Origin: Acidobacterium sp. | GTDB lineage: Bacteria > Acidobacteriota > Vicinamibacteria > Vicinamibacterales > UBA2999 | Direction: 5' to 3' | Length of the DNA: 64,000 nt | NCBI GenBank assembly: GCA_002737365.1 | Contig: NSIL01000006.1 | Span: 1 to 64,000 of the forward strand | Shown here: positions 1-64,000 of the stretch, piece after piece | Layout of the letters: the number at the start of each line of letters is the position of its first letter | Numbering within the stretch: position 1 is the first letter of the stretch | Position numbers and translations under genes: made by a program | The notes under the pieces: generated by a model | Database searches by the model: none | What the model saw: the letters and a program-made list of their open reading frames with translations, nothing else | What the model was told of the DNA's origin: nothing

Positions 1-19
1 GGAATCCGCGATCTTTCGG

Positions 20-586
20 CTACTGCTGTGGATCGATTGCACCCTCGATCAGCACCGTGAAGTCGGTGCCCGCCACGCGCTCCACGCGCTCGCGCAAGGC
101 CTGCATGACATCGCTCGACCCAATCAACGGGGCCGCGCCATCGCGATCACCCGCCGACAGTGGGGCCGGCGAACTCCCCAGTCGCTCGGCCTCAATCAAG
201 AGTGCCGCCAGGTACGCGGCCGCCTCGATGACCTGGCACGTCCACGCGTCCGGCCCCCGGCGAGAGTCAAACTCCGCCTCGAGCATGACCTGTCGCCCCG
301 GCTCTTTGACGGGGACAATGAAGGCCACGTAGTCGCGGGCGCGGATGGGCTGCCGCGACCTCGCCGGCATGGATGCCGCGAGCTCGTTCAACCGAATGCT
401 GCGAATGCCATCAAGACGCGCCAGCCGTTCGGTCAGAAAGACCGCCAGATTCCGGCGGGTAGTCGTACCAATCAGATCGCGCGCCACCTGCTGGATGATT
501 GGCAAGATGCCGCTGCGCCGGTCGGCGCCGCGTGGCTGCAGACCAACCGTTCCTGCTGAAGTCGTGACCTTGACGACACCGCTCAT
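20..586 (-). pseudogene. Sigma-54 activator remnant (GAF-like + start of AAA+ domain), P-loop deleted
   Basis: The 188-residue reading frame from the ATG at 586 has an N-terminal sensor-like domain (about residues 30-140, GAF-like by pattern) and then residues LIGSSDVMQALRERVERVA, which match the opening of a sigma-54 activator AAA+ domain. It reaches TDFTVLIEG, where the family continues with the Walker A loop (GESGxGKE). Here the frame instead reads AIDPQQ and stops. One frame over, the DNA continues as VQSIHSSSRKIADS, which resembles the segment just after Walker A (LVARxIHxxSRR). The simplest reading is a deletion of about 26 nt that removed the P-loop and shifted the frame. The rest of the gene would lie outside the window. 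The ATG at 586 is preferred over upstream starts because GAGAGGGG lies just before it. An assembly error cannot be excluded. Confidence 0.6.
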
Positions 587-620
587 GGCTGCCCCTCTCG
601 TGATAAGTGCTGGGACAGCT

Positions 621-636
621 ACCAAAACTGATGCCA
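621..636 (-). promoter_or_regulatory. Possible sigma-54-type promoter
   Basis: On the minus strand TGGCAT, 5 nt, then TTGGT resembles the sigma-54 consensus TGGCAC-N5-TTGCW with exact spacing and two mismatches, one of them in the important -12 GC. It lies 35 nt before the start of the broken sigma-54 activator. Weak but positioned correctly. Confidence 0.3.
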
Positions 637-763
637 AGTCTCGTCGGCATTTACTCATCGACATTGGCCGTGAGCCGTTCGTCATGCCGTATCTCCTCTC
701 CGGCGCTGTGGGTATTCGCTGCCCGTCGGACCGACACGCGGGGCTAGCGAACCAGGGAAGCCA

Positions 764-1108
764 CTACTCGCTACCCTCCGCGCCAATTCCCAGATCCACA
801 CTCTCGTCAAACACGATCACGCCGTGATACCGAAGCGGGTCGAGACGCACGACCTGGCAGCGATCGACGCGCCCCGACACTCTGGTGCGAGCGTCGGTGC
901 CGCTAATCTGCAGTTCGGTGTGCAATCCGGGCCGAAGGCGCGAACCCGACTCGACCAGCGCGGCGCGCCGGCTGATGTTGACGAGGACCACGGTTTGGCC
1001 CGGGCGCAAGACTGCCACCGCGCCATACCGTGGTCCGCCGCCTGCGATTCGGCGCTCGTGACGGCGTTCGTGCCGCCGTCCGGTCCCCTCACCTGCTACG
1101 GACGCCAC
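764..1108 (-). CDS. PilZ-like domain protein
   Basis: This small protein (114 residues) has an Arg/His-rich start followed by one beta-rich domain. The pattern VLVNISRRAALVESGSRLRPG, then a later RVSGRVDRCQV and YHGVIVFDE, is the core of PilZ-type domains (the NIS..G motif and the following strands). PilZ domains bind cyclic di-GMP in many proteins. The usual RxxxR arginines could be supplied by the HERRHERR segment at about residues 13-20, which I can see but cannot prove. The start overlaps the end of the pseudopilin gene by 13 nt, so the two are probably co-translated. A link between c-di-GMP and pilus or secretion output is an inference from that arrangement. Confidence 0.6.
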   Translation of the reverse strand: MASVAGEGTGRRHERRHERRIAGGGPRYGAVAVLRPGQTVVLVNISRRAALVESGSRLRPGLHTELQISGTDARTRVSGRVDRCQVVRLDPLRYHGVIVFDESVDLGIGAEGSE

Positions 1109-1683
1109 TGCCGCGCCTGCGCATCGAACCTCAGAACACGCACGCGGCCGGTTGCTCCGTAAATACGAATCGCCATCTGTGGTCCTCGCCCAGCCGCCAC
1201 GTACAGAGTGCCGCTGGTCGCACTGCCCAACGGGCTGAACGACACCAACGACGAGTTGCCAATCCGCACTGGATCGTCGCCGGCTGCCAGGTCGGCTCCG
1301 CCCCCGACGTCGGCAATCGGCTGATTGATCTGCAGCGACACGCCGCGCGCGTGATCATCCAGCCATTCCCGAGTAGTCAACGCCGGATCGATACGCCGAT
1401 TGATGTCCTTTTGCAGGACGCCGTTGCCGTTGCCGTCGGCGAAGAGCTGGACGGATGCCCGGCCGTCCAGCTCTTCCAGCCGCACCGCGACGGCAACGGC
1501 CCGCTTGAGTGACTCGAGACGGGCGCGCTGTACCTGAGCCGACAGGTAGTGCGCGCCGATCAGGGTGTGCTCGCGCTCGAGCGTCCCGCCAATCATGGGA
1601 ACCGCCACAGCGGCCATGACTACGCTGAGACCCATGGCCGCCAACACGTCGACAAGCGCCACGCCGCGCGCGCTAGTCCCCAC
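1096..1683 (-). CDS. GspH/FimT-type pseudopilin
   Basis: A 195-residue protein with a classic type IV pilin-like leader: a short polar start (MGTSAR), then G-VALVDVLAAMGLSVVMAAVAVP as a single hydrophobic helix. A prepilin peptidase would cut after the Gly at residue 7. The usual Glu at mature position 5 is Asp here. The remainder is a soluble beta-rich domain with a DGNGNGVLQKDIN segment, a pattern seen in FimT/GspH minor pseudopilins. It overlaps comEA upstream by 11 nt and the PilZ gene downstream by 13 nt. Together with ComEA this suggests DNA uptake or type II secretion, but no other pilus genes are in the window. Confidence 0.7.
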   Translation of the reverse strand: MGTSARGVALVDVLAAMGLSVVMAAVAVPMIGGTLEREHTLIGAHYLSAQVQRARLESLKRAVAVAVRLEELDGRASVQLFADGNGNGVLQKDINRRIDPALTTREWLDDHARGVSLQINQPIADVGGGADLAAGDDPVRIGNSSLVSFSPLGSATSGTLYVAAGRGPQMAIRIYGATGRVRVLRFDAQARQWRP

Positions 1684-1999
1684 CGCCGGCCTTGTCAGGC
1701 CTGGCCACGCTCACAAGCGGCTTGATCTTCAGAAAGCTCTTCTCACCGATGCCCTTCACGTTCATCAGCTCTTCGATCTTCTTGAAGCCGCCGCTCTTGG
1801 CGCGGTATTCCAGAATGCGCTCGGCGACCTTGCGGCCGATGCCGGGCAGCGTCTCGAGCTGCTCCACGGTGGCCGCGTTGAGGTTGAGCGGCGCTTTTTC
1901 CGCGACCTGCGCGGGGGCTTGCAGTGGCGAGGCCACGACGGACGTGCCGGCAACGAGCAGAGCAAGTAGAGCGAGCGTGGTCGACAGGATCATTTTCAT
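1673..1999 (-). CDS. comEA: ComEA-like helix-hairpin-helix DNA-binding protein
   Basis: Starting at the ATG at 1999, which has a strong GGAGG seven nt upstream, the product is 108 residues. Residues 1-24 form a signal peptide. A short linker leads to a double helix-hairpin-helix domain: LNLNAATVEQLETLPGIGRK followed by a second GIGEKSFLKIKPLV. This is the standard ComEA/competence fold that binds double-stranded DNA non-specifically at the cell surface or in the periplasm. Longer upstream starts would hide the signal peptide and are rejected. It is first in a three-gene overlapping unit with the pseudopilin and PilZ genes, consistent with natural transformation. Confidence 0.85.
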   Translation of the reverse strand: MKMILSTTLALLALLVAGTSVVASPLQAPAQVAEKAPLNLNAATVEQLETLPGIGRKVAERILEYRAKSGGFKKIEELMNVKGIGEKSFLKIKPLVSVARPDKAGGGD

Positions 2000-2395
2000 G
2001 AGGGTTCCTCCAGTTGGTTTCGTGAGTTGGTGACTTCGCATACCAGTGATCAAGCGACTGCGCGAGAGGAGTCCGGGACTACTTGCGGTCAGGCAGGCAT
2101 CAGGAACAAGCCCGCGCAGTCGCCCTCGACAGAGCAAGGCGCGCACCCAATGAGCTCATTTGCCGCAAGTGGTTGATCTGTCGTGCCTTGTCGCAATGCC
2201 GTAGGGAACGCCATCCGTCAGGTCGACATGACAATGACAACCGCAGTTGGCTTGAGGGGGCGGCTAGCCGCAATCGCAGGCGCAATAGTGAGGAGTCATC
2301 AGGACAACCCTGGTTGCGGCGGAAGCAACCATCGTTTCAGGTTGGTGCTGCTACAATCCCTCCAATTCAGTCGACACCTTCGGGCGGGCTGCAAA
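2000..2395. other. Intergenic region without a supported gene
   Basis: Apart from the comEA ribosome-binding site at its left edge, I see no RNA, repeat or convincing promoter here. The open frames across it lack ribosome-binding sites and family similarity. Confidence 0.5.
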
Positions 2396-2836
2396 ATGAG
2401 GAGAACATGCGCCCTCCCCGCCAGCGTGCTCGCCTTTGCGGCCGCCGCCCTGCTCAGCACCACGGTCGCAGCCCAGAGCCCCGTCACCCGGGCCTGCTCG
2501 ACGACGACGGCCACCAACACCTTGATCGACGCCGCCAAGGGTGCCGGCAAGGAACCCGGTCGTCCACAGCTGAACGCCGCAACAGTCGCGCGCATCACCG
2601 TCCGTTTCGGCGGACGCGCTCACGGCGATCTACGAGGATGGGGCGGTGCCGTTGGCGGTCTCGAACCAGGCGACCGTCTGGCGCAGCCCTTCTTCCAGCA
2701 TCACGGCGGGACGGTAACCGAGCAGGCGTTCCGCCTTGCTGATGTCAGCCTGCGAATCGCGCACGTCGCCCATGCGCGCTTCCTGGTAGATCGGCGCCAC
2801 GTCCGAGCCGACGATCTTCTTCAACGTCGCCAGTAA
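2396..2836 (+). CDS. Possible secreted protein or gene fragment with signal peptide
   Basis: The ATG at 2396 opens with MRRTCALPASVLAF followed by a hydrophobic core and VAAQ/S, a convincing signal peptide of about 27 residues. After that the frame gives about 50 residues of unrecognised sequence (TRACSTTTATNTLIDAAKGA) and then runs antisense into the 3' end of the epimerase gene for about 200 nt, where coding on this strand is unlikely. The most likely reading is the 5' end of a secreted-protein gene whose remainder has been lost, rather than an intact gene. It could also be chance. Confidence 0.22.
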   Translation: MRRTCALPASVLAFAAAALLSTTVAAQSPVTRACSTTTATNTLIDAAKGAGKEPGRPQLNAATVARITVRFGGRAHGDLRGWGGAVGGLEPGDRLAQPFFQHHGGTVTEQAFRLADVSLRIAHVAHARFLVDRRHVRADDLLQRRQ

Positions 2837-3574
2837 TTCGTTCAACGACACCCGGCCGCCAGTCGCGACGTTGAACACTTCTCCGCCCACCGCCGGCGCT
2901 TCGGCGGCGCGCAGCACGCCGTCCACGACGTTGGTCACGAACGTGAAGTCGCGCGTCTGGCCGCCATCACCGAAGATCACTGGGCGTGTGCCATCGAGCA
3001 GCGCCTTAATGAACAGCGAGATCACCCCTGAGTACGGCGAGCTCGGATCTTGCCGCGGCCCAAAGACGTTGAAATAGCGGGTCGTCACCACCTCGAGGCC
3101 ATAGAGGCGCGTGAACATCTGGCCATACTGCTCGCTGACCAGCTTCTGCAGCGCGTACGGCGTCATGGGCTTGGTCGGCATGTCCTCGCGCTTGGGCAAG
3201 GTCGGCTGATCGCCGTAGACCGATGATGAGCCCGCAAACACTACGCGCCTGACCCCGGCGTCGCGCGCGGCGAGCAGGATGTTGAGCATGCCATCGACGT
3301 TGGCGCGGTGCGATTCGCGCGGGTTCTTGACCGAGCGCGGCACCGACGGAATCGCCGCCTGGTGCAGCACGTAGTCGACGCCCTGGACCGCCGCATTGGC
3401 AACCTCGGGTTCGGCCAGGTCACCGCTCGTGAACTCAACGCCTGGCTGCAGGTTGCGTTCGAAGCCGGTGATCAGGCTGTCAACGACGCGTACACGGTGT
3501 CCGCGCGCGACCAGGGCCGACGACAAGTGCGATCCGATGAAGCCGGCGCCACCGGTAACGAGGTATGTAGACAT
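2630..3574 (-). CDS. NAD-dependent nucleotide-sugar 4-epimerase (GalE/WbpP-like)
   Basis: This is a 314-residue extended short-chain dehydrogenase. The NAD-binding loop GGAGFIG is at residues 8-14, and the catalytic elements SSSVYGD (about 116-122) and YALQK (Tyr140, Lys144) are intact. The segment TRYFNVFGPRQDPSSPYSGV is typical of the UDP-glucose/UDP-GlcNAc 4-epimerase branch. It would make galacto-configured sugar nucleotides in the cytoplasm for envelope glycans. It lies 38 nt downstream of RNase P RNA on the same strand, so it may share that transcript. Which sugar is used cannot be read from the sequence. Confidence 0.85.
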   Translation of the reverse strand: MSTYLVTGGAGFIGSHLSSALVARGHRVRVVDSLITGFERNLQPGVEFTSGDLAEPEVANAAVQGVDYVLHQAAIPSVPRSVKNPRESHRANVDGMLNILLAARDAGVRRVVFAGSSSVYGDQPTLPKREDMPTKPMTPYALQKLVSEQYGQMFTRLYGLEVVTTRYFNVFGPRQDPSSPYSGVISLFIKALLDGTRPVIFGDGGQTRDFTFVTNVVDGVLRAAEAPAVGGEVFNVATGGRVSLNELLATLKKIVGSDVAPIYQEARMGDVRDSQADISKAERLLGYRPAVMLEEGLRQTVAWFETANGTAPSS

Positions 3575-3611
3575 GCTCCGTTCGTTCTTCCTGGGTCGTT
3601 TCTCTCAGTAA

Positions 3612-4072
3612 GTGCCGCAGTGAGCCTATAAGCCGAATTCTGTCCCACGACGCCCTTGCGAGCGCCGCGAGGGTAATCATTCCTCTAGCCCCGACATTGC
3701 TGGCGGGATCGAGCAACCTACCCGGAGACCTCAGGCGGGCCGCCTGTGACGGGTCACCCCGCCGCGTCTCCCTATTTGGTCTTGCTCCGTGCGGGGTTTG
3801 GCCTGCCACGCTTGTTACCAAGCGCGCGGTGGGCTCTTACCCCACCATTTCACCCTTACTCGCCGTCGCCCTCGACCTTGCGGTCTCGGGCGATGGCGGA
3901 GCGGTATATTTTCTGTGCCACTATCCGTCGGGTTGCCCCGCCCGGGAATTACCCGGCGCACTGCCCTGCGGAGTTCGGACTTTCCTCTCCCGCCAGCACT
4001 TCTCCCGCTATCGCCCATGAGGGCGACGGCGGAGGTTACTGATGGCAGCGATTACCCGGCTCACTGCGGCGA
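3612..4072 (-). ncRNA. rnpB: RNase P RNA (class A)
   Basis: The minus strand carries the diagnostic 5' block GAGGAAAGTCCGAACTCCGC followed by AGGGCAG, and the 3' block AGAATTCGGCTTATAGGC. These are the conserved P4-forming segments of bacterial RNase P RNA. The ends pair exactly: GCCGCAGTGAGCC near 4070-4058 is complementary to GGCTCACTGCGGC at 3626-3614, a 13-bp P1 helix that fixes the boundaries to within a few bases. The RNA is the catalytic subunit that trims tRNA 5' leaders. It starts a few nt after the stop of the sigma-54 regulator. The translated frames across it are spurious. Confidence 0.95.
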
Positions 4073-4076
4073 CGAT

Positions 4077-5483
4077 CTAGCTTCCGTCCTTCTCCTGCGA
4101 TATCCGGTACTGCTCAAGTTTCTTGTACAGATTGCTGCGTGGGGTATCAATCACCTCGGCCGTCTTCGAGATGTTCCAGCCATTCTCTCTCAGCCTGGCC
4201 ACTAAATACGAACGTTCGGAGCCTGACTTGAATTCCTGCAACGTCGCCGCGTCCAGCCACGACGGCGACCCGGACGCCGCGGCCACGCCCTCGCTGCCGG
4301 CCAGCATGGGGGCATCGCCCCGAATGGCGCCGCCCTCAGGAATGTCGCGCCCATCGATCGCCTCGGCGCCGGTCATAATCATCAGGCGCTCGACGAAATT
4401 GCGCAGTTCGCGGATGTTGCCGCGCCAGTGCTGCTGCTTCAGGCGCTCCATGGCGGCCGCCGTGAAAGTCTTGCGATGGAAGTTATTATCGCGCGCGAAC
4501 AGGTCGGCGAAGTGCCGGACCAACGCGGGGATGTCGTCGCGGCGCTCGCGCAGCGCCGGCACGTGGATCGGGACGACGTTCAGGCGATAAAACAGATCTT
4601 CGCGAAAGGTGTGACGGTCGATCTCTTCCTCGAGGTTCTTGTTGGTCGCCGCAATCACCCGGACGTCCACCTTGATGATGCGGTTGCTGCCGAGCCGTTC
4701 CAGCTCCTGCTCCTGCAACACGCGCAGCACCCTGGCCTGCGTCTTCAGGCTCATGTCGCCGATCTCGTCAAGGAAGATCGTGCCCTTATCAGCCAGCTCG
4801 AACTTGCCGATCTGCCGGTCGGTGGCGCCGGTGAATGACCCCTTCTCGTGACCGAACAGCTCCGACTCGATCAGCTCGTCGGGAATCGCTGCGCAGTTGA
4901 CCTGCACGAAGGCACCCTCTCGGCGCAGGCTCTCGCGGTGAATGCCGCGCGCCACCAGTTCCTTGCCGACGCCGCTCTCACCCCAGATCAAGACCGTGGC
5001 GTTGGTCGGCGCGGCCTTCTGGATGGCACTGCGCACGGCGGCCAACGTCGGCGAGTCACCGACGATCTGGTACTTTTTGTCAGCGTCGCGACGGTGGCCC
5101 TTATTCTCGGTCTTGATGCGACGGGTGTCGACCGCATTGCGGACCGTGACCAGAATGCGGTCCTGTTCGAGCGGCTTGCCGATGAAGTCGAAGGCCCCGA
5201 GCTTGATCGCCTTCACGGCCGTGGCCATGTCGGCGTGTCCCGAGATCACCACGATCGGCGTGGTCTCGACCATGTGCTCAAGCTTCTGCAGCACTTCAAG
5301 GCCGTCCATCCCGGGCATCTTGATGTCGAGGAAGACCAGGTCCGGCGCTTCACGTTCAACCAGCTTGACGCCTTCGTCGCCGGTCGCCGCGAGCATCACT
5401 TCGTAGCCCTCGTATTCGAGGACCATCTTCAGCGAGTCACGAATCGCCGAGTCGTCATCAACCACGAGGATGCGTGGTTTCAC
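4077..5483 (-). CDS. Sigma-54-dependent response regulator (NtrC family)
   Basis: The product has 468 residues if begun at the GTG at 5483, which overlaps the stop of the HtrA gene as GTGA. The longer upstream frame is just that gene read in another phase. Domains in order: a receiver (Asp53 in FLDIKMPG, Lys103 in GKP), an AAA+ domain with Walker A GESGVGKE at 168-175, a sigma-54 contact loop GSFTGA at 215-220 (GAFTGA in most relatives) and Walker B GTIFLDEIGDM, then a C-terminal Fis-type helix-turn-helix (NISKTAEVIDTPRSNLYKKL). It should activate sigma-54 promoters when phosphorylated. No partner kinase is nearby; coupling to a periplasmic protease suggests an envelope-stress role, by inference. 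Confidence 0.9.
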   Translation of the reverse strand: MKPRILVVDDDSAIRDSLKMVLEYEGYEVMLAATGDEGVKLVEREAPDLVFLDIKMPGMDGLEVLQKLEHMVETTPIVVISGHADMATAVKAIKLGAFDFIGKPLEQDRILVTVRNAVDTRRIKTENKGHRRDADKKYQIVGDSPTLAAVRSAIQKAAPTNATVLIWGESGVGKELVARGIHRESLRREGAFVQVNCAAIPDELIESELFGHEKGSFTGATDRQIGKFELADKGTIFLDEIGDMSLKTQARVLRVLQEQELERLGSNRIIKVDVRVIAATNKNLEEEIDRHTFREDLFYRLNVVPIHVPALRERRDDIPALVRHFADLFARDNNFHRKTFTAAAMERLKQQHWRGNIRELRNFVERLMIMTGAEAIDGRDIPEGGAIRGDAPMLAGSEGVAAASGSPSWLDAATLQEFKSGSERSYLVARLRENGWNISKTAEVIDTPRSNLYKKLEQYRISQEKDGS

Positions 5484-7006
5484 CGCGACTCCGTGCGCAC
5501 CGTGCGGATCGCGCGGACGTCGGCATCCGGGTCGTAGAGCAATACTGCGAGGATGTCGTCGCTGCCGGCGGCATTGATGACACGGCGGAAGCCGACGATC
5601 GAGTTCACCGGCTGGCGATTGACTTCGAGAATAATGGCGCCGCGCTCGATCCCGGCATCGTAGGCTACCGACCACGGCTCGATCCGCTGCACCAGCAATC
5701 CGGTCATGCCGGACGGGATATCGAAGCGATGCGCGTTGCTGCCGTCGATCTCGATCAAGCTCAGGCCCAACTCGCCAGGACCGGTGCGTTGCGTCGATCG
5801 TTCCACCGGCGAGACCGTCCGGTCCGGTGCGCGTTGCGGGCGTTCGGCCAGCTTCAGCGTCACGTCACGGGCGCGGCCATCGCGCACAAACTCCAAGTGC
5901 GCGCTGGTCCCTGGCTGGCGTGACGCAATCTCGCGGCTCAGGCTGTCGTGAGTGCGGACGGGCTGGCCATCGACGGCGGTAATCACGTCATAGGGCCGCA
6001 GGCCGGCCCTGGCGCCAGGCGAGCCGGCCGTCACGTCCTGCACCAATGCGCCGTCGCCGCGCGGTAACTTGAGTGACGCCTGGATGTCCGGGTCGACATC
6101 CCGCAGCGTCACGCCGAGGTAGCCGCGCTCGACCCGGCCGAGGGCCCTCAACTGCGGCAACACCCCGCGCGCCTGATTGATCGGCACCGCAAACCCGATG
6201 TTGTTGGCCTGGCGGCTGATCGCTGAGTTGATGCCAATCACCTGGCCGCGGCCGTTGATCAGCGGCCCGCCGCTGTTGCCAAAGCTGATAGCGGCGTCGG
6301 TCTGGATGTAGTTGTCGAGGCTCGAGTCGAACAGCTTGCGGCCAATGAAGCTGACCACGCCGACCGTCACCGTATGCTCGTAGGCCAGTGGATTGCCGAT
6401 CGCGCACACCCATTCGCCCACCCGCAGCGCATTCGAATCGCCGAGCGTGGCGTGCGGGAACGGCGTGGGGCCAGAAATCTTGATCAGGGCAATGTCGGTG
6501 TCGGGGTCTGACCCGACCACCTCGGCTCGCAGGCTGCGGCCGTCGGCCAGCTTCACGGTCAGGCGCTCAGCGCCCTCGATCACATGATGGTTGGTGAGAA
6601 TGAACCCGGATGGGTCGATCAAAAATCCGCTACCCGTCCCCCGGCGCGGCACATCGGCGTCACGACGGCCCAGGTCGAAGGGGTCGCCATCACGCTGCGC
6701 GCCCTCCAGAATCAGTTGCCGAGCCCGGCGACCGCGCGCGCTCGCGTCGATGTTGACGACGGCGGGATTCAGCCGGGCGGCGATGTCGGCAAAGTTAATC
6801 GACGCCGGGTTGAATTTCCTCTCCGACGCTGTCGCCAACGGACTCGCCTCGGCCAGCAACGCGACCGGCACGCCAGCCGTTCGCCGCGAAAGCTTCAAGC
6901 CGGAGTCGTCCCCCGCCGGCATGCGCGGCGTCGACAGAATGATCCCGACCAGGATGCCGATGATGCCGGTGAGCGTGGCGGTGATCCACGCGAACTGCCG
7001 CGTCAT
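5480..7006 (-). CDS. degP: HtrA/Deg-family periplasmic serine protease with two PDZ domains
   Basis: A 508-residue protein with an N-terminal membrane anchor or uncleaved signal (about residues 8-26). The trypsin-like domain carries an intact triad: His141 in TNHHVIEG, Asp171 in DTDIALIK and Ser245 in GNSGGPL. Two PDZ domains follow (about 290-380 and 410-500; ERGYLGVTL marks the first). The family degrades or refolds misfolded envelope proteins. The naming among DegP/DegQ/DegS types is not certain; two PDZ domains favour DegP/DegQ. It is translationally coupled to the sigma-54 regulator downstream and has its own -10 box inside the end of ligA. Confidence 0.9.
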   Translation of the reverse strand: MTRQFAWITATLTGIIGILVGIILSTPRMPAGDDSGLKLSRRTAGVPVALLAEASPLATASERKFNPASINFADIAARLNPAVVNIDASARGRRARQLILEGAQRDGDPFDLGRRDADVPRRGTGSGFLIDPSGFILTNHHVIEGAERLTVKLADGRSLRAEVVGSDPDTDIALIKISGPTPFPHATLGDSNALRVGEWVCAIGNPLAYEHTVTVGVVSFIGRKLFDSSLDNYIQTDAAISFGNSGGPLINGRGQVIGINSAISRQANNIGFAVPINQARGVLPQLRALGRVERGYLGVTLRDVDPDIQASLKLPRGDGALVQDVTAGSPGARAGLRPYDVITAVDGQPVRTHDSLSREIASRQPGTSAHLEFVRDGRARDVTLKLAERPQRAPDRTVSPVERSTQRTGPGELGLSLIEIDGSNAHRFDIPSGMTGLLVQRIEPWSVAYDAGIERGAIILEVNRQPVNSIVGFRRVINAAGSDDILAVLLYDPDADVRAIRTVRTESR

Positions 7007-7015
7007 GATGCTTTC

Positions 7016-7021
7016 ATTATA
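7016..7021 (-). promoter_or_regulatory. -10 box of the HtrA gene, leaderless type
   Basis: A perfect TATAAT lies only 9 nt before the ATG at 7006, so transcription would begin within about three nt of the start codon. No good -35 is visible at 17 nt. Confidence 0.5.
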
Positions 7022-7025
7022 CGAG

Positions 7026-10084
<3,059 letters not shown>

Positions 10085-10093
10085 GTAGCATCA

Positions 10094-10122
10094 ATCTCAC
10101 CATAGGCAGAGGGCGCTGTCAA
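10094..10122 (-). promoter_or_regulatory. Promoter of the polyprenyl diphosphate synthase gene
   Basis: On the minus strand TTGACA (10122-10117) is followed after 17 nt by TGAGAT (10099-10094), with 9 nt to the GTG start. The -35 is perfect; the -10 is weak. Confidence 0.4.
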
Positions 10123-10171
10123 CGAAAGGAGACGCCCGTTAAGGCTTGCCGGGGTGAGCTTTGCAGGAATC

Positions 10172-10951
10172 CTACGGCCGAAACAGTTCGTCAAAGCTGC
10201 GATCGGTATCTGCGGAGACGACGCCGGCGGCCACGTCACGCGCCGCGGCGACATGGTCGACGACCTTCGCCACGTAGGCCGGTTCGTTCCGCTTGCCACG
10301 GTGCGGTACTGGCGCCAGGTACGGGCTGTCGGTTTCGACCAGAAGCCGATCGGCGGGAATCAGGGCGAGCGCCGCCCGGAGCGACTCGGCCTTGGGAAAG
10401 CTGACCACCCCAGGGATCGACAGATAGAAGCCCGTCGCCAGCGCCCGCGCGACAGCGGCGGCATCACCCGTGAAGCAGTGAAAGACACCGCGCAGAGCCG
10501 TTCCGCCCTCCTCCGCGAGGATACGCAGCGTGTCGTCTTCGGCCTCCCGAGTGTGAATGACGATGGGCAAATCGCGGCTGCGGGCCAACTGGAGTTGGGC
10601 GCGAAAGACCGCGTGCTGCACGTCGCGGGGTGAGAAGTCGTAGTGGTAGTCGAGGCCGATCTCGCCCACCGCGCGCGCCAGCGGCAGCGCGTCCAGGCGC
10701 GCCGCGACGACGGCCGCCGCATCCTGGGGATTGGTCGCAAACAAGTGCGCGTGATGCGGGTGCACGCCCACTGCGAATCGGCACTCGGGCCACGCCGCCG
10801 ATACCGCCGCTACGCGCGCGATCTCCGCTTCGTCCTCGGCAGCCAGAATCACAAGCGCGCGATGCACACCGGCTGCTCGCGCCCGTTCGACAACTGCGTC
10901 GAGGTCGGCGACGAATTCCTCGCCCGCGATATGGCAATGCGAGTCAGTCAC
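10172..10951 (-). CDS. tatD: TatD-family metal-dependent hydrolase (DNase)
   Basis: A 259-residue TIM-barrel hydrolase with the family's metal ligands in order: DSHCH at residues 3-7, GEIGLDYHYDF in the middle, VIHTREA, then FHCFTGD and VETDSPYLAP near the end. TatD enzymes act as Mg-dependent 3'-5' exonucleases and may have other hydrolase roles. The start is a GTG at 10951. It is on the same strand as metG, with a decayed gene and a 31-residue peptide gene in between; metG-tatD adjacency is common in bacteria. Confidence 0.92.
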   Translation of the reverse strand: MTDSHCHIAGEEFVADLDAVVERARAAGVHRALVILAAEDEAEIARVAAVSAAWPECRFAVGVHPHHAHLFATNPQDAAAVVAARLDALPLARAVGEIGLDYHYDFSPRDVQHAVFRAQLQLARSRDLPIVIHTREAEDDTLRILAEEGGTALRGVFHCFTGDAAAVARALATGFYLSIPGVVSFPKAESLRAALALIPADRLLVETDSPYLAPVPHRGKRNEPAYVAKVVDHVAAARDVAAGVVSADTDRSFDELFRP

Positions 10952-11034
10952 GGTGTGACCGGAGATCAGAAGCGCACGAGGCGAGAAGACTGTTGATCAA
11001 CTTTCCTGAACTCCTGAAGAGGGCAGTGCTGTCT

Positions 11035-11212
11035 TCAGTGGCACGTCACGTGTGCCGACACCGCCAGACGCTTCCCGCCCGCCGGCCATTGTCAAGGTCG
11101 TCTTGGCGTGATCGTCAGACAGCATCTCGTCAAACCGCTTCACATCCGAATGTTGAACCGCGCCGATGTAGTCCTCGTTAAGCGCTGCCAGCTGCGCCAA
11201 GTCGCCATTCAT
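11035..11212 (-). pseudogene. NTF2/SnoaL-like (DUF4440-type) protein, internally deleted
   Basis: The frame from the ATG at 11212 begins DLAQLAALNEDYIGAVQHSD and VKRFDEMLSDD, which is the N-terminus of a nuclear-transport-factor-2-like small protein. Family similarity stops after about 34 residues. In another frame the end of the same family is still readable as GGKRLAVSAHVTCH before a stop at 11037-11035, compared with the usual GRWLAVSAHVTR. The middle of the gene (about 70 residues) is therefore missing and the two ends are out of frame. The original frame continues past this to 10997 without family similarity. It is a decayed gene coupled by an ATGA overlap to the small upstream peptide. 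Confidence 0.6.
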
Positions 11213-11304
11213 AGCGTGTCCGGTTCAATTCTGTGCGTTCGATCAATAAGCAGCGACGCGACCAACCCGCCAGCGAGTGTTGTGAGGACGGCCAGCTTTT
11301 GCAT
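11209..11304 (-). CDS. 31-residue membrane peptide
   Basis: A short gene: M-QKLAVLTTLAGGLVASLLID and then a polar tail of eleven residues. It has one hydrophobic helix, a GGAG eight nt before the ATG, and its stop overlaps the start of the NTF2-like remnant as ATGA. That coupling and the ribosome-binding site argue that it was translated when the pair was intact. Function unknown. It may be a leader or anchor peptide for the downstream protein. Confidence 0.4.
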   Translation of the reverse strand: MQKLAVLTTLAGGLVASLLIDRTHRIEPDTL

Positions 11305-11349
11305 TTTGTCTGCTCCTTGAGCATCATGCCCTGAACTCCTGCTCTCTTG

Positions 11350-13299
11350 TTACCTCACCCGCGTTCCGGGTGTCGCGGGTTCGACGTTCAGCACGATCGC
11401 CGCGCCGCCGTCGGGACTGGCCGCCAGCACCATGCCGTTCGACTCGATCCCCATCATCTTGCGCGGGGCCAGGTTGGCGACGATCACGATGGTCTTGCCG
11501 ACCATGGCTTCGGGCTCGTACGACTCGGCAATACCGGCGAGAATGGTGCGCGGCTCAACCTCCCCGGCATCCACTTTCAGTTTCAGCAGCTTCTGCGACT
11601 TCGGCATCCGCTCGGCTTCGAGCACCCTGGCAACCTTCAGCTGGATCTTCATGAAGTCGTCGATGGTAATAAGTGCTGATGCCTCGACAGAAGCCGGGGT
11701 TACCACGGGTACCACGGGTGCAGGTGCCACAGGTGCTGAGGCTTCAGGTGCTTTCGGCGTTTCGTCGGTCACGGTCACAACTCCCTTGTCGGCTTCAATG
11801 CGGGGCCACAGGGCGCCCGCGTTTAGAATCTGCTTTTCGCCTGACGTGCGCCAGGCGGTGTCTTTGTCGAACCGGCGCTCAGACGCCGGCGCTGAATCGC
11901 CGAGACGACGGAGAATCTCCGTCGCCGACGCCGGCATCACCGGCGACAGCAGCACGGCGGCAATGCGCACCGCTTCGGCGGTATCCGCCAGCACGCCGTT
12001 CAGGCGGTCTGTATTCGCGGCATCCTTCGCCAGTGCCCACGGCTGCGTTTCCGCGATGTAGTTATTGGCAGCGCTGATTAGCCGGAACGCGGCCGCGGCA
12101 CCCTCGTGCAGCGCGTGCACATCCATCGACGCCTTGTACGACGCAACATTCTCAGCGGCAATGGCGGCAAGCGGGCCGCCCCCAGCGGCGCGAATCGCCC
12201 CCTGCTGATATCGCTCGGTCATCGACGCGATGCGGTTCACCAGGTTGCCCAGGTTGTTGGCGAGATCGGCGTTGTACTTCTCCTCGAACCGCTCCCAGGT
12301 GAAGTCGCCGTCGCCGCCGTACGGGATCTCTTTGGCCAGGTACAGCCTCAACGGATCGGGACCGAAGCGCTCCGCCGCATCCAGTGGATCAACGATGTTC
12401 CCCATCGTCTTGCTCATGCGCTCGCCCTTGAAGTAGACCCAGCCGTGGCCGAACACCTGCTTCGGCAAGGCGACGCCAGCGCTCATCAGCATGGCCGGCC
12501 AGATCACGCAGTGGAAGCGGGTGATGTCCTTGCCGACAATATGCAGGCTGGCGGGCCACCATTCCTTGAAGCGATCCTCGTCCCAGCCGTAGCCCACGGC
12601 CGCGGCGTAGTTGATCAGCGCGTCGAACCAGACATAGACGACACTCGTGGGATCGAACGGCACGGGGATGCCCCACGACTGGCCAGCGCGGCTCATCGAG
12701 ATGTCCTCAAGGCCGCCTTCCACCAACCGCAGAATCTCGTTGCGTCGAATGTCGGGCTCGATGAAGCCCGGGTATTCCTGGTAATGCTTCAGCAACTGCT
12801 GCTGGTACTTCGAGAGACGGAAGAACCAGTTCTTCTCCTTGATCCACTGCGGCTTGGTGTTATGAATCGGACAGTTGCCGTCGGTCAGGTCCTTTTCCTG
12901 CTTGAAGGCCTCACAACCCACGCAGTAGAAGCCTTCGTAGGCACCTTCGTAGACGTCACCGTTGCCCAGGCAGGCTTGCGCCATCTTCTGGACGGCGGGA
13001 AAGTGGCGCTTCCGATCAGTGGTGCGGATGAAATCGTCGAACGACACGTCGAGCCGCTTCCACACGTCTCGAAAGACACCCTCCATCTCGTCGCAATATG
13101 CGAGCGGATCTTTCCCCTGCTCCACCGCCTTGCGAAAGACGTTCTGCGAATGTTCGTCGTTGCCCATCAGGAAATGGGTGTCGAACCCCGCCAGTCGCCG
13201 ATAGCGCGCGATGATGTCCGCGGTGATCTTTTCGTACGCCGTGCCCAAGTGCGGCCGGCTATTCACAAAATCAATCGCCGTCGTCAGGAAATACTTCAT
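11350..13299 (-). CDS. metG: Methionyl-tRNA synthetase
   Basis: A class I aminoacyl-tRNA synthetase of 649 residues from the ATG at 13299 (overlapping the larC stop as ATGA; an ATG four codons earlier is also possible). The HIGH-type motif is PHLGTAY at about 16-22 and the KMSKS-type motif ERMSKTM at 293-299. A cysteine knuckle is present (CVGC, with only one further Cys in NCPIH, so a reduced zinc site). After a Pro/Ala/Val linker, a C-terminal tRNA-binding OB domain (DFMKIQLKVARVLEAE... to the end) supports dimerisation and tRNA binding. It charges initiator and elongator tRNA-Met. Confidence 0.96.
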   Translation of the reverse strand: MKYFLTTAIDFVNSRPHLGTAYEKITADIIARYRRLAGFDTHFLMGNDEHSQNVFRKAVEQGKDPLAYCDEMEGVFRDVWKRLDVSFDDFIRTTDRKRHFPAVQKMAQACLGNGDVYEGAYEGFYCVGCEAFKQEKDLTDGNCPIHNTKPQWIKEKNWFFRLSKYQQQLLKHYQEYPGFIEPDIRRNEILRLVEGGLEDISMSRAGQSWGIPVPFDPTSVVYVWFDALINYAAAVGYGWDEDRFKEWWPASLHIVGKDITRFHCVIWPAMLMSAGVALPKQVFGHGWVYFKGERMSKTMGNIVDPLDAAERFGPDPLRLYLAKEIPYGGDGDFTWERFEEKYNADLANNLGNLVNRIASMTERYQQGAIRAAGGGPLAAIAAENVASYKASMDVHALHEGAAAAFRLISAANNYIAETQPWALAKDAANTDRLNGVLADTAEAVRIAAVLLSPVMPASATEILRRLGDSAPASERRFDKDTAWRTSGEKQILNAGALWPRIEADKGVVTVTDETPKAPEASAPVAPAPVVPVVTPASVEASALITIDDFMKIQLKVARVLEAERMPKSQKLLKLKVDAGEVEPRTILAGIAESYEPEAMVGKTIVIVANLAPRKMMGIESNGMVLAASPDGGAAIVLNVEPATPGTRVR

Positions 13300-14522
13300 C
13301 GCTCGAGCCATGCCTTCTGCGCCAACGCTTGCATCTCTTTGATTGGGATGCCCCGCTCGGCGGCAAGTTTCGCGAGGTCATCAAACTCCGGTTGAGCGTT
13401 GACAACCTGTCCGTGCTGACTCGCCACCTTGAAGCGAACCGGCCCCAGGGCGGTGTCCACGGTCACCATCTCACGGTTCAGACAGTCTCGCGACATCTCC
13501 TGGTATCGCACCCCAATGGTGGTCGATTCGCGAAAGACGATCGCGGTCAGTTTCTCACGATGATCCGGCCGCGCCACGATCGTCATCAGGGTGCCCGGAC
13601 GATTCTTCTTCATCTGGACGGACGCGTAGAACACTTCGAATGCTCCGGCGGCATAAATGGCGTCCATCAGCGGACCGAAGATTTGCGGGTTCATGTCGTC
13701 GATTTCACACTCGATGACGACCACGCGGTGATGCAGATCGGGACCCGGGGTCTCTGCCGCCGAAACACCCTCACCCACCAGCACCCGGACGACATTCGGC
13801 GTCTCGGCCAGTTCGCGATCACCGGCGCCGTAGCCCACTTTCTGCACGCGCATGGCGGGCACGGGGCCGTACGACGAAGCGTACTCGGACAGGATCAGCG
13901 CCCCAGTGGGCGTCAGCAGCTCGGACTGAATGCCCGACGAGTAGATGGGCGCCTCCTTCAGCAACGCTACCGTCGCCGGCGCGGGCACCGGGAAGATGCC
14001 GTGCGCGGACCGCACCATGCCGCCGCCGACATTCAACGGCGAGACGACCACCCGCTCGGCCGCAAACCATTCCAGGGCGAACACGGCGCCGACAATATCG
14101 ATAATCGAATCGAGGGCGCCGACCTCGTGCAGGTGCACCTGCTCGAGCGACACGCCGTGGATGGCTGCCTCCACGCTGCCCAGTCGGTGAAACATCGCGA
14201 TCGCCTTCGCCTTGCCGGCCGTTGATAACGACGAGCGGTCGATCGCTGTTTCGATTTCTTTCAGTGAGTGGTGCCCGTGCTCCTCGCTGGCCCCGCCGAA
14301 GCCCGCATGGGAGTGACTGGCGGGCGAAGGCGGGTGCACGCGAAACTTGGTCGCGGTCACCCCCTTCTTGATGACGCGATCGACCGACACCTCCACTCCG
14401 TCGACCGCCAGGCTGCCAAGCGCGTGCGTCAGCTCGTCGAGCGGCAGACCCGCATCGAGCAACGCGCCCAGAATCATGTCGCCCGCCGCGCCGGCAAAGC
14501 AGTCGAAGTAGAGAATCCTCAC
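13296..14522 (-). CDS. larC: Nickel pincer cofactor biosynthesis protein LarC
   Basis: The 408-residue product begins MRILYFDCFAGAAGDMILGA, the signature of LarC. LarC is the CTP-dependent cyclometallase that inserts nickel into the pincer nucleotide of lactate racemase-type enzymes. A His-rich stretch at about residues 63-85 (HSHAGFGGASEEHGHH) fits metal handling. Here it is one continuous frame, whereas some species need a programmed frameshift between LarC1 and LarC2. No larB, larE or racemase gene is in the window. It overlaps radC upstream by 4 nt and metG downstream by 4 nt. Confidence 0.88.
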   Translation of the reverse strand: MRILYFDCFAGAAGDMILGALLDAGLPLDELTHALGSLAVDGVEVSVDRVIKKGVTATKFRVHPPSPASHSHAGFGGASEEHGHHSLKEIETAIDRSSLSTAGKAKAIAMFHRLGSVEAAIHGVSLEQVHLHEVGALDSIIDIVGAVFALEWFAAERVVVSPLNVGGGMVRSAHGIFPVPAPATVALLKEAPIYSSGIQSELLTPTGALILSEYASSYGPVPAMRVQKVGYGAGDRELAETPNVVRVLVGEGVSAAETPGPDLHHRVVVIECEIDDMNPQIFGPLMDAIYAAGAFEVFYASVQMKKNRPGTLMTIVARPDHREKLTAIVFRESTTIGVRYQEMSRDCLNREMVTVDTALGPVRFKVASQHGQVVNAQPEFDDLAKLAAERGIPIKEMQALAQKAWLER

Positions 14523-15187
14523 CGTTTCGCTTCTTCCTTGAAGCTGAAGTACGTCCCATCGCCCAGAATGATGTGATCGCCCAGTTCGATCCCCAACATC
14601 TCGCCGGCGACGTCCAGTCGCCGTGTCAACAGTCGATCCAGCGTACTCGGCGTCGGGTCGCCAGACGGATGGTTGTGAAACACCACCACGGTCGCGGCCG
14701 AGCCTGCGACCGCAGTCCGGAAGACATCACGCGGATGCGCCAGTGTCGCATCGAGCGTACCGGTTGACACGATGGTGATCCGAATCAACCGATGCTTCTG
14801 GTCCAGCAACATCACGCCCATCCGTTCGACGACGTAGCTGCCGAACCGTGGCAACAGATAGTTGGCGGCGTCCGCGGGCGTCAGGAACCGCGGACGATCC
14901 GGGCTGTCCCGGGTCAAGGTGCGCCGCCCCAGTTCCACCGCGGCCAGCACCCGCGCCGCCCGCGACGCGCCAATGCCCGACACCCGCTCCAGTTCGTCCA
15001 TCTCCAACCGCGCCAGGCCGGCCAGGCCATCGGCAACCGCAAGCACGTCCTGCGCCACGGTGAGCGCGCTCCTCGCCCGCGTCCCGGAACCAATCAGCAG
15101 CGCCAGCAACTCGTTGTCGCCGAGGGCATCGACGCCGACGCGCGCCAGCTTCTCGCGCGGCCGGTCGTCCACCGGCACGCTGGTCAT
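14519..15187 (-). CDS. radC: RadC-family JAB1/MPN-domain protein
   Basis: From the ATG at 15187 (MTSVPVDDRPREKLARVG) the protein has 222 residues, the usual RadC size. Longer starts run into the divergent promoter of the neighbouring gene. A helix-hairpin-helix region (VSGIGASRAARVLAAVE) precedes the MPN+ domain with its metal motif, FHNHPSGDPTPS plus an upstream Glu/Asp region (about 140-200). The family is widespread and long linked to DNA repair, but its enzymatic role is not established. It heads the radC-larC-metG overlapping run. Confidence 0.88.
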   Translation of the reverse strand: MTSVPVDDRPREKLARVGVDALGDNELLALLIGSGTRARSALTVAQDVLAVADGLAGLARLEMDELERVSGIGASRAARVLAAVELGRRTLTRDSPDRPRFLTPADAANYLLPRFGSYVVERMGVMLLDQKHRLIRITIVSTGTLDATLAHPRDVFRTAVAGSAATVVVFHNHPSGDPTPSTLDRLLTRRLDVAGEMLGIELGDHIILGDGTYFSFKEEAKR

Positions 15188-15264
15188 CGGGCCGGACCCA
15201 ACATAGTAGCCGATTGACGCGCGTTCTGCCGTCGCCGCCGACCGGTTGCGGCGCGTGGCTGACG

Positions 15265-15270
15265 TATACT
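15265..15270 (+). promoter_or_regulatory. -10 box of the DUF4398 lipoprotein gene
   Basis: TATACT ends 8 nt before the ATG at 15279, consistent with a leaderless or near-leaderless transcript. Confidence 0.45.
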
Positions 15271-15278
15271 CGTGAGAC

Positions 15279-15848
15279 ATGGTTCGTGCCGTTCGTCTTC
15301 TGGCGTTAGTCATCGTCGTCTTCTCCGCTGCGTGCTCCGAACCCCCCAACAAGGAAATGAACCTGGCGCAAGGCGCCATCGAAACCGCCCGCGCCGCTGG
15401 TGCCGAGCGGTTTGCCGCCGACGAACTGACCGCTGCCGTCGACGCCCTCAAGCGATCGAATGACGCCGCGGCGGGCGACGACTATCGCCAGGCGTTGAGC
15501 CATGCGCTCGACAGCTTCGAACGGGCACAAAACGCGGCGAAGCTGGCCGTGGAAAGCCGCGCCAACGCGCGTGGCGAGGCCGAACGCGCCGTCGCTCAAG
15601 TCGCGACCTTGCTGACCACCGCCGAAGGCCGTTTGAAGTCGTCGCCACTCCCCGCCCGCAACCTGAAAGCCCCGCAGCAGGCCCTGCGCGCTGCAGAAGG
15701 ATCCCTGCAAAAATCACGCGCAGCGTTGGCGACGGAAGACTACCTGGCCGTGGAACCGGCCCTGAAGGGCGTGGCGGCTGACATTGAGGCCGCTATGGCG
15801 CAGATCGATGCACGGCCGGCCGCCGCGCCGAACCGCCGCAAGCGCTAG
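15279..15848 (+). CDS. DUF4398-type lipoprotein
   Basis: A 189-residue exported protein. The signal ends in FSAAC, giving a lipidated Cys19. The mature part is almost entirely helical and Ala-rich, with NLAQGAIETARAAGAERFAADEL at the start, the pattern of DUF4398 proteins that resemble helical/TPR-like envelope lipoproteins. Two long coiled-coil-prone helices (about residues 70-110 and 120-175) and a basic C-terminus (NRRKR) follow. No enzymatic motif is present. It is divergent from radC and convergent with dapF. A periplasmic structural or scaffolding role is an inference. Confidence 0.7.
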   Translation: MVRAVRLLALVIVVFSAACSEPPNKEMNLAQGAIETARAAGAERFAADELTAAVDALKRSNDAAAGDDYRQALSHALDSFERAQNAAKLAVESRANARGEAERAVAQVATLLTTAEGRLKSSPLPARNLKAPQQALRAAEGSLQKSRAALATEDYLAVEPALKGVAADIEAAMAQIDARPAAAPNRRKR

Positions 15849-15860
15849 GGCGCCTGCCCT

Positions 15861-15883
15861 GCGATGGCAGTTCTTGCCATCGC
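15861..15883. other. Stem-loop between convergent genes
   Basis: GCGATGGCA and TGCCATCGC form a perfect 9-bp stem with a 5-nt loop between the ends of the DUF4398 gene and dapF. There is no T-tract on either side, so a conventional intrinsic terminator is doubtful. Confidence 0.35.
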
Positions 15884-15935
15884 CAGCATCAATCCGGATC
15901 GAGTTTTCTGATCGCGTGGCCGGGACTCGGTCGCG

Positions 15936-16763
15936 TTATGACAAGTCGGAACAGGACGGCACCCAGTGGCCGTCCACCACCACTTCAGCCCATCCCGTCA
16001 GGAAAATGCCGTCGGCGGTCCACTCCACGCGTTGCGTGCCGCCGGGCGCAATCACCTGGAGGTCGCGCGCCGCGCCACCGTGGGCGATGGCGGCTATCGC
16101 TGACGCGCTGGCGCCGGTGCCTGAGGCGTGGGTCGGCCCGACGCCGCGTTCCCAGATCAAGATCCGCACGCGGTCCGGCGCCTCGACGACCGCGAACTCG
16201 ACGTTGCTGCCTTCGGCGAAACGCGGATGCGTGGCCAGTGCCGGGCCTAGTCGATGGAAGCGCGCCATATCTGGAAGTTCTGTCATCAGCGCGACGCACT
16301 GCGGGTTGCCAATCGCGAGTGTCGTCACCGTCAGCGTCTCCCCTGCTGCTTCCAATGATTCTTCGACCACCCGTTCCGGATGCCCAAGGGCGGCCCGAAA
16401 AGTGTAGCGGCCGCCGGCGCGGCTGACGAGCACCAGCGTCTTCCAGCCGGCGTCGGTGTCAACTCGCACTTCCGAGATGGGCGCCAGGCGCGCCGCTTCG
16501 CGCCGGTGCATCACGAGCGCGGCCAGGCAGCGAAGGCCGTTGCCGGACAACTCCGACGGGCTGCCATCGGTGTTGATCAACTTCATCTGCGCGGTGCCGT
16601 CGGGCGCCATGGTGTAGTAGATCACGCCGTCGCTGCCGAGACCGGTGTGCCGATTACACAACCGGCGCGTCAGCTCGTCGAGGCGGAGCCCCTCAACCTG
16701 CTCGGCCGGCACGAACAGAAAGTCGTTGCCGTATGCATGCGCCTTGGCGATCGACAACATCAC
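15936..16763 (-). CDS. dapF: Diaminopimelate epimerase-like protein with a Cys-to-Ser change
   Basis: The 275-residue protein has the two-domain DapF fold signatures: KAHAYGNDFLFV at the start, INTDGSPSELSGNGLRCLA with the first catalytic cysteine (Cys79), and WERGVGPTHASGTGAS in the second half. In characterised enzymes the second catalytic cysteine lies in ACGTG; here that position is Ser214 (ASGTG). DapF converts LL- to meso-diaminopimelate for lysine and peptidoglycan using two cysteines as acid and base. The enzyme may still work with Ser, or may have a different substrate. It overlaps the barrel-protein gene upstream by 4 nt. Confidence 0.8.
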   Translation of the reverse strand: MMLSIAKAHAYGNDFLFVPAEQVEGLRLDELTRRLCNRHTGLGSDGVIYYTMAPDGTAQMKLINTDGSPSELSGNGLRCLAALVMHRREAARLAPISEVRVDTDAGWKTLVLVSRAGGRYTFRAALGHPERVVEESLEAAGETLTVTTLAIGNPQCVALMTELPDMARFHRLGPALATHPRFAEGSNVEFAVVEAPDRVRILIWERGVGPTHASGTGASASAIAAIAHGGAARDLQVIAPGGTQRVEWTADGIFLTGWAEVVVDGHWVPSCSDLS

Positions 16764-17608
16764 GGCACCTTGAAGGCGTCAAAGACCCACGTCAAGCCGG
16801 TGGTCAAGCCGAACTCAGGATCGTACGACGTCAGGCCGAGCAGGATGCCGCCATCGATGCGCACGCCACTCTTGGTGTAGCGCGCGCCAAAGCGCAGCAG
16901 GCCGCGATCCTCTGCGCCCGGCGTGACGAGGTTCGCGAAGTTGGCACGACCGACGAACTCGCCAACCAGCTCCGAATTGGCGCTGACCGCGCGCGCCACC
17001 GACAGGCCGTAGATCAATAAGTCATCCTGCGCGACGGCTTCGGTCGGACGTCCGATCATCAACATGCCGATGTTGGCGACGACCCGCACGGATTGCACCG
17101 TCTTGCCGATGGTGACCGCCGACGCAAAATCCTGAACATCCTTGCCGAGGCCGGATTCATTGCCGGCGTTCGGCAACCGCGTAGAAAACCAGCTGCCAAT
17201 GGCGGGCCGGCGCGCGGTCTCGGACAGCAGCCTGACCTTCGCGCCGATGTGGATGTCGCCAAAGTCGTCGGTGCGGCCGCCATCGACCAGCAGCAAGTCC
17301 GAGAGCGGCGCGCCCGCGACTTGTTCGGTGATGTTGAGCTTCTGATAGATGCCCCAATCGAGCTGGATCTCAGCAATGGAGCTCACCCCAAGGCTGAGGC
17401 CAAACGCCGGCACCGTGATGTGGTTGCCGCGCAATCCCGAGACCGGGAGAAAGACGTCGCGGTTATAGTCGAGGCCCGCTTCGATCAGGGCTCGGCCAGA
17501 ACCGACCGTCTCCGGATCTTCAGTTTTCAAAGGCCGCTGTTGCCCCAAGGCCGGCCGGGCCGCCGCCAGGATAAGCACCAGGATGAACGTGGTGAATATG
17601 CGGGTCAT
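16760..17608 (-). CDS. Outer-membrane beta-barrel protein (MetA-pathway/transporter-like)
   Basis: From the ATG at 17608 the product is 282 residues with a clean signal peptide (residues 1-22, ending ALGQ). The rest alternates short hydrophobic and polar strands, with LKTEDPETVGSGRALIEAGLDY just after the signal and a final aromatic-containing strand (LTTGLTWVFDAFKVP) like outer-membrane barrels. The opening resembles the family annotated as putative phenol-degradation MetA-pathway proteins, whose function is unknown. It follows the dtd stop by 4 nt and is coupled to dapF. Confidence 0.65.
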   Translation of the reverse strand: MTRIFTTFILVLILAAARPALGQQRPLKTEDPETVGSGRALIEAGLDYNRDVFLPVSGLRGNHITVPAFGLSLGVSSIAEIQLDWGIYQKLNITEQVAGAPLSDLLLVDGGRTDDFGDIHIGAKVRLLSETARRPAIGSWFSTRLPNAGNESGLGKDVQDFASAVTIGKTVQSVRVVANIGMLMIGRPTEAVAQDDLLIYGLSVARAVSANSELVGEFVGRANFANLVTPGAEDRGLLRFGARYTKSGVRIDGGILLGLTSYDPEFGLTTGLTWVFDAFKVP

Positions 17609-17612
17609 CTGA

Positions 17613-18062
17613 TTAGAACGTCTTTCGGCTATCAAGAAGAATGGTCACGGGGCCGTCGTTGACGAGCGACACCTGCATCATGGCCTGGAACTCCCCGGTC
17701 GCGACCTGCAGCCCACTGGATTGCAATTCTCGCACGACCTCTTGGTAGAGCGCGCGGGCAATCTGCGGCGGAGCTGCTGACACGAACGATGGCCGCCGGC
17801 CGTTGCGGGCATCGCCGGACAACGTGAATTGCGAGACGACGAGCACGCCGCCCTGGACATCGAGCACCGACTGGTTCATCTTGCCGTCGGCATCCGCGAA
17901 GATCCGCAAGTCACGCACTTTGGACACGATGTACTGCAGATCGGCTGGACCGTCACCCTGCTCGACACCAAGCAGCACCAACAGACCGGGACCAATCTCG
18001 CCGGTGACGCGCTCTCCGACCGTGACCTTCGCTGATGTTACGCGCTGGACGACGGCTCTCAC
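17613..18062 (-). CDS. dtd: D-aminoacyl-tRNA deacylase
   Basis: A 149-residue enzyme of normal family length. It starts MRAVVQRVTSAKVTVGE and carries both active-site motifs: SQFTL (about residues 78-82) and NDGPVTI near the C-terminus, the Gly-Pro pair that excludes L-amino acids. It hydrolyses D-amino acids wrongly attached to tRNA. It overlaps ttcA by 4 nt, giving a small tRNA-quality operon. Confidence 0.95.
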   Translation of the reverse strand: MRAVVQRVTSAKVTVGERVTGEIGPGLLVLLGVEQGDGPADLQYIVSKVRDLRIFADADGKMNQSVLDVQGGVLVVSQFTLSGDARNGRRPSFVSAAPPQIARALYQEVVRELQSSGLQVATGEFQAMMQVSLVNDGPVTILLDSRKTF

Positions 18063-18919
18063 GGAGTGCGAGGCCTGGACATCATCAGCGGAATCAGCGG
18101 CACATCCGCCGGCACGTGATCAAACTCCTCGAGCTGGGTCGCGATCGCCTGCCGAACTTCGCCCGGTGGATTGAGCCGCCGATCGAGCAACCAGCGCGGC
18201 ATCACGTTGGCAAGCGCCTTGATCATCGAATTCTTCACCGCCGGATGTTCGCGCTCGAGCTCCATGATCAGGCGCTTGACTCGCTGACGCTGCAGGCTGA
18301 GGTCGCCGCAGGCCGGGCAACAACAGCCGATGATCGGCAGCTCGCGTTCCTTACAGTAGGCCCGCGCCTCGGCTTCCGTCACGTAGACCAGCGGACGAAT
18401 CACCACGTGCGCGCCATTGTCCGAGGTGAGCCGCGCCGGCATCGCCTTCAACGCACCGGCGAAGAACAGGTTCAGTAGCGCCGTCTCAATGAAGTCGTCC
18501 AGGTGGTGACCGAGCGCGATCTTGGTGGCTCCGGTTTCCTTCGCCATCCGATACAACACGCCCCGGCGCAGCCGGGCACAGAGCGAGCACGGCGTATCGT
18601 CGCTGTCGAGCTTGTCGTCGATGATCGCGCCAATATTGGTGTGCTCGCTGTAGAACTCCCACCCGCGCTCGCGGCAGGCCTCGCCCACTTGCTTGTGCTG
18701 ATAGCCCTCGTAACCGGAGTCCACGTTCACGGCAACGATCGAGAACTTGATCGGCGCGCGCCTTTGCAGTTCGGACAGGATCTGAATCAACGCCCAACTG
18801 TCCTTGCCACCCGACAAGCCGACCATGATCCGATCGCCGTCCTCGACGAGATTGAAATCAGTGATGGCCTTGGTGGTCTTCTTGGCCAGGCGCGTTTCAA
18901 GAGGCGTACGGTAAGCCAT
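18059..18919 (-). CDS. ttcA: tRNA 2-thiocytidine(32) synthetase TtcA
   Basis: The 286-residue protein has the PP-loop SGGKDS at residues 36-41 and the two cysteine pairs of the TtcA group: PCSLC (Cys111, Cys114) and CCCPAC around residues 199-204. The cysteines hold an iron-sulfur cluster that carries the sulfur. TtcA adenylates and thiolates cytidine 32 of several tRNAs. It heads the ttcA-dtd-barrel-dapF unit and is divergent from the M1-like gene with about 50 nt between starts. Confidence 0.9.
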   Translation of the reverse strand: MAYRTPLETRLAKKTTKAITDFNLVEDGDRIMVGLSGGKDSWALIQILSELQRRAPIKFSIVAVNVDSGYEGYQHKQVGEACRERGWEFYSEHTNIGAIIDDKLDSDDTPCSLCARLRRGVLYRMAKETGATKIALGHHLDDFIETALLNLFFAGALKAMPARLTSDNGAHVVIRPLVYVTEAEARAYCKERELPIIGCCCPACGDLSLQRQRVKRLIMELEREHPAVKNSMIKALANVMPRWLLDRRLNPPGEVRQAIATQLEEFDHVPADVPLIPLMMSRPRTP

Positions 18920-18954
18920 GGTGCCCCCTCAGCCTAGCAGACCAAGCGGCAGGT

Positions 18955-18960
18955 TAGAAT
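18955..18960 (+). promoter_or_regulatory. -10 box of the M1-like gene
   Basis: TAGAAT ends 7 nt before a GTG at 18968. Because it overlaps the alternative ATG at 18959, it supports GTG as the real start and a leaderless transcript. Confidence 0.4.
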
Positions 18961-18967
18961 GACTCTC

Positions 18968-21019
18968 GTGACGCACGCGACCCGCCCCGGCAGGCTGACA
19001 CTGGCCCTGTGCCTTGCGCTTCTGACCCTGGTCGCCGTCGATCACCCTCGGGCCCAACCTGAAGTGCCGCTCGAGCGCCTTCGGAATGACGGCGTCACCG
19101 CAACCCGGTCAGCCAGGAACATCAACTACTACATCGACGTGGCCCTCGATCCGGCAGCGCGCCTGCTGACCGGCAGTGAGACCATCACGTGGCGCAACAC
19201 CGGTGTAGTGGCGGCCTATTCGATCCGGCTGCACCTGTACTGGAACGCGTTCAGCACCACTGACTCCACCTGGCTGAAGCAACGCGCGTTGTCGGGCGAT
19301 ACGCCCTTCCAACAACGTCCCGAGAGCGACTTCGGATTCATGGAGGTCACCGGACTGGAAGTTGTGGCGGCGGATGGCACGGTGGTCGAGAACCTGATGC
19401 CGGCGTTGCGCTACATCTCGCCCAGCGACCGCAATCCCAGCGACCGATCGCTGGCCGCCGCGCAGATGACCAAGGCCGTGGAGCCAGACGAGACGCTGCA
19501 CCTGCGCGTCCGCTGGCGCGGGCGGTTTCCGCGCAACTTCGATCGTACCGGTGCGATCAACGACTACTTCGTTGCCGCGCAATGGTTCCCCAAACTCGGC
19601 ATGTTCGAGCCAGGGGGCTGGATGGCGCATCAATCGTTCGCCAACGCCGGCGGCTATAGCGACTTCGGTCGTTACGACGTGCGGATCACCGTGCCAGCGG
19701 ATTGGACCGTCGGCGCGACCGGCGCCGAGGAGGCGCGCACCGCGGCGGGAGCCAACATCGTCCATCGCTACGTGCAGGATGACGTCAACGACTTCGCCTG
19801 GACCACCAGTCCGGCGTTCGTGGAGCGACAGCAGCGCTTTGAACACCCCGGCATCCCGGGCGTCGAGATGCGCCTGCTGCTGCAACCGGAGCACGCACAG
19901 CAGGCCGACCGGCACTTTGCCGCTACCGCTACTGCCCTGCGTTACTACGGCGAGTGGTTCGGACGTTATCCTTACCAGCAGATCACCATCGTCGATCCGC
20001 CGTTTCAGAGCACCTCGGCTGGTGGAAGCTACCCGACGTTCTTCGTCGCCGGCACGCACTGGCTAGCGCCGGGGGGCAGCAACCAACCCGAGGCCGCGGC
20101 CATCCAGGGCGCGGGTCGCCAGTTCTGGCAGAGCATCGTCTCCACCAACCAGGTAGATCACGAGTGGCTGTCCCAGGGCTTGAATCAATATGCGCAAGCG
20201 CGCGTGCAGTCGGTGGCGTTTGAATCAAACCTGCTGGTCGAGCGCTTCTTTGGTGGGTTGATACCATGGCAGGTCGGTGAGATGGCACTGATGCGTGCGA
20301 CCGATCTCAACGGCATGGACCGTTATCGCCGTGACGGCGATCGCGACGCGCTGGCGACGCCGACGCAGTTGATGTGGCCGGGCGCCGACGAGACGCTGTC
20401 CGCCAACAAGTCTGCGCTGATGCTCCACACGCTCGAGCGGCGGCTTGGGTGGGAGACCATGCGGCGCGTGATGGCGACGTATTTCGATCGCTGGCGCTTC
20501 CGCCATCCCACGCCGGAGGATTTCATCGCGGTCGCGACGGAGGTATCCGGCAAGGACCTGCAGTGGTTCTTTGATCAGGCGTATCGCAGTTCCATGCGAT
20601 TCGATTATGCGATCGAGCGGCTCGACAGCGAGCTCGTCAGCTCCCGCGGAATGATCGACGGCCCAGCTGGACCAACCTTCAAGGACGTCACCTCCGCCGA
20701 CACCTACCGCACCACGGTTGTGGCACGGCGGCTGGAGGCCGGGCAGTTCCCGGTGGACGTGCTCGTCACGTTCTCGAACGGCGAACAGGTCCGCGAGACG
20801 TGGGACGGCCTGGCGCGCTGGCAAACGTTTACGTTCGATCGACCGGTGCCGGCCGTCTCGGTGAAAGTAGATCCGGAACGGGTGCTGCTGCTCGACACGC
20901 ACTACACCAATAACAGCCGCCTGATGGCGCCCGCCAATGAAGCAGCCGCCACCAAGTGGTCACTGCGATGGATGGTGTGGCTGCAGGACGCGCTGATGAC
21001 GTACGCGTTTTTCGTTTAG
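18968..21019 (+). CDS. Secreted M1-peptidase-like protein without the zinc site
   Basis: A 683-residue exported protein with a signal peptide (about 1-30), an M1-type N-terminal beta domain (INYYIDVALDP... and WFPKLGMFEPGGW), a thermolysin-like catalytic-domain fold and a C-terminal region of beta strands. The match to M1 aminopeptidases is clear at AGGSYPTFFVAGTHW and at QFW-x9-DHEWLSQGLNQYA. Where active relatives have HExxH, this protein has QGAGR (about residues 380-384), and the third ligand Glu of WLxEG is Gln (about residue 403). The GxMEN-type glutamate is also missing. It is therefore probably a catalytically dead paralogue with a binding or scaffold role, which is inference. Confidence 0.8.
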   Translation: MTHATRPGRLTLALCLALLTLVAVDHPRAQPEVPLERLRNDGVTATRSARNINYYIDVALDPAARLLTGSETITWRNTGVVAAYSIRLHLYWNAFSTTDSTWLKQRALSGDTPFQQRPESDFGFMEVTGLEVVAADGTVVENLMPALRYISPSDRNPSDRSLAAAQMTKAVEPDETLHLRVRWRGRFPRNFDRTGAINDYFVAAQWFPKLGMFEPGGWMAHQSFANAGGYSDFGRYDVRITVPADWTVGATGAEEARTAAGANIVHRYVQDDVNDFAWTTSPAFVERQQRFEHPGIPGVEMRLLLQPEHAQQADRHFAATATALRYYGEWFGRYPYQQITIVDPPFQSTSAGGSYPTFFVAGTHWLAPGGSNQPEAAAIQGAGRQFWQSIVSTNQVDHEWLSQGLNQYAQARVQSVAFESNLLVERFFGGLIPWQVGEMALMRATDLNGMDRYRRDGDRDALATPTQLMWPGADETLSANKSALMLHTLERRLGWETMRRVMATYFDRWRFRHPTPEDFIAVATEVSGKDLQWFFDQAYRSSMRFDYAIERLDSELVSSRGMIDGPAGPTFKDVTSADTYRTTVVARRLEAGQFPVDVLVTFSNGEQVRETWDGLARWQTFTFDRPVPAVSVKVDPERVLLLDTHYTNNSRLMAPANEAAATKWSLRWMVWLQDALMTYAFFV

Positions 21020-22053
21020 ACCAGCAACTTCTGGATGGCGCCGGACCAAGTCATCCCGACGGTCAGGGTGTGGCCCGCTTCTCCCAGTCGGATCGCCAGG
21101 TTTCTGTCGTCGATCACGCGGCGCATCGCCAGGGAGAGTGCTTCAGGGGTCGGGGCCGTGACGTAGCCGTTCTCGCCATCGCGGACGAGCTCGGCGGGGC
21201 CGCCGCTGTCGGTGCAGGTGATCACCGGCTTGCCGCACATGAAGGCTTCGACGGTGACGAAGCCGTAGTCTTCGTTGAACGGCGGAAAGATCACCGCCCG
21301 GCAGCACGCCAGGTGCTCGATCAGGCCCGCCTCGTCGATGCGGCCGACGAACGTCACCCGGTGGTCGATCTCAAGCTGCCTGCTCAGGCGCTTCAACGAA
21401 TCGAGTTCGGCGCCCTCGCCGGCGATCACGCACTTGATGCCGGCGGCCCGCGGCTCGGCCAGCGCGCGCAGCACCAGGTCGAACCGCTTCAACGGCGACA
21501 GGCGCGACACGCCGAACAGGTAATCGCCATAACGATCGTTGCGGTACTCCCGCTGCGGAGGCGGCGGATACAGCACGTCGGACTGAATGCCACCGAAGCG
21601 CCGCAGCCGCGTCTGCACCGTGCCCGAGATCACAAAGCGGCGCTGCATCTTGCCCAGCAGGTGGTTGTCGACGCGATGAATGATCGCGCGGCGCGTCCGC
21701 TCCTTGAGCTTGCCCTTCCACGACAGGTGCGAGCTGAACTGATCCCACAGGTCGTAGTACTCGCGCATCCGGTGATTCAGCCACAGCACATGGTGCGGAT
21801 GCCGCACGGCGTAGCCGGGAAACCGCAGGCTGATTACCTGATCGACCTTCTGCTCCTCGTGCGCCAGCTGGACGTCAGTGCACCACGCCGCAAGATACGC
21901 ACTCGCCTGCCGGCCGAACCGGTTCTGCGGCGTGACGACCAACCCGGCCTGATGTCCCTCTTCCTTGAGCGCTCGCACCAGCTCGCGCGCCATCACCAGG
22001 TGACCGCCCTCGGCAAACGGCGGACTCGACGTCACAACGGCGATGGTCGCCAC
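21016..22053 (-). CDS. Glycosyltransferase family 4
   Basis: A 345-residue GT-B enzyme. The N-terminal Rossmann half begins IAVVTSSPPFAEGGHLVMAREL with the Gly-rich acceptor loop. The C-terminal half has YLFGVSRLSPLKRFDLVLRA and the GT4 donor motif NEDYGFVTVEAF, a conserved E-x7-E, followed by GKPVITCTDSGGP. It should transfer a sugar from a nucleotide donor in the cytoplasm. It starts with a GTG that overlaps the upstream stop (TAGTG) and is last in a five-gene minus-strand operon. Its 3' end overlaps the convergent M1-like gene by 4 nt. Confidence 0.88.
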   Translation of the reverse strand: MATIAVVTSSPPFAEGGHLVMARELVRALKEEGHQAGLVVTPQNRFGRQASAYLAAWCTDVQLAHEEQKVDQVISLRFPGYAVRHPHHVLWLNHRMREYYDLWDQFSSHLSWKGKLKERTRRAIIHRVDNHLLGKMQRRFVISGTVQTRLRRFGGIQSDVLYPPPPQREYRNDRYGDYLFGVSRLSPLKRFDLVLRALAEPRAAGIKCVIAGEGAELDSLKRLSRQLEIDHRVTFVGRIDEAGLIEHLACCRAVIFPPFNEDYGFVTVEAFMCGKPVITCTDSGGPAELVRDGENGYVTAPTPEALSLAMRRVIDDRNLAIRLGEAGHTLTVGMTWSGAIQKLLV

Positions 22054-23984
22054 TACTGCGACGCTCCGTAGGTGGGAATCAGCCGCACCATCACACCGAG
22101 GAAGCGACTATCAGGCGAACCCGATTCGAACATCGGTACGAAACCGGAAGACGAGGCAATCGACAGGCTGTAGACGTAGTTGGTCGGGTAGTCAGGGTGG
22201 TACTTGTACGGCACGCCGCGTGGCATCTCCACGTCGAAGCTCTGCTGCGAGCTGGCAGCCATCTCGACGACCCGCGGGCCAGTGCCGGCGTTGATGGTGA
22301 CGCGATTCGGCCGTGCTCCGGTTTCGAGAATCACCGTCAGCTTCTCAAGCCGCAACGAGCGTGCTTCCTCGACACCGGCCGCCTTTGTCTCTGGCGAAAT
22401 CGGCGCGCGCAATAGCAGGTCGGCGGTTGACTCCCCCTTCACCCAGAACGCATCGCCCTCGCGGTTGTAGATGTTGTCGTCGATGAAATACGCAAAGATC
22501 GGCGGCGTGCCCCCCAGCGGTTGCCGCGTCCGATCCGGCTGCAGATTGATCGGCAGGTCGTTGACCATCGTCAACTCGATCGGCAACCGGCGGAAGATGC
22601 CAAACTTACTGTGCTCGGAGGGATGGGTCGAGGCGTAGAACGGGTTGGCGACAATCCGCATTACGAACAGGCCACTGATCGCCAGCGTCAACAACCCACC
22701 CACGGCCGTCTGCAGCGGCGGCACCAGGAACAGGAACACACCGTACGTGCCGAGGAAGTAACGATTGCCGACCGGTCCACCGCCGCCGGACCACGTGAAC
22801 GGCATGTACAACAGCAGGGCGACCGCCGTGCCCACACCCGCGCCAAGTGTCAGCCATTGCCACATCGCGCGATCGCGCGTGGCGGCCAGGAACAGGATGA
22901 TGGCCATCAGGCCCGGGAACAGGTAAATCGCGAAGCCCGTGTGCCGGCCAACGACGAAGTACGCCAGGTTGCGACGGAACACTTCAAGCAGCGTGTCGCG
23001 CGTAAATAGCACGTCGAACGAGCCGCCGCCGACGCGCGCGAGGCCCACCGAATCAAACGTCTTGGCGTCATCTTGAAACGGGAAGCCACCCTTGAAGTCC
23101 GCGCCGCCGCCGCTGTAGAACGTCTTCCGCTCGCCGCCCTGATAGTTCCACTCGCCAGAGACTGCTGTATTGAGCGCGAACAACGCAACCACCACGAGAC
23201 CGAAGGTTGCACCGATCTTGACCGCGCGATGCCACTGGCTGCGCAGCAGCGGCGATACCAGCAACGGCGCGATCAGCAGGATGTTGGTGGGCTTGGCAAA
23301 CGCGCCGATCCCGAGCAGCACCGCCGCAACGAGGTCAGAGCGCGGACCGAGGAGCCAGCGGGTCCGCCATGTTGCCAGTTGAAGCTCTGAGATCAGCGGG
23401 GCCACTTCCTTGTAACACCAGAAGTAGTACCCCATCAGCACGATGGCAAAGATGAAGAAGTCTGGCGCGATCTGCACCACGTAGACCGGCACGATCGAGA
23501 TGAACAAGAACGCGAACGCGAACACCAGCGCGCTCACCGGATGACTGCGCGCGCACAAGAACGAATAGGCGCACAGGAAGCACAGCGTCATCAGGATCGC
23601 GTGCAGCACCAGGAAACCGTTCGTGCCGAACAGCCAGATGAAGGGCGCCGCCGCCAGTGGATAGATGTAGGCCTTCGCGTAGAACAGCCGGCCATCGCTG
23701 CCCCGCTTGAGGAACAGTCCCTCGGGACCGGACGCGTATTCCTTCCAGACCCGCGCCAGGTCGTCACGTTGAAACTCGAAGTCGAGATCGGTGGCCAGAC
23801 TATGGCCCAGCGTGTAGTACGTGGCGGCATCGCCGAAGAAGCCGGCGTTCGAGACCTTCACGAAGTCCACCGTAAGTGCCCACGTCAGCAGCGCGACACC
23901 GATGGCAGCCGTGGTGCTGGCACCCAGCCGCCAGGCCAGGCTCCGGCGCTGCAAACGAGTGGCGACGTTGTGGTCGAGTGTCAT
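22053..23984 (-). CDS. GT-C-like polytopic membrane protein
   Basis: A 643-residue membrane protein. The first helix is followed by a periplasmic loop with FFGDAATYY, the acidic motif typical of GT-C transferases that use lipid-phosphate sugars. About ten further hydrophobic helices are visible up to about residue 440. A C-terminal periplasmic domain of about 200 residues follows. No closer family is recognised. It overlaps the upstream GT4 gene by 4 nt (ATGA) and is co-transcribed with it. It probably adds a sugar to a lipid or surface acceptor on the periplasmic side. Confidence 0.65.
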   Translation of the reverse strand: MTLDHNVATRLQRRSLAWRLGASTTAAIGVALLTWALTVDFVKVSNAGFFGDAATYYTLGHSLATDLDFEFQRDDLARVWKEYASGPEGLFLKRGSDGRLFYAKAYIYPLAAAPFIWLFGTNGFLVLHAILMTLCFLCAYSFLCARSHPVSALVFAFAFLFISIVPVYVVQIAPDFFIFAIVLMGYYFWCYKEVAPLISELQLATWRTRWLLGPRSDLVAAVLLGIGAFAKPTNILLIAPLLVSPLLRSQWHRAVKIGATFGLVVVALFALNTAVSGEWNYQGGERKTFYSGGGADFKGGFPFQDDAKTFDSVGLARVGGGSFDVLFTRDTLLEVFRRNLAYFVVGRHTGFAIYLFPGLMAIILFLAATRDRAMWQWLTLGAGVGTAVALLLYMPFTWSGGGGPVGNRYFLGTYGVFLFLVPPLQTAVGGLLTLAISGLFVMRIVANPFYASTHPSEHSKFGIFRRLPIELTMVNDLPINLQPDRTRQPLGGTPPIFAYFIDDNIYNREGDAFWVKGESTADLLLRAPISPETKAAGVEEARSLRLEKLTVILETGARPNRVTINAGTGPRVVEMAASSQQSFDVEMPRGVPYKYHPDYPTNYVYSLSIASSSGFVPMFESGSPDSRFLGVMVRLIPTYGASQ

Positions 23985-25204
23985 CTCTCAGTCGTCAGGA
24001 AGCTCAAGTCTGCCTGCAGAATACCCGCTCGGCCCGTGGCGCGCGAGGTTTCATGCAGAATCAGGTAGAGGCGCTCCATCTTTCGGACGAACGCCGCAAT
24101 GTCGTAGCGCGCGCCGGTTTTGCGCGCCCCGGCGGCGAGGGCCATGCCGAGCTCCGGGTGCTCCACCACCCGGCAGATCGCCTCGACCAGGCGGTCCGCA
24201 TTGGCCTTCGGCACCACCAGGGCGTCGCGGCCGTCGGTCAGCACATCCAGCAAGCCGTCGGCATCGGTCGCGACAATAGGCTTCCCCATCGCCAACGCCT
24301 CGAACATGGTGAGCGGCGTGCCCTCCCACAGCGACGGAAACACGACGATGTCGAGGGCCGAGAGCGCGGCGGCGACGTCGCGCGTAAAGCCAGAGAACAC
24401 GAGCTGGTCGCCCAAGCCCAGTGCCGTCGCCTGTGCTTCCAGTTCCGGCTGCAACTCCCCTTCGCCGACGATGAAGACGCGCGCGTTGGGATGACGGGCC
24501 AGCACCTTCGGAGCGGCGGCGATCAGATACTGATTGCCCTTCGAGGGCATCAATCGCGTGATGGTTCCAACTGCGATGGTCCCCGGCGCGATGCCGAGCG
24601 CCTGCCGGGCCGCGGCGACCTCGGCAGCACTGCGGCTCCGCGCAAACTCGTCGAGCGGCGCGCCCAGGTAGACAACCTTCGTGCGCTCGGCTGGCATCAG
24701 CCGCGCGCGCGTCGTGAACTCGCCAGTCGATGCGGACACCGCGATCGCAAGGTCGGTGTGCGGCGCCAGGAACTTGTCGGCGACCTTCTGGAACCACGGC
24801 GTGTCGGTGTGGTTCGCATGCTCGTGCAAGATCGCGGGAATCCCCATGCGCCAGGCACACAGCCGCCCGAAAGTCGTCGCGCCATAGCCGTGCAGGTGCA
24901 CAAGGTCGGCCTGCTTCTCGCGCAACACCTGCAATAGCGCCGTGAACGTCGCCGGATCGAACTTATGCCGCGCCAGGTAGGTGACGTCGATGCCAAACTC
25001 TTCGAGCGTGTCGGCCGACAGGTCCTTCTTGCGCAGGCTGACGAGCGAGACGTTGAAGCGCGACTGATCGAAGCGCGGGATCATCCACGCGAACAGCCGC
25101 TTCACGCCGTGCATGCGCGAACCTTCCCAGCCCAGGTGGTCGCAGACGTGGACGATGTTCAAGCGGCGGGTTCCGGGATCCGGGGTCCGGGGTCGGGGGG
25201 TCAT
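23981..25204 (-). CDS. Glycosyltransferase family 4
   Basis: A GT-B enzyme of 407 residues. After an odd Pro/Arg-rich start encoded by a G-rich repeat, the family sequence begins LNIVHVCDHLGWEGSRMHGV. The C-terminal half contains VGTITRLMPSKGNQYLI and the donor motif LWEGTPLTMFEAL (E-x7-E), then GKPIVATDADGL. The true start may be an internal codon near LNIVHV, since the first 14 residues look like repeat-derived sequence. It is coupled to its neighbours by ATGA overlaps. The sugar and acceptor are unknown. Confidence 0.85.
   Translation of the reverse strand: MTPRPRTPDPGTRRLNIVHVCDHLGWEGSRMHGVKRLFAWMIPRFDQSRFNVSLVSLRKKDLSADTLEEFGIDVTYLARHKFDPATFTALLQVLREKQADLVHLHGYGATTFGRLCAWRMGIPAILHEHANHTDTPWFQKVADKFLAPHTDLAIAVSASTGEFTTRARLMPAERTKVVYLGAPLDEFARSRSAAEVAAARQALGIAPGTIAVGTITRLMPSKGNQYLIAAAPKVLARHPNARVFIVGEGELQPELEAQATALGLGDQLVFSGFTRDVAAALSALDIVVFPSLWEGTPLTMFEALAMGKPIVATDADGLLDVLTDGRDALVVPKANADRLVEAICRVVEHPELGMALAAGARKTGARYDIAAFVRKMERLYLILHETSRATGRAGILQADLSFLTTER
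25168..25200. repeat. G-rich GGGATCC/GGGGTCC repeat at a gene start
   Basis: Successive CCGGGATCC, CCGGGGTCC and GGGGTC units lie between the epimerase stop and the GT4 coding body. A related stretch ends the acyltransferase gene at 49979-50006. Confidence 0.45.
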
Positions 25205-26193
25205 AGCAATCCCTCACTGCGATACCAGGCCGCAGTGCGATGAATGCCTTCCTCTAAACCCACCTTCGGCGCGAAACCCAGTTCGGTCTTCGCGCGCGTC
25301 GTGTCGAAGGCGCGGCTCTTCGTATAGAAGTCCACGCGCCGGCGGAAGATCGGCGGCTCAATGCGCAGCGGCACGCAGACCATCTCGCACAGCAGACCCG
25401 CGGTCCAGAACGGCCACACCGGCCAGTGCCGCTTCGGCGGCACCACGTTGAGGTCGTTCGCCACCATCCCGACCAACGCCTCGAGTGTGGTGTAGCGCGG
25501 TCCCGCGAGAATGTAAGTGCGGCCGGCGGCGCCGGGCACGGTGCCACACAAGCGAAAGCCTTCAACCAGGTCCTCAACGAACGTCAGGTGATAAAACACC
25601 TGGCCGTCGCCGATCATCGGGAAGTTCCCACGGGCCAGGCCGCGAAACATCTTCAGCAAGCGTAGGTCGCCAGGCCCGTAGATACCGATCGGCCGCGCGA
25701 CCACGACATCAAAGCCGGTCGTACGGCCGTACTCGTGCGCCAGCTTCTCGGCTTCGAGCTTGCTGTTCTGGTAGACATCGCCGGGATTGAACGGCGCGTC
25801 TTCGTTGGCCGGCGGATTCTCGATGTGGCCGTGTACTCCGCCGGTACTGCAATGCACCACGCGGCGAGCACCAGCCGTGCGCGCGGCCTCGAGCACGTTG
25901 CGGGTGCCATCGACGTTGATGGCTCGATACGCAGCATCAGGCTGACCCGCTTCGCGGTAGGTCGCGGCAATGTGGTACACGACCTCCACGCCTTCCGAGG
26001 CGCGGCGCATCGAGGCGGCGTTGGTCAGGTCGCCTTCGGCGGCCTGCACGCCAGCAGCCGCTAGCGGCGAGCGAGCGAACCGGGCGCGGCTCTTCGGCCG
26101 CACCAGCGCGCGCACGTCATCGCCGCGCGCCGCAAGCAACTTCGCCAGGTGGCCACCGGTGAACCCGGTTGCCCCGGTGACCAGCACCTTCAC
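25201..26193 (-). CDS. NAD-dependent epimerase/dehydratase
   Basis: A 330-residue extended SDR. The cofactor loop is GATGFTGG at residues 7-14. The catalytic positions read CSTGGVHG and YQNSKLEAE, so the Tyr-x3-Lys pair is kept (Y..SK). RPIGIYGPGD matches the hopanoid-associated sugar epimerase and related dihydroflavonol-reductase-like branches. The substrate is uncertain: either a sugar nucleotide or a lipid-linked sugar. It sits second in the GT operon between two GT4 genes, with 4-nt overlaps on both sides, which favours a glycan role. Confidence 0.82.
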   Translation of the reverse strand: MKVLVTGATGFTGGHLAKLLAARGDDVRALVRPKSRARFARSPLAAAGVQAAEGDLTNAASMRRASEGVEVVYHIAATYREAGQPDAAYRAINVDGTRNVLEAARTAGARRVVHCSTGGVHGHIENPPANEDAPFNPGDVYQNSKLEAEKLAHEYGRTTGFDVVVARPIGIYGPGDLRLLKMFRGLARGNFPMIGDGQVFYHLTFVEDLVEGFRLCGTVPGAAGRTYILAGPRYTTLEALVGMVANDLNVVPPKRHWPVWPFWTAGLLCEMVCVPLRIEPPIFRRRVDFYTKSRAFDTTRAKTELGFAPKVGLEEGIHRTAAWYRSEGLL

Positions 26194-27410
26194 CGGCGCG
26201 CCAGCTCCGATGACGATGACAAATCTAAAGGTTTGTCGCCACGATTGTTCAGACGCTCGTAGGCTTGCGCGGTGCGGCGCACGTACGACTCGCGGCTGTA
26301 CTTATCCTGCGCGACGAGCCGCGCAGCTGCTGACAGTCGCTCCCGCTGCTCGGGCTGTTCGATCAACTCGAGCACGGCCGCGGCGAACGGCTCGGCTTCC
26401 GGCGCGACGAGTTTCGCAATCTCCGGTGTCAGCACCTGCGTATGCGTCAACAGGTTAGTGGCCACGATGGGCTTGCCCGATCGCAGGTACGAATAGATCT
26501 TGAGCGGCGTGTTGGTGCCACGAATCCGCGGCGACACCAGTAGATCGGCAGCCTGGACAAATCCGGGGATCTCACGCGCGGGCTGTTGACCAGTAAAGAT
26601 CATCACGCCCGATGCGCCACGTGCCACCGCATGCGCCTTCGCCGCTTCCACCTGCGCCGGTTCTCCACCGACGACCAAGACCCTGGCGTCGGGCCGCCGC
26701 TCGGCGATGATCGCGGCCGCATCGATCAGCATGTCGACACCCTGGTACGCCTCGAACGTTCCCGTGTAAAGCGCGACCGGCGTGGCCGGAGCAATGCTCC
26801 AGAACTCCCTCACTTCAGCTGGCGTGCGACTGGGGGCCTCTTCGACATCGCCACCCATCACGTTCTCGATCAGGAGTGATCGGTCGCCGACGCCCATCTC
26901 GGTGACGGTGTCCTGCAGTTCCTGGCAGATGGTGATCACCACCTGCGACTTGTGCACCATCTGGCCTTCGGCCCAAGTGAACAGAGCGTGCAGCACGCCC
27001 GACTGGCTGTATTTGAAGTTGCTCAGCTGCTGCGGCAGGCTCGAGTGCATGTCGTACAAATGCGGAATGCCCAGCCACCTGGCCAGCCACACGCCGAGCA
27101 GGCCCATCTCTTCGTGTGAGTGAATGGCGTCGTACCGCTCGGCAATCACCCGTCGCAACACGGTGAACAGCATGAGGGTGTCGAGCAGGGCCTTGGTGGC
27201 CGACGGCCCAATGCGCACCTTACGGACGAACGGCGGACGCCACGATCGAAAAATGCGCAGGTTCGGCAGCTCAACATCCCGGCCAATCGGATACGTCACC
27301 AGATCGACGTGATGGCCGAGCTCGCCCAGGGTCTTGATCCGGTGGTACTCGCTGAACGGGGTCCCGCGTGGCTCGAAAAACGGCTCGGGCGCGAGCATCA
27401 GGATGCGCAC
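26190..27410 (-). CDS. Glycosyltransferase family 4, TNTPLK subtype
   Basis: The 406-residue GT-B protein begins RILMLAPEPFFEPRGTPFSEY, with the glycine-containing acceptor loop. In the C-terminal half the segment RGTNTPLKIYSYLRSGKPIVAT replaces the standard E-x7-E donor motif. This variant occurs as a distinct GT4 subgroup, so activity is likely but donor recognition may differ. The start is a GTG at 27410. A TATAAT only 5 nt upstream implies a leaderless mRNA. It heads the operon GT4-epimerase-GT4-membrane protein-GT4. Confidence 0.83.
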   Translation of the reverse strand: MRILMLAPEPFFEPRGTPFSEYHRIKTLGELGHHVDLVTYPIGRDVELPNLRIFRSWRPPFVRKVRIGPSATKALLDTLMLFTVLRRVIAERYDAIHSHEEMGLLGVWLARWLGIPHLYDMHSSLPQQLSNFKYSQSGVLHALFTWAEGQMVHKSQVVITICQELQDTVTEMGVGDRSLLIENVMGGDVEEAPSRTPAEVREFWSIAPATPVALYTGTFEAYQGVDMLIDAAAIIAERRPDARVLVVGGEPAQVEAAKAHAVARGASGVMIFTGQQPAREIPGFVQAADLLVSPRIRGTNTPLKIYSYLRSGKPIVATNLLTHTQVLTPEIAKLVAPEAEPFAAAVLELIEQPEQRERLSAAARLVAQDKYSRESYVRRTAQAYERLNNRGDKPLDLSSSSELARR

Positions 27411-27415
27411 GAGTC

Positions 27416-27421
27416 ATTATA
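27416..27421 (-). promoter_or_regulatory. -10 box of the GT operon, leaderless type
   Basis: TATAAT lies 5 nt before the GTG at 27410, so the transcript would begin at or beside the start codon. No clear -35. Confidence 0.5.
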
Positions 27422-27447
27422 TCTAACTGAGCCTACGGTAGTTAGGG

Positions 27448-27453
27448 TACAAT
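27448..27453 (+). promoter_or_regulatory. -10 box of the AglD/YbhN-type gene
   Basis: TACAAT lies 23 nt before the ATG at 27477, back to back with the divergent GT-operon promoter. Confidence 0.35.
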
Positions 27454-27476
27454 CACGGTCTCAGACATCAGACCAG

Positions 27477-28418
27477 ATGAACTCCTTGGCGAAAGTTCTC
27501 GTACGCCTGCTTGTGAGCGCAGTGCTCTTGTATTTCGTGCTGCGATCGATCGACCTCGCCGCGCTCTGGCAGCGCGTACAGGGGATGAATCCTGCCTGGA
27601 TCGCGCTGGCGCTGGGGTCATTCGTCTTCATGCAAGCCGTGTCGGTGTGGCGCTGGCATCGGCTGCTGCGCGCGCAGCATATCGACATCACGTCGCGCGC
27701 GCTCACGGAATCGATCTGGGTCAGCCTGTTCTTCAACAACTTTCTCCCGAGCAACATCGGTGGTGATGTGGTCCGCATCGCGGACACCGCCAGCGCGGCT
27801 GGGTCAAAGACCTTAGCCACCACCGTCGTGCTCGTGGACCGCGTGCTGGGTCTCACGGCGCTCATCATCGTGGCTTCCTTCGGTGCGTTCGCGGCGTCGC
27901 TCGTGGGCATTAACGTGCCTGGCGCCAGGTGGCTATGGATCGTGGCCGCCACCGGTGTGGCCCTGGCGATGCCTGTAATCGTGATACCAAAATTGACGAC
28001 GTACTTGTTGCGGCCCTTGCGCCTGCTACGGAAACCGTGGGTGGACGAACGGGTCCAGCGCCTCGAAGACGCCATTATTCGCTTTAGAGAAGCGCCCTCC
28101 GCACTAGTCGGCGCGTTCGCCGGCGCTCTTGTCGTCCAGGTCACCATGGTGGCCTTTTATTTGCTAACTGCCCAAGGGTTGGCGGTTCCGCTGCCAATTC
28201 TGTTGGGCGCCGTGCTCATCCCAGTGAGTCTGGCGGTCCAGATGGCACCACTCTCCATCAACGGTTTCGGCGTTCGTGAAGCGGTATTCGCGTTCTTCTT
28301 TCGTCGGTTCGGGCTCCCGATCGATGCTGCGGTGGCACTCTCCCTCGTGTCAACGGGCTTGGTGATGGGTTTGTCGCTCGCTGGTGGATACATGTTCCTG
28401 CGGAGGCGCTGGGCCTGA
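27477..28418 (+). CDS. AglD/YbhN-family (LPG synthase TM region) membrane protein
   Basis: From the ATG at 27477 the protein is 313 residues, nearly all membrane helices (about eight). The family signature is FFNNFLPSNIGGDVVRIADTA and, later, PLSINGFGVREAVFAFFF. Longer upstream starts run through the divergent gene and are rejected. The family includes the transmembrane half of lysylphosphatidylglycerol synthases and AglD/YbhN proteins linked to lipid or lipid-linked sugar flipping. No lysyl-transfer domain is present. A flippase-type role for lipid intermediates of the adjacent GT operon is likely but unproven. A second copy is at 37939-38880. Confidence 0.75.
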   Translation: MNSLAKVLVRLLVSAVLLYFVLRSIDLAALWQRVQGMNPAWIALALGSFVFMQAVSVWRWHRLLRAQHIDITSRALTESIWVSLFFNNFLPSNIGGDVVRIADTASAAGSKTLATTVVLVDRVLGLTALIIVASFGAFAASLVGINVPGARWLWIVAATGVALAMPVIVIPKLTTYLLRPLRLLRKPWVDERVQRLEDAIIRFREAPSALVGAFAGALVVQVTMVAFYLLTAQGLAVPLPILLGAVLIPVSLAVQMAPLSINGFGVREAVFAFFFRRFGLPIDAAVALSLVSTGLVMGLSLAGGYMFLRRRWA

Positions 28419-28498
28419 CCGGGGCGTGTCAGGAAGTGTCGTGGTGTAAAGGTGCGGGCAATTGCGGCCGATACTCCATCTCTAGAGGGAACCCTGCA

Positions 28499-29719
28499 GT
28501 GCGAAGACTCCACCACTATCGAGGGCTAATTGCCCTAATTGCAACAGTTTGCCTTGGTGGCTGCGAAGCGGCCAAGAGCGCAAACCCCACGGCCCCAAGC
28601 GTGGCCGGTCCCATTCCCGGCGTCTCGATCACCGCCCCGAAGCCGCTCGAACCGGGCGCCGGTTCGACCCTGGTCTTCGGCGGTGAGCCGCCCACCCTGC
28701 TGATCGAAAACTCAGGCACCAGCGGCGTGCGCACCCTGTGGTTGCAGGTCGAGGTCGGCACCGATGCGGGCTTCCAGCAAATCGTCCATAGCGCTGACCG
28801 GCTGACGCCAGGCGAGGGCGGACGCACCACCTATCGCCTGCCAGAGCCGCTCGGTGCCGGTTACACCTACTACTGGCGCGCCCGCGCGCAGGACGGCGCC
28901 AACGTCGGGCCGTACTCGGCCGTGTCGAGTTTCAGTGTGGTTCCTCCGGTGGTGATCGACGCGCCGACAGCAACGGCCCCCAGCGGTACGCTGACCACCA
29001 ACAAGCTCGACTTCCGCCTGACTAACGGCGCCATCTCCGGCACCTCTGGGGTCGTCTACCGATTTGAGATCTCGCAGTCGGCCAGCATGAGTCCCCTGAC
29101 GGCGCTCGTCACGGCCACGCCCGGCTCTAACGGCACGACCACCATGACGCTGGGCGAATTGCCGTACAACACCACGTACTACTGGCGCGCCTTCGCGACC
29201 GACGGGACGAAGCAGTCGAATTATTCATCGACGCTGTCGTTCCGCACGCCTGCCCCGCCGCCCCCGCCGGCGCCGCCGGCACCGACGCCCGGCCCGAGCA
29301 ACGGTGTACCGCTCGGCAACGGAGGTCGCACCCCCGATCCGACGTCCGGCAGGCTGCCGCTTCCCAACATGGCAAGCGTGGTCCAAGCGGTCGCCAGGGC
29401 CAACCCGGGCGCGCTTCAGAACTCCTGCCAGGACAACGGTGGCAATTGGCAGTTCATGGATCTGGTGGTCGATACCCTGCGCACGTATGACACCCGCTGG
29501 GGCTACAACGGCAAGCGCGGCAACGCGAGTGACCCGTCGCATGACGTGGTGGCCTACCACTACGGTTCCGGAAGTGACCAGGGCACCGCGAACGTGTACA
29601 TCATCGACATCATCGGCGGCCACTGCGGAAGTGCGCCGACAGCTGGCTGGATCGACGTGACGGCTGTGACCGCCAACGCCGGCTCGATTGGCCGGTGGAT
29701 TTCGCGCGGGCGCTTCTGA
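28499..29719 (+). CDS. Ig-like lipoprotein with conserved C-terminal WGYNGK domain (copy 1)
   Basis: A 406-residue lipoprotein. It begins at GTG 28499 (AGAGGGA upstream) and the lipobox LGGC gives Cys22. Two fibronectin/Ig-like domains follow (about 48-145 and 150-250, each with a YYWRA strand), then a Pro-rich linker (TPAPPPPPAPPAPTPGP). The C-terminal domain spans about 276-406 and contains GRLPLPN, SCQDNGG, WGYNGKRG, YHYGSG, NVYIIDIIGGHCG and VTANAG. The same domain ends the proteins at 35019 and 36171. I do not recognise its function; two conserved cysteines suggest a disulfide. It is probably anchored in the outer membrane. Confidence 0.75.
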   Translation: MRRLHHYRGLIALIATVCLGGCEAAKSANPTAPSVAGPIPGVSITAPKPLEPGAGSTLVFGGEPPTLLIENSGTSGVRTLWLQVEVGTDAGFQQIVHSADRLTPGEGGRTTYRLPEPLGAGYTYYWRARAQDGANVGPYSAVSSFSVVPPVVIDAPTATAPSGTLTTNKLDFRLTNGAISGTSGVVYRFEISQSASMSPLTALVTATPGSNGTTTMTLGELPYNTTYYWRAFATDGTKQSNYSSTLSFRTPAPPPPPAPPAPTPGPSNGVPLGNGGRTPDPTSGRLPLPNMASVVQAVARANPGALQNSCQDNGGNWQFMDLVVDTLRTYDTRWGYNGKRGNASDPSHDVVAYHYGSGSDQGTANVYIIDIIGGHCGSAPTAGWIDVTAVTANAGSIGRWISRGRF

Positions 29720-29726
29720 GGGAGAA

Positions 29727-29776
29727 GATCAGGAGCTACGGGAGATCAGGAGGATGCGAGGTCAGGAGGAGGAAGA
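29727..29776. repeat. TCAGGAG short-unit repeat
   Basis: Three imperfect G(A/G)TCAGGAG units fill the gap between two convergent genes, matching the array at the end of ligA. Confidence 0.5.
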
Positions 29777-29782
29777 CCTGAC

Positions 29783-30817
29783 TCAGGGAAGCTCGAACTG
29801 TGAGCGGATGGCGTTGTAGAAAGTCTCGGCAATCTTCGCATACCCGGCCTCGTTCGGGTGCAGGCCGTCCACGCCAATGTAGCGGGTGACATCGGTGGCC
29901 AGCGCGGCATTGATGTCGACGAGCGTCGCGCCAGTCGACCCCGCCACCGAGCGCATGCGGTTGTTGTAGTCGGTCAACAAGATGGGCGAAATGGTCTTGC
30001 TGCCTCCCGGCCAGCCCGGGGCAATGGTGGCCAGGAAGACGAACATGCCACGGCGGCGCGCTTCGCCGACCATGATGCCAATTTCCCGCGCCGCGCTGCT
30101 GGCGGCCCCGTCTTCACCGAGGGCAATGTCGTTACTGCCCTCCATCAGCAGTACGACGTCAGGCCGTGCGGTATTCAGCGCGGCAAAGAATCGATCCCTG
30201 GCGTTGACCGCCTTTTCTCCACCGAGGCCGTAGTTGGCAACAGAGATGCTGTCTTTCTGGGACGAGTATCGCGCGACGAGTTGCTTGCCCAGCACAGTCG
30301 GATACGCCGCCGAAGGCACCTGCACCAGCTTGAACGACGTGCCAAGACCGCCACTGGACGAGACCGGAAAGCTCACTTCACCGTAGGTGATGCTGTCGCC
30401 GAAGGCGAGAAGCCTGGTCTTCGAGATGGATGGAATCCTGGTCACCGTGACCGGGAAGGAACACGACGCCGTCCGCGCCAACGAGTCCTCGGCCGTGCAC
30501 TCCACGCTGGCCTGGCCGACGCCGAACATCGTTCCTGATTCCGGCGTGCAGGTCACGGTGACTGGCGACTGGCCACCCTCGGCAGTCGGCGCGGTGTAGG
30601 TGACGGCAATACCGGTCGTCGCGGTGGTACTCGCCGACACGGGATTGGGACAGGCCAGGGTCGGTTCGGCCGCGACCGGCGGCGGCGGGGGCAGGGGCGG
30701 AGGCGTCGGGGTGGGTGAGGTTGCGGTGGAACCGCTACAGGCCGTTCCGAGGGCGGTGACCAGCACCGCTGCGAGGATGAACCGAGCCCGGAGCGACGAT
30801 GGAAATACTTGCACCAC
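29783..30817 (-). CDS. SGNH/GDSL hydrolase lipoprotein with HYR-like domain
   Basis: The 344-residue product has a signal with a lipobox-like GTAC (Cys27), a Pro-rich spacer, and an HYR/Ig-like domain at about 53-126 with several cysteines. The SGNH hydrolase domain follows: FGDSITYGE (nucleophile Ser142), a Gly block, EGSNDI, and DGLHPNEAGY with the catalytic Asp/His. Such enzymes de-esterify acetylated polysaccharides or lipids. The surface location and glycan neighbours suggest an O-acetyl esterase acting on the exported polymer. It starts with GTG, with TAAAGT about 12 nt upstream. Confidence 0.83.
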   Translation of the reverse strand: MVQVFPSSLRARFILAAVLVTALGTACSGSTATSPTPTPPPLPPPPPVAAEPTLACPNPVSASTTATTGIAVTYTAPTAEGGQSPVTVTCTPESGTMFGVGQASVECTAEDSLARTASCSFPVTVTRIPSISKTRLLAFGDSITYGEVSFPVSSSGGLGTSFKLVQVPSAAYPTVLGKQLVARYSSQKDSISVANYGLGGEKAVNARDRFFAALNTARPDVVLLMEGSNDIALGEDGAASSAAREIGIMVGEARRRGMFVFLATIAPGWPGGSKTISPILLTDYNNRMRSVAGSTGATLVDINAALATDVTRYIGVDGLHPNEAGYAKIAETFYNAIRSQFELP

Positions 30818-30884
30818 GACTAGGCCTTGACTTTACCGCATCAGCCTGCCGGTGACAATTTTCTCAGGAAACATGGTGGATTCC

Positions 30885-32594
30885 TCAGGGGAAAGGCTCA
30901 ACCGGCGGGGGCAGGATTCGATACACGCGGCCCTCCCCTTCGGTGTGTTCAAGCCGCAACTGCTCCGCGAACCGCTGGAACCGCTCGTCGACTTGGGCCC
31001 GGCTGTCTGGCGGGTACTGGTCCTCGTGGACCACGACGTAGGTGACGCCAAGGTCACGCAGGCTTGCGAGACTGACCGCATCGGGGAACCGCGAGAGCTC
31101 GTCGTAGAGGCGTTGGTGCAGGGCCGGCTGAATGCCGCTGTAGCCATGGACCGTCCGCTGCCAATGGGCCGTGGCATGCAGCATGGCCATGGTGTTGTGG
31201 CGCGTGTATGCCCCCAGGTCACCGATCCTGGGCATTGGCACTTCGGCAATTGCAAAAGGCTTGGGCAAGGTGTTCAGCCACCGGTCGATAGCCGGCACCT
31301 CCACCGTGTACGGGACGAAGGCCAGCGGCATGCTCGCATATTCGGCCAGCAACAGGCTGCCGGCCACCAGGGCGGCCGCGACCCGCGGCCCCACCTTGCG
31401 CCCACCAAAGAGCCGATCGAAACCCGCACCGAGCAACACCGCCAGGGCGAGCATGGCCAGAATCATGAAGCGCGACGGGACGCGAATGAAGTTAAACCCG
31501 GGCCACGCGTAGACCCAGGGCCACAGGCTGAATGGCGGTGGCACGAACATGCTGACCGACACGATCAGCATCAACAGGTACAACACCTCGGGCCGCCGGC
31601 GCAGTCGCTCGCGCCAACCACCGGCCGGTTCGACGGTCGACGGACCGGGCAGAAACGCAGCAGTCCCCAGAATGAGCACGGTGACGCCAGGGAAGAGCCA
31701 GGCACTGGCCAACCCATTGACGTCCGTACTCGTCAGCCAGGTTTGGAGGTATTGGTGCAGATGTGAAGGAGACGCAAGATAGCTCTCTGGCGTCGGCAGC
31801 CAGTTCTCGAGCGAGCGCTTCAAACCGACCCCGACTTGCGCGGCCCGGTACGGGACGATCATCGCGGCAATCGGCGCCAGCAGCAGGAGACCGGGGACGC
31901 CCAGATTACCGAGGCGGCGCCCGACGGCCACCGGTTCCCCAAGCGAGACGCGATACAGCATGACTAGCGTCATCGCGACGATCAGGAAAACGGCGCCGTG
32001 ACCGCTGCTGAACACCTGCAGCGTCAAGAACCCGAGTGCGATTCGCAGGTTACGCTTCCCGCCGTGGTCCAGGTAGGTGTGGAAGTATGCCAACGCAAAC
32101 GGCACCCATTGCACCGCGGTGAGGTGCAACTGGCCGATGCGGAAGAACCGCGGCGGAGCCGCGAGATAGACCACGCCGCACAGCACGGCGGCGGTACGGC
32201 TGAAGCCGAGCCGCCGCGCCAGGACATAGGCGCCCAGCCCGCACAGCACGCACGTCGCAAGCTGCACAAGATTGAGTGCCAGCACCAGGTTGCCCGTCAG
32301 CCAAATCACCGGCGCTGCCAGCAGCGCACTGCCCAGCAAGTTCTCGGAGTAGGCCAGCGTCCCTAAGTGCGGATGGAAGATATTGGCGTCGAAGAGGGTC
32401 AGTGGCTGGCTGGTGAAGGCATGAACGTCCCAGGCGAGCGTCCACAAGAACAAATGCGTATCGGGGTTGTCGGCGATCACCATCGTCCCAGGATGCAGTG
32501 AGACCGGGTACGCCAACAGCAGCGTCAGGAGCAAATAGCCGAACGCGACGATCGTGGCGTAGCGAAAATCCGGGGTCGCGAATCTACCGAACAT
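30885..32594 (-). CDS. GT-C-like polytopic membrane protein (family A)
   Basis: A 569-residue membrane protein with about 11 hydrophobic helices and a soluble tail of about 130 residues. The first periplasmic loop reads DNPDTHLFLWTLAWD, followed by FDANIFHPHLGTLAYSENLL. The protein at 43474-45129 has the matching APIFYPELHTLAYSEHMF, so the two are paralogues. They resemble uncharacterised GT-C-type glycosyltransferases. The start overlaps the end of the methyltransferase gene by 11 nt. It likely works on the periplasmic face with a lipid-phosphate sugar donor, by inference from the fold pattern. Confidence 0.62.
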   Translation of the reverse strand: MFGRFATPDFRYATIVAFGYLLLTLLLAYPVSLHPGTMVIADNPDTHLFLWTLAWDVHAFTSQPLTLFDANIFHPHLGTLAYSENLLGSALLAAPVIWLTGNLVLALNLVQLATCVLCGLGAYVLARRLGFSRTAAVLCGVVYLAAPPRFFRIGQLHLTAVQWVPFALAYFHTYLDHGGKRNLRIALGFLTLQVFSSGHGAVFLIVAMTLVMLYRVSLGEPVAVGRRLGNLGVPGLLLLAPIAAMIVPYRAAQVGVGLKRSLENWLPTPESYLASPSHLHQYLQTWLTSTDVNGLASAWLFPGVTVLILGTAAFLPGPSTVEPAGGWRERLRRRPEVLYLLMLIVSVSMFVPPPFSLWPWVYAWPGFNFIRVPSRFMILAMLALAVLLGAGFDRLFGGRKVGPRVAAALVAGSLLLAEYASMPLAFVPYTVEVPAIDRWLNTLPKPFAIAEVPMPRIGDLGAYTRHNTMAMLHATAHWQRTVHGYSGIQPALHQRLYDELSRFPDAVSLASLRDLGVTYVVVHEDQYPPDSRAQVDERFQRFAEQLRLEHTEGEGRVYRILPPPVEPFP

Positions 32595-33927
32595 CGGGAA
32601 CGCGGGCGATGGCAGCGTAATCCTGAAATGTGAACAATCGGCTGTTTAGCCGATCAACATTGTGGTTGAACGTCGACACCAACTCGGTGACCGGGTCGGC
32701 CACTTCGCCAAAATGTTCCGGCCGCGGCGTGACACGTTGCAGGCGTCCCCCCTCGGCGATCGGCGACCGATACACGACATCTACCGACGCGAACCCACTC
32801 GCCTGCAACATGTACTGCAACGTCTCGGGATGAATCGGCTGTTCGTGCGTGAGGTCGCGAATATAGCTCTCGAAGAACGCGACCCAGCAGGCCGGGTTGA
32901 TCGTCTCAAGGATCAGCGGCGCACCGGGCCGCAGCTTGAAGAACGCGGTCTGCAGGAACTGCGAAAGATAGGCAGGCTTCAGGTGCTCGATGACCTGTAC
33001 CGCAATCAGCCCGCCCAGGGATTCATCAGGCAACGCGCGCAGCGTCGCCAGGGCATCGCCCGTTGCCGCCTCGAGGCCGCGCGCGCGACAGGCCTCGGCC
33101 ATTTCGGGGTTGAGGTCGAGCCCTCGCGCGGCGACGCCACGCTCTTTCAATAGCTGAAGAAACTCACCCCGGCCGCACCCCACGTCGAGCACGCTTGAGG
33201 CGCCGTCAAAGTACGGAAGGTAATCGATAAGACGGGCCCGAATCTCGGCTTCGGAGCCGCGGAAGCGATCCTCAAAGCCGAGATACTTAAGCGCATCGAC
33301 GGCATTATTGGGTTGGCCTGCCACGACAGCAGCTGGCGCTTGCCCGCCGGCGGTAGCCGGCGACACGGTGCCGAGGCGCTCGATCTCGCGGCTGGCTCGC
33401 GCCGATGCGCGCTGCGCTACTTCTGCGACGCCCTGCAGGCTCGCGATCGCATCCCGCAGCTCACGGTCACCGGCGTCGGCGAGCGGCGTGATCTGCTGAA
33501 GGAACTGGACCAGCAACGACTCGAAACGAATCAGCGACTCGAATCCGGCCCGCGTCGCGGGCAACGCCGCAGCCAGGGCGGCGCTGACCTCACGATGGGC
33601 GACCGCGTTGCGATTGAGGTGATCGACGAGGGCCGCGTTGAACGCCGCCTGCCGCTCGAACATCGGGCCGATCACGCGCCAGGTGCTGTCAACGATGGTC
33701 TTGTGCCACCACGACGAGCGGGCTGGCTGGCCTGCAGGAATGCTCCGCAACGCCTCGTTGATGACCGGTAGCTGTTGCTCGTCGTAGGGGGGCGGTGGCG
33801 CCGGGAGCTCAGGCAGGGCCTGAATGGCGCGATCGAGGGCTGTCAGCGCCTCGTTGTATCGCCGATATGCTTCCGCACGTTCAGCGGCGAGGCGGCTGAC
33901 CAATCCAGGACTCGATTCGGAACTCAC
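32584..33927 (-). CDS. SAM-dependent methyltransferase with coiled-coil N-terminus
   Basis: The first half of this 447-residue protein is helical and coiled-coil-prone, with Ala/Arg-rich heptads at about 95-195. The second half is a class I methyltransferase with motif I LDVGCGRGEF (about 240-250) and QVIEHLKPAYL. This layout resembles methyltransferases that cap or modify O-polysaccharide chains (WbdD-like, without the kinase). It starts with GTG and has a perfect TTGACA promoter close upstream. Coupling to the GT-C gene supports a glycan substrate; the exact site is unknown. Confidence 0.78.
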   Translation of the reverse strand: MSSESSPGLVSRLAAERAEAYRRYNEALTALDRAIQALPELPAPPPPYDEQQLPVINEALRSIPAGQPARSSWWHKTIVDSTWRVIGPMFERQAAFNAALVDHLNRNAVAHREVSAALAAALPATRAGFESLIRFESLLVQFLQQITPLADAGDRELRDAIASLQGVAEVAQRASARASREIERLGTVSPATAGGQAPAAVVAGQPNNAVDALKYLGFEDRFRGSEAEIRARLIDYLPYFDGASSVLDVGCGRGEFLQLLKERGVAARGLDLNPEMAEACRARGLEAATGDALATLRALPDESLGGLIAVQVIEHLKPAYLSQFLQTAFFKLRPGAPLILETINPACWVAFFESYIRDLTHEQPIHPETLQYMLQASGFASVDVVYRSPIAEGGRLQRVTPRPEHFGEVADPVTELVSTFNHNVDRLNSRLFTFQDYAAIARVPDVR

Positions 33928-33933
33928 GCTGGG

Positions 33934-33962
33934 AAACTACTGCTGGAGCATGAGAGTGTCAA
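33934..33962 (-). promoter_or_regulatory. Promoter of the methyltransferase gene
   Basis: TTGACA (33962-33957), a 17-nt spacer, then TAGTTT (33939-33934), with 6 nt to the GTG start at 33927. It is one of the clearest promoters in the window and implies a leaderless message. Confidence 0.6.
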
Positions 33963-34040
33963 GGACGGACCCCAGAACACCGCGAGGGCTGGCGGTGGCA
34001 GGCACACGCTCAAGGCGCATGCCTGCCCCAGGATCAAAGC

Positions 34041-34805
34041 CTAGAAGCGAATGCGGCCGCCGAACCCGATTTGCAAGCCACCGACCGTCGTCGGCTGTTC
34101 GGTCTGCAGCATCAGAACAGTTGTGTTCGCCGTCGTGTACCGAACAAAGGCGCCAGCCCCGAGACGAACCGAGTCGTTCTGCCAGACCACATAGGTCATG
34201 TCGGCGCCGACGTTGTAGCCGGTTGAGCTCTTCTTGCGGGTCACCCGCGTGTCGGTCACCGCCACCTCCGAGTAGGGTGCGCCCTTTTCCGTCACGGTGA
34301 CCGACGAGATCACTTCCTGCTGCAGGCGGAAGAACGAGGGACCGGCAAACACCAGGACATCGAATTTGGTCCCGATGGGCACCATCCAGCCAAACTGGGC
34401 GTGAACGGCGCTTTCCTTGCGTTCCATGGCCGACACGGTGACAGGGGGAGATAAAGTCCGAGGCTGGTTGAAGAAGATCGGGTGGGGAATCGACCCCGTC
34501 ACGATCGCATCGGCGTCGTTTTGTTCCTGGTGGTAAGAGACGCCGGCCGAGAGGTTCTTCCACAGGCGCCAGCCCACACCGACATCGAACAAGCTGCCCG
34601 ACTTGAACGTGCTGGTCGTCGACACGCTGCCCGTTTCTTCGTAAATGGTCAGCGGCCGGCTATCGGTCAGCGTGCTGTCGCCAGACTCAACGCCGAACCC
34701 GATGTTCATGTAGACACGGTCTTCCCACGGTTTCTGAGCCGAGGCATCTCGTGCCGCAGCCAGGATCAGGCTGGCGGCTACAAAGGTCATTGCAATTCTG
34801 CGCAT
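34041..34805 (-). CDS. Outer-membrane beta-barrel protein
   Basis: A 254-residue protein with a signal peptide (residues 1-23, ending DASAQ). The mature part is composed of amphipathic strands: YMNIGFGVESG, FDVGVGWRLWKNLSAGVSY, VHAQFGWMVPIG, GYNVGADMTYVVW, and a final GLQIGFGGRIRF ending in Phe, the usual C-terminal signature for BAM insertion. It fits a small 8-strand OmpA/OmpW-like barrel. It lies between the methyltransferase and the copy-2 lipoprotein, all in the envelope locus. Its function is unknown. Confidence 0.7.
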   Translation of the reverse strand: MRRIAMTFVAASLILAAARDASAQKPWEDRVYMNIGFGVESGDSTLTDSRPLTIYEETGSVSTTSTFKSGSLFDVGVGWRLWKNLSAGVSYHQEQNDADAIVTGSIPHPIFFNQPRTLSPPVTVSAMERKESAVHAQFGWMVPIGTKFDVLVFAGPSFFRLQQEVISSVTVTEKGAPYSEVAVTDTRVTRKKSSTGYNVGADMTYVVWQNDSVRLGAGAFVRYTTANTTVLMLQTEQPTTVGGLQIGFGGRIRF

Positions 34806-34916
34806 CGTGTTGTTTTCGCTCCGAAAAAGTGGGTCGTGGGATAACCCGTCCTCGAAGACTTTAGCATAGCCGCCACGGGCAAGAGATTCTTTGCCGACAA
34901 AAGGCGCTAACTTGCC

Positions 34917-34940
34917 TTTTTACAGCATTTACGGTAAAAA
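34917..34940. other. Inverted repeat upstream of lipoprotein copy 2
   Basis: TTTTTAC and GTAAAAA are perfect 7-bp arms separated by 10 nt, in an AT-rich patch within a GC-rich region about 80 nt before the TTG start at 35019. It could be an operator or a structural signal. Confidence 0.3.
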
Positions 34941-35018
34941 CAAAGGGCGTTTGCTTCCCGGTCCGTGTCCCAGCGCCGCGATGCGCAAGGACTTGAGAGA
35001 GGCAACAGGAGATTCGAA

Positions 35019-35936
35019 TTGAAGAAGACGTTTTACCCGGCTGGCTTGAGCTTCGTGCTGGCGGCGGTTCTGTCCGGCTGCTCCTCCTCGCCCCAGAGCC
35101 CGACCTCGCCATCGGCGGCGAGCGTCGGCAGCGCTGCAGCGACCGCGAGCGACGGGTCAACCCTGAAGGTCACCTCGCCAGCCATTATTGCGCCGATTGA
35201 TGGCGTGACCGTCGACACCCGGACGCCAACCTTGTATTGGGCTAATTCGACGGGCCACTACGGCTCCGTCGGCCTGGCGTACACCCTTGAAGTGAGTACG
35301 CCAGCGGCTGTGGTTTACACACGCACGGTCGGCGAGACCCCCAACACGGGTAGCCACCGGATCGAACTCGAACTGACGCAGGGCACCGTGTATTCGTGGC
35401 GCATCCGCGCCGCGCTGGGAACACTGGTCGGTCCGTGGTCGATTTGGGCTGAGTTCAGGGCCACGGCACCGGTCGTGGTCGTGCCGCCTCCGACCACCGG
35501 AAGCCCAAGCCCAACCCCAACCCCAACCGGGTTCCGCACACCCGACCCACCGGCGGGACAGCGTCTGCCTCGCGTGAATGGACTCCCTGTGGTGCAACGG
35601 GTGGCAAGTTCCAACCCCAGGGCTTTGCAGAACTCGTGTCAGGATCATGGCGGCAGTTGGGAGTTCATGGACCTCACAGTCGATGCCCTGCAGGCCACCG
35701 ACCTGCGATGGGGCTATAACGGCAAGCGCGGCAATTCCAACGACCCATCGCAAGACGTCGTGGATTACCACTACGGGGCCGGCCCCAGTGAGGGCAGCAC
35801 GCAGGTTTACATCATCGACCTTATATCCGGGCACTGTGGCGCGTCCCCTAGTGTGACCTGGCTGGATGTGACCGATGTCACGGCCAACGCCGGCTCAGTC
35901 GGCCGTTACATCACGCGCCGCCCGGGTCGTCGCTAG
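35019..35936 (+). CDS. Ig-like lipoprotein with conserved C-terminal WGYNGK domain (copy 2)
   Basis: Translation most likely starts at TTG 35019, which has GGAG seven nt upstream and yields a proper signal ending LSGC (Cys21). The 305-residue product has one Ig/fibronectin-like domain (about 45-148, with TLYWANSTG), a Thr/Pro linker (SPTPTPTG), and the C-terminal domain from about 173 to 305: SCQDHGG, WGYNGKRG, YHYGAG, QVYIIDLISGHCG, VTANAG. It is close to copy 1 across that domain. It ends at a strong terminator. Function unknown; it is a surface lipoprotein tied to the glycan locus. Confidence 0.75.
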   Translation: MKKTFYPAGLSFVLAAVLSGCSSSPQSPTSPSAASVGSAAATASDGSTLKVTSPAIIAPIDGVTVDTRTPTLYWANSTGHYGSVGLAYTLEVSTPAAVVYTRTVGETPNTGSHRIELELTQGTVYSWRIRAALGTLVGPWSIWAEFRATAPVVVVPPPTTGSPSPTPTPTGFRTPDPPAGQRLPRVNGLPVVQRVASSNPRALQNSCQDHGGSWEFMDLTVDALQATDLRWGYNGKRGNSNDPSQDVVDYHYGAGPSEGSTQVYIIDLISGHCGASPSVTWLDVTDVTANAGSVGRYITRRPGRR

Positions 35937-35988
35937 GACGACGACCGGGACGTCGCTAACCTAACCGTCCCGATCAGACGCTTCCGGA

Positions 35989-36023
35989 CAAAAGCCGGCC
36001 CAATCGGGCCGGCTTTTGTTTTT
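35989..36023 (+). terminator. Rho-independent terminator after lipoprotein copy 2
   Basis: A perfect 13-bp stem (CAAAAGCCGGCCC / GGGCCGGCTTTTG), a 4-nt loop and then five T residues, about 50 nt after the stop codon. Confidence 0.88.
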
Positions 36024-36114
36024 GATCCACGTCATGAACTTGAGCCGTCAGTCGGCCTGCCAGCCTCAGCGTGCCCGCGACGACACTGATCATCGCGCCA
36101 ATTGCGGTACAGAA

Positions 36115-36142
36115 CAAAGGCAGACCCGTTGGCCTGCCTTTG
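36115..36142 (-). terminator. Terminator after lipoprotein copy 3
   Basis: CAAAGGCAG pairs with CTGCCTTTG around a short inner helix. On the minus strand it is followed by TTCT, a weak T-tract, 28 nt beyond the stop at 36171. Confidence 0.6.
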
Positions 36143-36170
36143 AAACAATCGAGGTCGCGGGGGGCATCGC

Positions 36171-37106
36171 TCAGCGTGACGGCGTCCGGGTCAGCGTCCA
36201 GAAGCCAGGCTCTTCTCCGGTGAAATCCCGATAGGTGGTCGCGGGGGTCGGTCCGCAGTGCCCGGCGAGCGCGTCGATCAAGTAGACGTTCGTCGAGTTC
36301 AGGCTGTCGCCGGCGCCATAGTGATAAGCAATTTCATCGCCTGCACAAGTGACCGGGAAGCCGTTGTTGTCAGCGGCCGTGCGGCTGGGCTTGCCGTTGT
36401 AGCCCCAGCGCGCATCCGACGCACGCAGGTTATCCACCAGCTTGTCGAGCCAGGGATTGCTCGAATACTTCCGGCCGTAGGGGCACGACGGCAAGGTCGC
36501 TACCAGACCGGACATGGCGTTGATGAATGGCCTGGCGTTGGGCAGCGGCAAGCGCCCGCCGGCAGGCGGATCGTTCGGGCGCGGGCCGACGGCCGGCGCA
36601 TTCGGATCCGTTGGCGTCGTCGGGGTCGTCGGGGTGGTGGTGCCGATCGTCGTGAACGAGAGCACCTGCGACCAGGGACCGTACTTGTCGCTCTGCTCGG
36701 CCCGGCTGCGCCAGAAGACCTTCTTGGCCGCCGGCAACGCCGTTGTGGAGTAGCGAATCAGCCCCTGCGAATCGGCGGCTCCCGTGCCACTCGACAGCAG
36801 CGTACCGAAGCTCTCGGAGTCGCTGACCTCGAATCGGTGTGGGAAGCTGGAGGTGATCTGGGTGCCCTTCGCCGCCTGAACGGTCAGGATCGCTTCCACC
36901 GGCACGCTGGTCGCATCCGGCATCGGGAAGACGGCATTTGGCGCAGTGGCCTTCAAATTTGACCCGTCGGCATTAAGGGCATTGGCCGTACCCACCACGG
37001 CTGAGGGCGAGACCGGTGTCGCCATCCCGCCTTCACATGCTGTCAATGCCAGCGTACAGCAAACGGAAAATACGGCAGGATGGGTCAGACGACGAAAGGT
37101 ATTCAT
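36171..37106 (-). CDS. Ig-like lipoprotein with conserved C-terminal WGYNGK domain (copy 3)
   Basis: A 311-residue lipoprotein, lipobox LTAC with Cys24. One Ig-like domain (about 52-155, with KKVFWRSRAEQ) leads to a Thr/Pro linker and then the C-terminal domain (about 178-311). This copy is the most diverged: it keeps GRLPLPN, RWGYNGK, YHYGAGD, NVYLIDALAGHCGPTP, but has an insertion with two extra cysteines (LPSCPYG and VTCAGD). It faces copy 2 and is read from the opposite strand. A palindrome covers its -10 box. Confidence 0.73.
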   Translation of the reverse strand: MNTFRRLTHPAVFSVCCTLALTACEGGMATPVSPSAVVGTANALNADGSNLKATAPNAVFPMPDATSVPVEAILTVQAAKGTQITSSFPHRFEVSDSESFGTLLSSGTGAADSQGLIRYSTTALPAAKKVFWRSRAEQSDKYGPWSQVLSFTTIGTTTPTTPTTPTDPNAPAVGPRPNDPPAGGRLPLPNARPFINAMSGLVATLPSCPYGRKYSSNPWLDKLVDNLRASDARWGYNGKPSRTAADNNGFPVTCAGDEIAYHYGAGDSLNSTNVYLIDALAGHCGPTPATTYRDFTGEEPGFWTLTRTPSR

Positions 37107-37109
37107 GCT

Positions 37110-37128
37110 GCCGGTTACTATAACCGGC
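37110..37128 (-). promoter_or_regulatory. Palindrome covering the -10 box of lipoprotein copy 3
   Basis: GCCGGTTA and TAACCGGC form perfect 8-bp arms with a 3-nt centre. TATAGT (37122-37117) lies inside it, 10 nt before the ATG at 37106. It looks like an operator that would block RNA polymerase. Confidence 0.5.
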
Positions 37129-37205
37129 GGCGAGGGTTACGTGCAATTCCGCCAAAGACTTCTCCCCCTGAGCCGTGGGGGTCAGGGATTTCTGTCGGGT
37201 TCCTG

Positions 37206-37211
37206 TAGAAT
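37206..37211 (+). promoter_or_regulatory. -10 box of the methyltransferase/flippase/CmcI operon
   Basis: TAGAAT within TCCTGTAGAAT, 8 nt before the TTG start at 37220. The same TCCTGTAGAAT string recurs at 39644-39654. Confidence 0.4.
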
Positions 37212-37219
37212 AACCCCGT

Positions 37220-37942
37220 TTGTCTGAACCATCGACGTTCTACAAGTCCTTTTCGGAAAAGAAGCTCACCAGCTACGGGAGCGCCCGCCGCGGCCGGATT
37301 GAACAACACCGGCTGGCACTGCTCCATCGCTTTCGCCAGGCGCCCGGGGAGATGGTCGAAGTCGGCCCCGGGCATGGCACGCTGGCTGAGCAGGCTGTCG
37401 AGGCCGGCTGGCAGTACACCGCCATCGAAGCCAGCCCCATCCTGATCAAGGTCCTGCGCGACAAGGGCCTGCGCGTGATCGAGTCGTGGGCGCCTCCGAT
37501 TCCGGTGCCCGATGCCAGCGTCGACGTCGTCTACGCCGACCAGGTGCTTGAGCACATGAGCGGCATCGATGCGGCTCGCGCGCTTACGGCCGAGGCACTC
37601 CGAGCGCTCCGCCCCGACGGTGTGCTCTTTGTGGTGGTCCCCGACTACCTTAAAGAACGCACGTTCTTCTGGGATGTCGACTACACCCATAATTTTGTGA
37701 CGACGGAGCGGCGGGTCAAGCAGCTGTTCAACGATGGCGGCTTTGACATCCTGCACGTGGAGCGTGGCATTGGCCTCGCCACGGGACCGGCTCGAGATGC
37801 CCTGGCTGCGGCGGCGATGCTGGCCAATCTCCCTGGGCTCGACCCCCTTTCTCGCTACCTCGGCACCGAGGACTTGCTGTTCAAGGTGCGCAAGAACCTG
37901 TTTGAGACGTTGACCTTCGTGGCACGCCCGGCCGCGCGGTGA
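37220..37942 (+). CDS. Class I SAM-dependent methyltransferase
   Basis: A 240-residue methyltransferase that starts at TTG 37220. Motif I is VEVGPGHGTL (about 46-55), an acidic residue binding SAM follows in TAIEASP, and YADQVLEHM is the post-motif. It is of the UbiE/methyltransf_11 type common in glycan and lipid clusters. It is followed without a gap by the YbhN-type gene (GTGA overlap) and the CmcI-like gene, so the three form one operon. The substrate is unknown, probably a sugar or lipid-linked sugar. Confidence 0.8.
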   Translation: MSEPSTFYKSFSEKKLTSYGSARRGRIEQHRLALLHRFRQAPGEMVEVGPGHGTLAEQAVEAGWQYTAIEASPILIKVLRDKGLRVIESWAPPIPVPDASVDVVYADQVLEHMSGIDAARALTAEALRALRPDGVLFVVVPDYLKERTFFWDVDYTHNFVTTERRVKQLFNDGGFDILHVERGIGLATGPARDALAAAAMLANLPGLDPLSRYLGTEDLLFKVRKNLFETLTFVARPAAR

Positions 37943-38880
37943 AGGCCTGGGCCTGGACGGCGACCCGGGTCGTCGTCACCGTCAGCATCCTGGCGTGGCT
38001 GGCCCGCGACCTGGATGGACCGGCCGCCGTCACAGCGCTCGGCCGGTTCCCTCTGTCTGCTGCGCTGCTGGCCCTGGGCCTGGTGGCCGTCGACCGGGTA
38101 TTGATGTACCTGCGGTGGCGGATTCTGATTCGACCATTCACGACTTTGCGCGAGGCGGACCTCGCCCGCATCTTCTTCGTGAGTGCATTCCTTGGCAGTT
38201 TCCTTCCCGCGGGTATTGGCGGAGACGTCGCGCGCGCCTATTCGGTGAGCCGTGGGGGCAGCACCTCGGGCGCCGCCGTGGCCAGCGTGGTCATCGATCG
38301 GTGGCTCGGCCTGCTGGCGGTCGGCATCTCGGGCTGCCTCGGGCTGCTGCTGGTCCCCTTCGATCTGTTCGCGCCGTTGCTCTACCCGATGATTGGCCTG
38401 ACGGCACTGCTCGCGGTGGGCAGTGGCGCAGGTCTTTATGCCGAGCGTCTGGTCGAGCGGTTCATGCCGCCAGCAATGCGCCACTCATGGGCTGGGCGAC
38501 AGCTCGTCCGGCTCGGCGATGCGCTGGCCGCCTACCGATCGCACCCTTCAGCGCTGGCACGCGTCGCCGTACTCTCGGTGGCGGTGCAAGGCAGTCGGAT
38601 CGTACTGGCGTGGCTGATCGGCGCCAGCCTCGGCATCCCGCTGCCCTTCGGCTACTATTGGGCGTTCATGCCCTTGAACATCCTCGTCATCTTGATCCCG
38701 GTTTCTCTCGGGGGATTTGGGCTGCCGCAAGGCGCGATGGTGTGGACCCTTGGCCCGCTCGGGGTTCCCGCGACAGCAGCGTTCCTGTTGTCGACAGTAT
38801 TTGTCGGCGCCGGCGTGATTGGCAACCTGCCAGGCGCCCTCCTGTTCGCCACCGGCCGAGCGAGAAACGAAACCTCATGA
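37939..38880 (+). CDS. AglD/YbhN-family membrane protein (second copy)
   Basis: A 313-residue protein with eight or so membrane helices. FLGSFLPAGIGGDVARAYSVSR and LIPVSLGGFGLPQGAMVW are the two family motifs and match positions in the copy at 27477. It starts with GTG overlapping the methyltransferase stop (GTGA) and its own stop overlaps the next gene as ATGA. Lipid or lipid-linked sugar translocation is the likely role by family, without direct proof. Confidence 0.75.
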   Translation: MKAWAWTATRVVVTVSILAWLARDLDGPAAVTALGRFPLSAALLALGLVAVDRVLMYLRWRILIRPFTTLREADLARIFFVSAFLGSFLPAGIGGDVARAYSVSRGGSTSGAAVASVVIDRWLGLLAVGISGCLGLLLVPFDLFAPLLYPMIGLTALLAVGSGAGLYAERLVERFMPPAMRHSWAGRQLVRLGDALAAYRSHPSALARVAVLSVAVQGSRIVLAWLIGASLGIPLPFGYYWAFMPLNILVILIPVSLGGFGLPQGAMVWTLGPLGVPATAAFLLSTVFVGAGVIGNLPGALLFATGRARNETS

Positions 38881-39605
38881 GCACGCTCAGTACCCTGCGA
38901 CGATCGATCGTCCACGAGATCAAGACCCTGCGCGGCGCGCTGTACCGCCGGATTTCCGTCAACCCCAAGGACGAGTGCGCCCTGGTCGACGAGTTCCACC
39001 GCTTGTACTTCGACGCGCGCGCGTTCAATATGACGTGGCGAAACACTTATTGGATGGGCCACGCGATCCTGAAGTGTCCGCTCGACCTGTGGCTCTACCA
39101 GGAGATGCTTCACACCGTCCGCCCGGCGGTCGTCATCGAAACGGGCACAGCCTTCGGCGGCAGTGCGCACTTCCTAGCCTCGATGATGGACCTGCTCGGC
39201 CACGGCCGGGTAATTACGATCGACATCGAAGAGCGTCCCGGTCGCCCGTCGCATCCCCGCGTCACCTACCTGACGGGCTCGTCGACCGCCAGCACGATGG
39301 TGGCGCAGGTGCGCGCACTGGTCGGCGACGCCTCACCGGTGGTGGTACTGCTTGATTCAGACCATGCCCGGGATCACGTCCGGGCCGAACTCGAGGCCTA
39401 CGCTCCCTTCGTAACGCCCGGCAGCTACCTCGTCGTGGAGGATACCAATCTCAACGGCCACCCGATTGAACCCGACCATGGTCCAGGCCCGATGGAGGCC
39501 CTCATGGACTTTCTGCCCGGCCATCCTGAATTCGCCCATGACAAAGCGATGGACAAGTTCTTCCTGACTTTCAATCCCCGGGGGTTCCTCAAGCGGGCGC
39601 GCTAG
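38877..39605 (+). CDS. Cephalosporin hydroxylase (CmcI)-family protein
   Basis: A 242-residue SAM-fold protein. Signature segments are VVIETGTAFGGSAHF (SAM-binding loop), ITIDIEERPGRP, and VVLLDSDHARDHV, followed by YLVVEDTNLNGHP with acidic metal ligands. CmcI relatives include rhamnosyl O-methyltransferases in glycolipid and lipopolysaccharide clusters, so sugar O-methylation is more likely than antibiotic hydroxylation here. It starts with ATG overlapping the previous stop and ends the operon. Confidence 0.8.
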   Translation: MSTLSTLRRSIVHEIKTLRGALYRRISVNPKDECALVDEFHRLYFDARAFNMTWRNTYWMGHAILKCPLDLWLYQEMLHTVRPAVVIETGTAFGGSAHFLASMMDLLGHGRVITIDIEERPGRPSHPRVTYLTGSSTASTMVAQVRALVGDASPVVVLLDSDHARDHVRAELEAYAPFVTPGSYLVVEDTNLNGHPIEPDHGPGPMEALMDFLPGHPEFAHDKAMDKFFLTFNPRGFLKRAR

Positions 39606-39625
39606 ATTCGTGATGGCCAGCGGTT

Positions 39626-39654
39626 TGCGTGGTTACTGGAAATCCTGTAGAATC
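39626..39654 (+). promoter_or_regulatory. Promoter of the radical SAM gene
   Basis: TTGCGT (39626-39631), 17-nt spacer, TAGAAT (39649-39654), then 11 nt to the ATG at 39666. Confidence 0.5.
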
Positions 39655-39665
39655 CTGCATTTAGC

Positions 39666-40811
39666 ATGGCCCAGACATACGCTGCCAAATATCTCGCCAA
39701 AGCGGCGATGAGCGCCCCCCGCGACCTGGTTCGCGGCCTGGTGGCGAAGTACACGCCCCTCCACCCGACCGTCTTCATCTTCCACTGCACGTTTGTGTGC
39801 GACGCCCGCTGCGAGATGTGCAGCAACTGGACGCGTGGCAACCGCAAGGAAGACATGACGTTGGAGCAGATCGAAACAGCGTTCAGCTCGCCCCTGTGGA
39901 AGGACATCGAGAACGCGTCGCTATCGGGCGGCGAACCGACTACGCGCAACGACATGGTCGAAATTTGCCGAGTGATGATCGACAAGTTTCCCAAGCTCCG
40001 CAAGCTGACCCTCAACACCACCGGCATCACGCACCACCGCGCCATCCCGATGCTGACCAAAGTGGTCCAATTGTGCAACGAGCGCAACATCATCTTCTCG
40101 ATGCGCGTCTCGATCGACGGCGTCAACGAGATGCACGGCTCGGTGCGCAACGTCCGCAACGCCTTCGAGAAAGCCGGCAAGACCATCGCCGCCATGCAGG
40201 CACTGCAGAAGACCCACAAGTTCAACTTCGGGATCTCGTCGACCATCTTCTCGAAGAACCTCGAGGACGCCGACAACATCCTGGCGTGGGCCAAGAAAGA
40301 AAAGCTCGACATCGTCTTCAACATGGTGCGGTTCACCGACGCCATGCTCGGCAACAGCGAGCTCGAGGCCGGCCTGAAGCCGATCGGTGCCGAAGAGCAG
40401 ACGATGCGCAAGTTCTTCATGGACCGGGTGCGGCAGGACCCGCTGCTCGACGGCCAGAACTACATCTACATGCACTACGCGGACATGATCGCCAACGGCT
40501 ATCACCGCACCGCGCCCTGCCCGTTCCAGACGCAGGGTGTCATGTTGAACCCGAACGGCGACCTGTTCTTCTGCGAACTCAGCGAGATCATGGGCAACGT
40601 GACGCAGGAAGATGCGGAAGGCATCTACTTCCGCGAGACCTCGCAGGCGCATCGCCGCGAAATTCGCGATCACAAGTGCCCGACCTGCCTCAGTCCGTGC
40701 CAGATGAACGTGGCCGCCATCAAGCAGGTCATGCCCTACGCGCGCTTCCTCGTCCGCGCCTCGATGGAAAAGCGCCGCGGATCTTCGCCCCAGGTCCACG
40801 CACCCGCGTAG
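39666..40811 (+). CDS. Radical SAM/SPASM-type protein
   Basis: The 381-residue protein has the radical SAM cluster motif C-x3-C-x2-C (Cys45, Cys49, Cys52, with an extra Cys41), the GGE motif in LSGGEPTTRND, and a TIM-barrel body. Near the C-terminus, CPFQTQGVMLNPNGDLFFCE and KCPTCLSPC supply cysteines for a SPASM-like auxiliary cluster. Such proteins perform radical chemistry on peptides, sugars or lipids. No precursor peptide is visible nearby, so a glycan or lipid substrate is more likely in this context, as inference. It has its own promoter. Confidence 0.85.
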   Translation: MAQTYAAKYLAKAAMSAPRDLVRGLVAKYTPLHPTVFIFHCTFVCDARCEMCSNWTRGNRKEDMTLEQIETAFSSPLWKDIENASLSGGEPTTRNDMVEICRVMIDKFPKLRKLTLNTTGITHHRAIPMLTKVVQLCNERNIIFSMRVSIDGVNEMHGSVRNVRNAFEKAGKTIAAMQALQKTHKFNFGISSTIFSKNLEDADNILAWAKKEKLDIVFNMVRFTDAMLGNSELEAGLKPIGAEEQTMRKFFMDRVRQDPLLDGQNYIYMHYADMIANGYHRTAPCPFQTQGVMLNPNGDLFFCELSEIMGNVTQEDAEGIYFRETSQAHRREIRDHKCPTCLSPCQMNVAAIKQVMPYARFLVRASMEKRRGSSPQVHAPA

Positions 40812-43463
40812 CTACCGCAGTTCGATCCATACCCCGAGCGGTCGAAAGTCACCGCTCCTGGCGTCGTGTTGAACCGGTCGAAACATCGCTCCGGTTTGGA
40901 CCGACAGCCTGCGAGCCGCGTCCCCATCAGCCACCTGCAGCACAACCTCGCGCCGCTCACTGGGACCGAGGGTTACGCGGCGTTGGTTTCCCTCGATGGA
41001 TAGATCCACGGTCGTCGTAATGGGTCCTGACTGTACGGTGACCGTCACCTCGGTGAACCGTTCAGTCGCACCGTGATCCAGCATTACCGTCGTCTCCGCG
41101 GCTCCGCGAGTCCAGAAGCCCGAGGGCTCAGGGTAAGCCATGTCATCGAGAAAGAAAGCCCGGACGCTGCCGAATCTCGCCGCCCGATGGGCCCAGGTGG
41201 ATGCCCAGGTGGCCGACGGACGCACCGCCATCAGGTGCAAGCTGCCCTTCTTGATCGACGCCATGGCCGCGTCATCGGCATAGAGCCGAAGGCCGGCGAC
41301 CGGCACCGGTAGGCGCAGTGGCAGCGCGAGCGGACCCGCCGTCATGTCATCAAGCCGCCATCGCTCCAAGGGCAGCGTCGTGTCGCCCACTCTCACCATC
41401 ACCTCGCCATGCAGCGGCAAAGCCCCCTCAAGCGCGATCGCGTAGTCCGCCGCGCCAAAGTGCGGACCTGCCGTGAGGTCGGAAGCTCGCGTCCGCTCGG
41501 TCATGGCGTGGGCAGCCATCGGCACGTCAATCCGGCGCATGAGTTGCGACGGCGAAGCCCGATACGGGCGCCGCCACTGCAGGTCCGTGGGCAGGGTCCC
41601 AGGGTTCCATCCGCTGATAAACGCCAACTGAGATTCGAGTGGTGAGATCCCCCGGTCGTCGCGCCCTCGCCAACTAGCCGTCGCGCCCAACATCAAGGCG
41701 AGTGCGGCGGAAGTGGTGACCAACTGCCAGGCCGCACCAGCCGTCAGGCGTAGCCGGTGGCCGATCCAAATCGCGCCGCCAATGGTCGCACCGCCGATCG
41801 CACACCAAATGAAAGTGTCACGCCACACGCTGTTGGCGCCCAGACTGAGGAGCGCTTCCGGCAAGTTGACGCTGGGCGCGGCCCACGCGGCAACCGGGTC
41901 TGGGCCGAAGGTCTCGGCATAGGCCATCGAGCCTGCCTCGGCGAACACTCGTGCTGCCAGGATAGCAGCGCCAGTCAGCAGAGGTAATGCGGTCAGCGCG
42001 CGGGCGACGGGACCACCGAATGCCCACAGGCACGCCACCGGGACGGCCGCAATGGGAACCATCGCAACGAGGAAACGGGCTGGTCCGCCAAAACCTCCCC
42101 ACCACATCCCATAGGACGACGCCGCCACGACATAGGGGATTGCCACGACCAGGAACTCGGTCGCGAGCCTGGGGCGGCGCCGAGCAAGGTGTGCGAGACC
42201 GGCGATGCCACAGAGAAATCCCGGGGCCGTGGCCAGCAGACCGTAGCGTTGATCAAGCAGCAGCCCCAATGCGCCGGGGCCGGTGTGGCGCCAGTCCAGA
42301 TCGGTCAGGTCGCCATACGGCGCAGCGGGGTTGATGGTGCCCCAGATGGTCCAGAAGTAGCCGAACCACGCGAGTGCCGAGACACACGCGACGACGAAGA
42401 CATGAGCGGCCAGGATGGCCTGCCGACCAATCAGCCGCAGCGCGACCACCAGGCCGAGCGCCACGGCGAGGACGGCGAAGCGCGTGTGCAACCACGGCAA
42501 TACCGCGAGCGCGGCCCCGGTTACCCAAGCCGAGGCGGCGCTGGCGGTTCCGCGGTACTCGAGTTGGACGATGAACGCCAACGCGACCGCCACACACAGG
42601 GCGCCCGGGGCATCGGGGAAAACCGTGAAGGCATGCAGAAAGAACGGCGTCGACAACGACAGCGCCGCCCATGCCAACCATGCCGCCATCGCGCTCGCCG
42701 TCAGCAGCCAGGCGGTGGACCAGACGAGTCCGGCGGTGACAGCAGCGGCGGCAATCACGGTCGCCTGGGCGCCAACATACCCGAACAGGCCAAACGCCGG
42801 CAGCACCATTGCGGCCACGCCCGGCGAATGGACGGAGTAGATCTGACCATTCAGCCCACGGGCCACGTAGTGCGGCTCTAGCTTGTTCGGCCAGAACGAC
42901 TGGTACTGGATCAGGTCGTGATTGTTCTGAATCTGCAGATCCCGATCGTGCAGCAGGCTCTGCGCAATCATCAGGTAGTGCGGCTCGTCGCCGTTCGGCA
43001 GACGATCGGCAAGTGCCGCCGATCCGACGATGAGTAACAGCGCCGACACACCACCGGCTACCCACGGCGCGAGGACAGGATCCTGCGTCAATCTTGGCAG
43101 GAATGACGGAACTGACCAGGCTGCCTCGGCAACGAAACCGGCGGCAACCGTGAGCCAGACAAGTCCCTCGATGGGGCCTTGCCAGAGCAGAAAGGCACTG
43201 GGGATTTGACCCGGCAGATACGGGAGCCACAACAGCGCAGTCATGGCCAGCGGTCGTAGTCGCCGGACCCCCACCCGTCGTCGCCACACGATCACCGCCG
43301 GGACTGCGACAAGCAGCCCCAAGAACCACAACGGCGGCAGCGCGACGATCCGGGTCCGGGAATCCGATTGAGTCACCGCCAAGATGCCCAACGAGATCCA
43401 GACCGAGGCGCCCGCGAAGGCGGCGAGTATCGCGGAAATGCTTCGCGAGAACACACCGGACAT
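40812..43463 (-). CDS. Large GT-C-like membrane glycosyltransferase
   Basis: An 883-residue membrane protein from the ATG at 43463 (ATG 43487 is an alternative). The N-terminal half has about 12 hydrophobic helices, with the GT-C motif LPNGDEPHYLMIAQSL in the first large loop (GDEPHYL). A soluble C-terminal region of about 270 residues ends in two beta-sandwich-like segments (TVTVQSGPITTTVDLS). It should act on the periplasmic face using a polyprenyl-phosphate sugar. It follows the radical SAM gene tail to tail, with no gap. The 5' end is uncertain because a divergent gene begins within a few bases. Confidence 0.65.
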   Translation of the reverse strand: MSGVFSRSISAILAAFAGASVWISLGILAVTQSDSRTRIVALPPLWFLGLLVAVPAVIVWRRRVGVRRLRPLAMTALLWLPYLPGQIPSAFLLWQGPIEGLVWLTVAAGFVAEAAWSVPSFLPRLTQDPVLAPWVAGGVSALLLIVGSAALADRLPNGDEPHYLMIAQSLLHDRDLQIQNNHDLIQYQSFWPNKLEPHYVARGLNGQIYSVHSPGVAAMVLPAFGLFGYVGAQATVIAAAAVTAGLVWSTAWLLTASAMAAWLAWAALSLSTPFFLHAFTVFPDAPGALCVAVALAFIVQLEYRGTASAASAWVTGAALAVLPWLHTRFAVLAVALGLVVALRLIGRQAILAAHVFVVACVSALAWFGYFWTIWGTINPAAPYGDLTDLDWRHTGPGALGLLLDQRYGLLATAPGFLCGIAGLAHLARRRPRLATEFLVVAIPYVVAASSYGMWWGGFGGPARFLVAMVPIAAVPVACLWAFGGPVARALTALPLLTGAAILAARVFAEAGSMAYAETFGPDPVAAWAAPSVNLPEALLSLGANSVWRDTFIWCAIGGATIGGAIWIGHRLRLTAGAAWQLVTTSAALALMLGATASWRGRDDRGISPLESQLAFISGWNPGTLPTDLQWRRPYRASPSQLMRRIDVPMAAHAMTERTRASDLTAGPHFGAADYAIALEGALPLHGEVMVRVGDTTLPLERWRLDDMTAGPLALPLRLPVPVAGLRLYADDAAMASIKKGSLHLMAVRPSATWASTWAHRAARFGSVRAFFLDDMAYPEPSGFWTRGAAETTVMLDHGATERFTEVTVTVQSGPITTTVDLSIEGNQRRVTLGPSERREVVLQVADGDAARRLSVQTGAMFRPVQHDARSGDFRPLGVWIELR

Positions 43464-43473
43464 CGACTGCACT

Positions 43474-45129
43474 ATGACAAGGACCATCCGGACATACAAT
43501 TTAGCTATCGAAAATCGACTCACGGCCAATCGAAACCGGCTCGTCATGCTCGGCCTGTTCGGCCTCCTGGCGGTCGTCCACTCGTGGCCGCTGGCCGGCG
43601 ACCTCGCCCATCTCTCGCGCCTGGACAATGACGACGCGGCGCTGAACACGTGGATTATCGCCTGGACTGCCCACATTCTGCCACTGGCGCCGTGGCGGCT
43701 GTTCGAAGCACCGATCTTCTATCCCGAGCTTCACACCCTCGCCTACTCCGAGCACATGTTCGTACCGAGCGTGATGGGCGCGCCCCTGCTATGGGCCGGT
43801 GCGGGGCCAGTCCTCGTCCACAATTTGCTGTTCCTGGCCGGGCTGGGCGCGTCAGGATTTGCCATGTGCCTGGTGATGACCAGGTGGACCGGCAGCCGCA
43901 GTGCCGGGGTGATTGCCGGCCTGCTCTACGGGTTCAACGCGCATGTGCTGATGCGCTTTCCCCACCTGCAGGCACAGCATGCGGAGTTCTTTCCGATCAT
44001 GCTCTACGCCATGGACCGGGTGCTGACGCGCAATGCGCCGCGCGACCGGTGGCTGCTGGCCGCGACATTCGCGCTGCAGTCGCTCTGCTCGAACTACTTC
44101 CTGGTGTTCTCGACCTTCGCGCTCGTGGTCGCAGCGGCAGTGCGATGGAACGAGTGGCTGCCGCGCAACCGGCGACCGACGCTGGCGAGCCTGGGCCTGG
44201 CCGGCGTGGCCGGCACCCTCGCGGTCGCGCCGTTGCTGTGGCCGTACTACCAGGTGCGGACCGGCCAGGGACTGGTTCGATCCCTCGATGAGGTCGCGCG
44301 ATACTCGGCGCGTTGGCAGGACTACCTGGCGACCGGCGCGCAGGTTCATGAGTGGTGGAGCCACCCCTTTGTCAACGGCAACGCGGCACTATTCCCGGGC
44401 GTCATCGGCGTGGTGCTGGCGGCCGTGGCCGTGGGCTCTGGACTCGCGTGGCGCGATCCCCGGGCTCGCATGGCGACGGCGTTCGGCGTGGTCGGCGTGT
44501 GCTTCTCGTTTGGCCCAGCCTTTCCGGGCTATGCCTTCCTCCACACGCACTTGCCGTTACTCACCAGCATGCGGGCGGCGGCCCGCTGGGGCTGGCTCGG
44601 CCTGGTGGCCGTCGCGATCCTCGGCGGCTTCGGCGCGGCGGTCATCGAGCGGCAGGGCTGGCTGGCAAGGTGGCGCCGGCCGGTCATGGTGCTTCTGGCT
44701 CTGCTGGTCACGGCTGAAGCCCTGCGCGCGCCGGTGGGATTCACCTATTTTTCGGGCGTGCCCGCCATCTACGACCGGCTCGCCGCAACCTCACCGTTGG
44801 TGTTGGCCGAGTTTCCGTTTTATTCAGGACCACGCGCCAATGGCAACGGGCCGTACGTCCTGAACAACACGCGCTACTTCGCGCCACTCGTCAATGGCTA
44901 CAGCGGTTTTGAGCCGGACACCTATGTCGAACGGGCGCGGCACCTGGAGACGTTTCCCGAGACCGAAGCCATCACGGTGCTGAGGGCGCTCGGTGTGACG
45001 CACGTGACCGTACACGTGACCGCATTCGCACAACGGTCAGGGGCCGAGGCGCTCGAGTCGGTCGGACTGCGACCTGAGCTTCACCTGCTCGCCGAAGACG
45101 GGGGCATCCGCCTTTATCAGGTGCGGTAA
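43474..45129 (+). CDS. GT-C-like polytopic membrane protein (family A paralogue)
   Basis: A paralogue of the protein at 30885-32594, about 551 residues if begun at ATG 43474. The alternative ATG 43546 would start right at the first helix, and TACAAT at 43495-43500 could serve that start. The first loop contains RLDNDDAALNTWIIAWTAH, then APIFYPELHTLAYSEHMF. About 11 membrane helices and a C-terminal soluble domain follow. It should be a GT-C transferase acting on lipid-linked donors. It is divergent from the 883-residue GT-C gene. Confidence 0.65.
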   Translation: MTRTIRTYNLAIENRLTANRNRLVMLGLFGLLAVVHSWPLAGDLAHLSRLDNDDAALNTWIIAWTAHILPLAPWRLFEAPIFYPELHTLAYSEHMFVPSVMGAPLLWAGAGPVLVHNLLFLAGLGASGFAMCLVMTRWTGSRSAGVIAGLLYGFNAHVLMRFPHLQAQHAEFFPIMLYAMDRVLTRNAPRDRWLLAATFALQSLCSNYFLVFSTFALVVAAAVRWNEWLPRNRRPTLASLGLAGVAGTLAVAPLLWPYYQVRTGQGLVRSLDEVARYSARWQDYLATGAQVHEWWSHPFVNGNAALFPGVIGVVLAAVAVGSGLAWRDPRARMATAFGVVGVCFSFGPAFPGYAFLHTHLPLLTSMRAAARWGWLGLVAVAILGGFGAAVIERQGWLARWRRPVMVLLALLVTAEALRAPVGFTYFSGVPAIYDRLAATSPLVLAEFPFYSGPRANGNGPYVLNNTRYFAPLVNGYSGFEPDTYVERARHLETFPETEAITVLRALGVTHVTVHVTAFAQRSGAEALESVGLRPELHLLAEDGGIRLYQVR

Positions 45130-45157
45130 TTGCCATCTACGGGGTCCGTGCGGCGCG

Positions 45158-45916
45158 CTAGCCTTTGCGGCAGAAGGCCATCAGGTGCCACCCGAGAGGA
45201 CGCACCCATGACCGCGGCAAGGCATTGAAGGTGCCCACGAAGAAGGTGTTGAACGCCAGGCCTTTCCAGCCACCGTGCAGGCGCGACTTCACCGGGAAGC
45301 GCTCTGGCACGATCCGCACCTCGGCAAACGGCGCCAGCAGGGTCTTGAACTCGGCAATCGAGTACTTCACCAGCACCGGCGCGTCCTCGTGCTCGAGCGG
45401 CACCTTCATCACCTTCGACAGCGCGTTCAGCCACGACACGCGGTTGTAGACCATGAAGATGCCGGTGCCACCCGGCTTCAGCACGCGATGGCACTCGCGA
45501 ATCAATTTCGCGGCGTCCGCCGTGTATTGAATGACCCCGTGACCATAGACGACATCGAACGACGCGTCGGGATACGGCAGGGCCTCGCCGTTGGCCACCC
45601 GAAGTTCATCCGGAAAGAGATCGTGCAGCGCAAAGTTTTTCTGGGCAAGGTCGATGGCCGTCTGCGCCAGGTCCACGCCGGTGACGCGCGCGCCGCTGGC
45701 GGCAAACCGCACCAAATCGGTGCCGATGCCACAGCCCACTTCGAGCAGGCGCTGCCCTTTGTAAAAGGAGAAGTCGACCAATTGCGGCAAGTACCGTAGT
45801 TTGTCGTAGCGGTAGTCATCGAGCTCGTCGAAGAACCCACGGGTGCCGACCGGCTGGTCGGTCATCTCCAAATCGTGGATGCGGTGGTTCCAGTAGTCTT
45901 GTATCTCTGTGATCAC
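45158..45916 (-). CDS. Class I SAM-dependent methyltransferase
   Basis: A 252-residue protein from the GTG at 45916, chosen because the residues YWNHRIHDLE, which precede the first ATG, match this family's start. Motif I is LLEVGCGIGTDLV, then VTGVDLAQTAIDLAQ and YGHGVIQYTAD. It is UbiE/methyltransf_11-like and probably works on a sugar or lipid in the cluster. It is divergent from glpD with only 27 nt between start codons. Confidence 0.8.
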   Translation of the reverse strand: MITEIQDYWNHRIHDLEMTDQPVGTRGFFDELDDYRYDKLRYLPQLVDFSFYKGQRLLEVGCGIGTDLVRFAASGARVTGVDLAQTAIDLAQKNFALHDLFPDELRVANGEALPYPDASFDVVYGHGVIQYTADAAKLIRECHRVLKPGGTGIFMVYNRVSWLNALSKVMKVPLEHEDAPVLVKYSIAEFKTLLAPFAEVRIVPERFPVKSRLHGGWKGLAFNTFFVGTFNALPRSWVRPLGWHLMAFCRKG

Positions 45917-45924
45917 GACCCCGT

Positions 45925-45934
45925 ATCGTACAAT
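45925..45934. promoter_or_regulatory. Overlapping divergent -10 boxes
   Basis: On the plus strand TACAAT (45929-45934) lies 9 nt before the glpD ATG. On the minus strand TACGAT (45930-45925) lies 8 nt before the methyltransferase GTG. The two boxes share two base pairs, so the polymerases should compete. Confidence 0.5.
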
Positions 45935-45943
45935 GAGCGGCTG

Positions 45944-47584
45944 ATGACGCGCGACCTCCGCCGTCTGGCGGACACGAAATTTGACCTGATTGTGGTCGGC
46001 GCCGGCTTCTACGGTGTGACGGTGGCGTGGGACGCTGCCCAAAGGGGCCTGGCGGTCGCGATCATCGACCAGGACGACTTCGGCGCGGCCACCTCCTTCA
46101 ACAACCTGAAGACGCTCCATGGCGGCCTGCGTTCCCTCCAGAGCCTGAACTTCAAGCAGATGCGGTTGTTCATCCGGGAGCGCCGTGCGCTGGCCCGCAT
46201 CCTCCCCCACCTGGTCCGGCCGTTGCCCTTCGTCGTCGGGACCACCCGGAACCCCAAGCGCTCGTCGTTGCTGATGCGCGTCGCGTTTGCCATCAACGAT
46301 GCCGTGGCCCGCGACCGCAACGAGGGCCTGGCCGACCCGGGGTCGCACCTGCCCGGCAGCGAGATCATCTCGAGGGAAGAGGCCCTGCGCCTCAATCCAG
46401 TCATCTCGCCCGACGGCGTGACCGGCGGTGCTGTCTGGTACGACTACCAGATGATCAGCACCGATCGGGTCACGCTGTCGTTCCTGCTGTCGGCGGTCGA
46501 TGCCGGCGCGACGGCGGCCAACTACGTCAAGGCCAACCGGTTCATCCGCGAGGCTAACCGTGTCGTCGGCGTCCGTGCCGAAGACAGCCTCACCGGCAAC
46601 ACCTTCGACATCCGTGGCTCGGTGGTTGTCAACTGTGCGGGTCCGTGGGCCGCCTCGATGCTCACGGACTTACCCCAGGCGGCACAGGGTGCGCCGCCGC
46701 CACGGCTGTCGCGGGCCATGAACCTCGTGACCCGCAAGGTGGTCAACTCGCACGCCTGTGGCGGCGTGGCCGGGGGACGCTACCTGTTCATGGTGCCGTG
46801 GCGCGAGGTCTCGATGCTCGGCACCAGTCACGACGCCTACGACGGCTCACCCGACCAGCTCAAGGTCTCGCGCTGGGACCTCGAGGCCTTCCTGAAGGAC
46901 GCCCGCGAGGCCTTTCCTCACGCCGGCCTCACGACCAGCGACGTGCGGTTGATTCATCGCGGGCTGCTGCCCATGGTCTCGGGCGACGGCCACGATGTCC
47001 GCCTGCTGAAGGAGAGCCAGGTCGTGGACCACGCGCGGCATGGACTCCCCGGGCTGGTCTCGGTCTTCGGCGTGCGCTACACGACCGCGCGGCACACCGC
47101 CGAACAGGCGGTCGATGCGGTGTTCAGGTCCCTGGGCCATGCCAAACCGCCCCCGTGCCGAACCGCCGAGACCCCCTTGCTCGGCGGCAGCATGAACCAT
47201 GTAGATAACTTTCTGAAGGCCGTCCTGCTGCGGGACGTCGCCGGCATCGGCACCGACACCCTGCGGCGCATCGCCTCGACCTACGGCACCGGCTACGACC
47301 AGGTGCTCCAGAACGCCCGCGACGTGCCGGCCCTGGCGCGCCCACTCGGCCGCTCCTGCGAGGTGCTGGGGGCTGAAATCCTCTATGCCGCGCAGCGGGA
47401 AATGGCCCTCAAGCTGGGCGACGCCGTGATTCGCCGGACTGAGGCCGGCGCGGCCGGGCACCCGGGCACCGACGCCCTCGAGCGGGCCGCCGCCATCATG
47501 GCGCGCGCGCATGCCTGGGACGAGTGGCGCATCCGCAACGAGGTCGCCGAAGTCGAGGCGTTCTACCGGCTCCCGAGGGACTAG
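45944..47584 (+). CDS. glpD: FAD-dependent glycerol-3-phosphate dehydrogenase
   Basis: The 546-residue flavoprotein starts at ATG 45944. The FAD loop is IVVGAGFYGVTVAWDAAQRG, a GxGxxG variant. Other family marks are TSFNNLKTLHGGLRSLQ (T/S-K-LxHGG) and GAVWYDYQM, and the C-terminal alpha domain has EILYAAQREMA near RRTEAG. It oxidises glycerol-3-phosphate to dihydroxyacetone phosphate at the membrane, passing electrons to quinone. Nothing around it is glycerol-related, so its place in the glycan locus is odd. It may supply or drain phospholipid head-group precursors. Confidence 0.85.
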   Translation: MTRDLRRLADTKFDLIVVGAGFYGVTVAWDAAQRGLAVAIIDQDDFGAATSFNNLKTLHGGLRSLQSLNFKQMRLFIRERRALARILPHLVRPLPFVVGTTRNPKRSSLLMRVAFAINDAVARDRNEGLADPGSHLPGSEIISREEALRLNPVISPDGVTGGAVWYDYQMISTDRVTLSFLLSAVDAGATAANYVKANRFIREANRVVGVRAEDSLTGNTFDIRGSVVVNCAGPWAASMLTDLPQAAQGAPPPRLSRAMNLVTRKVVNSHACGGVAGGRYLFMVPWREVSMLGTSHDAYDGSPDQLKVSRWDLEAFLKDAREAFPHAGLTTSDVRLIHRGLLPMVSGDGHDVRLLKESQVVDHARHGLPGLVSVFGVRYTTARHTAEQAVDAVFRSLGHAKPPPCRTAETPLLGGSMNHVDNFLKAVLLRDVAGIGTDTLRRIASTYGTGYDQVLQNARDVPALARPLGRSCEVLGAEILYAAQREMALKLGDAVIRRTEAGAAGHPGTDALERAAAIMARAHAWDEWRIRNEVAEVEAFYRLPRD

Positions 47585-47625
47585 GCCGGGGCGGACGTAC
47601 TTTTCATAGGGAAAAAGTGCGAACT

Positions 47626-47631
47626 TATAGT
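47626..47631 (+). promoter_or_regulatory. -10 box of the SWIB gene
   Basis: TATAGT, 52 nt before the ATG at 47684, where AGGAG supplies a normal ribosome-binding site. Unlike many neighbours this gene has a leader. Confidence 0.4.
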
Positions 47632-47683
47632 AACCTCCCCTCTGCAACGCTGTCGTTGAGCGGTTGCCTAACTAGGAGAACAG

Positions 47684-47977
47684 ATGGCCAAGACTGCGAA
47701 GAAGAAAGCCGCGAAGAAGCCGGCTCGTAAGGCAAACGCCGCCTTCATGAAGCCCGTTACGCCGAGCGCTGCTCTGGCGGAAGTCGTCGGTAGCAAGCCG
47801 ATCCCGCGTACCGAGGTCACCAAGAAGCTCTGGGCCTACATCAAGAAGAACGGCCTGCAGGACCCGAAGAACAAGCGCATGATCAAGGCTGATGCCGCCC
47901 TGAAGCCCGTCTTCGGTGGCAAGGCCACGGTCAACATGTTCGAAATGACCAAGCTGGTCAGCAAGCACCTGAAGTAG
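47684..47977 (+). CDS. SWIB/MDM2-domain protein with a histone-H1-like tail
   Basis: A 97-residue protein. Residues 1-18 are MAKTAKKKAAKKPARKAN, a Lys/Ala tail like histone H1 and bacterial HU extensions. Residues 25-97 are a SWIB domain: MKPVTPSAALAEVVG, PRTEVTKKLWAYIKKNGLQD, KRMIKADAALKPVFG, and MFEMTKLVSKHLK. SWIB domains occur in eukaryotic chromatin remodellers and in some bacteria such as Chlamydia. A DNA-compacting or topology role is likely from the tail. It is monocistronic, with its own promoter and a strong terminator, consistent with high expression. Confidence 0.92.
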   Translation: MAKTAKKKAAKKPARKANAAFMKPVTPSAALAEVVGSKPIPRTEVTKKLWAYIKKNGLQDPKNKRMIKADAALKPVFGGKATVNMFEMTKLVSKHLK

Positions 47978-47998
47978 GACGACGCTTCGGAGATCACG

Positions 47999-48030
47999 GG
48001 CGCACGGGTCAACCGTGCGCCTTTTCTTTT
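47999..48030 (+). terminator. Rho-independent terminator of the SWIB gene
   Basis: GGCGCACGG and CCGTGCGCC form a 9-bp stem with a 5-nt loop, followed by TTTTCTTTT. Confidence 0.88.
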
Positions 48031-48073
48031 GTACTCGGACAGACTTAAAGTTTTGTCCCTACGAAAAAGTGAC

Positions 48074-49960
48074 CTACGAGAGATGCGCGGTCGCCCAGCG
48101 CTCGAAGACCATCAACGGAAACAGCGTATGCGCGTGATTCTCGCTGCCGGCCGTATGCGCGTCCATCATTGTCGTCACCACCGCGGGATCGAACAGGCCC
48201 CGCCGCGCCACGCGCTCGGGTGACAGCAGGTCGCGCATCAGCGGCTGCAGCTCACGACGCAGCCAGTTCTTCATCGGAATGCTGAAGCCTTCCTTACGCC
48301 GCGACAGGATGCGCTCCGGCAGAATGCCGCGCATGGCCTGCTTCAGAATCCACTTGCGCTCACCGTGGCGAATCTTCAGGTGCCCCGGCATCGAGAACGC
48401 CAGCTCCATCAAGTCGCCATCGAGGAACGGCGCGCGGGTCTCGAGCGAGGTCGCCATGCTCATGCGATCAACCTTCACGAGAATGTCGTCGGCGAGGTAC
48501 AAGCTGAGGTCGGCGTAGAGCTGGCGATTGAGCAGGTCGTCCTGGCTGAAGCGGCCCAACGCATCCCGCACCGGCGCGTAGACGTCGGTGGCCCCGAGCG
48601 CGTCCTGCAAGCCGGCTCGATACAAGCGGGCCTTGTCGCGCGCGCTTAGGTACACCATCCAGCGGTAGTGCCCCAGGTCGGTCGGCGCACTGGTGGCGCC
48701 GGCACTGAAGCGCTTGACCTTGTTGACGAGGCCCTTCTTTTTCTCGGTCGGCGGCAGCGCCGCGGCGACGCCGGCCAGCGCCGGCATCAAGGCATCGCCC
48801 ATCCACCCCAGCTTCGCCGCCAGCGCCTGCGCTTGGTACGCATCGTAGCCGCCAAACAACTCGTCCCCACCGTCGCCCGACAGCACCACCTTCACGTGCT
48901 CGCGCGCCAGCTCCGAGACGCTGAACGTCGGAAACATCGAGACGTCGGCAAACGGCTCGTCCAGGTGAACGACCAGGCGTTCAAACAGGTCGCCGAGATC
49001 CGGCGACACGCTACGCTCGCGGTGGTTGGTCTTGAACAGCGCCGCCACTTCGCGGGCGTACGGCAACTCGTTGTAGGTCCCGTCGCTGAAGCCGATGCTG
49101 AAGCTGTTCACCGGCTGCGAGGTCGCCTGGCTCATGAACGCCACGAGCGAACTGGAATCAATGCCACCCGACAGAAAGGCGCCGAGTGGCACGTCGGCCA
49201 TCAGCTGTCCCTCGACCGCCCGGCGCAAGGCGCTGCGTAGCGCCTCGGTGGCGTCCTGGTCACTCCACTCGCGCAACGGCACATCGGCGGCGTCCCAGTA
49301 GCGATGCACCGACGCTTCGCCGTCGCGATAGCGCAGAAAGTGCGCCGGCGGCACCTTGTGCACGCCCTTGATCATGGTGCGCGGCGCCAGCACGTACTCG
49401 TAGGTCAGGAACTGGTCGAGCGAAATCGGGTCGAGCTCACGCGACACCTCAGGGCGCACCAGCAACGCCTTGACCTCGGAGGCGAGCAACAGGCCCTTGG
49501 GTGTGAGCGTCCAGTACAGGGGCTTCTCGCCCGCGCGATCGCGGGCGGCAATCAGCGTCCTGGTCCGGCCATCCCAGATCGCCAACGCGAACATGCCGCG
49601 CAGCCGTGGCAGGAAATCCTCGCCCCACTGTTCGTAGGCATGGACCAGGACTTCGATATCGGAATGGCTCGACCGGAAGGTGTGGCCCTGGCCCTCGAGC
49701 TCGTCGCGCAGGGCCTGGAAGTTGTAGATCTCGCCGTTGGCGACAATCTTGATGTCGCCGGTCTCGTTCAGGATCGGCTGCTGCCCCGTCGCCAGGTCGA
49801 CAATCGCCAACCGACGCATGCCGAGACCAACGCCGCTGAGCGTGATGGTCCCCTCTTCGTCCGGGCCCCGATGGTGCAGCATACGCACCATCTGCTGCAG
49901 CTCGCCGTCGGTGACCGGGCGACTCAGATCGCGATCGACAATCCCGACGATTCCGCACAT
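48074..49960 (-). CDS. asnB: Asparagine synthase (glutamine-hydrolysing)-type amidotransferase
   Basis: From the ATG at 49960 the protein is 628 residues. Cys2 in MCGIVGI is the glutaminase nucleophile. RRLAIVDLATGQQP and NGEIYNFQALRDEL follow. The synthetase half has the PP-loop FLSGGIDSS (about 265) and the GDGGDELFGGYD segment. It could make asparagine, but in polysaccharide loci homologues amidate uronic acids or other sugar acids. The long upstream frame is rejected because the catalytic Cys must be residue 2. It lies 2 nt downstream of the acyltransferase stop. Confidence 0.85.
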   Translation of the reverse strand: MCGIVGIVDRDLSRPVTDGELQQMVRMLHHRGPDEEGTITLSGVGLGMRRLAIVDLATGQQPILNETGDIKIVANGEIYNFQALRDELEGQGHTFRSSHSDIEVLVHAYEQWGEDFLPRLRGMFALAIWDGRTRTLIAARDRAGEKPLYWTLTPKGLLLASEVKALLVRPEVSRELDPISLDQFLTYEYVLAPRTMIKGVHKVPPAHFLRYRDGEASVHRYWDAADVPLREWSDQDATEALRSALRRAVEGQLMADVPLGAFLSGGIDSSSLVAFMSQATSQPVNSFSIGFSDGTYNELPYAREVAALFKTNHRERSVSPDLGDLFERLVVHLDEPFADVSMFPTFSVSELAREHVKVVLSGDGGDELFGGYDAYQAQALAAKLGWMGDALMPALAGVAAALPPTEKKKGLVNKVKRFSAGATSAPTDLGHYRWMVYLSARDKARLYRAGLQDALGATDVYAPVRDALGRFSQDDLLNRQLYADLSLYLADDILVKVDRMSMATSLETRAPFLDGDLMELAFSMPGHLKIRHGERKWILKQAMRGILPERILSRRKEGFSIPMKNWLRRELQPLMRDLLSPERVARRGLFDPAVVTTMMDAHTAGSENHAHTLFPLMVFERWATAHLS

Positions 49961-49962
49961 GG

Positions 49963-50760
49963 TTAGTTCGCGTCTTTCGGATCCCGGGTCCCGGGTCCCG
50001 GATCCCGACGGTCTCTGACCACCTTGGCGGGAATACCGGTCGCGATCGCGAATTCGGGGACCTCGCCGACCACCACGGCGCCGGCGCCGATGATGGCGTC
50101 GCGGCCGATGGTCGAGCCGTCGGTGACAACGACGTGGGTGCCAAGCCAGACGTTGTCCGCCACGTCGATGCCGCGAGCGGTCCGCCCCTGCTGCAGCACC
50201 GGGATGTCCGTGCGGTCGTAGAGGTGATCGCCGCCGACCAGGTAGGTGTAGGCGGCCATCAGGAGGTCCTTGCCAAGGTGGACCCGCGAGGCCGAAAAAA
50301 TCTCGCAGTTGAACCCGATGTTGGCGCGGTCGTCGATCACGATGTCGCCGTTTTTGCAACTGAGAATGGTGTTGCGGCCGATGAATACGCCGCTGCCGAT
50401 CTGGATGCCCTTGTTGTCGGTGCCCTTGGCATCGAGACAGCACAGGTCGTCGATCACGACGTTGTCACCGAGGTGGATCTTGTGGGGGTGCCGCAGGGTC
50501 ACGTTCACGCCGAAGACGACGTTACGGCCGACCGACCCCAGGACCAGTGGGAAGAGCTTCGCTCGCAGCACCAGACCCAGTGCCCCGGGCACCCAACTGG
50601 TGAGGACCATGACCAACTCGTACTGGATCAGGGCCCAGGTCCCGGGCCGGCCGACGAACAGCTCGCGGTACTTGTCAGCCTTCGAGCGGTTCTCGTTGAA
50701 CAGTTCCTGCTGGATGACGGTGATCCGCGGATCGTTCTCGCGCCCGGGCCGGGTCGCCAT
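49963..50760 (-). CDS. Left-handed beta-helix acyltransferase
   Basis: A 265-residue protein from the ATG at 50760, which overlaps the GT2 stop (TGATG). An N-terminal helical region (about 1-60) precedes hexapeptide-repeat turns: VIDDLCCLDAKG, IQIGSGVFIGRNTILSC, IDDRANIGFNCEI, and a conserved VWLGTHVVVTDGSTIGRDAIIGAGAVV at about 200-230. This is the trimeric acetyltransferase fold of the NodL/LacA group, so it probably O-acetylates a sugar. The C-terminal 15 residues come from a repeat and are not family sequence. It fits with the SGNH esterase elsewhere in the locus. Confidence 0.82.
   Translation of the reverse strand: MATRPGRENDPRITVIQQELFNENRSKADKYRELFVGRPGTWALIQYELVMVLTSWVPGALGLVLRAKLFPLVLGSVGRNVVFGVNVTLRHPHKIHLGDNVVIDDLCCLDAKGTDNKGIQIGSGVFIGRNTILSCKNGDIVIDDRANIGFNCEIFSASRVHLGKDLLMAAYTYLVGGDHLYDRTDIPVLQQGRTARGIDVADNVWLGTHVVVTDGSTIGRDAIIGAGAVVVGEVPEFAIATGIPAKVVRDRRDPGPGTRDPKDAN
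49979..50006. repeat. GGGTCCC/GGATCCC repeat at the end of the acyltransferase gene
   Basis: Three CCCGGGT/CCCGGAT units in tandem encode DPGPGTRDP at the C-terminus of the acyltransferase. Related to the G-rich stretch at 25168-25200. Confidence 0.45.
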
Positions 50761-51731
50761 CAGCGGGCAACCGCGACGACGTCGGGCGACTCGCGCACCT
50801 CGCGAATCACGTACGTCGGCTTGTCCTGGGATTCGTAGTAGGTGCGTGCCATCACCTCGGCGAGCAAGCCGAACGTCACCAGCTGCACACCAATGAAAAC
50901 CAACATCACGCCCAGCAGCAGCAACGGGCGGTCGGCAATGGCCTGGTGCAGGAACAACCGGACGTAGGCCAGCCAACCGGTGATGAGCACGCCCAGGCCA
51001 CCGGCGATGAACCCAAACAGGCCAAAAATCTGCAGCGGGCGCGTCGAGTAATCGAGCAGAAACTTTACCGTGGCCAGGTCCAGCACCACGCGAATGGTTC
51101 GCGACAGGCCGTACTTGGTCGTGCCGGCCTGGCGGGCGCGGTGGTTCACTTCCATCTCAGCGATCTTGACGCCGATCTGGCTGGCGATCGCGGGCAGGAA
51201 CCGGTGCATCTCGCCGTAGAGCCGCAGCGGCTTGACGACTTCGGCGCGGAACACCTTCAGCGAACAGCCGTAGTCGTGAAGCGCCACACCGGTGGCCCAC
51301 GAGATCAGCTTGTTGGCCATCACCGACGGCAAGCGTCGCGTGATGAACGTGTCTTTGCGGTCCTTGCGCCAGCCGCACACGATGTCGTGGCCCTGGTCGA
51401 TCAGGACCACCATCGCGGGAATGTCGCGCGGGTCATTCTGGAGATCGCCGTCGGAGGTCACCACCAGCCGGCCGCGGGCCGCCGCGATGCCGGCCGCGAA
51501 CGCCGCGGTCTGGCCAAAATTGCGGCGGAAGCGGATCACCCGCAACCGCGGGTCGAGGGCCTGCAGCGCTGCCAGTTGCTCGAACGAATCGTCGGTACTC
51601 CCATCGTCCACGATCAGCAATTCGTAGGCGCGGCCGTAGTGTCCCAACACCTGGGTCAGCTCCTCATAGAGCGGCTTGATGTTGGGCGACTCGTTGTGGA
51701 CGGGGATGACGATCGAAAGCTCGGGATGCAT
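50760..51731 (-). CDS. Glycosyltransferase family 2 (polyprenyl-phosphate sugar synthase type)
   Basis: The 323-residue protein starts with PELSIVIPVHNESPNIKPLY. The GT-A core has VDDGSTDDSF (about 41-50), TSDGDLQNDPRDIP and, further on, RARQAGTTKYGLSRTIRVVLDL, all typical of GtrB/ArnC/DPM1-type enzymes. Two hydrophobic helices (about 235-260 and 270-300) anchor it in the membrane. It would make an undecaprenyl- or other polyprenyl-phosphate sugar that GT-C enzymes in this locus could use. It heads the GT2-acyltransferase-asnB operon. Confidence 0.88.
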   Translation of the reverse strand: MHPELSIVIPVHNESPNIKPLYEELTQVLGHYGRAYELLIVDDGSTDDSFEQLAALQALDPRLRVIRFRRNFGQTAAFAAGIAAARGRLVVTSDGDLQNDPRDIPAMVVLIDQGHDIVCGWRKDRKDTFITRRLPSVMANKLISWATGVALHDYGCSLKVFRAEVVKPLRLYGEMHRFLPAIASQIGVKIAEMEVNHRARQAGTTKYGLSRTIRVVLDLATVKFLLDYSTRPLQIFGLFGFIAGGLGVLITGWLAYVRLFLHQAIADRPLLLLGVMLVFIGVQLVTFGLLAEVMARTYYESQDKPTYVIREVRESPDVVAVAR

Positions 51732-51746
51732 TGAGCGGGACGGGGC

Positions 51747-51754
51747 ATTATATA
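51747..51754. promoter_or_regulatory. Bidirectional AT-rich -10 region
   Basis: On the minus strand TATAAT (51752-51747) serves the GT2 gene, 15 nt before its ATG. On the plus strand TATATA (51749-51754) lies 8 nt before the GTG at 51763. The boxes overlap. Confidence 0.45.
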
Positions 51755-51762
51755 GCGAGACC

Positions 51763-53250
51763 GTGCCTCGTTTCGATCCCCTCTCGCGCGCGCTGGGCGC
51801 CGGGGCCGCCCTGCTGGGTGCGGTCGCGGCGGCGGTCTATTGGTCAGCCGGCCTGTCGCTGAGCCATTACGACGCCAAGGCCCACCTGGTCGTGGCCCGG
51901 CGCATCCTCGACAGCCTGACCCCCAGCTGGGAGCAAATCGGCGCGATCTGGCTGCCGCTGCCCCATGTCCTGAATGCCCTGCCGGTCCAGATCGACTGGA
52001 TGTACCAAACCGGCGCCTCGGCCATCCTGATCTCGATCGTGTCCTTTGCCGTCACGGTGGCGAGTCTCTCGGCCCTGGTGATGCGCGTGACCGGCTCGCC
52101 CTGGGGCGCCGGCCTGGCCGCCGCGATCTTCGCGGCCAACCCGAATGTGCTCTACCTGCAGAGCACGCCGATGACCGAGCCACTGCTGTTCGCGTTGTCG
52201 AGCCTCGTGGTGTTACACCTGGCCGAGTGGGCGCTGTCAGTGGCCGTGCCCGTGCGGCGAGCGGTGGGATGGACCGTGGTGGCGGCCTGCCTCACTCGTT
52301 ACGAAGCGTGGCCGATTGTCGGCGTTGCCATGGCCCTTGCGGCGTGGGTGAAGTGGCGGCGCGGCACGCCCCTGGCTCAGGTGGTCGCGAGCACGGCACG
52401 CCTCGCCTGCTACCCCGCCGGCGCGGTGCTGTTCTTCATGGGCATGAGCTTCGCCAGCATCGGCGAGTGGTTCGTGGCCGGCGGCTTCTACGTGCCCGAC
52501 CCGCAGCTGCAGGGCCAACCGATCATGGTCTTCGAGGCAATTCTCGAAGGCGTGGCCGACCTCGGCGGGCCACGCCTGGTCCTTGCTGCAGGTGTCGCGA
52601 CCGCGGTGTTGCTGGTCGCGGCGCTGACTTCTAAAACTCATCCGGCAGCGCTCGTGATGCCACTCGCGCTTCTGGCCTCTGCTGCGCTCCCGTTCTACGC
52701 GTTCATCTCGGGGCACCCGTTCCGCATTCGCTACGAGGTGCCGTTGATCCTCGGGTGCGCGGCGTGCATCGGCGCCAGCGTCGGACTGGCCCGGCGTGCG
52801 GCACCGGGCATCGCGGTAATTCTGTTTGTCGCGATCGTGGTCCAGGCACGCCCGTTTGATCGCCAGGCGCCGATGATCGTCGAAGCGCAACTCGATCGCC
52901 AGAACGGTATTGGACGGCAAACTGTCACGGCGTGCCTGCGGCAGTCGTACGACGGCACCACGGTGATGGCGAGCATGGGCGCGCTCGCGCACTACATGCA
53001 GGAGCTCTCGCTCGCCGGCTTTCATCTCGCGGACTTCCTGCACGAAGGCAGCGGCCCGACCTGGCAGGCGGCCTATGCCACCGGGCCGGTCGCGTTCACC
53101 GGATGGGTGCTGATCGAAGAAGCCGCCGAGGGCGGCGACATGCTGCACCAGAAGGCCACCGCGTGGCCGGCGTTCCTGCGGGGATATGAGCGGGTGTGTG
53201 AAGGCGGAAACGTGGCGCTCTATCGGAGGATCGCCAGGACCTCGTCGTGA
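51763..53250 (+). CDS. GT-C-like polytopic membrane protein
   Basis: A 495-residue membrane protein from GTG 51763. The first periplasmic loop reads [19 protein letters not shown], the acidic GT-C-type motif, followed by [13 protein letters not shown]. Nine to ten hydrophobic helices and a short soluble tail follow. It resembles GT39/GT83-type transferases that use lipid-phosphate sugars, and lies beside the GT2 gene that could make such a donor. The 3' end overlaps suhB tail to tail by 31 nt. Confidence 0.65.
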
Positions 53251-53993
53251 ATGAGTCCGTTCGTCCCCAGGACGTCGGGGCGCTCGGGCTGCCAGGGCCC
53301 GCCGTCGATGCCCGTGACTCGTCCGCCGGCCTCTCGCAGGATCAGCGCTGCCGCGGCCGTGTCCCACGGCTTCAAGCTCGCCTCCCAAAACCCTTCCATG
53401 CGCCCCGCCGCGACCCAGCACAGATCGATCGCCGCCGAGCCCAGGCGCCGCACCGCGCGCGCGTGCCGCAGCACCCGTCCAAACACCTTGACGAACTGAT
53501 CCGGGTCCTGCTGCACGTGATACGGAAATCCGGTCACCAGCATCGCGTCGAGCACCGTCGCATTGGTGGACACCTGCAGGCGGCGGCCGTTCAGGCGGGC
53601 GCCCTCCCCGGCCTCCGCGGTAAACAGCTCGTTCCGGTTCGGATCGTAGACGGCGCCGAGAACGGCCTCGCCATCGATCTCGAGCGCGAGCGAGGCGCAA
53701 AAGATGGGGACGCCGTGCGCGAAGTTGGTGGTGCCATCGAGCGGGTCGAACACCCAGCGATGCCGGGCGCCGGTCGGCGGCGTGTCGAACTCCTCCGCGA
53801 GGACGTCGTGATCCGGAAACCGCTCGGCGACCAGCGCGCGGAACATCCGCTCCACTTCGACATCAACCTCGGTCACCAGGTCAATGGCGCCCTTCTTGTC
53901 GACGCGGACACCGGTCCCGAACTTGGCCATCTGCATCTCGCCGGCGCGAATGACGGCTTCAACGGCCGTGGCCAGAAATTTCGGATCGTTCAA
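53220..53993 (-). CDS. suhB: Inositol monophosphatase-family phosphatase
   Basis: The 257-residue enzyme has both metal-binding signatures: WVFDPLDGTTNFAHGVPIF (about 80-98) and the C-terminal W-D-x-AAAALILREAGG. It also has the N-terminal Glu region VLAEEFD. The family removes phosphate from inositol or sugar phosphates; in bacteria SuhB also binds RNA polymerase. It starts with TTG, overlapping the upstream stop as TTGA. A sugar-phosphate role in the neighbouring glycan locus is possible. Confidence 0.9.
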   Translation of the reverse strand: MNDPKFLATAVEAVIRAGEMQMAKFGTGVRVDKKGAIDLVTEVDVEVERMFRALVAERFPDHDVLAEEFDTPPTGARHRWVFDPLDGTTNFAHGVPIFCASLALEIDGEAVLGAVYDPNRNELFTAEAGEGARLNGRRLQVSTNATVLDAMLVTGFPYHVQQDPDQFVKVFGRVLRHARAVRRLGSAAIDLCWVAAGRMEGFWEASLKPWDTAAAALILREAGGRVTGIDGGPWQPERPDVLGTNGLIHDEVLAILR

Positions 53994-54433
53994 GCCCCAA
54001 GGCCTTTCGCGATCTTCTTGACCATCCGAATCTCCATACCGCCCGGCACTTTCTTCAGCACCGTCTCGTCCATGAAGTTGCGGATGAGGAAGATGCCGCG
54101 GCCGCTGGACTTGAGAATGTTTTCCGGCGAGAGGGGGTCGGCCACTTCCTCCGGCACGAAGCCTTCGCCCTGGTCTTCGATGCGAATCACCAACTCGCCG
54201 GCCTCGGTCGGCGGCACCGGGCTGAACTCGACAATGACACGCTTGCTGCTGTCGTTCTGGTTGCCGTGCTTGATGGCGTTGACGACCGATTCGCGCACTG
54301 CGACGCTGACCCAGTGGAGCTGATCTTCATCGAGCCCCACCGTTTTGCCAACGTAATCGCTGATGACCTGCACGAAGTCGAGCATGTCATACGCGCTATT
54401 GAACTCGAGACGGACCGTGTGCGGTGGGATCAT
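53990..54433 (-). CDS. Anti-sigma-factor-type ATP-binding protein (RsbW/SpoIIAB-like)
   Basis: A 147-residue GHKL ATPase without a kinase receiver. VAVRESVVNAIKHGN is the N box, IRIEDQGEGF the G1 box, and SSGRGIFLIRNFMD the G2 box. These small proteins bind and inhibit sigma factors or phosphorylate anti-anti-sigma proteins. No partner STAS protein or sigma factor is in the window. ATG 54433 is preferred over GTG 54451 because GGAG lies 12 nt before it. It is coupled to suhB. Confidence 0.8.
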   Translation of the reverse strand: MIPPHTVRLEFNSAYDMLDFVQVISDYVGKTVGLDEDQLHWVSVAVRESVVNAIKHGNQNDSSKRVIVEFSPVPPTEAGELVIRIEDQGEGFVPEEVADPLSPENILKSSGRGIFLIRNFMDETVLKKVPGGMEIRMVKKIAKGLGA

Positions 54434-54520
54434 CGAATGAACAGGCTCCACAGGAGTTCAAGAAGACAGGAGAAGCGCAGGCTTTTTAGTCCCATCGCGT
54501 TTCAAAGCTGGTCAAGTTGC

Positions 54521-54526
54521 TATAGT
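54521..54526 (+). promoter_or_regulatory. -10 box of aroA
   Basis: TATAGT lies 5 nt before the ATG at 54532 (8 nt before the next ATG), implying a leaderless transcript. Confidence 0.45.
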
Positions 54527-54531
54527 TGAAC

Positions 54532-55851
54532 ATGATGCGAGTGGCCGACCGAATTGCCGTGTCCCCCGCGCGCGCCGTTACCGGCGTGCTGCGAGTGCCG
54601 GGAGACAAATCCATCTCGCACCGTTACGCATTGCTTGCGGCCATTGCCGATGGCCCCTCCAAGATCGCCAACTATGCGCCCGGCGCCGATTGCGCATCGA
54701 CGCTCTCCTGTCTGGCGTCACTGGGGGTTATCGTCTCACGAACTCCGGCTCCAGACGATGGGGATCCGCCGATTGTCACCGTCCAGGGCCGTGGCCGACG
54801 CGGCTTGCAGGCCGCCGCCGGCCCTCTCGACTGCGGCAATTCCGGCAGCACCATGCGGATGCTGGGAGGAGTCATCGCCGCTCATCCCTGGGTAGCGACC
54901 CTGATTGGCGATGCCTCACTGTCGCGCCGTCCCATGCGTCGAATGATTGGCCCCCTGACCCAGATGGGCGCGACGGTCACCGCGGGCCCGGGCGATCGGC
55001 CACCGGTCGTCATCCACGGCGGCGCCCTCACCGGCATCCGCTTCGCGCCCGACACCCCCAGCGCCCAGGTGAAGTCGGCCGTGCTCCTGGCCGGACTCCA
55101 AGCCGCCGGTGTGACCCAGGTGATTGAGCCGGTATCGACCCGCGACCATACCGAGCGTGCCCTGGTGGCGTTTGGCGCCACGATTGGGATCGCGGGCCGG
55201 GCGATCACCCTGCGCGGCGGGCAACGGCTCTCGGGCCGCCCCCTGCGAGTGCCTGGCGACCTCTCCTCCGCGGCCTTCATGGCGGTCGCGGCCTCAGCGA
55301 TGGCGGGGTCTGACGTCACGATTACCGACGTCGGCCTGAACCCCAGCCGCTCCGGGTTACTGGCCGTGCTGCGGCGCTTCGGCGCGCAGATCGACATCAC
55401 GATCGAGGATGAGTGGAATGGCGAACCGGTCGGCCGCGTGCGCGTACGACACGGCGCGATGCACGACCTCGTGATTGCGCCGGAGGAGGTGCCTGAGGTC
55501 ATCGATGAACTGCCCGTGCTGGCCACCCTCGGCACGTTCGGCGGCAGTGTGACGGTCTCGGGCGCCGGCGAACTGCGGGTCAAGGAGAGCGACCGCATTG
55601 CCGAACTGGTGGCGGGCTTGCGCGCCATGGGCGCCGACGCCGAAGAGCAGCCCGATGGCTTCCAGATTCGATCGGGCGCCCGGCTCACTGGCGGCACCGT
55701 CCATGCCAATCACGATCACCGCCTGGCCATGGCCTTTGCCGTGGCCGCGCTCGGCGCCGCCGGCCCGACCATGATTGAAGGCGCCGATGCCGTCGCCGTG
55801 TCCTACCCCGCCTTTTTCGAGGACCTCGAGAGGCTGGCGCGTGAAGGCTGA
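54532..55851 (+). CDS. aroA: 3-phosphoshikimate 1-carboxyvinyltransferase
   Basis: The EPSP synthase is 439 residues from ATG 54532 (the adjacent ATG 54535 is equally possible). VPGDKSISHRYALLA near the start binds shikimate-3-phosphate and PEP. LDCGNSGSTMRML, and later RDHTERAL and VKESDRIAEL, are all intact. It adds the enolpyruvyl group in the sixth step of the shikimate pathway. Its 3' end overlaps aroK by 11 nt, giving two consecutive-pathway enzymes in one unit (kinase then synthase), with the phosphoesterase after them. Confidence 0.96.
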   Translation: MMRVADRIAVSPARAVTGVLRVPGDKSISHRYALLAAIADGPSKIANYAPGADCASTLSCLASLGVIVSRTPAPDDGDPPIVTVQGRGRRGLQAAAGPLDCGNSGSTMRMLGGVIAAHPWVATLIGDASLSRRPMRRMIGPLTQMGATVTAGPGDRPPVVIHGGALTGIRFAPDTPSAQVKSAVLLAGLQAAGVTQVIEPVSTRDHTERALVAFGATIGIAGRAITLRGGQRLSGRPLRVPGDLSSAAFMAVAASAMAGSDVTITDVGLNPSRSGLLAVLRRFGAQIDITIEDEWNGEPVGRVRVRHGAMHDLVIAPEEVPEVIDELPVLATLGTFGGSVTVSGAGELRVKESDRIAELVAGLRAMGADAEEQPDGFQIRSGARLTGGTVHANHDHRLAMAFAVAALGAAGPTMIEGADAVAVSYPAFFEDLERLAREG

Positions 55852-56341
55852 CAAGGTCTACCTGGTGGGGTTCATGGGCGCCGGCAAGACGACCGCGTCC
55901 CGCGCCCTGGGCAAGCGGCTCGACTGGAAAGTAGAAGACATCGACGCCCGCATTGAAAGCGCGGAGCGGCGCGACATCCCCACCATTTTTCGCCAGGATG
56001 GCGAACCCTACTTCCGGTCCCGCGAGCGCCAGGTGCTGGTTGGCCTGCTACCGGAGCGTGGGGTGGTCGTCGGGTCTGGCGGCGGAACCTTCTCGGACCC
56101 CGCCAATCGCGAGCTGATGCTCAATGACGGCGCGGTGGTCTGGCTTGATGCCCCGTTTGCCACGATTCTCGCGCGCATCCCCCTCGATGGCCGGCGTCCG
56201 CTCGCCGCCGATCGCCTGGAGATGGAACAGCTCTATAATCAGCGCCGCGCGGCATACCGTCAGGCGCACCTCAGGGTGGACGCAGGACGAGGCTCGGTTG
56301 AGGAACTCGTCGATCACATCGTGGATTGGCTAAATACCTAA
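55841..56341 (+). CDS. aroK: Shikimate kinase
   Basis: A 166-residue P-loop kinase that starts at GTG 55841. The ATP loop GFMGAGKTTASRALG is at residues 9-23. VEDIDARIE holds the magnesium/shikimate Asp, FRSRE the substrate Arg, and GSGGGTF the second substrate loop. It phosphorylates shikimate just before AroA acts. The stop overlaps the phosphoesterase start (TAATG). Confidence 0.95.
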   Translation: MKADKVYLVGFMGAGKTTASRALGKRLDWKVEDIDARIESAERRDIPTIFRQDGEPYFRSRERQVLVGLLPERGVVVGSGGGTFSDPANRELMLNDGAVVWLDAPFATILARIPLDGRRPLAADRLEMEQLYNQRRAAYRQAHLRVDAGRGSVEELVDHIVDWLNT

Positions 56342-57084
56342 TGCGCTACCTGGCTATCAGCGACATTCACGCGAATCTTGAGGCCTATGAGACCGTCATG
56401 GCCGCGGCGGCTCCGCTCGGCTACGACAAGGTTCTCGTGCTGGGTGACCTGGTCGGCTACGGCGCCGACCCCAACGCGATCTGCGACCGGATTCGGGCGC
56501 TCAACCCACACGCGCTCATTCGCGGCAATCACGACAAGGTCGGGTCTGGCGTCGAAAGCTCCGAGGGCTTCAACGCCGTCGCCCGCAGCGCCATCGGCTG
56601 GACCTACGACGCGCTGACTCAGAGCAATCGCGGGTGGCTCGCCGCCCTGCCGGCCGGGCCGATGGCCGTCGATGACTTGATCGAGATTTGCCACGGCACA
56701 CCCTTCGACGAGGACGCCTACGTGTTCGATGACCTCGACGCGCTGCGCGCGATGCATGCCGCGCGCCGGCCGCTGTGCCTGTTCGGTCACACCCATGTCC
56801 AGGTCGGCCACTACCTGTCACGCGATCAGTTCGGCCTGTCGACCGCCGACGACCAGCGTCCGCTCACGATCTCATTGGATGACGCCAGCCGATACTTGAT
56901 TAACCCCGGTTCGGTCGGGCAGCCCAGGGACGGCGACCCGCGCGCCGGATTCGCCATCGTCGACACGGCGGCGCGTGAAGTGACGATCTATCGCGTGGAA
57001 TACCCAGTGGCGAAGGCGCAGGCGCGCATTCTCGAGGAGGGGCTGCCCGACGTGCTGGCCCAGCGGCTCGCGCAGGGACGCTAG
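56341..57084 (+). CDS. Metallophosphoesterase (YfcE/calcineurin-like)
   Basis: The 247-residue protein has the full metal motif set: SDIHANLEA (8-16), GDLVGYGADP, RGNHDKV, CHGTPFDE, and FGHTHVQVG. This is the small calcineurin-like phosphodiesterase type; the NPGSVGQPRDGDPRAGF segment is common in YfcE-like enzymes. The substrate is unknown. It starts at ATG 56341 overlapping the aroK stop and ends overlapping the convergent ccm-operon peptide gene by 4 nt. Confidence 0.88.
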   Translation: MRYLAISDIHANLEAYETVMAAAAPLGYDKVLVLGDLVGYGADPNAICDRIRALNPHALIRGNHDKVGSGVESSEGFNAVARSAIGWTYDALTQSNRGWLAALPAGPMAVDDLIEICHGTPFDEDAYVFDDLDALRAMHAARRPLCLFGHTHVQVGHYLSRDQFGLSTADDQRPLTISLDDASRYLINPGSVGQPRDGDPRAGFAIVDTAAREVTIYRVEYPVAKAQARILEEGLPDVLAQRLAQGR

Positions 57085-57236
57085 GTCCTCTTCGCGCGCT
57101 CTTCGCGCTTGCGCATCTCCGCCGCCAGCGCGTCCTGCGCCGCGCGGGATCCCAAGATCCAGCCGAGCACCACCCCGACAATCAACACGCCGGGAATGAA
57201 GATGAAATGTGACGCGTTGGGAATGCCGAATTCCAT
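57081..57236 (-). CDS. 51-residue membrane peptide of the ccm operon
   Basis: ATG 57236 follows the ccmD-like stop directly (TAGATG). The peptide opens MEFGIPNASHFIFIPGVLIV, continues through VGVVLGWILG as one membrane helix, and ends in a charged helix (LAAEMRKREERAKR). The charge pattern puts the C-terminus in the cytoplasm. It is co-translated with the ccm genes and resembles small single-span helper proteins, but I do not recognise a family. It is too short for default gene callers. Confidence 0.55.
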   Translation of the reverse strand: MEFGIPNASHFIFIPGVLIVGVVLGWILGSRAAQDALAAEMRKREERAKRT

Positions 57237-57503
57237 CTACTTGGCCCGCGACTCCAGGTCGGCCAATTCCGCTTCCACCGTCTGCAGGCGGCGGGCGATC
57301 GACCACACGTACCCAAGCACCGCCACCCACACGAAGCCGTAGGCCGCGCCGACAATGTTCATGGCCGGAATCTGCTCGCCCGGCGGAATGTCCGAGACCG
57401 GCACGAACTCACTCTGTGACGGCGGTTGCATGGCGCTCGCGTGAATGACGGGCGCCGCGACGGCCAGTGCCATCAACATCAGGAAGGTTCGACAGAATCG
57501 CAT
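57237..57503 (-). CDS. ccmD: CcmD-family protein
   Basis: An 88-residue protein from ATG 57503 (TGATG overlap with ccmC). It has a signal-like N-terminal helix (MRFCRTFLMLMALAVAAP), a short periplasmic loop, and a second helix (IVGAAYGFVWVAVLGYVWSIARRL) followed by a charged coiled-coil tail. The helix plus AYGFVWVA...RRL matches CcmD-like proteins that help release holo-CcmE from CcmC. The signal-like extension is longer than in enterobacterial CcmD. Confidence 0.75.
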   Translation of the reverse strand: MRFCRTFLMLMALAVAAPVIHASAMQPPSQSEFVPVSDIPPGEQIPAMNIVGAAYGFVWVAVLGYVWSIARRLQTVEAELADLESRAK

Positions 57504-58162
57504 CACGCTTCGTCCTCAGCAAGGTAAAGAGCTTCGACTCGGGCCCGCTGGTGTTCGAGCCGGGCCCGCAGATTCAGCAGGGCAATGAACAACATCGTGA
57601 ACGCCGCAAAGCAGTACCACAGCGGAAGCCCCATGTCGGTCGGCAACGTCGGCACGACCGAGGTCTGCGGGTGGAGCGTCCGCCACACGTTGACCGAGAC
57701 GTAGATAAACGGCACGTTGGCCATGCCGAACAGGGCCATGCCGGCGCCCAGCTTGTCAGAGCCAGGCCCGCCGTAGCGGCGCAGGAGCAGGTAGGCGCTG
57801 AAGATCATCCACAGCAGCAGGCTGGAGGTCAGCCGCGGATCCCACACCCACCACACGCCCCACGCCTTGCGGGCCCACAGTGGACCAGTCACGAGCGTCA
57901 GGCTGCCGAACAGCAGGCCCAGTTCAGCCGCGGCGATCGCCCAACCGTCGGCGCGCGGCCGCTTGCCGAACAGGAAGATCGCACTCGCGACGCCGCAAAT
58001 GAGCGCCGCCACCAGGAACAGGATCGCCGACGGAAAATGGAAGTAGAACACCTTCTGCACGAGCCCCATCGTCGACTCGTACGGCGCCCGGTCAATCATC
58101 CAGGGCGCCGCGCCCAGCATGACCGCGGAGAGACCGATCAACAGCGGGTTCAGTTTCGTCAT
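57503..58162 (-). CDS. ccmC: Heme handling protein CcmC
   Basis: A 219-residue membrane protein with six helices. The tryptophan-rich motif AWGVWWVWDPRLTSSLLLW is at about 100-118, with periplasmic His residues before and after (HFPSA, LHPQTSVV). CcmC presents heme to CcmE in System I cytochrome c maturation. It is 18 nt downstream of ccmB and coupled to ccmD. Confidence 0.93.
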   Translation of the reverse strand: MTKLNPLLIGLSAVMLGAAPWMIDRAPYESTMGLVQKVFYFHFPSAILFLVAALICGVASAIFLFGKRPRADGWAIAAAELGLLFGSLTLVTGPLWARKAWGVWWVWDPRLTSSLLLWMIFSAYLLLRRYGGPGSDKLGAGMALFGMANVPFIYVSVNVWRTLHPQTSVVPTLPTDMGLPLWYCFAAFTMLFIALLNLRARLEHQRARVEALYLAEDEA

Positions 58163-58180
58163 TGCGGGTTGCCTGAAATT

Positions 58181-58867
58181 CTACTCCGTCATGACCGGCT
58201 CGAACGTCCAGAGAGCCAGCGTAATGAAAATGGCATCCCAGACAATCAACAGCCCAATCCAGAACTGGGCCATCGGCAGGTCGGGCGTCTCCTGGAACAA
58301 GGCCGCCGTGCCCCGCACCCCGGCGATCATCACCGGAATGGTGATGGGATACAACAGCACCGGCAGCAAGGTGTCGCGGCTCCGGACGCGAACCAGCATC
58401 GCCGCGAACAGCGTCCCGACAGCGGAAAACCCGACCGTGCCCAGCACCAACAACGCCGCCAGTGTGCCCGGGAACGCCAGCACCGGCGCATTGAACAGCA
58501 ATCCCACCAGCGGCACCAGCACCATCTCCACTAGCGCCAACAGCACCAACAACCCCAGCAACTTGCCGGTATAGATGGCGGGCCGATCAGACGGCGCCAG
58601 TAAGAGCGCACGCAGCGTGTCGTTGTAGCGTTCGCGCTCGAACGTGCGGCCCATGGCCAGCGTTCCCGAGAACGAGACGGCCACCCACAAGATGCCGGCC
58701 GCCACATCGTCCGGCGCGCGGCCCTCGCGCACGATGGCAAAGGAGAAGACCAGCACCACCGAGACCGCGAAGAACAGCGTGGTGAGCAACACTTCCTTGC
58801 TGCGCACTTCGACCGTGAGGTCCTTGCGCATCACGTGCCAGGCCACGCGGAAGAAATCACTGATCAT
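58181..58867 (-). CDS. ccmB: Heme exporter permease CcmB
   Basis: A 228-residue membrane protein with six hydrophobic helices. It has the ABC-permease pattern of CcmB, including LALVEMVLVPLVGLLFN and SRDTLLPVLLYPITIPVMI. It pairs with CcmA to form the ATPase that releases heme-loaded CcmE. The start overlaps the ccmA stop by 4 nt. Confidence 0.92.
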   Translation of the reverse strand: MISDFFRVAWHVMRKDLTVEVRSKEVLLTTLFFAVSVVLVFSFAIVREGRAPDDVAAGILWVAVSFSGTLAMGRTFERERYNDTLRALLLAPSDRPAIYTGKLLGLLVLLALVEMVLVPLVGLLFNAPVLAFPGTLAALLVLGTVGFSAVGTLFAAMLVRVRSRDTLLPVLLYPITIPVMIAGVRGTAALFQETPDLPMAQFWIGLLIVWDAIFITLALWTFEPVMTE

Positions 58868-59565
58868 TGAATCGCCAACCGATATCGCTCGCTCAGGCCA
58901 TGGCTGTCGGAATCGGTGCCGACGAGGCGGCCGTTCTTCAGGTAGATGGCGCGGCTCAGCAAGCCGTCCGCGACGTCGAGGTCATGCGTGGCCATGACCA
59001 GGATGCAGCCGGCCTGCTGGCGCTCGCGCAGCCGGGCCACCAGGGAAGCCGTTGAAGCTTGGTCGAGGCCGGTGAACGGCTCGTCGAGCAGCACGAGGCG
59101 TGGCTCGTGCAACAGGGCGCGCTCAAGCGCCACGCGCTGGCGCATGCCGCGCGAGAATCCCGACACGAGGTCGTCGCCGCGATCGGCGAGGCCGGCCCGT
59201 GCCAGGCTGGCCTGGGCCACCGCCCGCACGTCGGGCAGCCCGTACAGTTGGGCAAAGAACACCAGGTTCTCGCGGGCGGTCAGTTCCGGATACAGAAACA
59301 GATCGTGCCCGAGCATCCCGATGCGGCCACGTACCTCGGCGCCGCCTTCCGCGGCGGTGCGGTTGCCGTACTCGACGCGGCCGCGCGAGGGACTGATCAA
59401 CGTTGCGAGGATGTTGAGAAGAGTCGACTTACCCGCGCCGTTCGGCCCGAGCAGGCCGATAATGTCGCCCGCGCCGCAGGTGAAGTTCACCTGGGACAGC
59501 GCCTTGCGACGGCCGTAGTGTCGCGCCAGGTCTACGACCGAGAGCGTTTCAAAGTCGTTGTTCAT
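58864..59565 (-). CDS. ccmA: Heme exporter ATPase CcmA
   Basis: A 233-residue ABC ATPase: Walker [10 protein letters not shown] (about 39-47), signature [20 protein letters not shown], Walker [13 protein letters not shown], and a switch His in MATHDLD. It powers CcmAB. It begins 17 nt inside the end of the preceding gene. Confidence 0.93.
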
Positions 59566-60769
59566 TGGGCGCGAGATCGAGCGCGGCCATGACCTTCTCG
59601 AGATCCGACGTCAGTCGTTGCAGGCGCGTCTCGTCAGCAGCCGCCAGCGGCTTCTGCCGCCGCTTGCGCTCGAGCGCGACCACCTCGGAGAGCAGCCGCT
59701 CGCGGCGTGTTTCGAGCTTGGCACCTTCCGCCGCGCGCGCGGCCTGGGGGGACACCGCCATCCACAGGCCGACGGCGAAGACCAGCGCCGCCACACCGAG
59801 CGCCACATTGCGGGGCCACCGGCTCTGCGCCGGCATGCCCGACAGGTTGACGCTCACCGTCTCCCCGGCGTTGATGCGCCCGCCCGTGCCCATGATGAAC
59901 TGCTGCCCGTCCGACGTCATCTCACGCGTATCGGTCAATTGAGGCGACGACATCTGCATAGCGCCCACCTTCTCGGCAGCCACGAACAACTGTGCCAAGG
60001 CGATCGGCCACTTCTGCTGGATGGTCGAGGCCGCGCCGACCTGCGGCAGCGAGAAGCCAACCTGCGCCGAGGTCTTGCCCGGCGCGAAGGGTCCGGTAAT
60101 TGTCAGGATGTCACCACTCACCGAGGCGGTCGGCGACGACCCCGGCATCATCGACACGCCCGACGCGCCGGTCGGCAGTTCCATGAGGATGGGGCCGCCA
60201 ATGTCAATCGGCGTGCGCGCGCTGTTGACGACTTCAAGCAGGTAGAACACGGTGAGCGTGTCGTTCTGGAACTCGAAGATCAGCCGCGACTCGGGGCCGA
60301 ACTCGACCACGCCGGGCCGGGCCGGTTCCTTCGCCGCGGCCGCCGCAGCCGCCTTCTCGGCATCGGCGGCTTTCTGAATGCCCGAAATCAGCGCGACGCG
60401 AATGCCTCCTCTGGCAGGTACCGGGAACTCCTGAGACGTGAGTACCTCACCGTCAACCGTCGTCGAGGCCTGGACGCTGGCACCGGCCGGCAGCGCCGAG
60501 AACTGGGCGCGGCCCTGCGCGTCGGTTGTCGCCGTGCGCGATTCGGTGCCGACCCGCAGCGTCACGAGTTGGCCGCTGATGTTGTTCCCCATCCGCTCAC
60601 GCAGCACCCGCACCGTGACGCTGGCGTCGGGCACGTCGCCGGCCGGCAACGGCAAGCCAGCCATGGCGCTCGGGTCGGGTGTCGCCATCTGGGCGAACGC
60701 CGGCACAGTCAGCAACCCAAGAATTGCCACAATCGCAAATGCCTGCCGCCATGGAAAATGGGAATTCAT
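59549..60769 (-). CDS. Ccm-operon membrane protein with carboxypeptidase-regulatory-like domain
   Basis: A 406-residue protein with a signal peptide (1-26), a beta-sandwich region (about 48-118, with GTESRTATTDAQGRAQFSALP like carboxypeptidase-regulatory/SpaA folds), an Ala/Lys-rich helix, a second beta-rich domain (about 150-310), one membrane helix (RNVALGVAALVFAVGLWMAV) and a C-terminal coiled coil in the cytoplasm. I know of no standard System I component with this architecture. Its position between ccmA and the ccmF fusion suggests a lineage-specific maturation or scaffold factor. Confidence 0.6.
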   Translation of the reverse strand: MNSHFPWRQAFAIVAILGLLTVPAFAQMATPDPSAMAGLPLPAGDVPDASVTVRVLRERMGNNISGQLVTLRVGTESRTATTDAQGRAQFSALPAGASVQASTTVDGEVLTSQEFPVPARGGIRVALISGIQKAADAEKAAAAAAAKEPARPGVVEFGPESRLIFEFQNDTLTVFYLLEVVNSARTPIDIGGPILMELPTGASGVSMMPGSSPTASVSGDILTITGPFAPGKTSAQVGFSLPQVGAASTIQQKWPIALAQLFVAAEKVGAMQMSSPQLTDTREMTSDGQQFIMGTGGRINAGETVSVNLSGMPAQSRWPRNVALGVAALVFAVGLWMAVSPQAARAAEGAKLETRRERLLSEVVALERKRRQKPLAAADETRLQRLTSDLEKVMAALDLAPNEQRL

Positions 60770-60775
60770 CGATGT

Positions 60776-61384
60776 CTAATCTGCGGCTGTCTTCAATCGA
60801 TGGCCGCAAGACTTGCAGAATCTGGCGTCGGGATCGTTCGTGGTTCCGCAGCGGCAGGTCGGCTCGGACTCGACCTCGGCCACGGGGACGCCAATTCGCC
60901 TGGCAACTTCGCGCTCGATTTGCTCGCGATAGCCACCGCCGGCGTCCAGCTGCTCCATCAAGCCGAGCGCGCGCTGGCGCAGGCGTCCGGCCATCTCGTC
61001 GAAGTCGGCCTGCGACATCTTGCGCATCGCGAAGTCGAATTCGAGTTCCTTGATCGAACGCAGCACGAGCGCCTTTTCACGTTCGAGGGCCACGCGCGTG
61101 CGGCCGCCAATCGTCAGCGGCGCATCGACCTCCGGCGCGACCAGCGGCGACAGCATTCGATAGGCGCCGAGGCCGACGAAACTCACGGACACGACCGTCA
61201 GGCTGAGAATGATGATGTTGGCCGGCGACTGCCCGGTCGCGACGATTACCGTCGCGGTAGCGGCCAGCATGCCACCGAGAAGGAAAAACTGCCACGGCTG
61301 TAGGAACGGTTCCTCAGCCTGTGGGGAGAAACCATCACGTGGGGACAAACCTTTAGGTTTATCCTGAGAAAGTGACCCGGCCAT
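60776..61384 (-). CDS. Ccm-operon zinc-ribbon membrane protein
   Basis: A 202-residue protein from ATG 61384, which overlaps the ccmF stop (TAATG). Two membrane helices (about 30-75: WQFFLLGGMLAATATVIVAT, IIILSLTVVSVSFVGLGAY) precede a helical cytoplasmic region, with LVLRSIKELEFDFAMRKMSQADFDE as in c-type biogenesis-linked zinc-ribbon proteins. At the end is CRCGTTNDPDARFCKSCGHRL (Cys177, Cys179, Cys190, Cys193), a CxC-x10-CxxC ribbon. Its role is unknown; it belongs to the ccm operon by coupling. Confidence 0.65.
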   Translation of the reverse strand: MAGSLSQDKPKGLSPRDGFSPQAEEPFLQPWQFFLLGGMLAATATVIVATGQSPANIIILSLTVVSVSFVGLGAYRMLSPLVAPEVDAPLTIGGRTRVALEREKALVLRSIKELEFDFAMRKMSQADFDEMAGRLRQRALGLMEQLDAGGGYREQIEREVARRIGVPVAEVESEPTCRCGTTNDPDARFCKSCGHRLKTAAD

Positions 61385-63858
61385 TAATCGAGGTTGCGCA
61401 GTTCGTCGTTCAAACGCGCCGTCATCTCGAGATCGGCAATGCCCGCCGGCATACCCGCGACCGAGGTGGTCCGCGATGACCAGCGCCGGGCGAGGTAGGC
61501 GGCGGTCAGCAGTCCACCGACACCGACCACGATCGGCATCAGCCACACGACACGGCCGGAACCACTGTTGGGCGGTTCACTCAGAATCTGATTGCCGCCA
61601 AAGGTGTCGACATAGAACTGCAGGATCTGGCTCTCGTTCTTGCCTTCCGTCAGCATCACGTCGATCTTCGCACGCTCCACGGCGCAGTGTCCGCACGAGC
61701 ACTGCCCCACCGGCAACTTCGAACAGCCGCCGCACCAGCAGGCCAGCTTGTGCGCGACCTCCCTGGCCTCGGGCGAGGTGATCTGCGCGAGGCGCGGATC
61801 CTGTCCGGTTTCCGCGTGCTGGGCGAACGCCACTCCGGTTGGCAGCAGCAGGCATAGCAGCAACACGGATGCCGTCACCGCACCCGCCGGCGCACTCGCG
61901 ACGGCGAAGGCCATGGCCGTTTCCGGTAACAGCGCGAGGCCGGTGCCGATTGCGAGAATGCCAAAGCCGAACCACACCCAGTTGACGAGCGGGTTGATGT
62001 GCACTTCAATGCTCGCGGTCTGTTCTTCAATCTCGAACGCCGGCATGACGACATACAGGTCTTCGGCGAACATGCGCCGAATCGCGACCTCGGTGGTCGG
62101 CTCCTCTTCGTGCTTGCGGAAATACCACTTGGCCGGCTTCATCTGCTCAAGCACGGCGCCGTTCTTATCTTTCACGGTGATGTGGCCGGTGACCATCTGC
62201 TTCTGGCCATCGTCAGTGACCCGGATGGCATCCAGATGCAAGGTGTAGTCGCCGACCGTCGCCTCTTCGCCCGGCTTCAGCAGCAACTGCTGATCGCGGC
62301 TGAAACCCTCGCCGGCGAAGCCAAGGAAGATCAGGACGATGCCGACGTGCACGATGTAACCGCCGTAACGGCGCTTGTTGCGCGCCACCAGGCCGATCAT
62401 CGCCGTCAATAAATCAGTGCCGGTCATGCCACGGCGCACGTTGGCGCCACGAATGAATTCCTGGCTCAGCGTACCCAACACGTAGGCGCTCAGCGCGAAG
62501 CACAGCCCCGAACCCCACACGCGCACGCCCATCGCCACGACGATGCCGCCGACGACCAGGCCGCAGACCGTCGGCCACAGGAACTGATCCTTCAAGTTCA
62601 TGATGGTCGACTTGCGCCAGGCCAGCAGCGGACCGGTGCCCGTGAGCAGGAGCAAGATCAGGCCAATCGGCACCATCCAGCGATTGAAGAACGGCGGCCC
62701 GACGGTGAGGCGCTCGCCGTTGATGGCTTCGGTGATGGTCGGGAACAGCGTCGCAAACAGCACGAACACGGCCGCGAACAGCAGCACCCAGTTATTGGCG
62801 AGGAACGCGGCCTCCTTCGACGCCCACGAGTCGAGTTCGTGACGCGCCTTGAGCAGCGGCAACCGGTAGACGACCCAGCTGAAGCTGAACACGATGGTAA
62901 AGATCATGAAGGCGATGAAGTAGCGCGCCAGCTCCGGATCTTCGCCGAAGGCGTGAATCGACTGCACCACGCCCGAGCGGGTGAGGAACGTTCCGACAAT
63001 CGTGAGCAGGAACGTGATGATCACGAGCGACACGTTCCAGACCCGCAACATGCCGCGCCGTTCCTGCACCATTACCGAGTGCAGGAACGCGGTGGCCGTG
63101 AACCACGGCAGCATGCCGGCGTTCTCGACCGGATCCCAGCCCCAGTAGCCGCCCCAACCGAGTTCCTCGTACGCCCAGATCATGCCCAGCGTCAGTCCCA
63201 GCGACAGGAAGAACCACGAGAACATTGTCCAGCGGCGCACCGCGCGGAGCCACGAGTCGTCAAGATGTCCGGTGATCAGCGCCGCCATGCCGAAGGCGAA
63301 CGGAATCGTCAACCCGACGAAGCCGAGATACATGGTCGGCGGGTGAATCGCCATGTAGAAGTTCTGCAGCAGCGGGTTCAGCCCGCGGCCATCGATCGGC
63401 GACTCGGTGAGGTAGGTCGCAAACGGGTTGTTATGGATGATCATCAGGAAGAGGAAGAACATCTCCACTGACGCGATCACCGCGACCACATACGGAATCA
63501 GCTCGCGATGACGATCGCGGTTGACCTTCACCGCCACCGAGCCGAAACACGACAGCAGGAAGACCCAGAACATGACCGAGCCGTCGAGACCGCCCCAGTA
63601 CGAGGCGATCTTGTAGAACACCGGCTGGACGCTGTCGGAGTAGCGCTGCACGTAGCGGATGGAATAGTCGCCGGCAACGAAGGCGTAGATGATGATGCCC
63701 GAAGCCACGGTCATCAGCGCGGCGACGGTATAGAACGCGGCGACACCGCTTTCGATGAGGCGGGTACTACGCCGGCGTGCGCCGGCCACGGAGGCTGCGA
63801 CCGCGTAAGCCGCGGTCACGAACGTAATCAGCAGGATCAGCGCGCCGAGTGAAGCCAT
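61384..63858 (-). CDS. ccmF: CcmF heme lyase fused to a CcmH-like domain
   Basis: An 824-residue protein. Residues 1 to about 650 are CcmF: many membrane helices, the WWD motif GWGGYWGWDPVENAGMLPW (about 231-249) and conserved periplasmic histidines. After two more helices, a periplasmic domain from about 685 contains KLACWCGGCSKLPVGQCSCG and HC, six cysteines at 707, 709, 712, 720, 722 and 725, then ILQFYVDTFGGNQILSEPP as in CcmH. Standard CcmH carries LRCxxC, so both the fusion and the cysteine-rich motif are unusual. A final helix and tail follow. It ligates heme to apocytochrome c in the periplasm. Confidence 0.88.
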   Translation of the reverse strand: MASLGALILLITFVTAAYAVAASVAGARRRSTRLIESGVAAFYTVAALMTVASGIIIYAFVAGDYSIRYVQRYSDSVQPVFYKIASYWGGLDGSVMFWVFLLSCFGSVAVKVNRDRHRELIPYVVAVIASVEMFFLFLMIIHNNPFATYLTESPIDGRGLNPLLQNFYMAIHPPTMYLGFVGLTIPFAFGMAALITGHLDDSWLRAVRRWTMFSWFFLSLGLTLGMIWAYEELGWGGYWGWDPVENAGMLPWFTATAFLHSVMVQERRGMLRVWNVSLVIITFLLTIVGTFLTRSGVVQSIHAFGEDPELARYFIAFMIFTIVFSFSWVVYRLPLLKARHELDSWASKEAAFLANNWVLLFAAVFVLFATLFPTITEAINGERLTVGPPFFNRWMVPIGLILLLLTGTGPLLAWRKSTIMNLKDQFLWPTVCGLVVGGIVVAMGVRVWGSGLCFALSAYVLGTLSQEFIRGANVRRGMTGTDLLTAMIGLVARNKRRYGGYIVHVGIVLIFLGFAGEGFSRDQQLLLKPGEEATVGDYTLHLDAIRVTDDGQKQMVTGHITVKDKNGAVLEQMKPAKWYFRKHEEEPTTEVAIRRMFAEDLYVVMPAFEIEEQTASIEVHINPLVNWVWFGFGILAIGTGLALLPETAMAFAVASAPAGAVTASVLLLCLLLPTGVAFAQHAETGQDPRLAQITSPEAREVAHKLACWCGGCSKLPVGQCSCGHCAVERAKIDVMLTEGKNESQILQFYVDTFGGNQILSEPPNSGSGRVVWLMPIVVGVGGLLTAAYLARRWSSRTTSVAGMPAGIADLEMTARLNDELRNLD

Positions 63859-63867
63859 GCGGCGGCC

Positions 63868-64000
63868 CTAGTACTTGCCGGAAGGGGCGGTCGCGCCGGT
63901 GGGCTTGGCTTCGTACTTCGACGGGCACTTCGCCATTACGCCGTTGGGCTGCGTCTTGAACCCATCGGCCGAGAGCACCCCCTTCAGCACGACTTCAGAG
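63868..64000 (-). CDS. ccmE: CcmE heme chaperone, C-terminal part
   Basis: The last 43 codons of a gene that continues beyond the window. SEVVLKGVLSADGFKTQPNG then VMAKCPSKYEA is the C-terminus of CcmE, which binds heme covalently and hands it to CcmF. The stop is 9 nt before the ccmF start. The heme-binding His lies outside the window. Confidence 0.85.
   Translation of the reverse strand, partial: SEVVLKGVLSADGFKTQPNGVMAKCPSKYEAKPTGATAPSGKY

Follow-up and report, generated by a model that had tools for sequence, protein, structure and literature searches.

A conserved C-terminal domain on three lipoproteins

What is the function of three similar lipoproteins encoded amid the glycan genes of an uncultured Acidobacterium sp., and what might their common C-terminal domain recognize? 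Table 1 lists the three genes, here named A, B and C, within the window, the stretch of 64,000 nucleotides of contig NSIL01000006.1 that was analysed. A preliminary description had assigned to each a lipobox, Ig-like domain(s), a linker and a C-terminal domain, and all of these were confirmed. The lipoboxes were read from the sequence. Two Ig-like domains in A and one each in B and C are indicated by weak but consistent, sub-threshold Pfam matches to Ig/fn3-like families in the stalks: PhoD_N (1e-5) and Rha78A_N (8.6e-4) in A, and Rha78A_N in B (6.2e-5) and C (2.3e-3).

Table 1 Genes and domains of the lipoprotein locus
Feature	Position	Strand	Remarks
NAD-dependent sugar epimerase/dehydratase	25201..26193	-	Locus boundary; best NCBIfam match HpnA, below cut-off
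GT4-type glycosyltransferase	26190..27410	-
Flippase-like LPG_synthase_TM protein	27120..28418	+	Precedes A; real start probably lies within the open frame
Lipoprotein A, 406 aa, slot A	28499..29719	+	GTG start at 28499, GAGGGA-like element upstream; signal peptide, lipobox LGG-C22, two Ig-like domains, Pro-rich linker, T1 tip
T1 tip of A	29348..29716	+	Core residues 284-406; modelled construct from residue 273
Small outer-membrane beta-barrel, 254 aa, OMP_b-brl	34041..34805	-	Conserved partner gene, located between the two slots
Lipoprotein B, 305 aa, slot B	35019..35936	+	TTG start at 35019, AGGAG upstream; lipobox LSG-C21, one Ig-like domain, Pro/Thr linker, T1 tip
T1 tip of B	35556..35930	+
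Lipoprotein C, 311 aa	36171..37106	-	ATG start at 37106; lipobox LTA-C24, one Ig-like domain, Thr/Pro linker, diverged T1 tip of separate clade
T1 tip of C	36174..36560	-	AlphaFold2 pLDDT 91.3
Methyltransferase	37220..37942	+	After slot B
Flippase-like LPG_synthase_TM protein	37939..38880	+	Second of its kind
CmcI/rhamnosyl O-methyltransferase-like protein	38877..39605	+	Approximate start; match in 3' part of 37995-39605 open frame
Radical SAM protein	39666..40811	+	Far boundary of conserved locus

The C-terminal domain, T1, comprises about 125 residues. Of the motifs given for it earlier, WGYNGK, YHYGxG and VYxIDxxxGHCG are common to all three copies; GRLPLPN is exact only in A and C and reads QRLPRVN in B. 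T1 is 66% identical between A and B and 41-43% between A and C, with E values in a whole-genome search of 3.2e-53 (A/B) and 3.2e-18 (A/C), so the likeness is not due to chance. A, B and C were the only matches below E 0.1 in a single-query search of the 3.05 Mb genome (a fourth, at E 0.29 and with an internal stop, was ignored), and a diverse profile likewise brought up these three alone at E <= 1. C is indeed the diverged copy with extra cysteines, one in T1 (VTCAGDE) and two in the signal peptide.

In an alignment of 77 rows (two of them T3 by later classing, and L029 and L058 apparently one gene), T1 always ends at most 31 residues from the C terminus. It is carried by Ig, Big-like, WxFAEG-repeat plus IPT-like and phage coiled-coil scaffolds, all but the Ig being named by reading. 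Conserved residues are C310, R333, W334, D349, D370, H375 and C376 (numbering of A). D349 and D370 are invariant (77/77) and the arginine is near-invariant, a pattern compatible with a glycan site and equally with a catalytic or metal site. C310 and C376 occur together in 69 of the 77 rows and look like a disulfide.

T1 has no convincing match to a recognized family

The domain had not been recognized in the preliminary description, and the searches bore this out: no characterised family in the libraries searched matches it convincingly. With 41 members as queries, nothing above the curated cut-off or with E below 1e-3 was found in Pfam (best 0.018), NCBIfam (best 0.02) or PHROGs (best 0.0061). 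Two phage families without assigned function matched the T1 core weakly and not significantly, phrog_12792 with 5 of the 41 members (best E 0.0061) and phrog_5621 with 2 (best E 0.031); phrog_12792 had a single match, E 0.008, in 199 genomes of the phylum. Against PDB sequences, phmmer with A gave at best a fragment of a glycosyl hydrolase family protein (E 0.13) and no carbohydrate-binding module, and the best match of the T1 profile (E 0.095) was unrelated. A literature search, which did not cover subscription papers, found no paper on A, B, C or the T1 domain.

The AlphaFold2 model of T1 from A is of high confidence (pLDDT 95.5), and a Foldseek search of the PDB with the T1 models gave nothing better than E 1. 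Structure comparison gave weak alignments over most of T1, among them menin (Z 4.4 over 103 residues, 3.8 A) and LapG (Z 2.8 over 92 residues, 4.4 A) for the model of A and PSL1a (Z 2.5 over 101 residues, 4.7 A) for that of C. Menin and LapG do not figure among the matches listed for C, which excludes nothing. All Z scores are under 5, a range in which the tool warns of common arrangements. LapG and PSL1a are papain-like. According to PMC10318531, menin belongs among the papain-like proteins, and human menin lacks the catalytic cysteine. A papain/transglutaminase-like fold of T1 is hinted at by these models, and the tip could be a divergent enzyme or pseudo-enzyme of this kind that modifies or binds surface proteins. 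We consider this quite unlikely, since hhalign of the T1 profile with 12 Transglut_core sequences from related genomes (those from 24 loci that passed a motif filter) gave a probability of 1.7%, the cysteine pair co-occurs as a disulfide would, and the catalytic order Cys-His-Asp/Asn is missing, there being no conserved histidine between C310 and D370 in the 77 rows. PF06035 is absent from 99 genomes of the phylum, so LapG-type sequences were not at hand for comparison with T1.

A and B occupy fixed slots in a conserved glycan locus

Pfam matches from a scan of 20 genes of the window include glycosyltransferases, flippase-like proteins, methyltransferases, OMP_b-brl and GDSL, among others. The glycan locus of the preliminary description is borne out by these neighbours and is conserved around A and B. 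Its order is epimerase, GT4, flippase-like protein, A, OMP barrel, B, methyltransferase, flippase-like protein and radical SAM protein, and it is present with the fixed slots A and B in several families of the order. The methyltransferase after slot B was found in 20 of 43 genomes of the family, and all 20 have a T1 domain. Among 30 loci compared (29 distinct ones, L009 being the same contig as L152), 20 carry at least two tip genes in slot positions; the two of L026 lie on the methyltransferase side. Of the 17 loci covering both flanks, 16 carry two or more tip genes. The locus of L025 contains a single tip gene.

The suggestion that this surface component "is duplicating" turned out to be mostly wrong. 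The slots are filled across several genera and families, and T1 of C falls into a separate clade (in a domain tree built on few columns) whose other members lie mostly elsewhere in their genomes; the copies are therefore old. Local duplication or conversion is seen in L026, where two neighbouring tips are near-identical.

According to PMC7618045 and PMC7157763, the surface glycan-binding proteins (SGBPs) SusE/SusF and SGBP-lev of Bacteroidota are lipoproteins with Ig-like domains and a C-terminal ligand-binding domain and are encoded in a glycan locus with an outer-membrane protein. A, B and C resemble them as predicted lipoproteins with one or two Ig-like domains, weakly matched, followed by a separate, independently folded C-terminal domain, and A and B also in that their genes lie in a glycan locus that includes one for an outer-membrane protein. 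In contrast to these systems, no SusC or SusD was found in the Pfam scan of the 20 window genes, the partner barrel is a small OMP_b-brl protein, the locus looks glycan-building rather than glycan-breaking, and T1, for which ligand binding is predicted, matches no searched family.

A binding or anchoring role, as first proposed, remains the most economical reading. We give about even chances to the explanation in which A, B and C are anchored by lipid in the outer membrane and each consist of a stalk and a C-terminal ligand-binding tip for a surface polymer, and in which the tip is replaced as the ligand changes and is shared with phages. The lipid anchor, Ig-like domains and flexible linker would form the stalk, and A and B would be the constant pair of a cell-surface glycan locus, acting beside the small barrel. 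Each tip would recognize a surface polymer, most likely a glycan made by the neighbouring glycosyltransferase, flippase and methyltransferase genes, and hold it at the cell surface. A change of ligand would lead to replacement of the tip by recombination at the linker or, alternatively, by way of an extra copy with a new tip, the old copy then being lost. Phages encountering this surface would carry the same tip domains on proteins of their own.

Tips are exchanged on conserved stalks

In other genera, and also in genomes of the same genus, slots A and B carry tips of two further types, T2 or T3. What varies is the type of tip on a conserved stalk, a change that the preliminary description could not have revealed. 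The 20 loci with two or more tip genes gave the tip pairs T1/T1 (10), T2/T2 (5), T1/T3 (3) and T1/T2 (2), and two more T2/T2 loci lie outside the 30 compared. Within the genus, the stalk of A in the window is 70% identical to that of A in L149, which has a different tip type; the stalks of the two B proteins are 59% identical. In trees of the stalks, slot A calls for 2 changes of the T2 label and slot B for 3; supported branches force 2 of the changes in either slot. Gains and losses are pooled in these counts. The trees kept 20 rows (slot A) and 22 rows (slot B) after removal of short-stalk or slot-unclear rows and of L009, and contain long branches (L012 and L021 in A; L026, L025, L018 and L006 in B). 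Judged from these trees, the tip type has changed at least twice in each slot, the stalk being kept. What is new is that one tip type is naturally and repeatedly replaced by another among close relatives, and that viral contigs carry the same tips.

T1 and T3 are related in profile comparisons (E 1e-7), as are T3 and T2 (E 9.5e-5), each score being beaten by 0 of 100 column shuffles. The direct comparison of T1 with T2 is not significant (32 of 100 shuffles score as well), and the link between them runs via T3, whose alignment has only 3 rows. T1 to T3 make up a domain superfamily that has no name as yet, for which there are now a model of high confidence, two invariant aspartates and a conserved genomic setting in an order of Acidobacteriota that has been little studied. 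Among bacteria T2 is rare (13 of 162 genomes of the order); of its 21 places all but G399:C39 and G418:C90 were inspected, and 18 of these are in glycan loci and one, G401:C6, is outside.

Exchange of C-terminal domains on a constant N terminus, as seen in the A/B-type lipoproteins, is a hallmark of polymorphic toxins, and adjacent immunity genes are a key feature of these systems, according to PMC3482391. A contact-dependent effector with a conserved delivery part and a swappable toxin is nevertheless very improbable, because no immunity gene was seen beside the tips, with 3 of the 11 larger downstream gaps opened, and the neighbours are unrelated, conserved and the same whatever the tip type. 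A recognized downstream gene is in view for 53 of the 56 tip genes (two of these on the duplicate contig L009), and 42 of the 53 end less than 500 bp before it, by stop-to-stop frames that understate some gaps. In the three larger gaps opened no small conserved gene was found; each holds one large ORF. By eye, the products of these ORFs look like polytopic glycan enzymes.

Within the genus, the OMP barrels of T1 and T2 genomes are 49-54% identical (6 pairs), compared with 60-66% among T1 genomes (3 pairs) and 69% among T2 genomes (1 pair). The slot-B stalk follows this trend, whereas the slot-A stalk and the methyltransferase do not. Across genera a shared T2 tip does not go along with higher OMP identity (33-38% vs 38-40%), and co-evolution of barrel and tip is therefore not claimed.

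The tips are also present in viral contigs

T1 occurs in one viral contig, IMG/VR L060, as the C-terminal part of a 228-aa protein without evident signal peptide. Its gene lies in a structural region, as the second ORF after a phrog_399 structural protein and directly after a 1344-aa ORF; the terminase family phrog_2 was looked for in this record and not found. T2 is present in two viral contigs, L155 and L156, where it forms the N-terminal part of a small protein whose tail is coiled-coil-like, and is N-terminal also in the secreted protein L178. The T2 protein of L155 seems to have a signal peptide. Neighbouring ORFs in L155 are lysozyme- and NlpC-like by eye, and the Pfam scan does not call them. 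The phage T2 tips group among slot-A tips in the tree; their identity to a slot tip is 44-54%, so that a recent direct donor is not apparent.

Tail-fibre or receptor-binding tips of phages are exchangeable. T1 is like them in its exchange and in its C-terminal position in the structural region of L060, and unlike them in that the bacterial T1 is borne by lipoproteins and T2 is N-terminal in two viral contigs. It might be argued that the tips are captured receptor-binding domains, displayed on a lipoprotein to occupy the receptor and block adsorption. The presence of both T1 and T2 in viral contigs, the position of the phage T2 tips in the tree and the concentration of a rare domain in glycan loci would suit such a defence. 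It has little probability in our view: there are three viral contigs only, the identity of the T2 ones to slot tips is limited and transfer may have run either way, and two or more tip genes in nearly all loci with both flanks are expected of a standing part and not of an occasional defence gene.

Pal-like lipoproteins tether the outer membrane to the wall. Likewise, the tips could bind peptidoglycan or another periplasmic polymer, A and B tethering the outer membrane and the small barrel to the wall, and phages would employ the domain, close to their lysis genes, to keep lysis proteins at the wall. The conserved slots of the lipoproteins on either side of the barrel speak for this, as do the apparent signal peptide and lysis-like neighbours in L155, and the N-terminal T2 in L155, L156 and L178 together with that context suits a ligand of the cell wall or periplasm better than a surface glycan. 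DUF1175, an inactive papain-like family, is named peptidoglycan-binding in PMC10318531. We regard a tether as unlikely, because repeated tip exchange, even within one genus, would be odd for so constant a ligand, the T1 protein of L060 lacks an evident signal peptide, and the lysis neighbours of L155 were not confirmed by Pfam.

Returning to tips for a surface polymer, it is tempting to speculate that the two fixed slots have been supplied repeatedly from a pool (T1, T2, T3) shared with phages and that the tip would predict the displayed glycan or the adsorbing phages; we hold this stronger version to be possible but doubtful. If true, the cell and its phages would share one set of recognition domains.

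A named phage collection searched with T1 of A, T1 of L060, T2 and T3 gave no credible relative. A tblastn match in Serratia phage JS26 (E 0.08) lies within an annotated head maturation protease and was dismissed as chance, as were Lactobacillus phage matches at E 3 in the T2 search. Further IMG/VR scans, which reach close relatives only, gave no new T1 locus. A phage protein in BFVD, A0A6J5QSJ9, was matched with E 1.4e-8.

The C-terminal domain of the lipoproteins

The three lipoprotein genes A, B and C are present as the preliminary description had them, and each product carries a lipobox, an Ig-like stalk, a Pro/Thr linker and a C-terminal tip of about 125 residues (T1; other tip types of relatives are named T2 and T3). 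T1 to T3 make up a genuine domain superfamily that has no name yet; it is carried by paired lipoproteins, and the tip types are naturally replaced. Pfam, NCBIfam and PHROGs gave no convincing match for any member of a 41-sequence T1 alignment. AlphaFold2 modelled T1 from A with a mean pLDDT of 95.5 (pTM 0.90) and T1 from C with a pLDDT of 91.3 (pTM 0.87); in the model of A, N-terminal helices are followed by a helix across FMDLVVDTLR and four strands (WGYNGK, DVVAYHYG, VYIIDII and WxDVT).

A larger alignment has 77 rows including the window's three; two rows are T3 by later classing, and L029 and L058 are apparently one gene entered twice. D349 and D370 (A numbering) are invariant in all 77 rows, and R333 is kept in 75 of the 76 rows with a letter at that column. 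C310 is found in 72/76 rows and C376 in 74/77, both together in 69/77; a second pair, 338/343, occurs in ten rows and never singly. Both pairs are read as putative disulfides. The domain ends at most 31 residues from the end of the open frame in every row, with L017 being truncated by its contig. The T1 models have a weak papain-like structural likeness (menin, LapG, PSL1a) that is without sequence support; since the Cys-His pair is not conserved in the aligned rows, the tips would probably be pseudo-enzymes if this hint were real.

A and B are 66% identical in the C-terminal domain, A and C 41-43%. A single-query search of the genome that holds the window (G000; 97% complete, 3.05 Mb) gave A, B and C as the only matches below E 0.1, and a diverse-profile search at E ≤ 1 gave only the same three. 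A quick tree of few columns places C, apart from A and B, within a 12-row group (support 88) that four more relatives join (98), and other members of its group, for example in L069, L074, L028 and L056, are situated outside the two fixed lipoprotein positions of the locus (slots A and B). On this evidence C is an old paralogue rather than a fresh copy, and the earlier proposal that the component is duplicating is not supported for it. In four loci of the window's genus (the window, L065, L066 and L016) C is added in convergent orientation to B.

Features in the window and in compared records
Feature	Record	Position	Strand	Remarks
Methionyl-tRNA synthetase	window	11350-13311		adjoins nickel insertion protein gene
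Nickel insertion protein family member, presumably LarC	window	13296-14522	-	Pfam PF01969, E 3e-138
Lipoprotein A	window	28499-29719	+	T1
Ig stalk of A, residues 79-146	window	28733-28936	+	phrog_6977 minor tail protein, E 2e-6, two stretches
GDSL-type lipase/acylhydrolase lipoprotein with HYR domain	window	29783-30817	-	between A and OMP; Pfam, 3.6e-22 and 1.7e-8; also kept in L065 and L181
Small OMP barrel	window	34041-34805	-	between slots A and B
Lipoprotein B	window	35019-35936	+	T1
Lipoprotein C	window	36171-37106	-	T1
Decayed slot-A gene and T2-bearing copy, same locus	L181 (G397:C170)	1634-2548 and 9670-10869		T1 tip internally deleted in the decayed gene
Lysozyme-like, glycosidase-like, T2 and NlpC-like ORFs in series	L155	4250-6811		by eye; Pfam at E 0.01 calls none
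Two small ORFs with signal-peptide and Ig-like look	L156	7110-8675		directly upstream of ORF starting with T2
Signal-peptide look, N-terminal T2, fn3-like repeats	L178 (G401:C6)	3694-5550		by eye

Exchange of tips on a kept stalk

The conserved order of the glycan locus is epimerase, GT4, flippase-like protein, slot A, OMP barrel, slot B, methyltransferase, a second flippase-like protein, in many cases CmcI, and finally radical SAM. Several members of the window's genus have further genes between A and the OMP: a GDSL lipoprotein, a polytopic protein that is GT39-like by eye and a methyltransferase. Among 17 loci spanning both flanks, 16 have at least two tip genes and L025 has one.

Slots seemingly without T1 do hold a lipoprotein, with the same lipobox, Ig stalk and linker and a different C-terminal domain, and the motif after the lipobox is shared despite the change of tip (SANPxxPxxAGPIPGVSI in slot A, SPxSPSA in slot B). 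T2 is marked by GHxRYNxxGPDxxWCIKDxGxGRPxSDDVIVRCxxRDAWDLIxGAGG and T3 by EDVVAYxxxxGFDxVVGAGG plus extra Cys. Profile comparison scored 48.8 for T1-T3 (best of 100 shuffles, 18.3) and 32.0 for T3-T2 (best of 100, 20.2); the direct T1-T2 score of 13.8 was equalled by 32 of 100 shuffles. All three types share two Asp, one ahead of the DVV/DVI strand and one in the VYxID/WDLI strand. From these profiles we conclude that T1, T2 and T3 belong to one superfamily, in which the T1-T2 link hangs on a three-row T3 alignment.

The 20 loci with at least two tip genes are paired as T1/T1 (10, counting L026, where both are found on the methyltransferase side), T2/T2 (5), T1/T3 (3) and T1/T2 (2); two further T2/T2 loci lie beyond these, one from another family of the order. 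Within the window's genus, G000, G285, G348 and G167 are T1/T1 and G107 and G396 are T2/T2, and in slot A the stalks of G000, G285 and G348 share 66-76% identity with those of G107 and G396. The stalk trees require, with gains and losses lumped, two changes of the T2 label in slot A (two forced by supported branches) and three in slot B (two forced), and three of the T3 label in slot B (one forced); there were at least two changes of tip type. In the T2 tree, the tips found in slot B of the window's genus cluster with those of slot A and of phages and not with other slot-B tips (99/100), a placement that points to T2 having entered slot B more than once. Divergence of the OMP and of the slot-B stalk inside the genus is greater between T1 and T2 genomes than within a type; the slot-A stalk and the methyltransferase have no such extra divergence, and the OMP trend is absent across genera.

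G397, of the window's genus, may hold a snapshot of a replacement. Near the position of A it has a remnant: in one open frame, the start region of the flippase-like gene is joined directly to the final residues of the A stalk. The tip core lacks about 60 residues, and the 102 that can still be aligned share 82% identity with A. Some 7 kb further lies a gene resembling A that carries a T2 tip, its stalk 76% identical to the window's A across 264 residues. This arrangement suggests that a second copy replaced the first, which then decayed; misassembly is possible, the genome being a draft of 180 contigs and 85% completeness.

Distribution, phage relatives and function

T1 matches occur in 17/396 genomes drawn across the phylum and in 22/43 of the window's family; the locus methyltransferase is present in 20 of the 43, all 20 among the 22 with T1, and the small barrel OMP in 22, 19 of them among those with T1, all these counts being non-independent as related genomes share ancestry. 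Relatives in the public collection are mostly titled Acidobacteria/Acidobacteriota, Vicinamibacterales or Luteitalea, and copies 53-55% identical to A occur in L023 and L024 (Myxococcales/Polyangiaceae records) and L020 (a Deltaproteobacteria record). Bacterial T2 was found in 13/162 genomes of the order and 2/297 drawn from the phylum; of its 21 places in the order, 19 were inspected, 18 of them in these loci and one outside (G401:C6).

The tips also occur in IMG/VR viral contigs. In L060, T1 ends a 228-aa protein whose ORF comes second behind a structural protein matching phrog_399 (E 3e-8), with a 1344-aa ORF immediately before it; a terminase search of this record was negative, and it is therefore taken as viral on the strength of IMG/VR and a single PHROG match. 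T2 of L155 (54% identical) stands between an apparent signal peptide and a Pro linker with a coiled-coil-like tail; its neighbours make a possible lysis or wall-degradation module. In L156 (44% identical) T2 comes first, next to an ORF with a signal-peptide and Ig-like look and with a YqaJ recombinase nearby; here stalk and tip would be separate genes. In BFVD, two further predicted proteins of phages resemble the T1 model (E 1.4e-8 and 0.029). By its phrog_6977 match the stalk of A, like the tip, has phage relatives.

The tips are best explained as recognising a variable surface ligand, a binding that we infer from the constant stalk, the repeatedly replaced tips, the glycan assembly locus and the same tips in viral contigs. 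That they are toxins is unlikely, since no immunity gene was seen to accompany tip exchange: 42 of the 53 tip genes with a recognised downstream gene in view end less than 500 bp before it, and each of the three opened among the 11 larger gaps has a large ORF, polytopic and glycan enzyme-like by eye. Their architecture fits a known kind of system: the levan surface glycan-binding protein has two Ig-like domains and an outward-extending C-terminal binding domain (PMC7618045), the same architecture as in these lipoproteins. Stalked surface-binding lipoproteins are already known; the domain itself and the observed exchange of tips are new.

Tips are also found on other scaffolds. Neighbouring genes of 740-850 aa in L061 (G317:C1), L063 (G125:C1) and L075 (G362:C288) encode WxFAEG-kind repeats and an IPT/TIG-like domain (named by reading), with T1 near the C-terminus and an extra tail of about 27 residues. 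The T2 protein of L178 lies outside the glycan locus, beside prfA-like and prmC-like genes, and its domain order is reversed.
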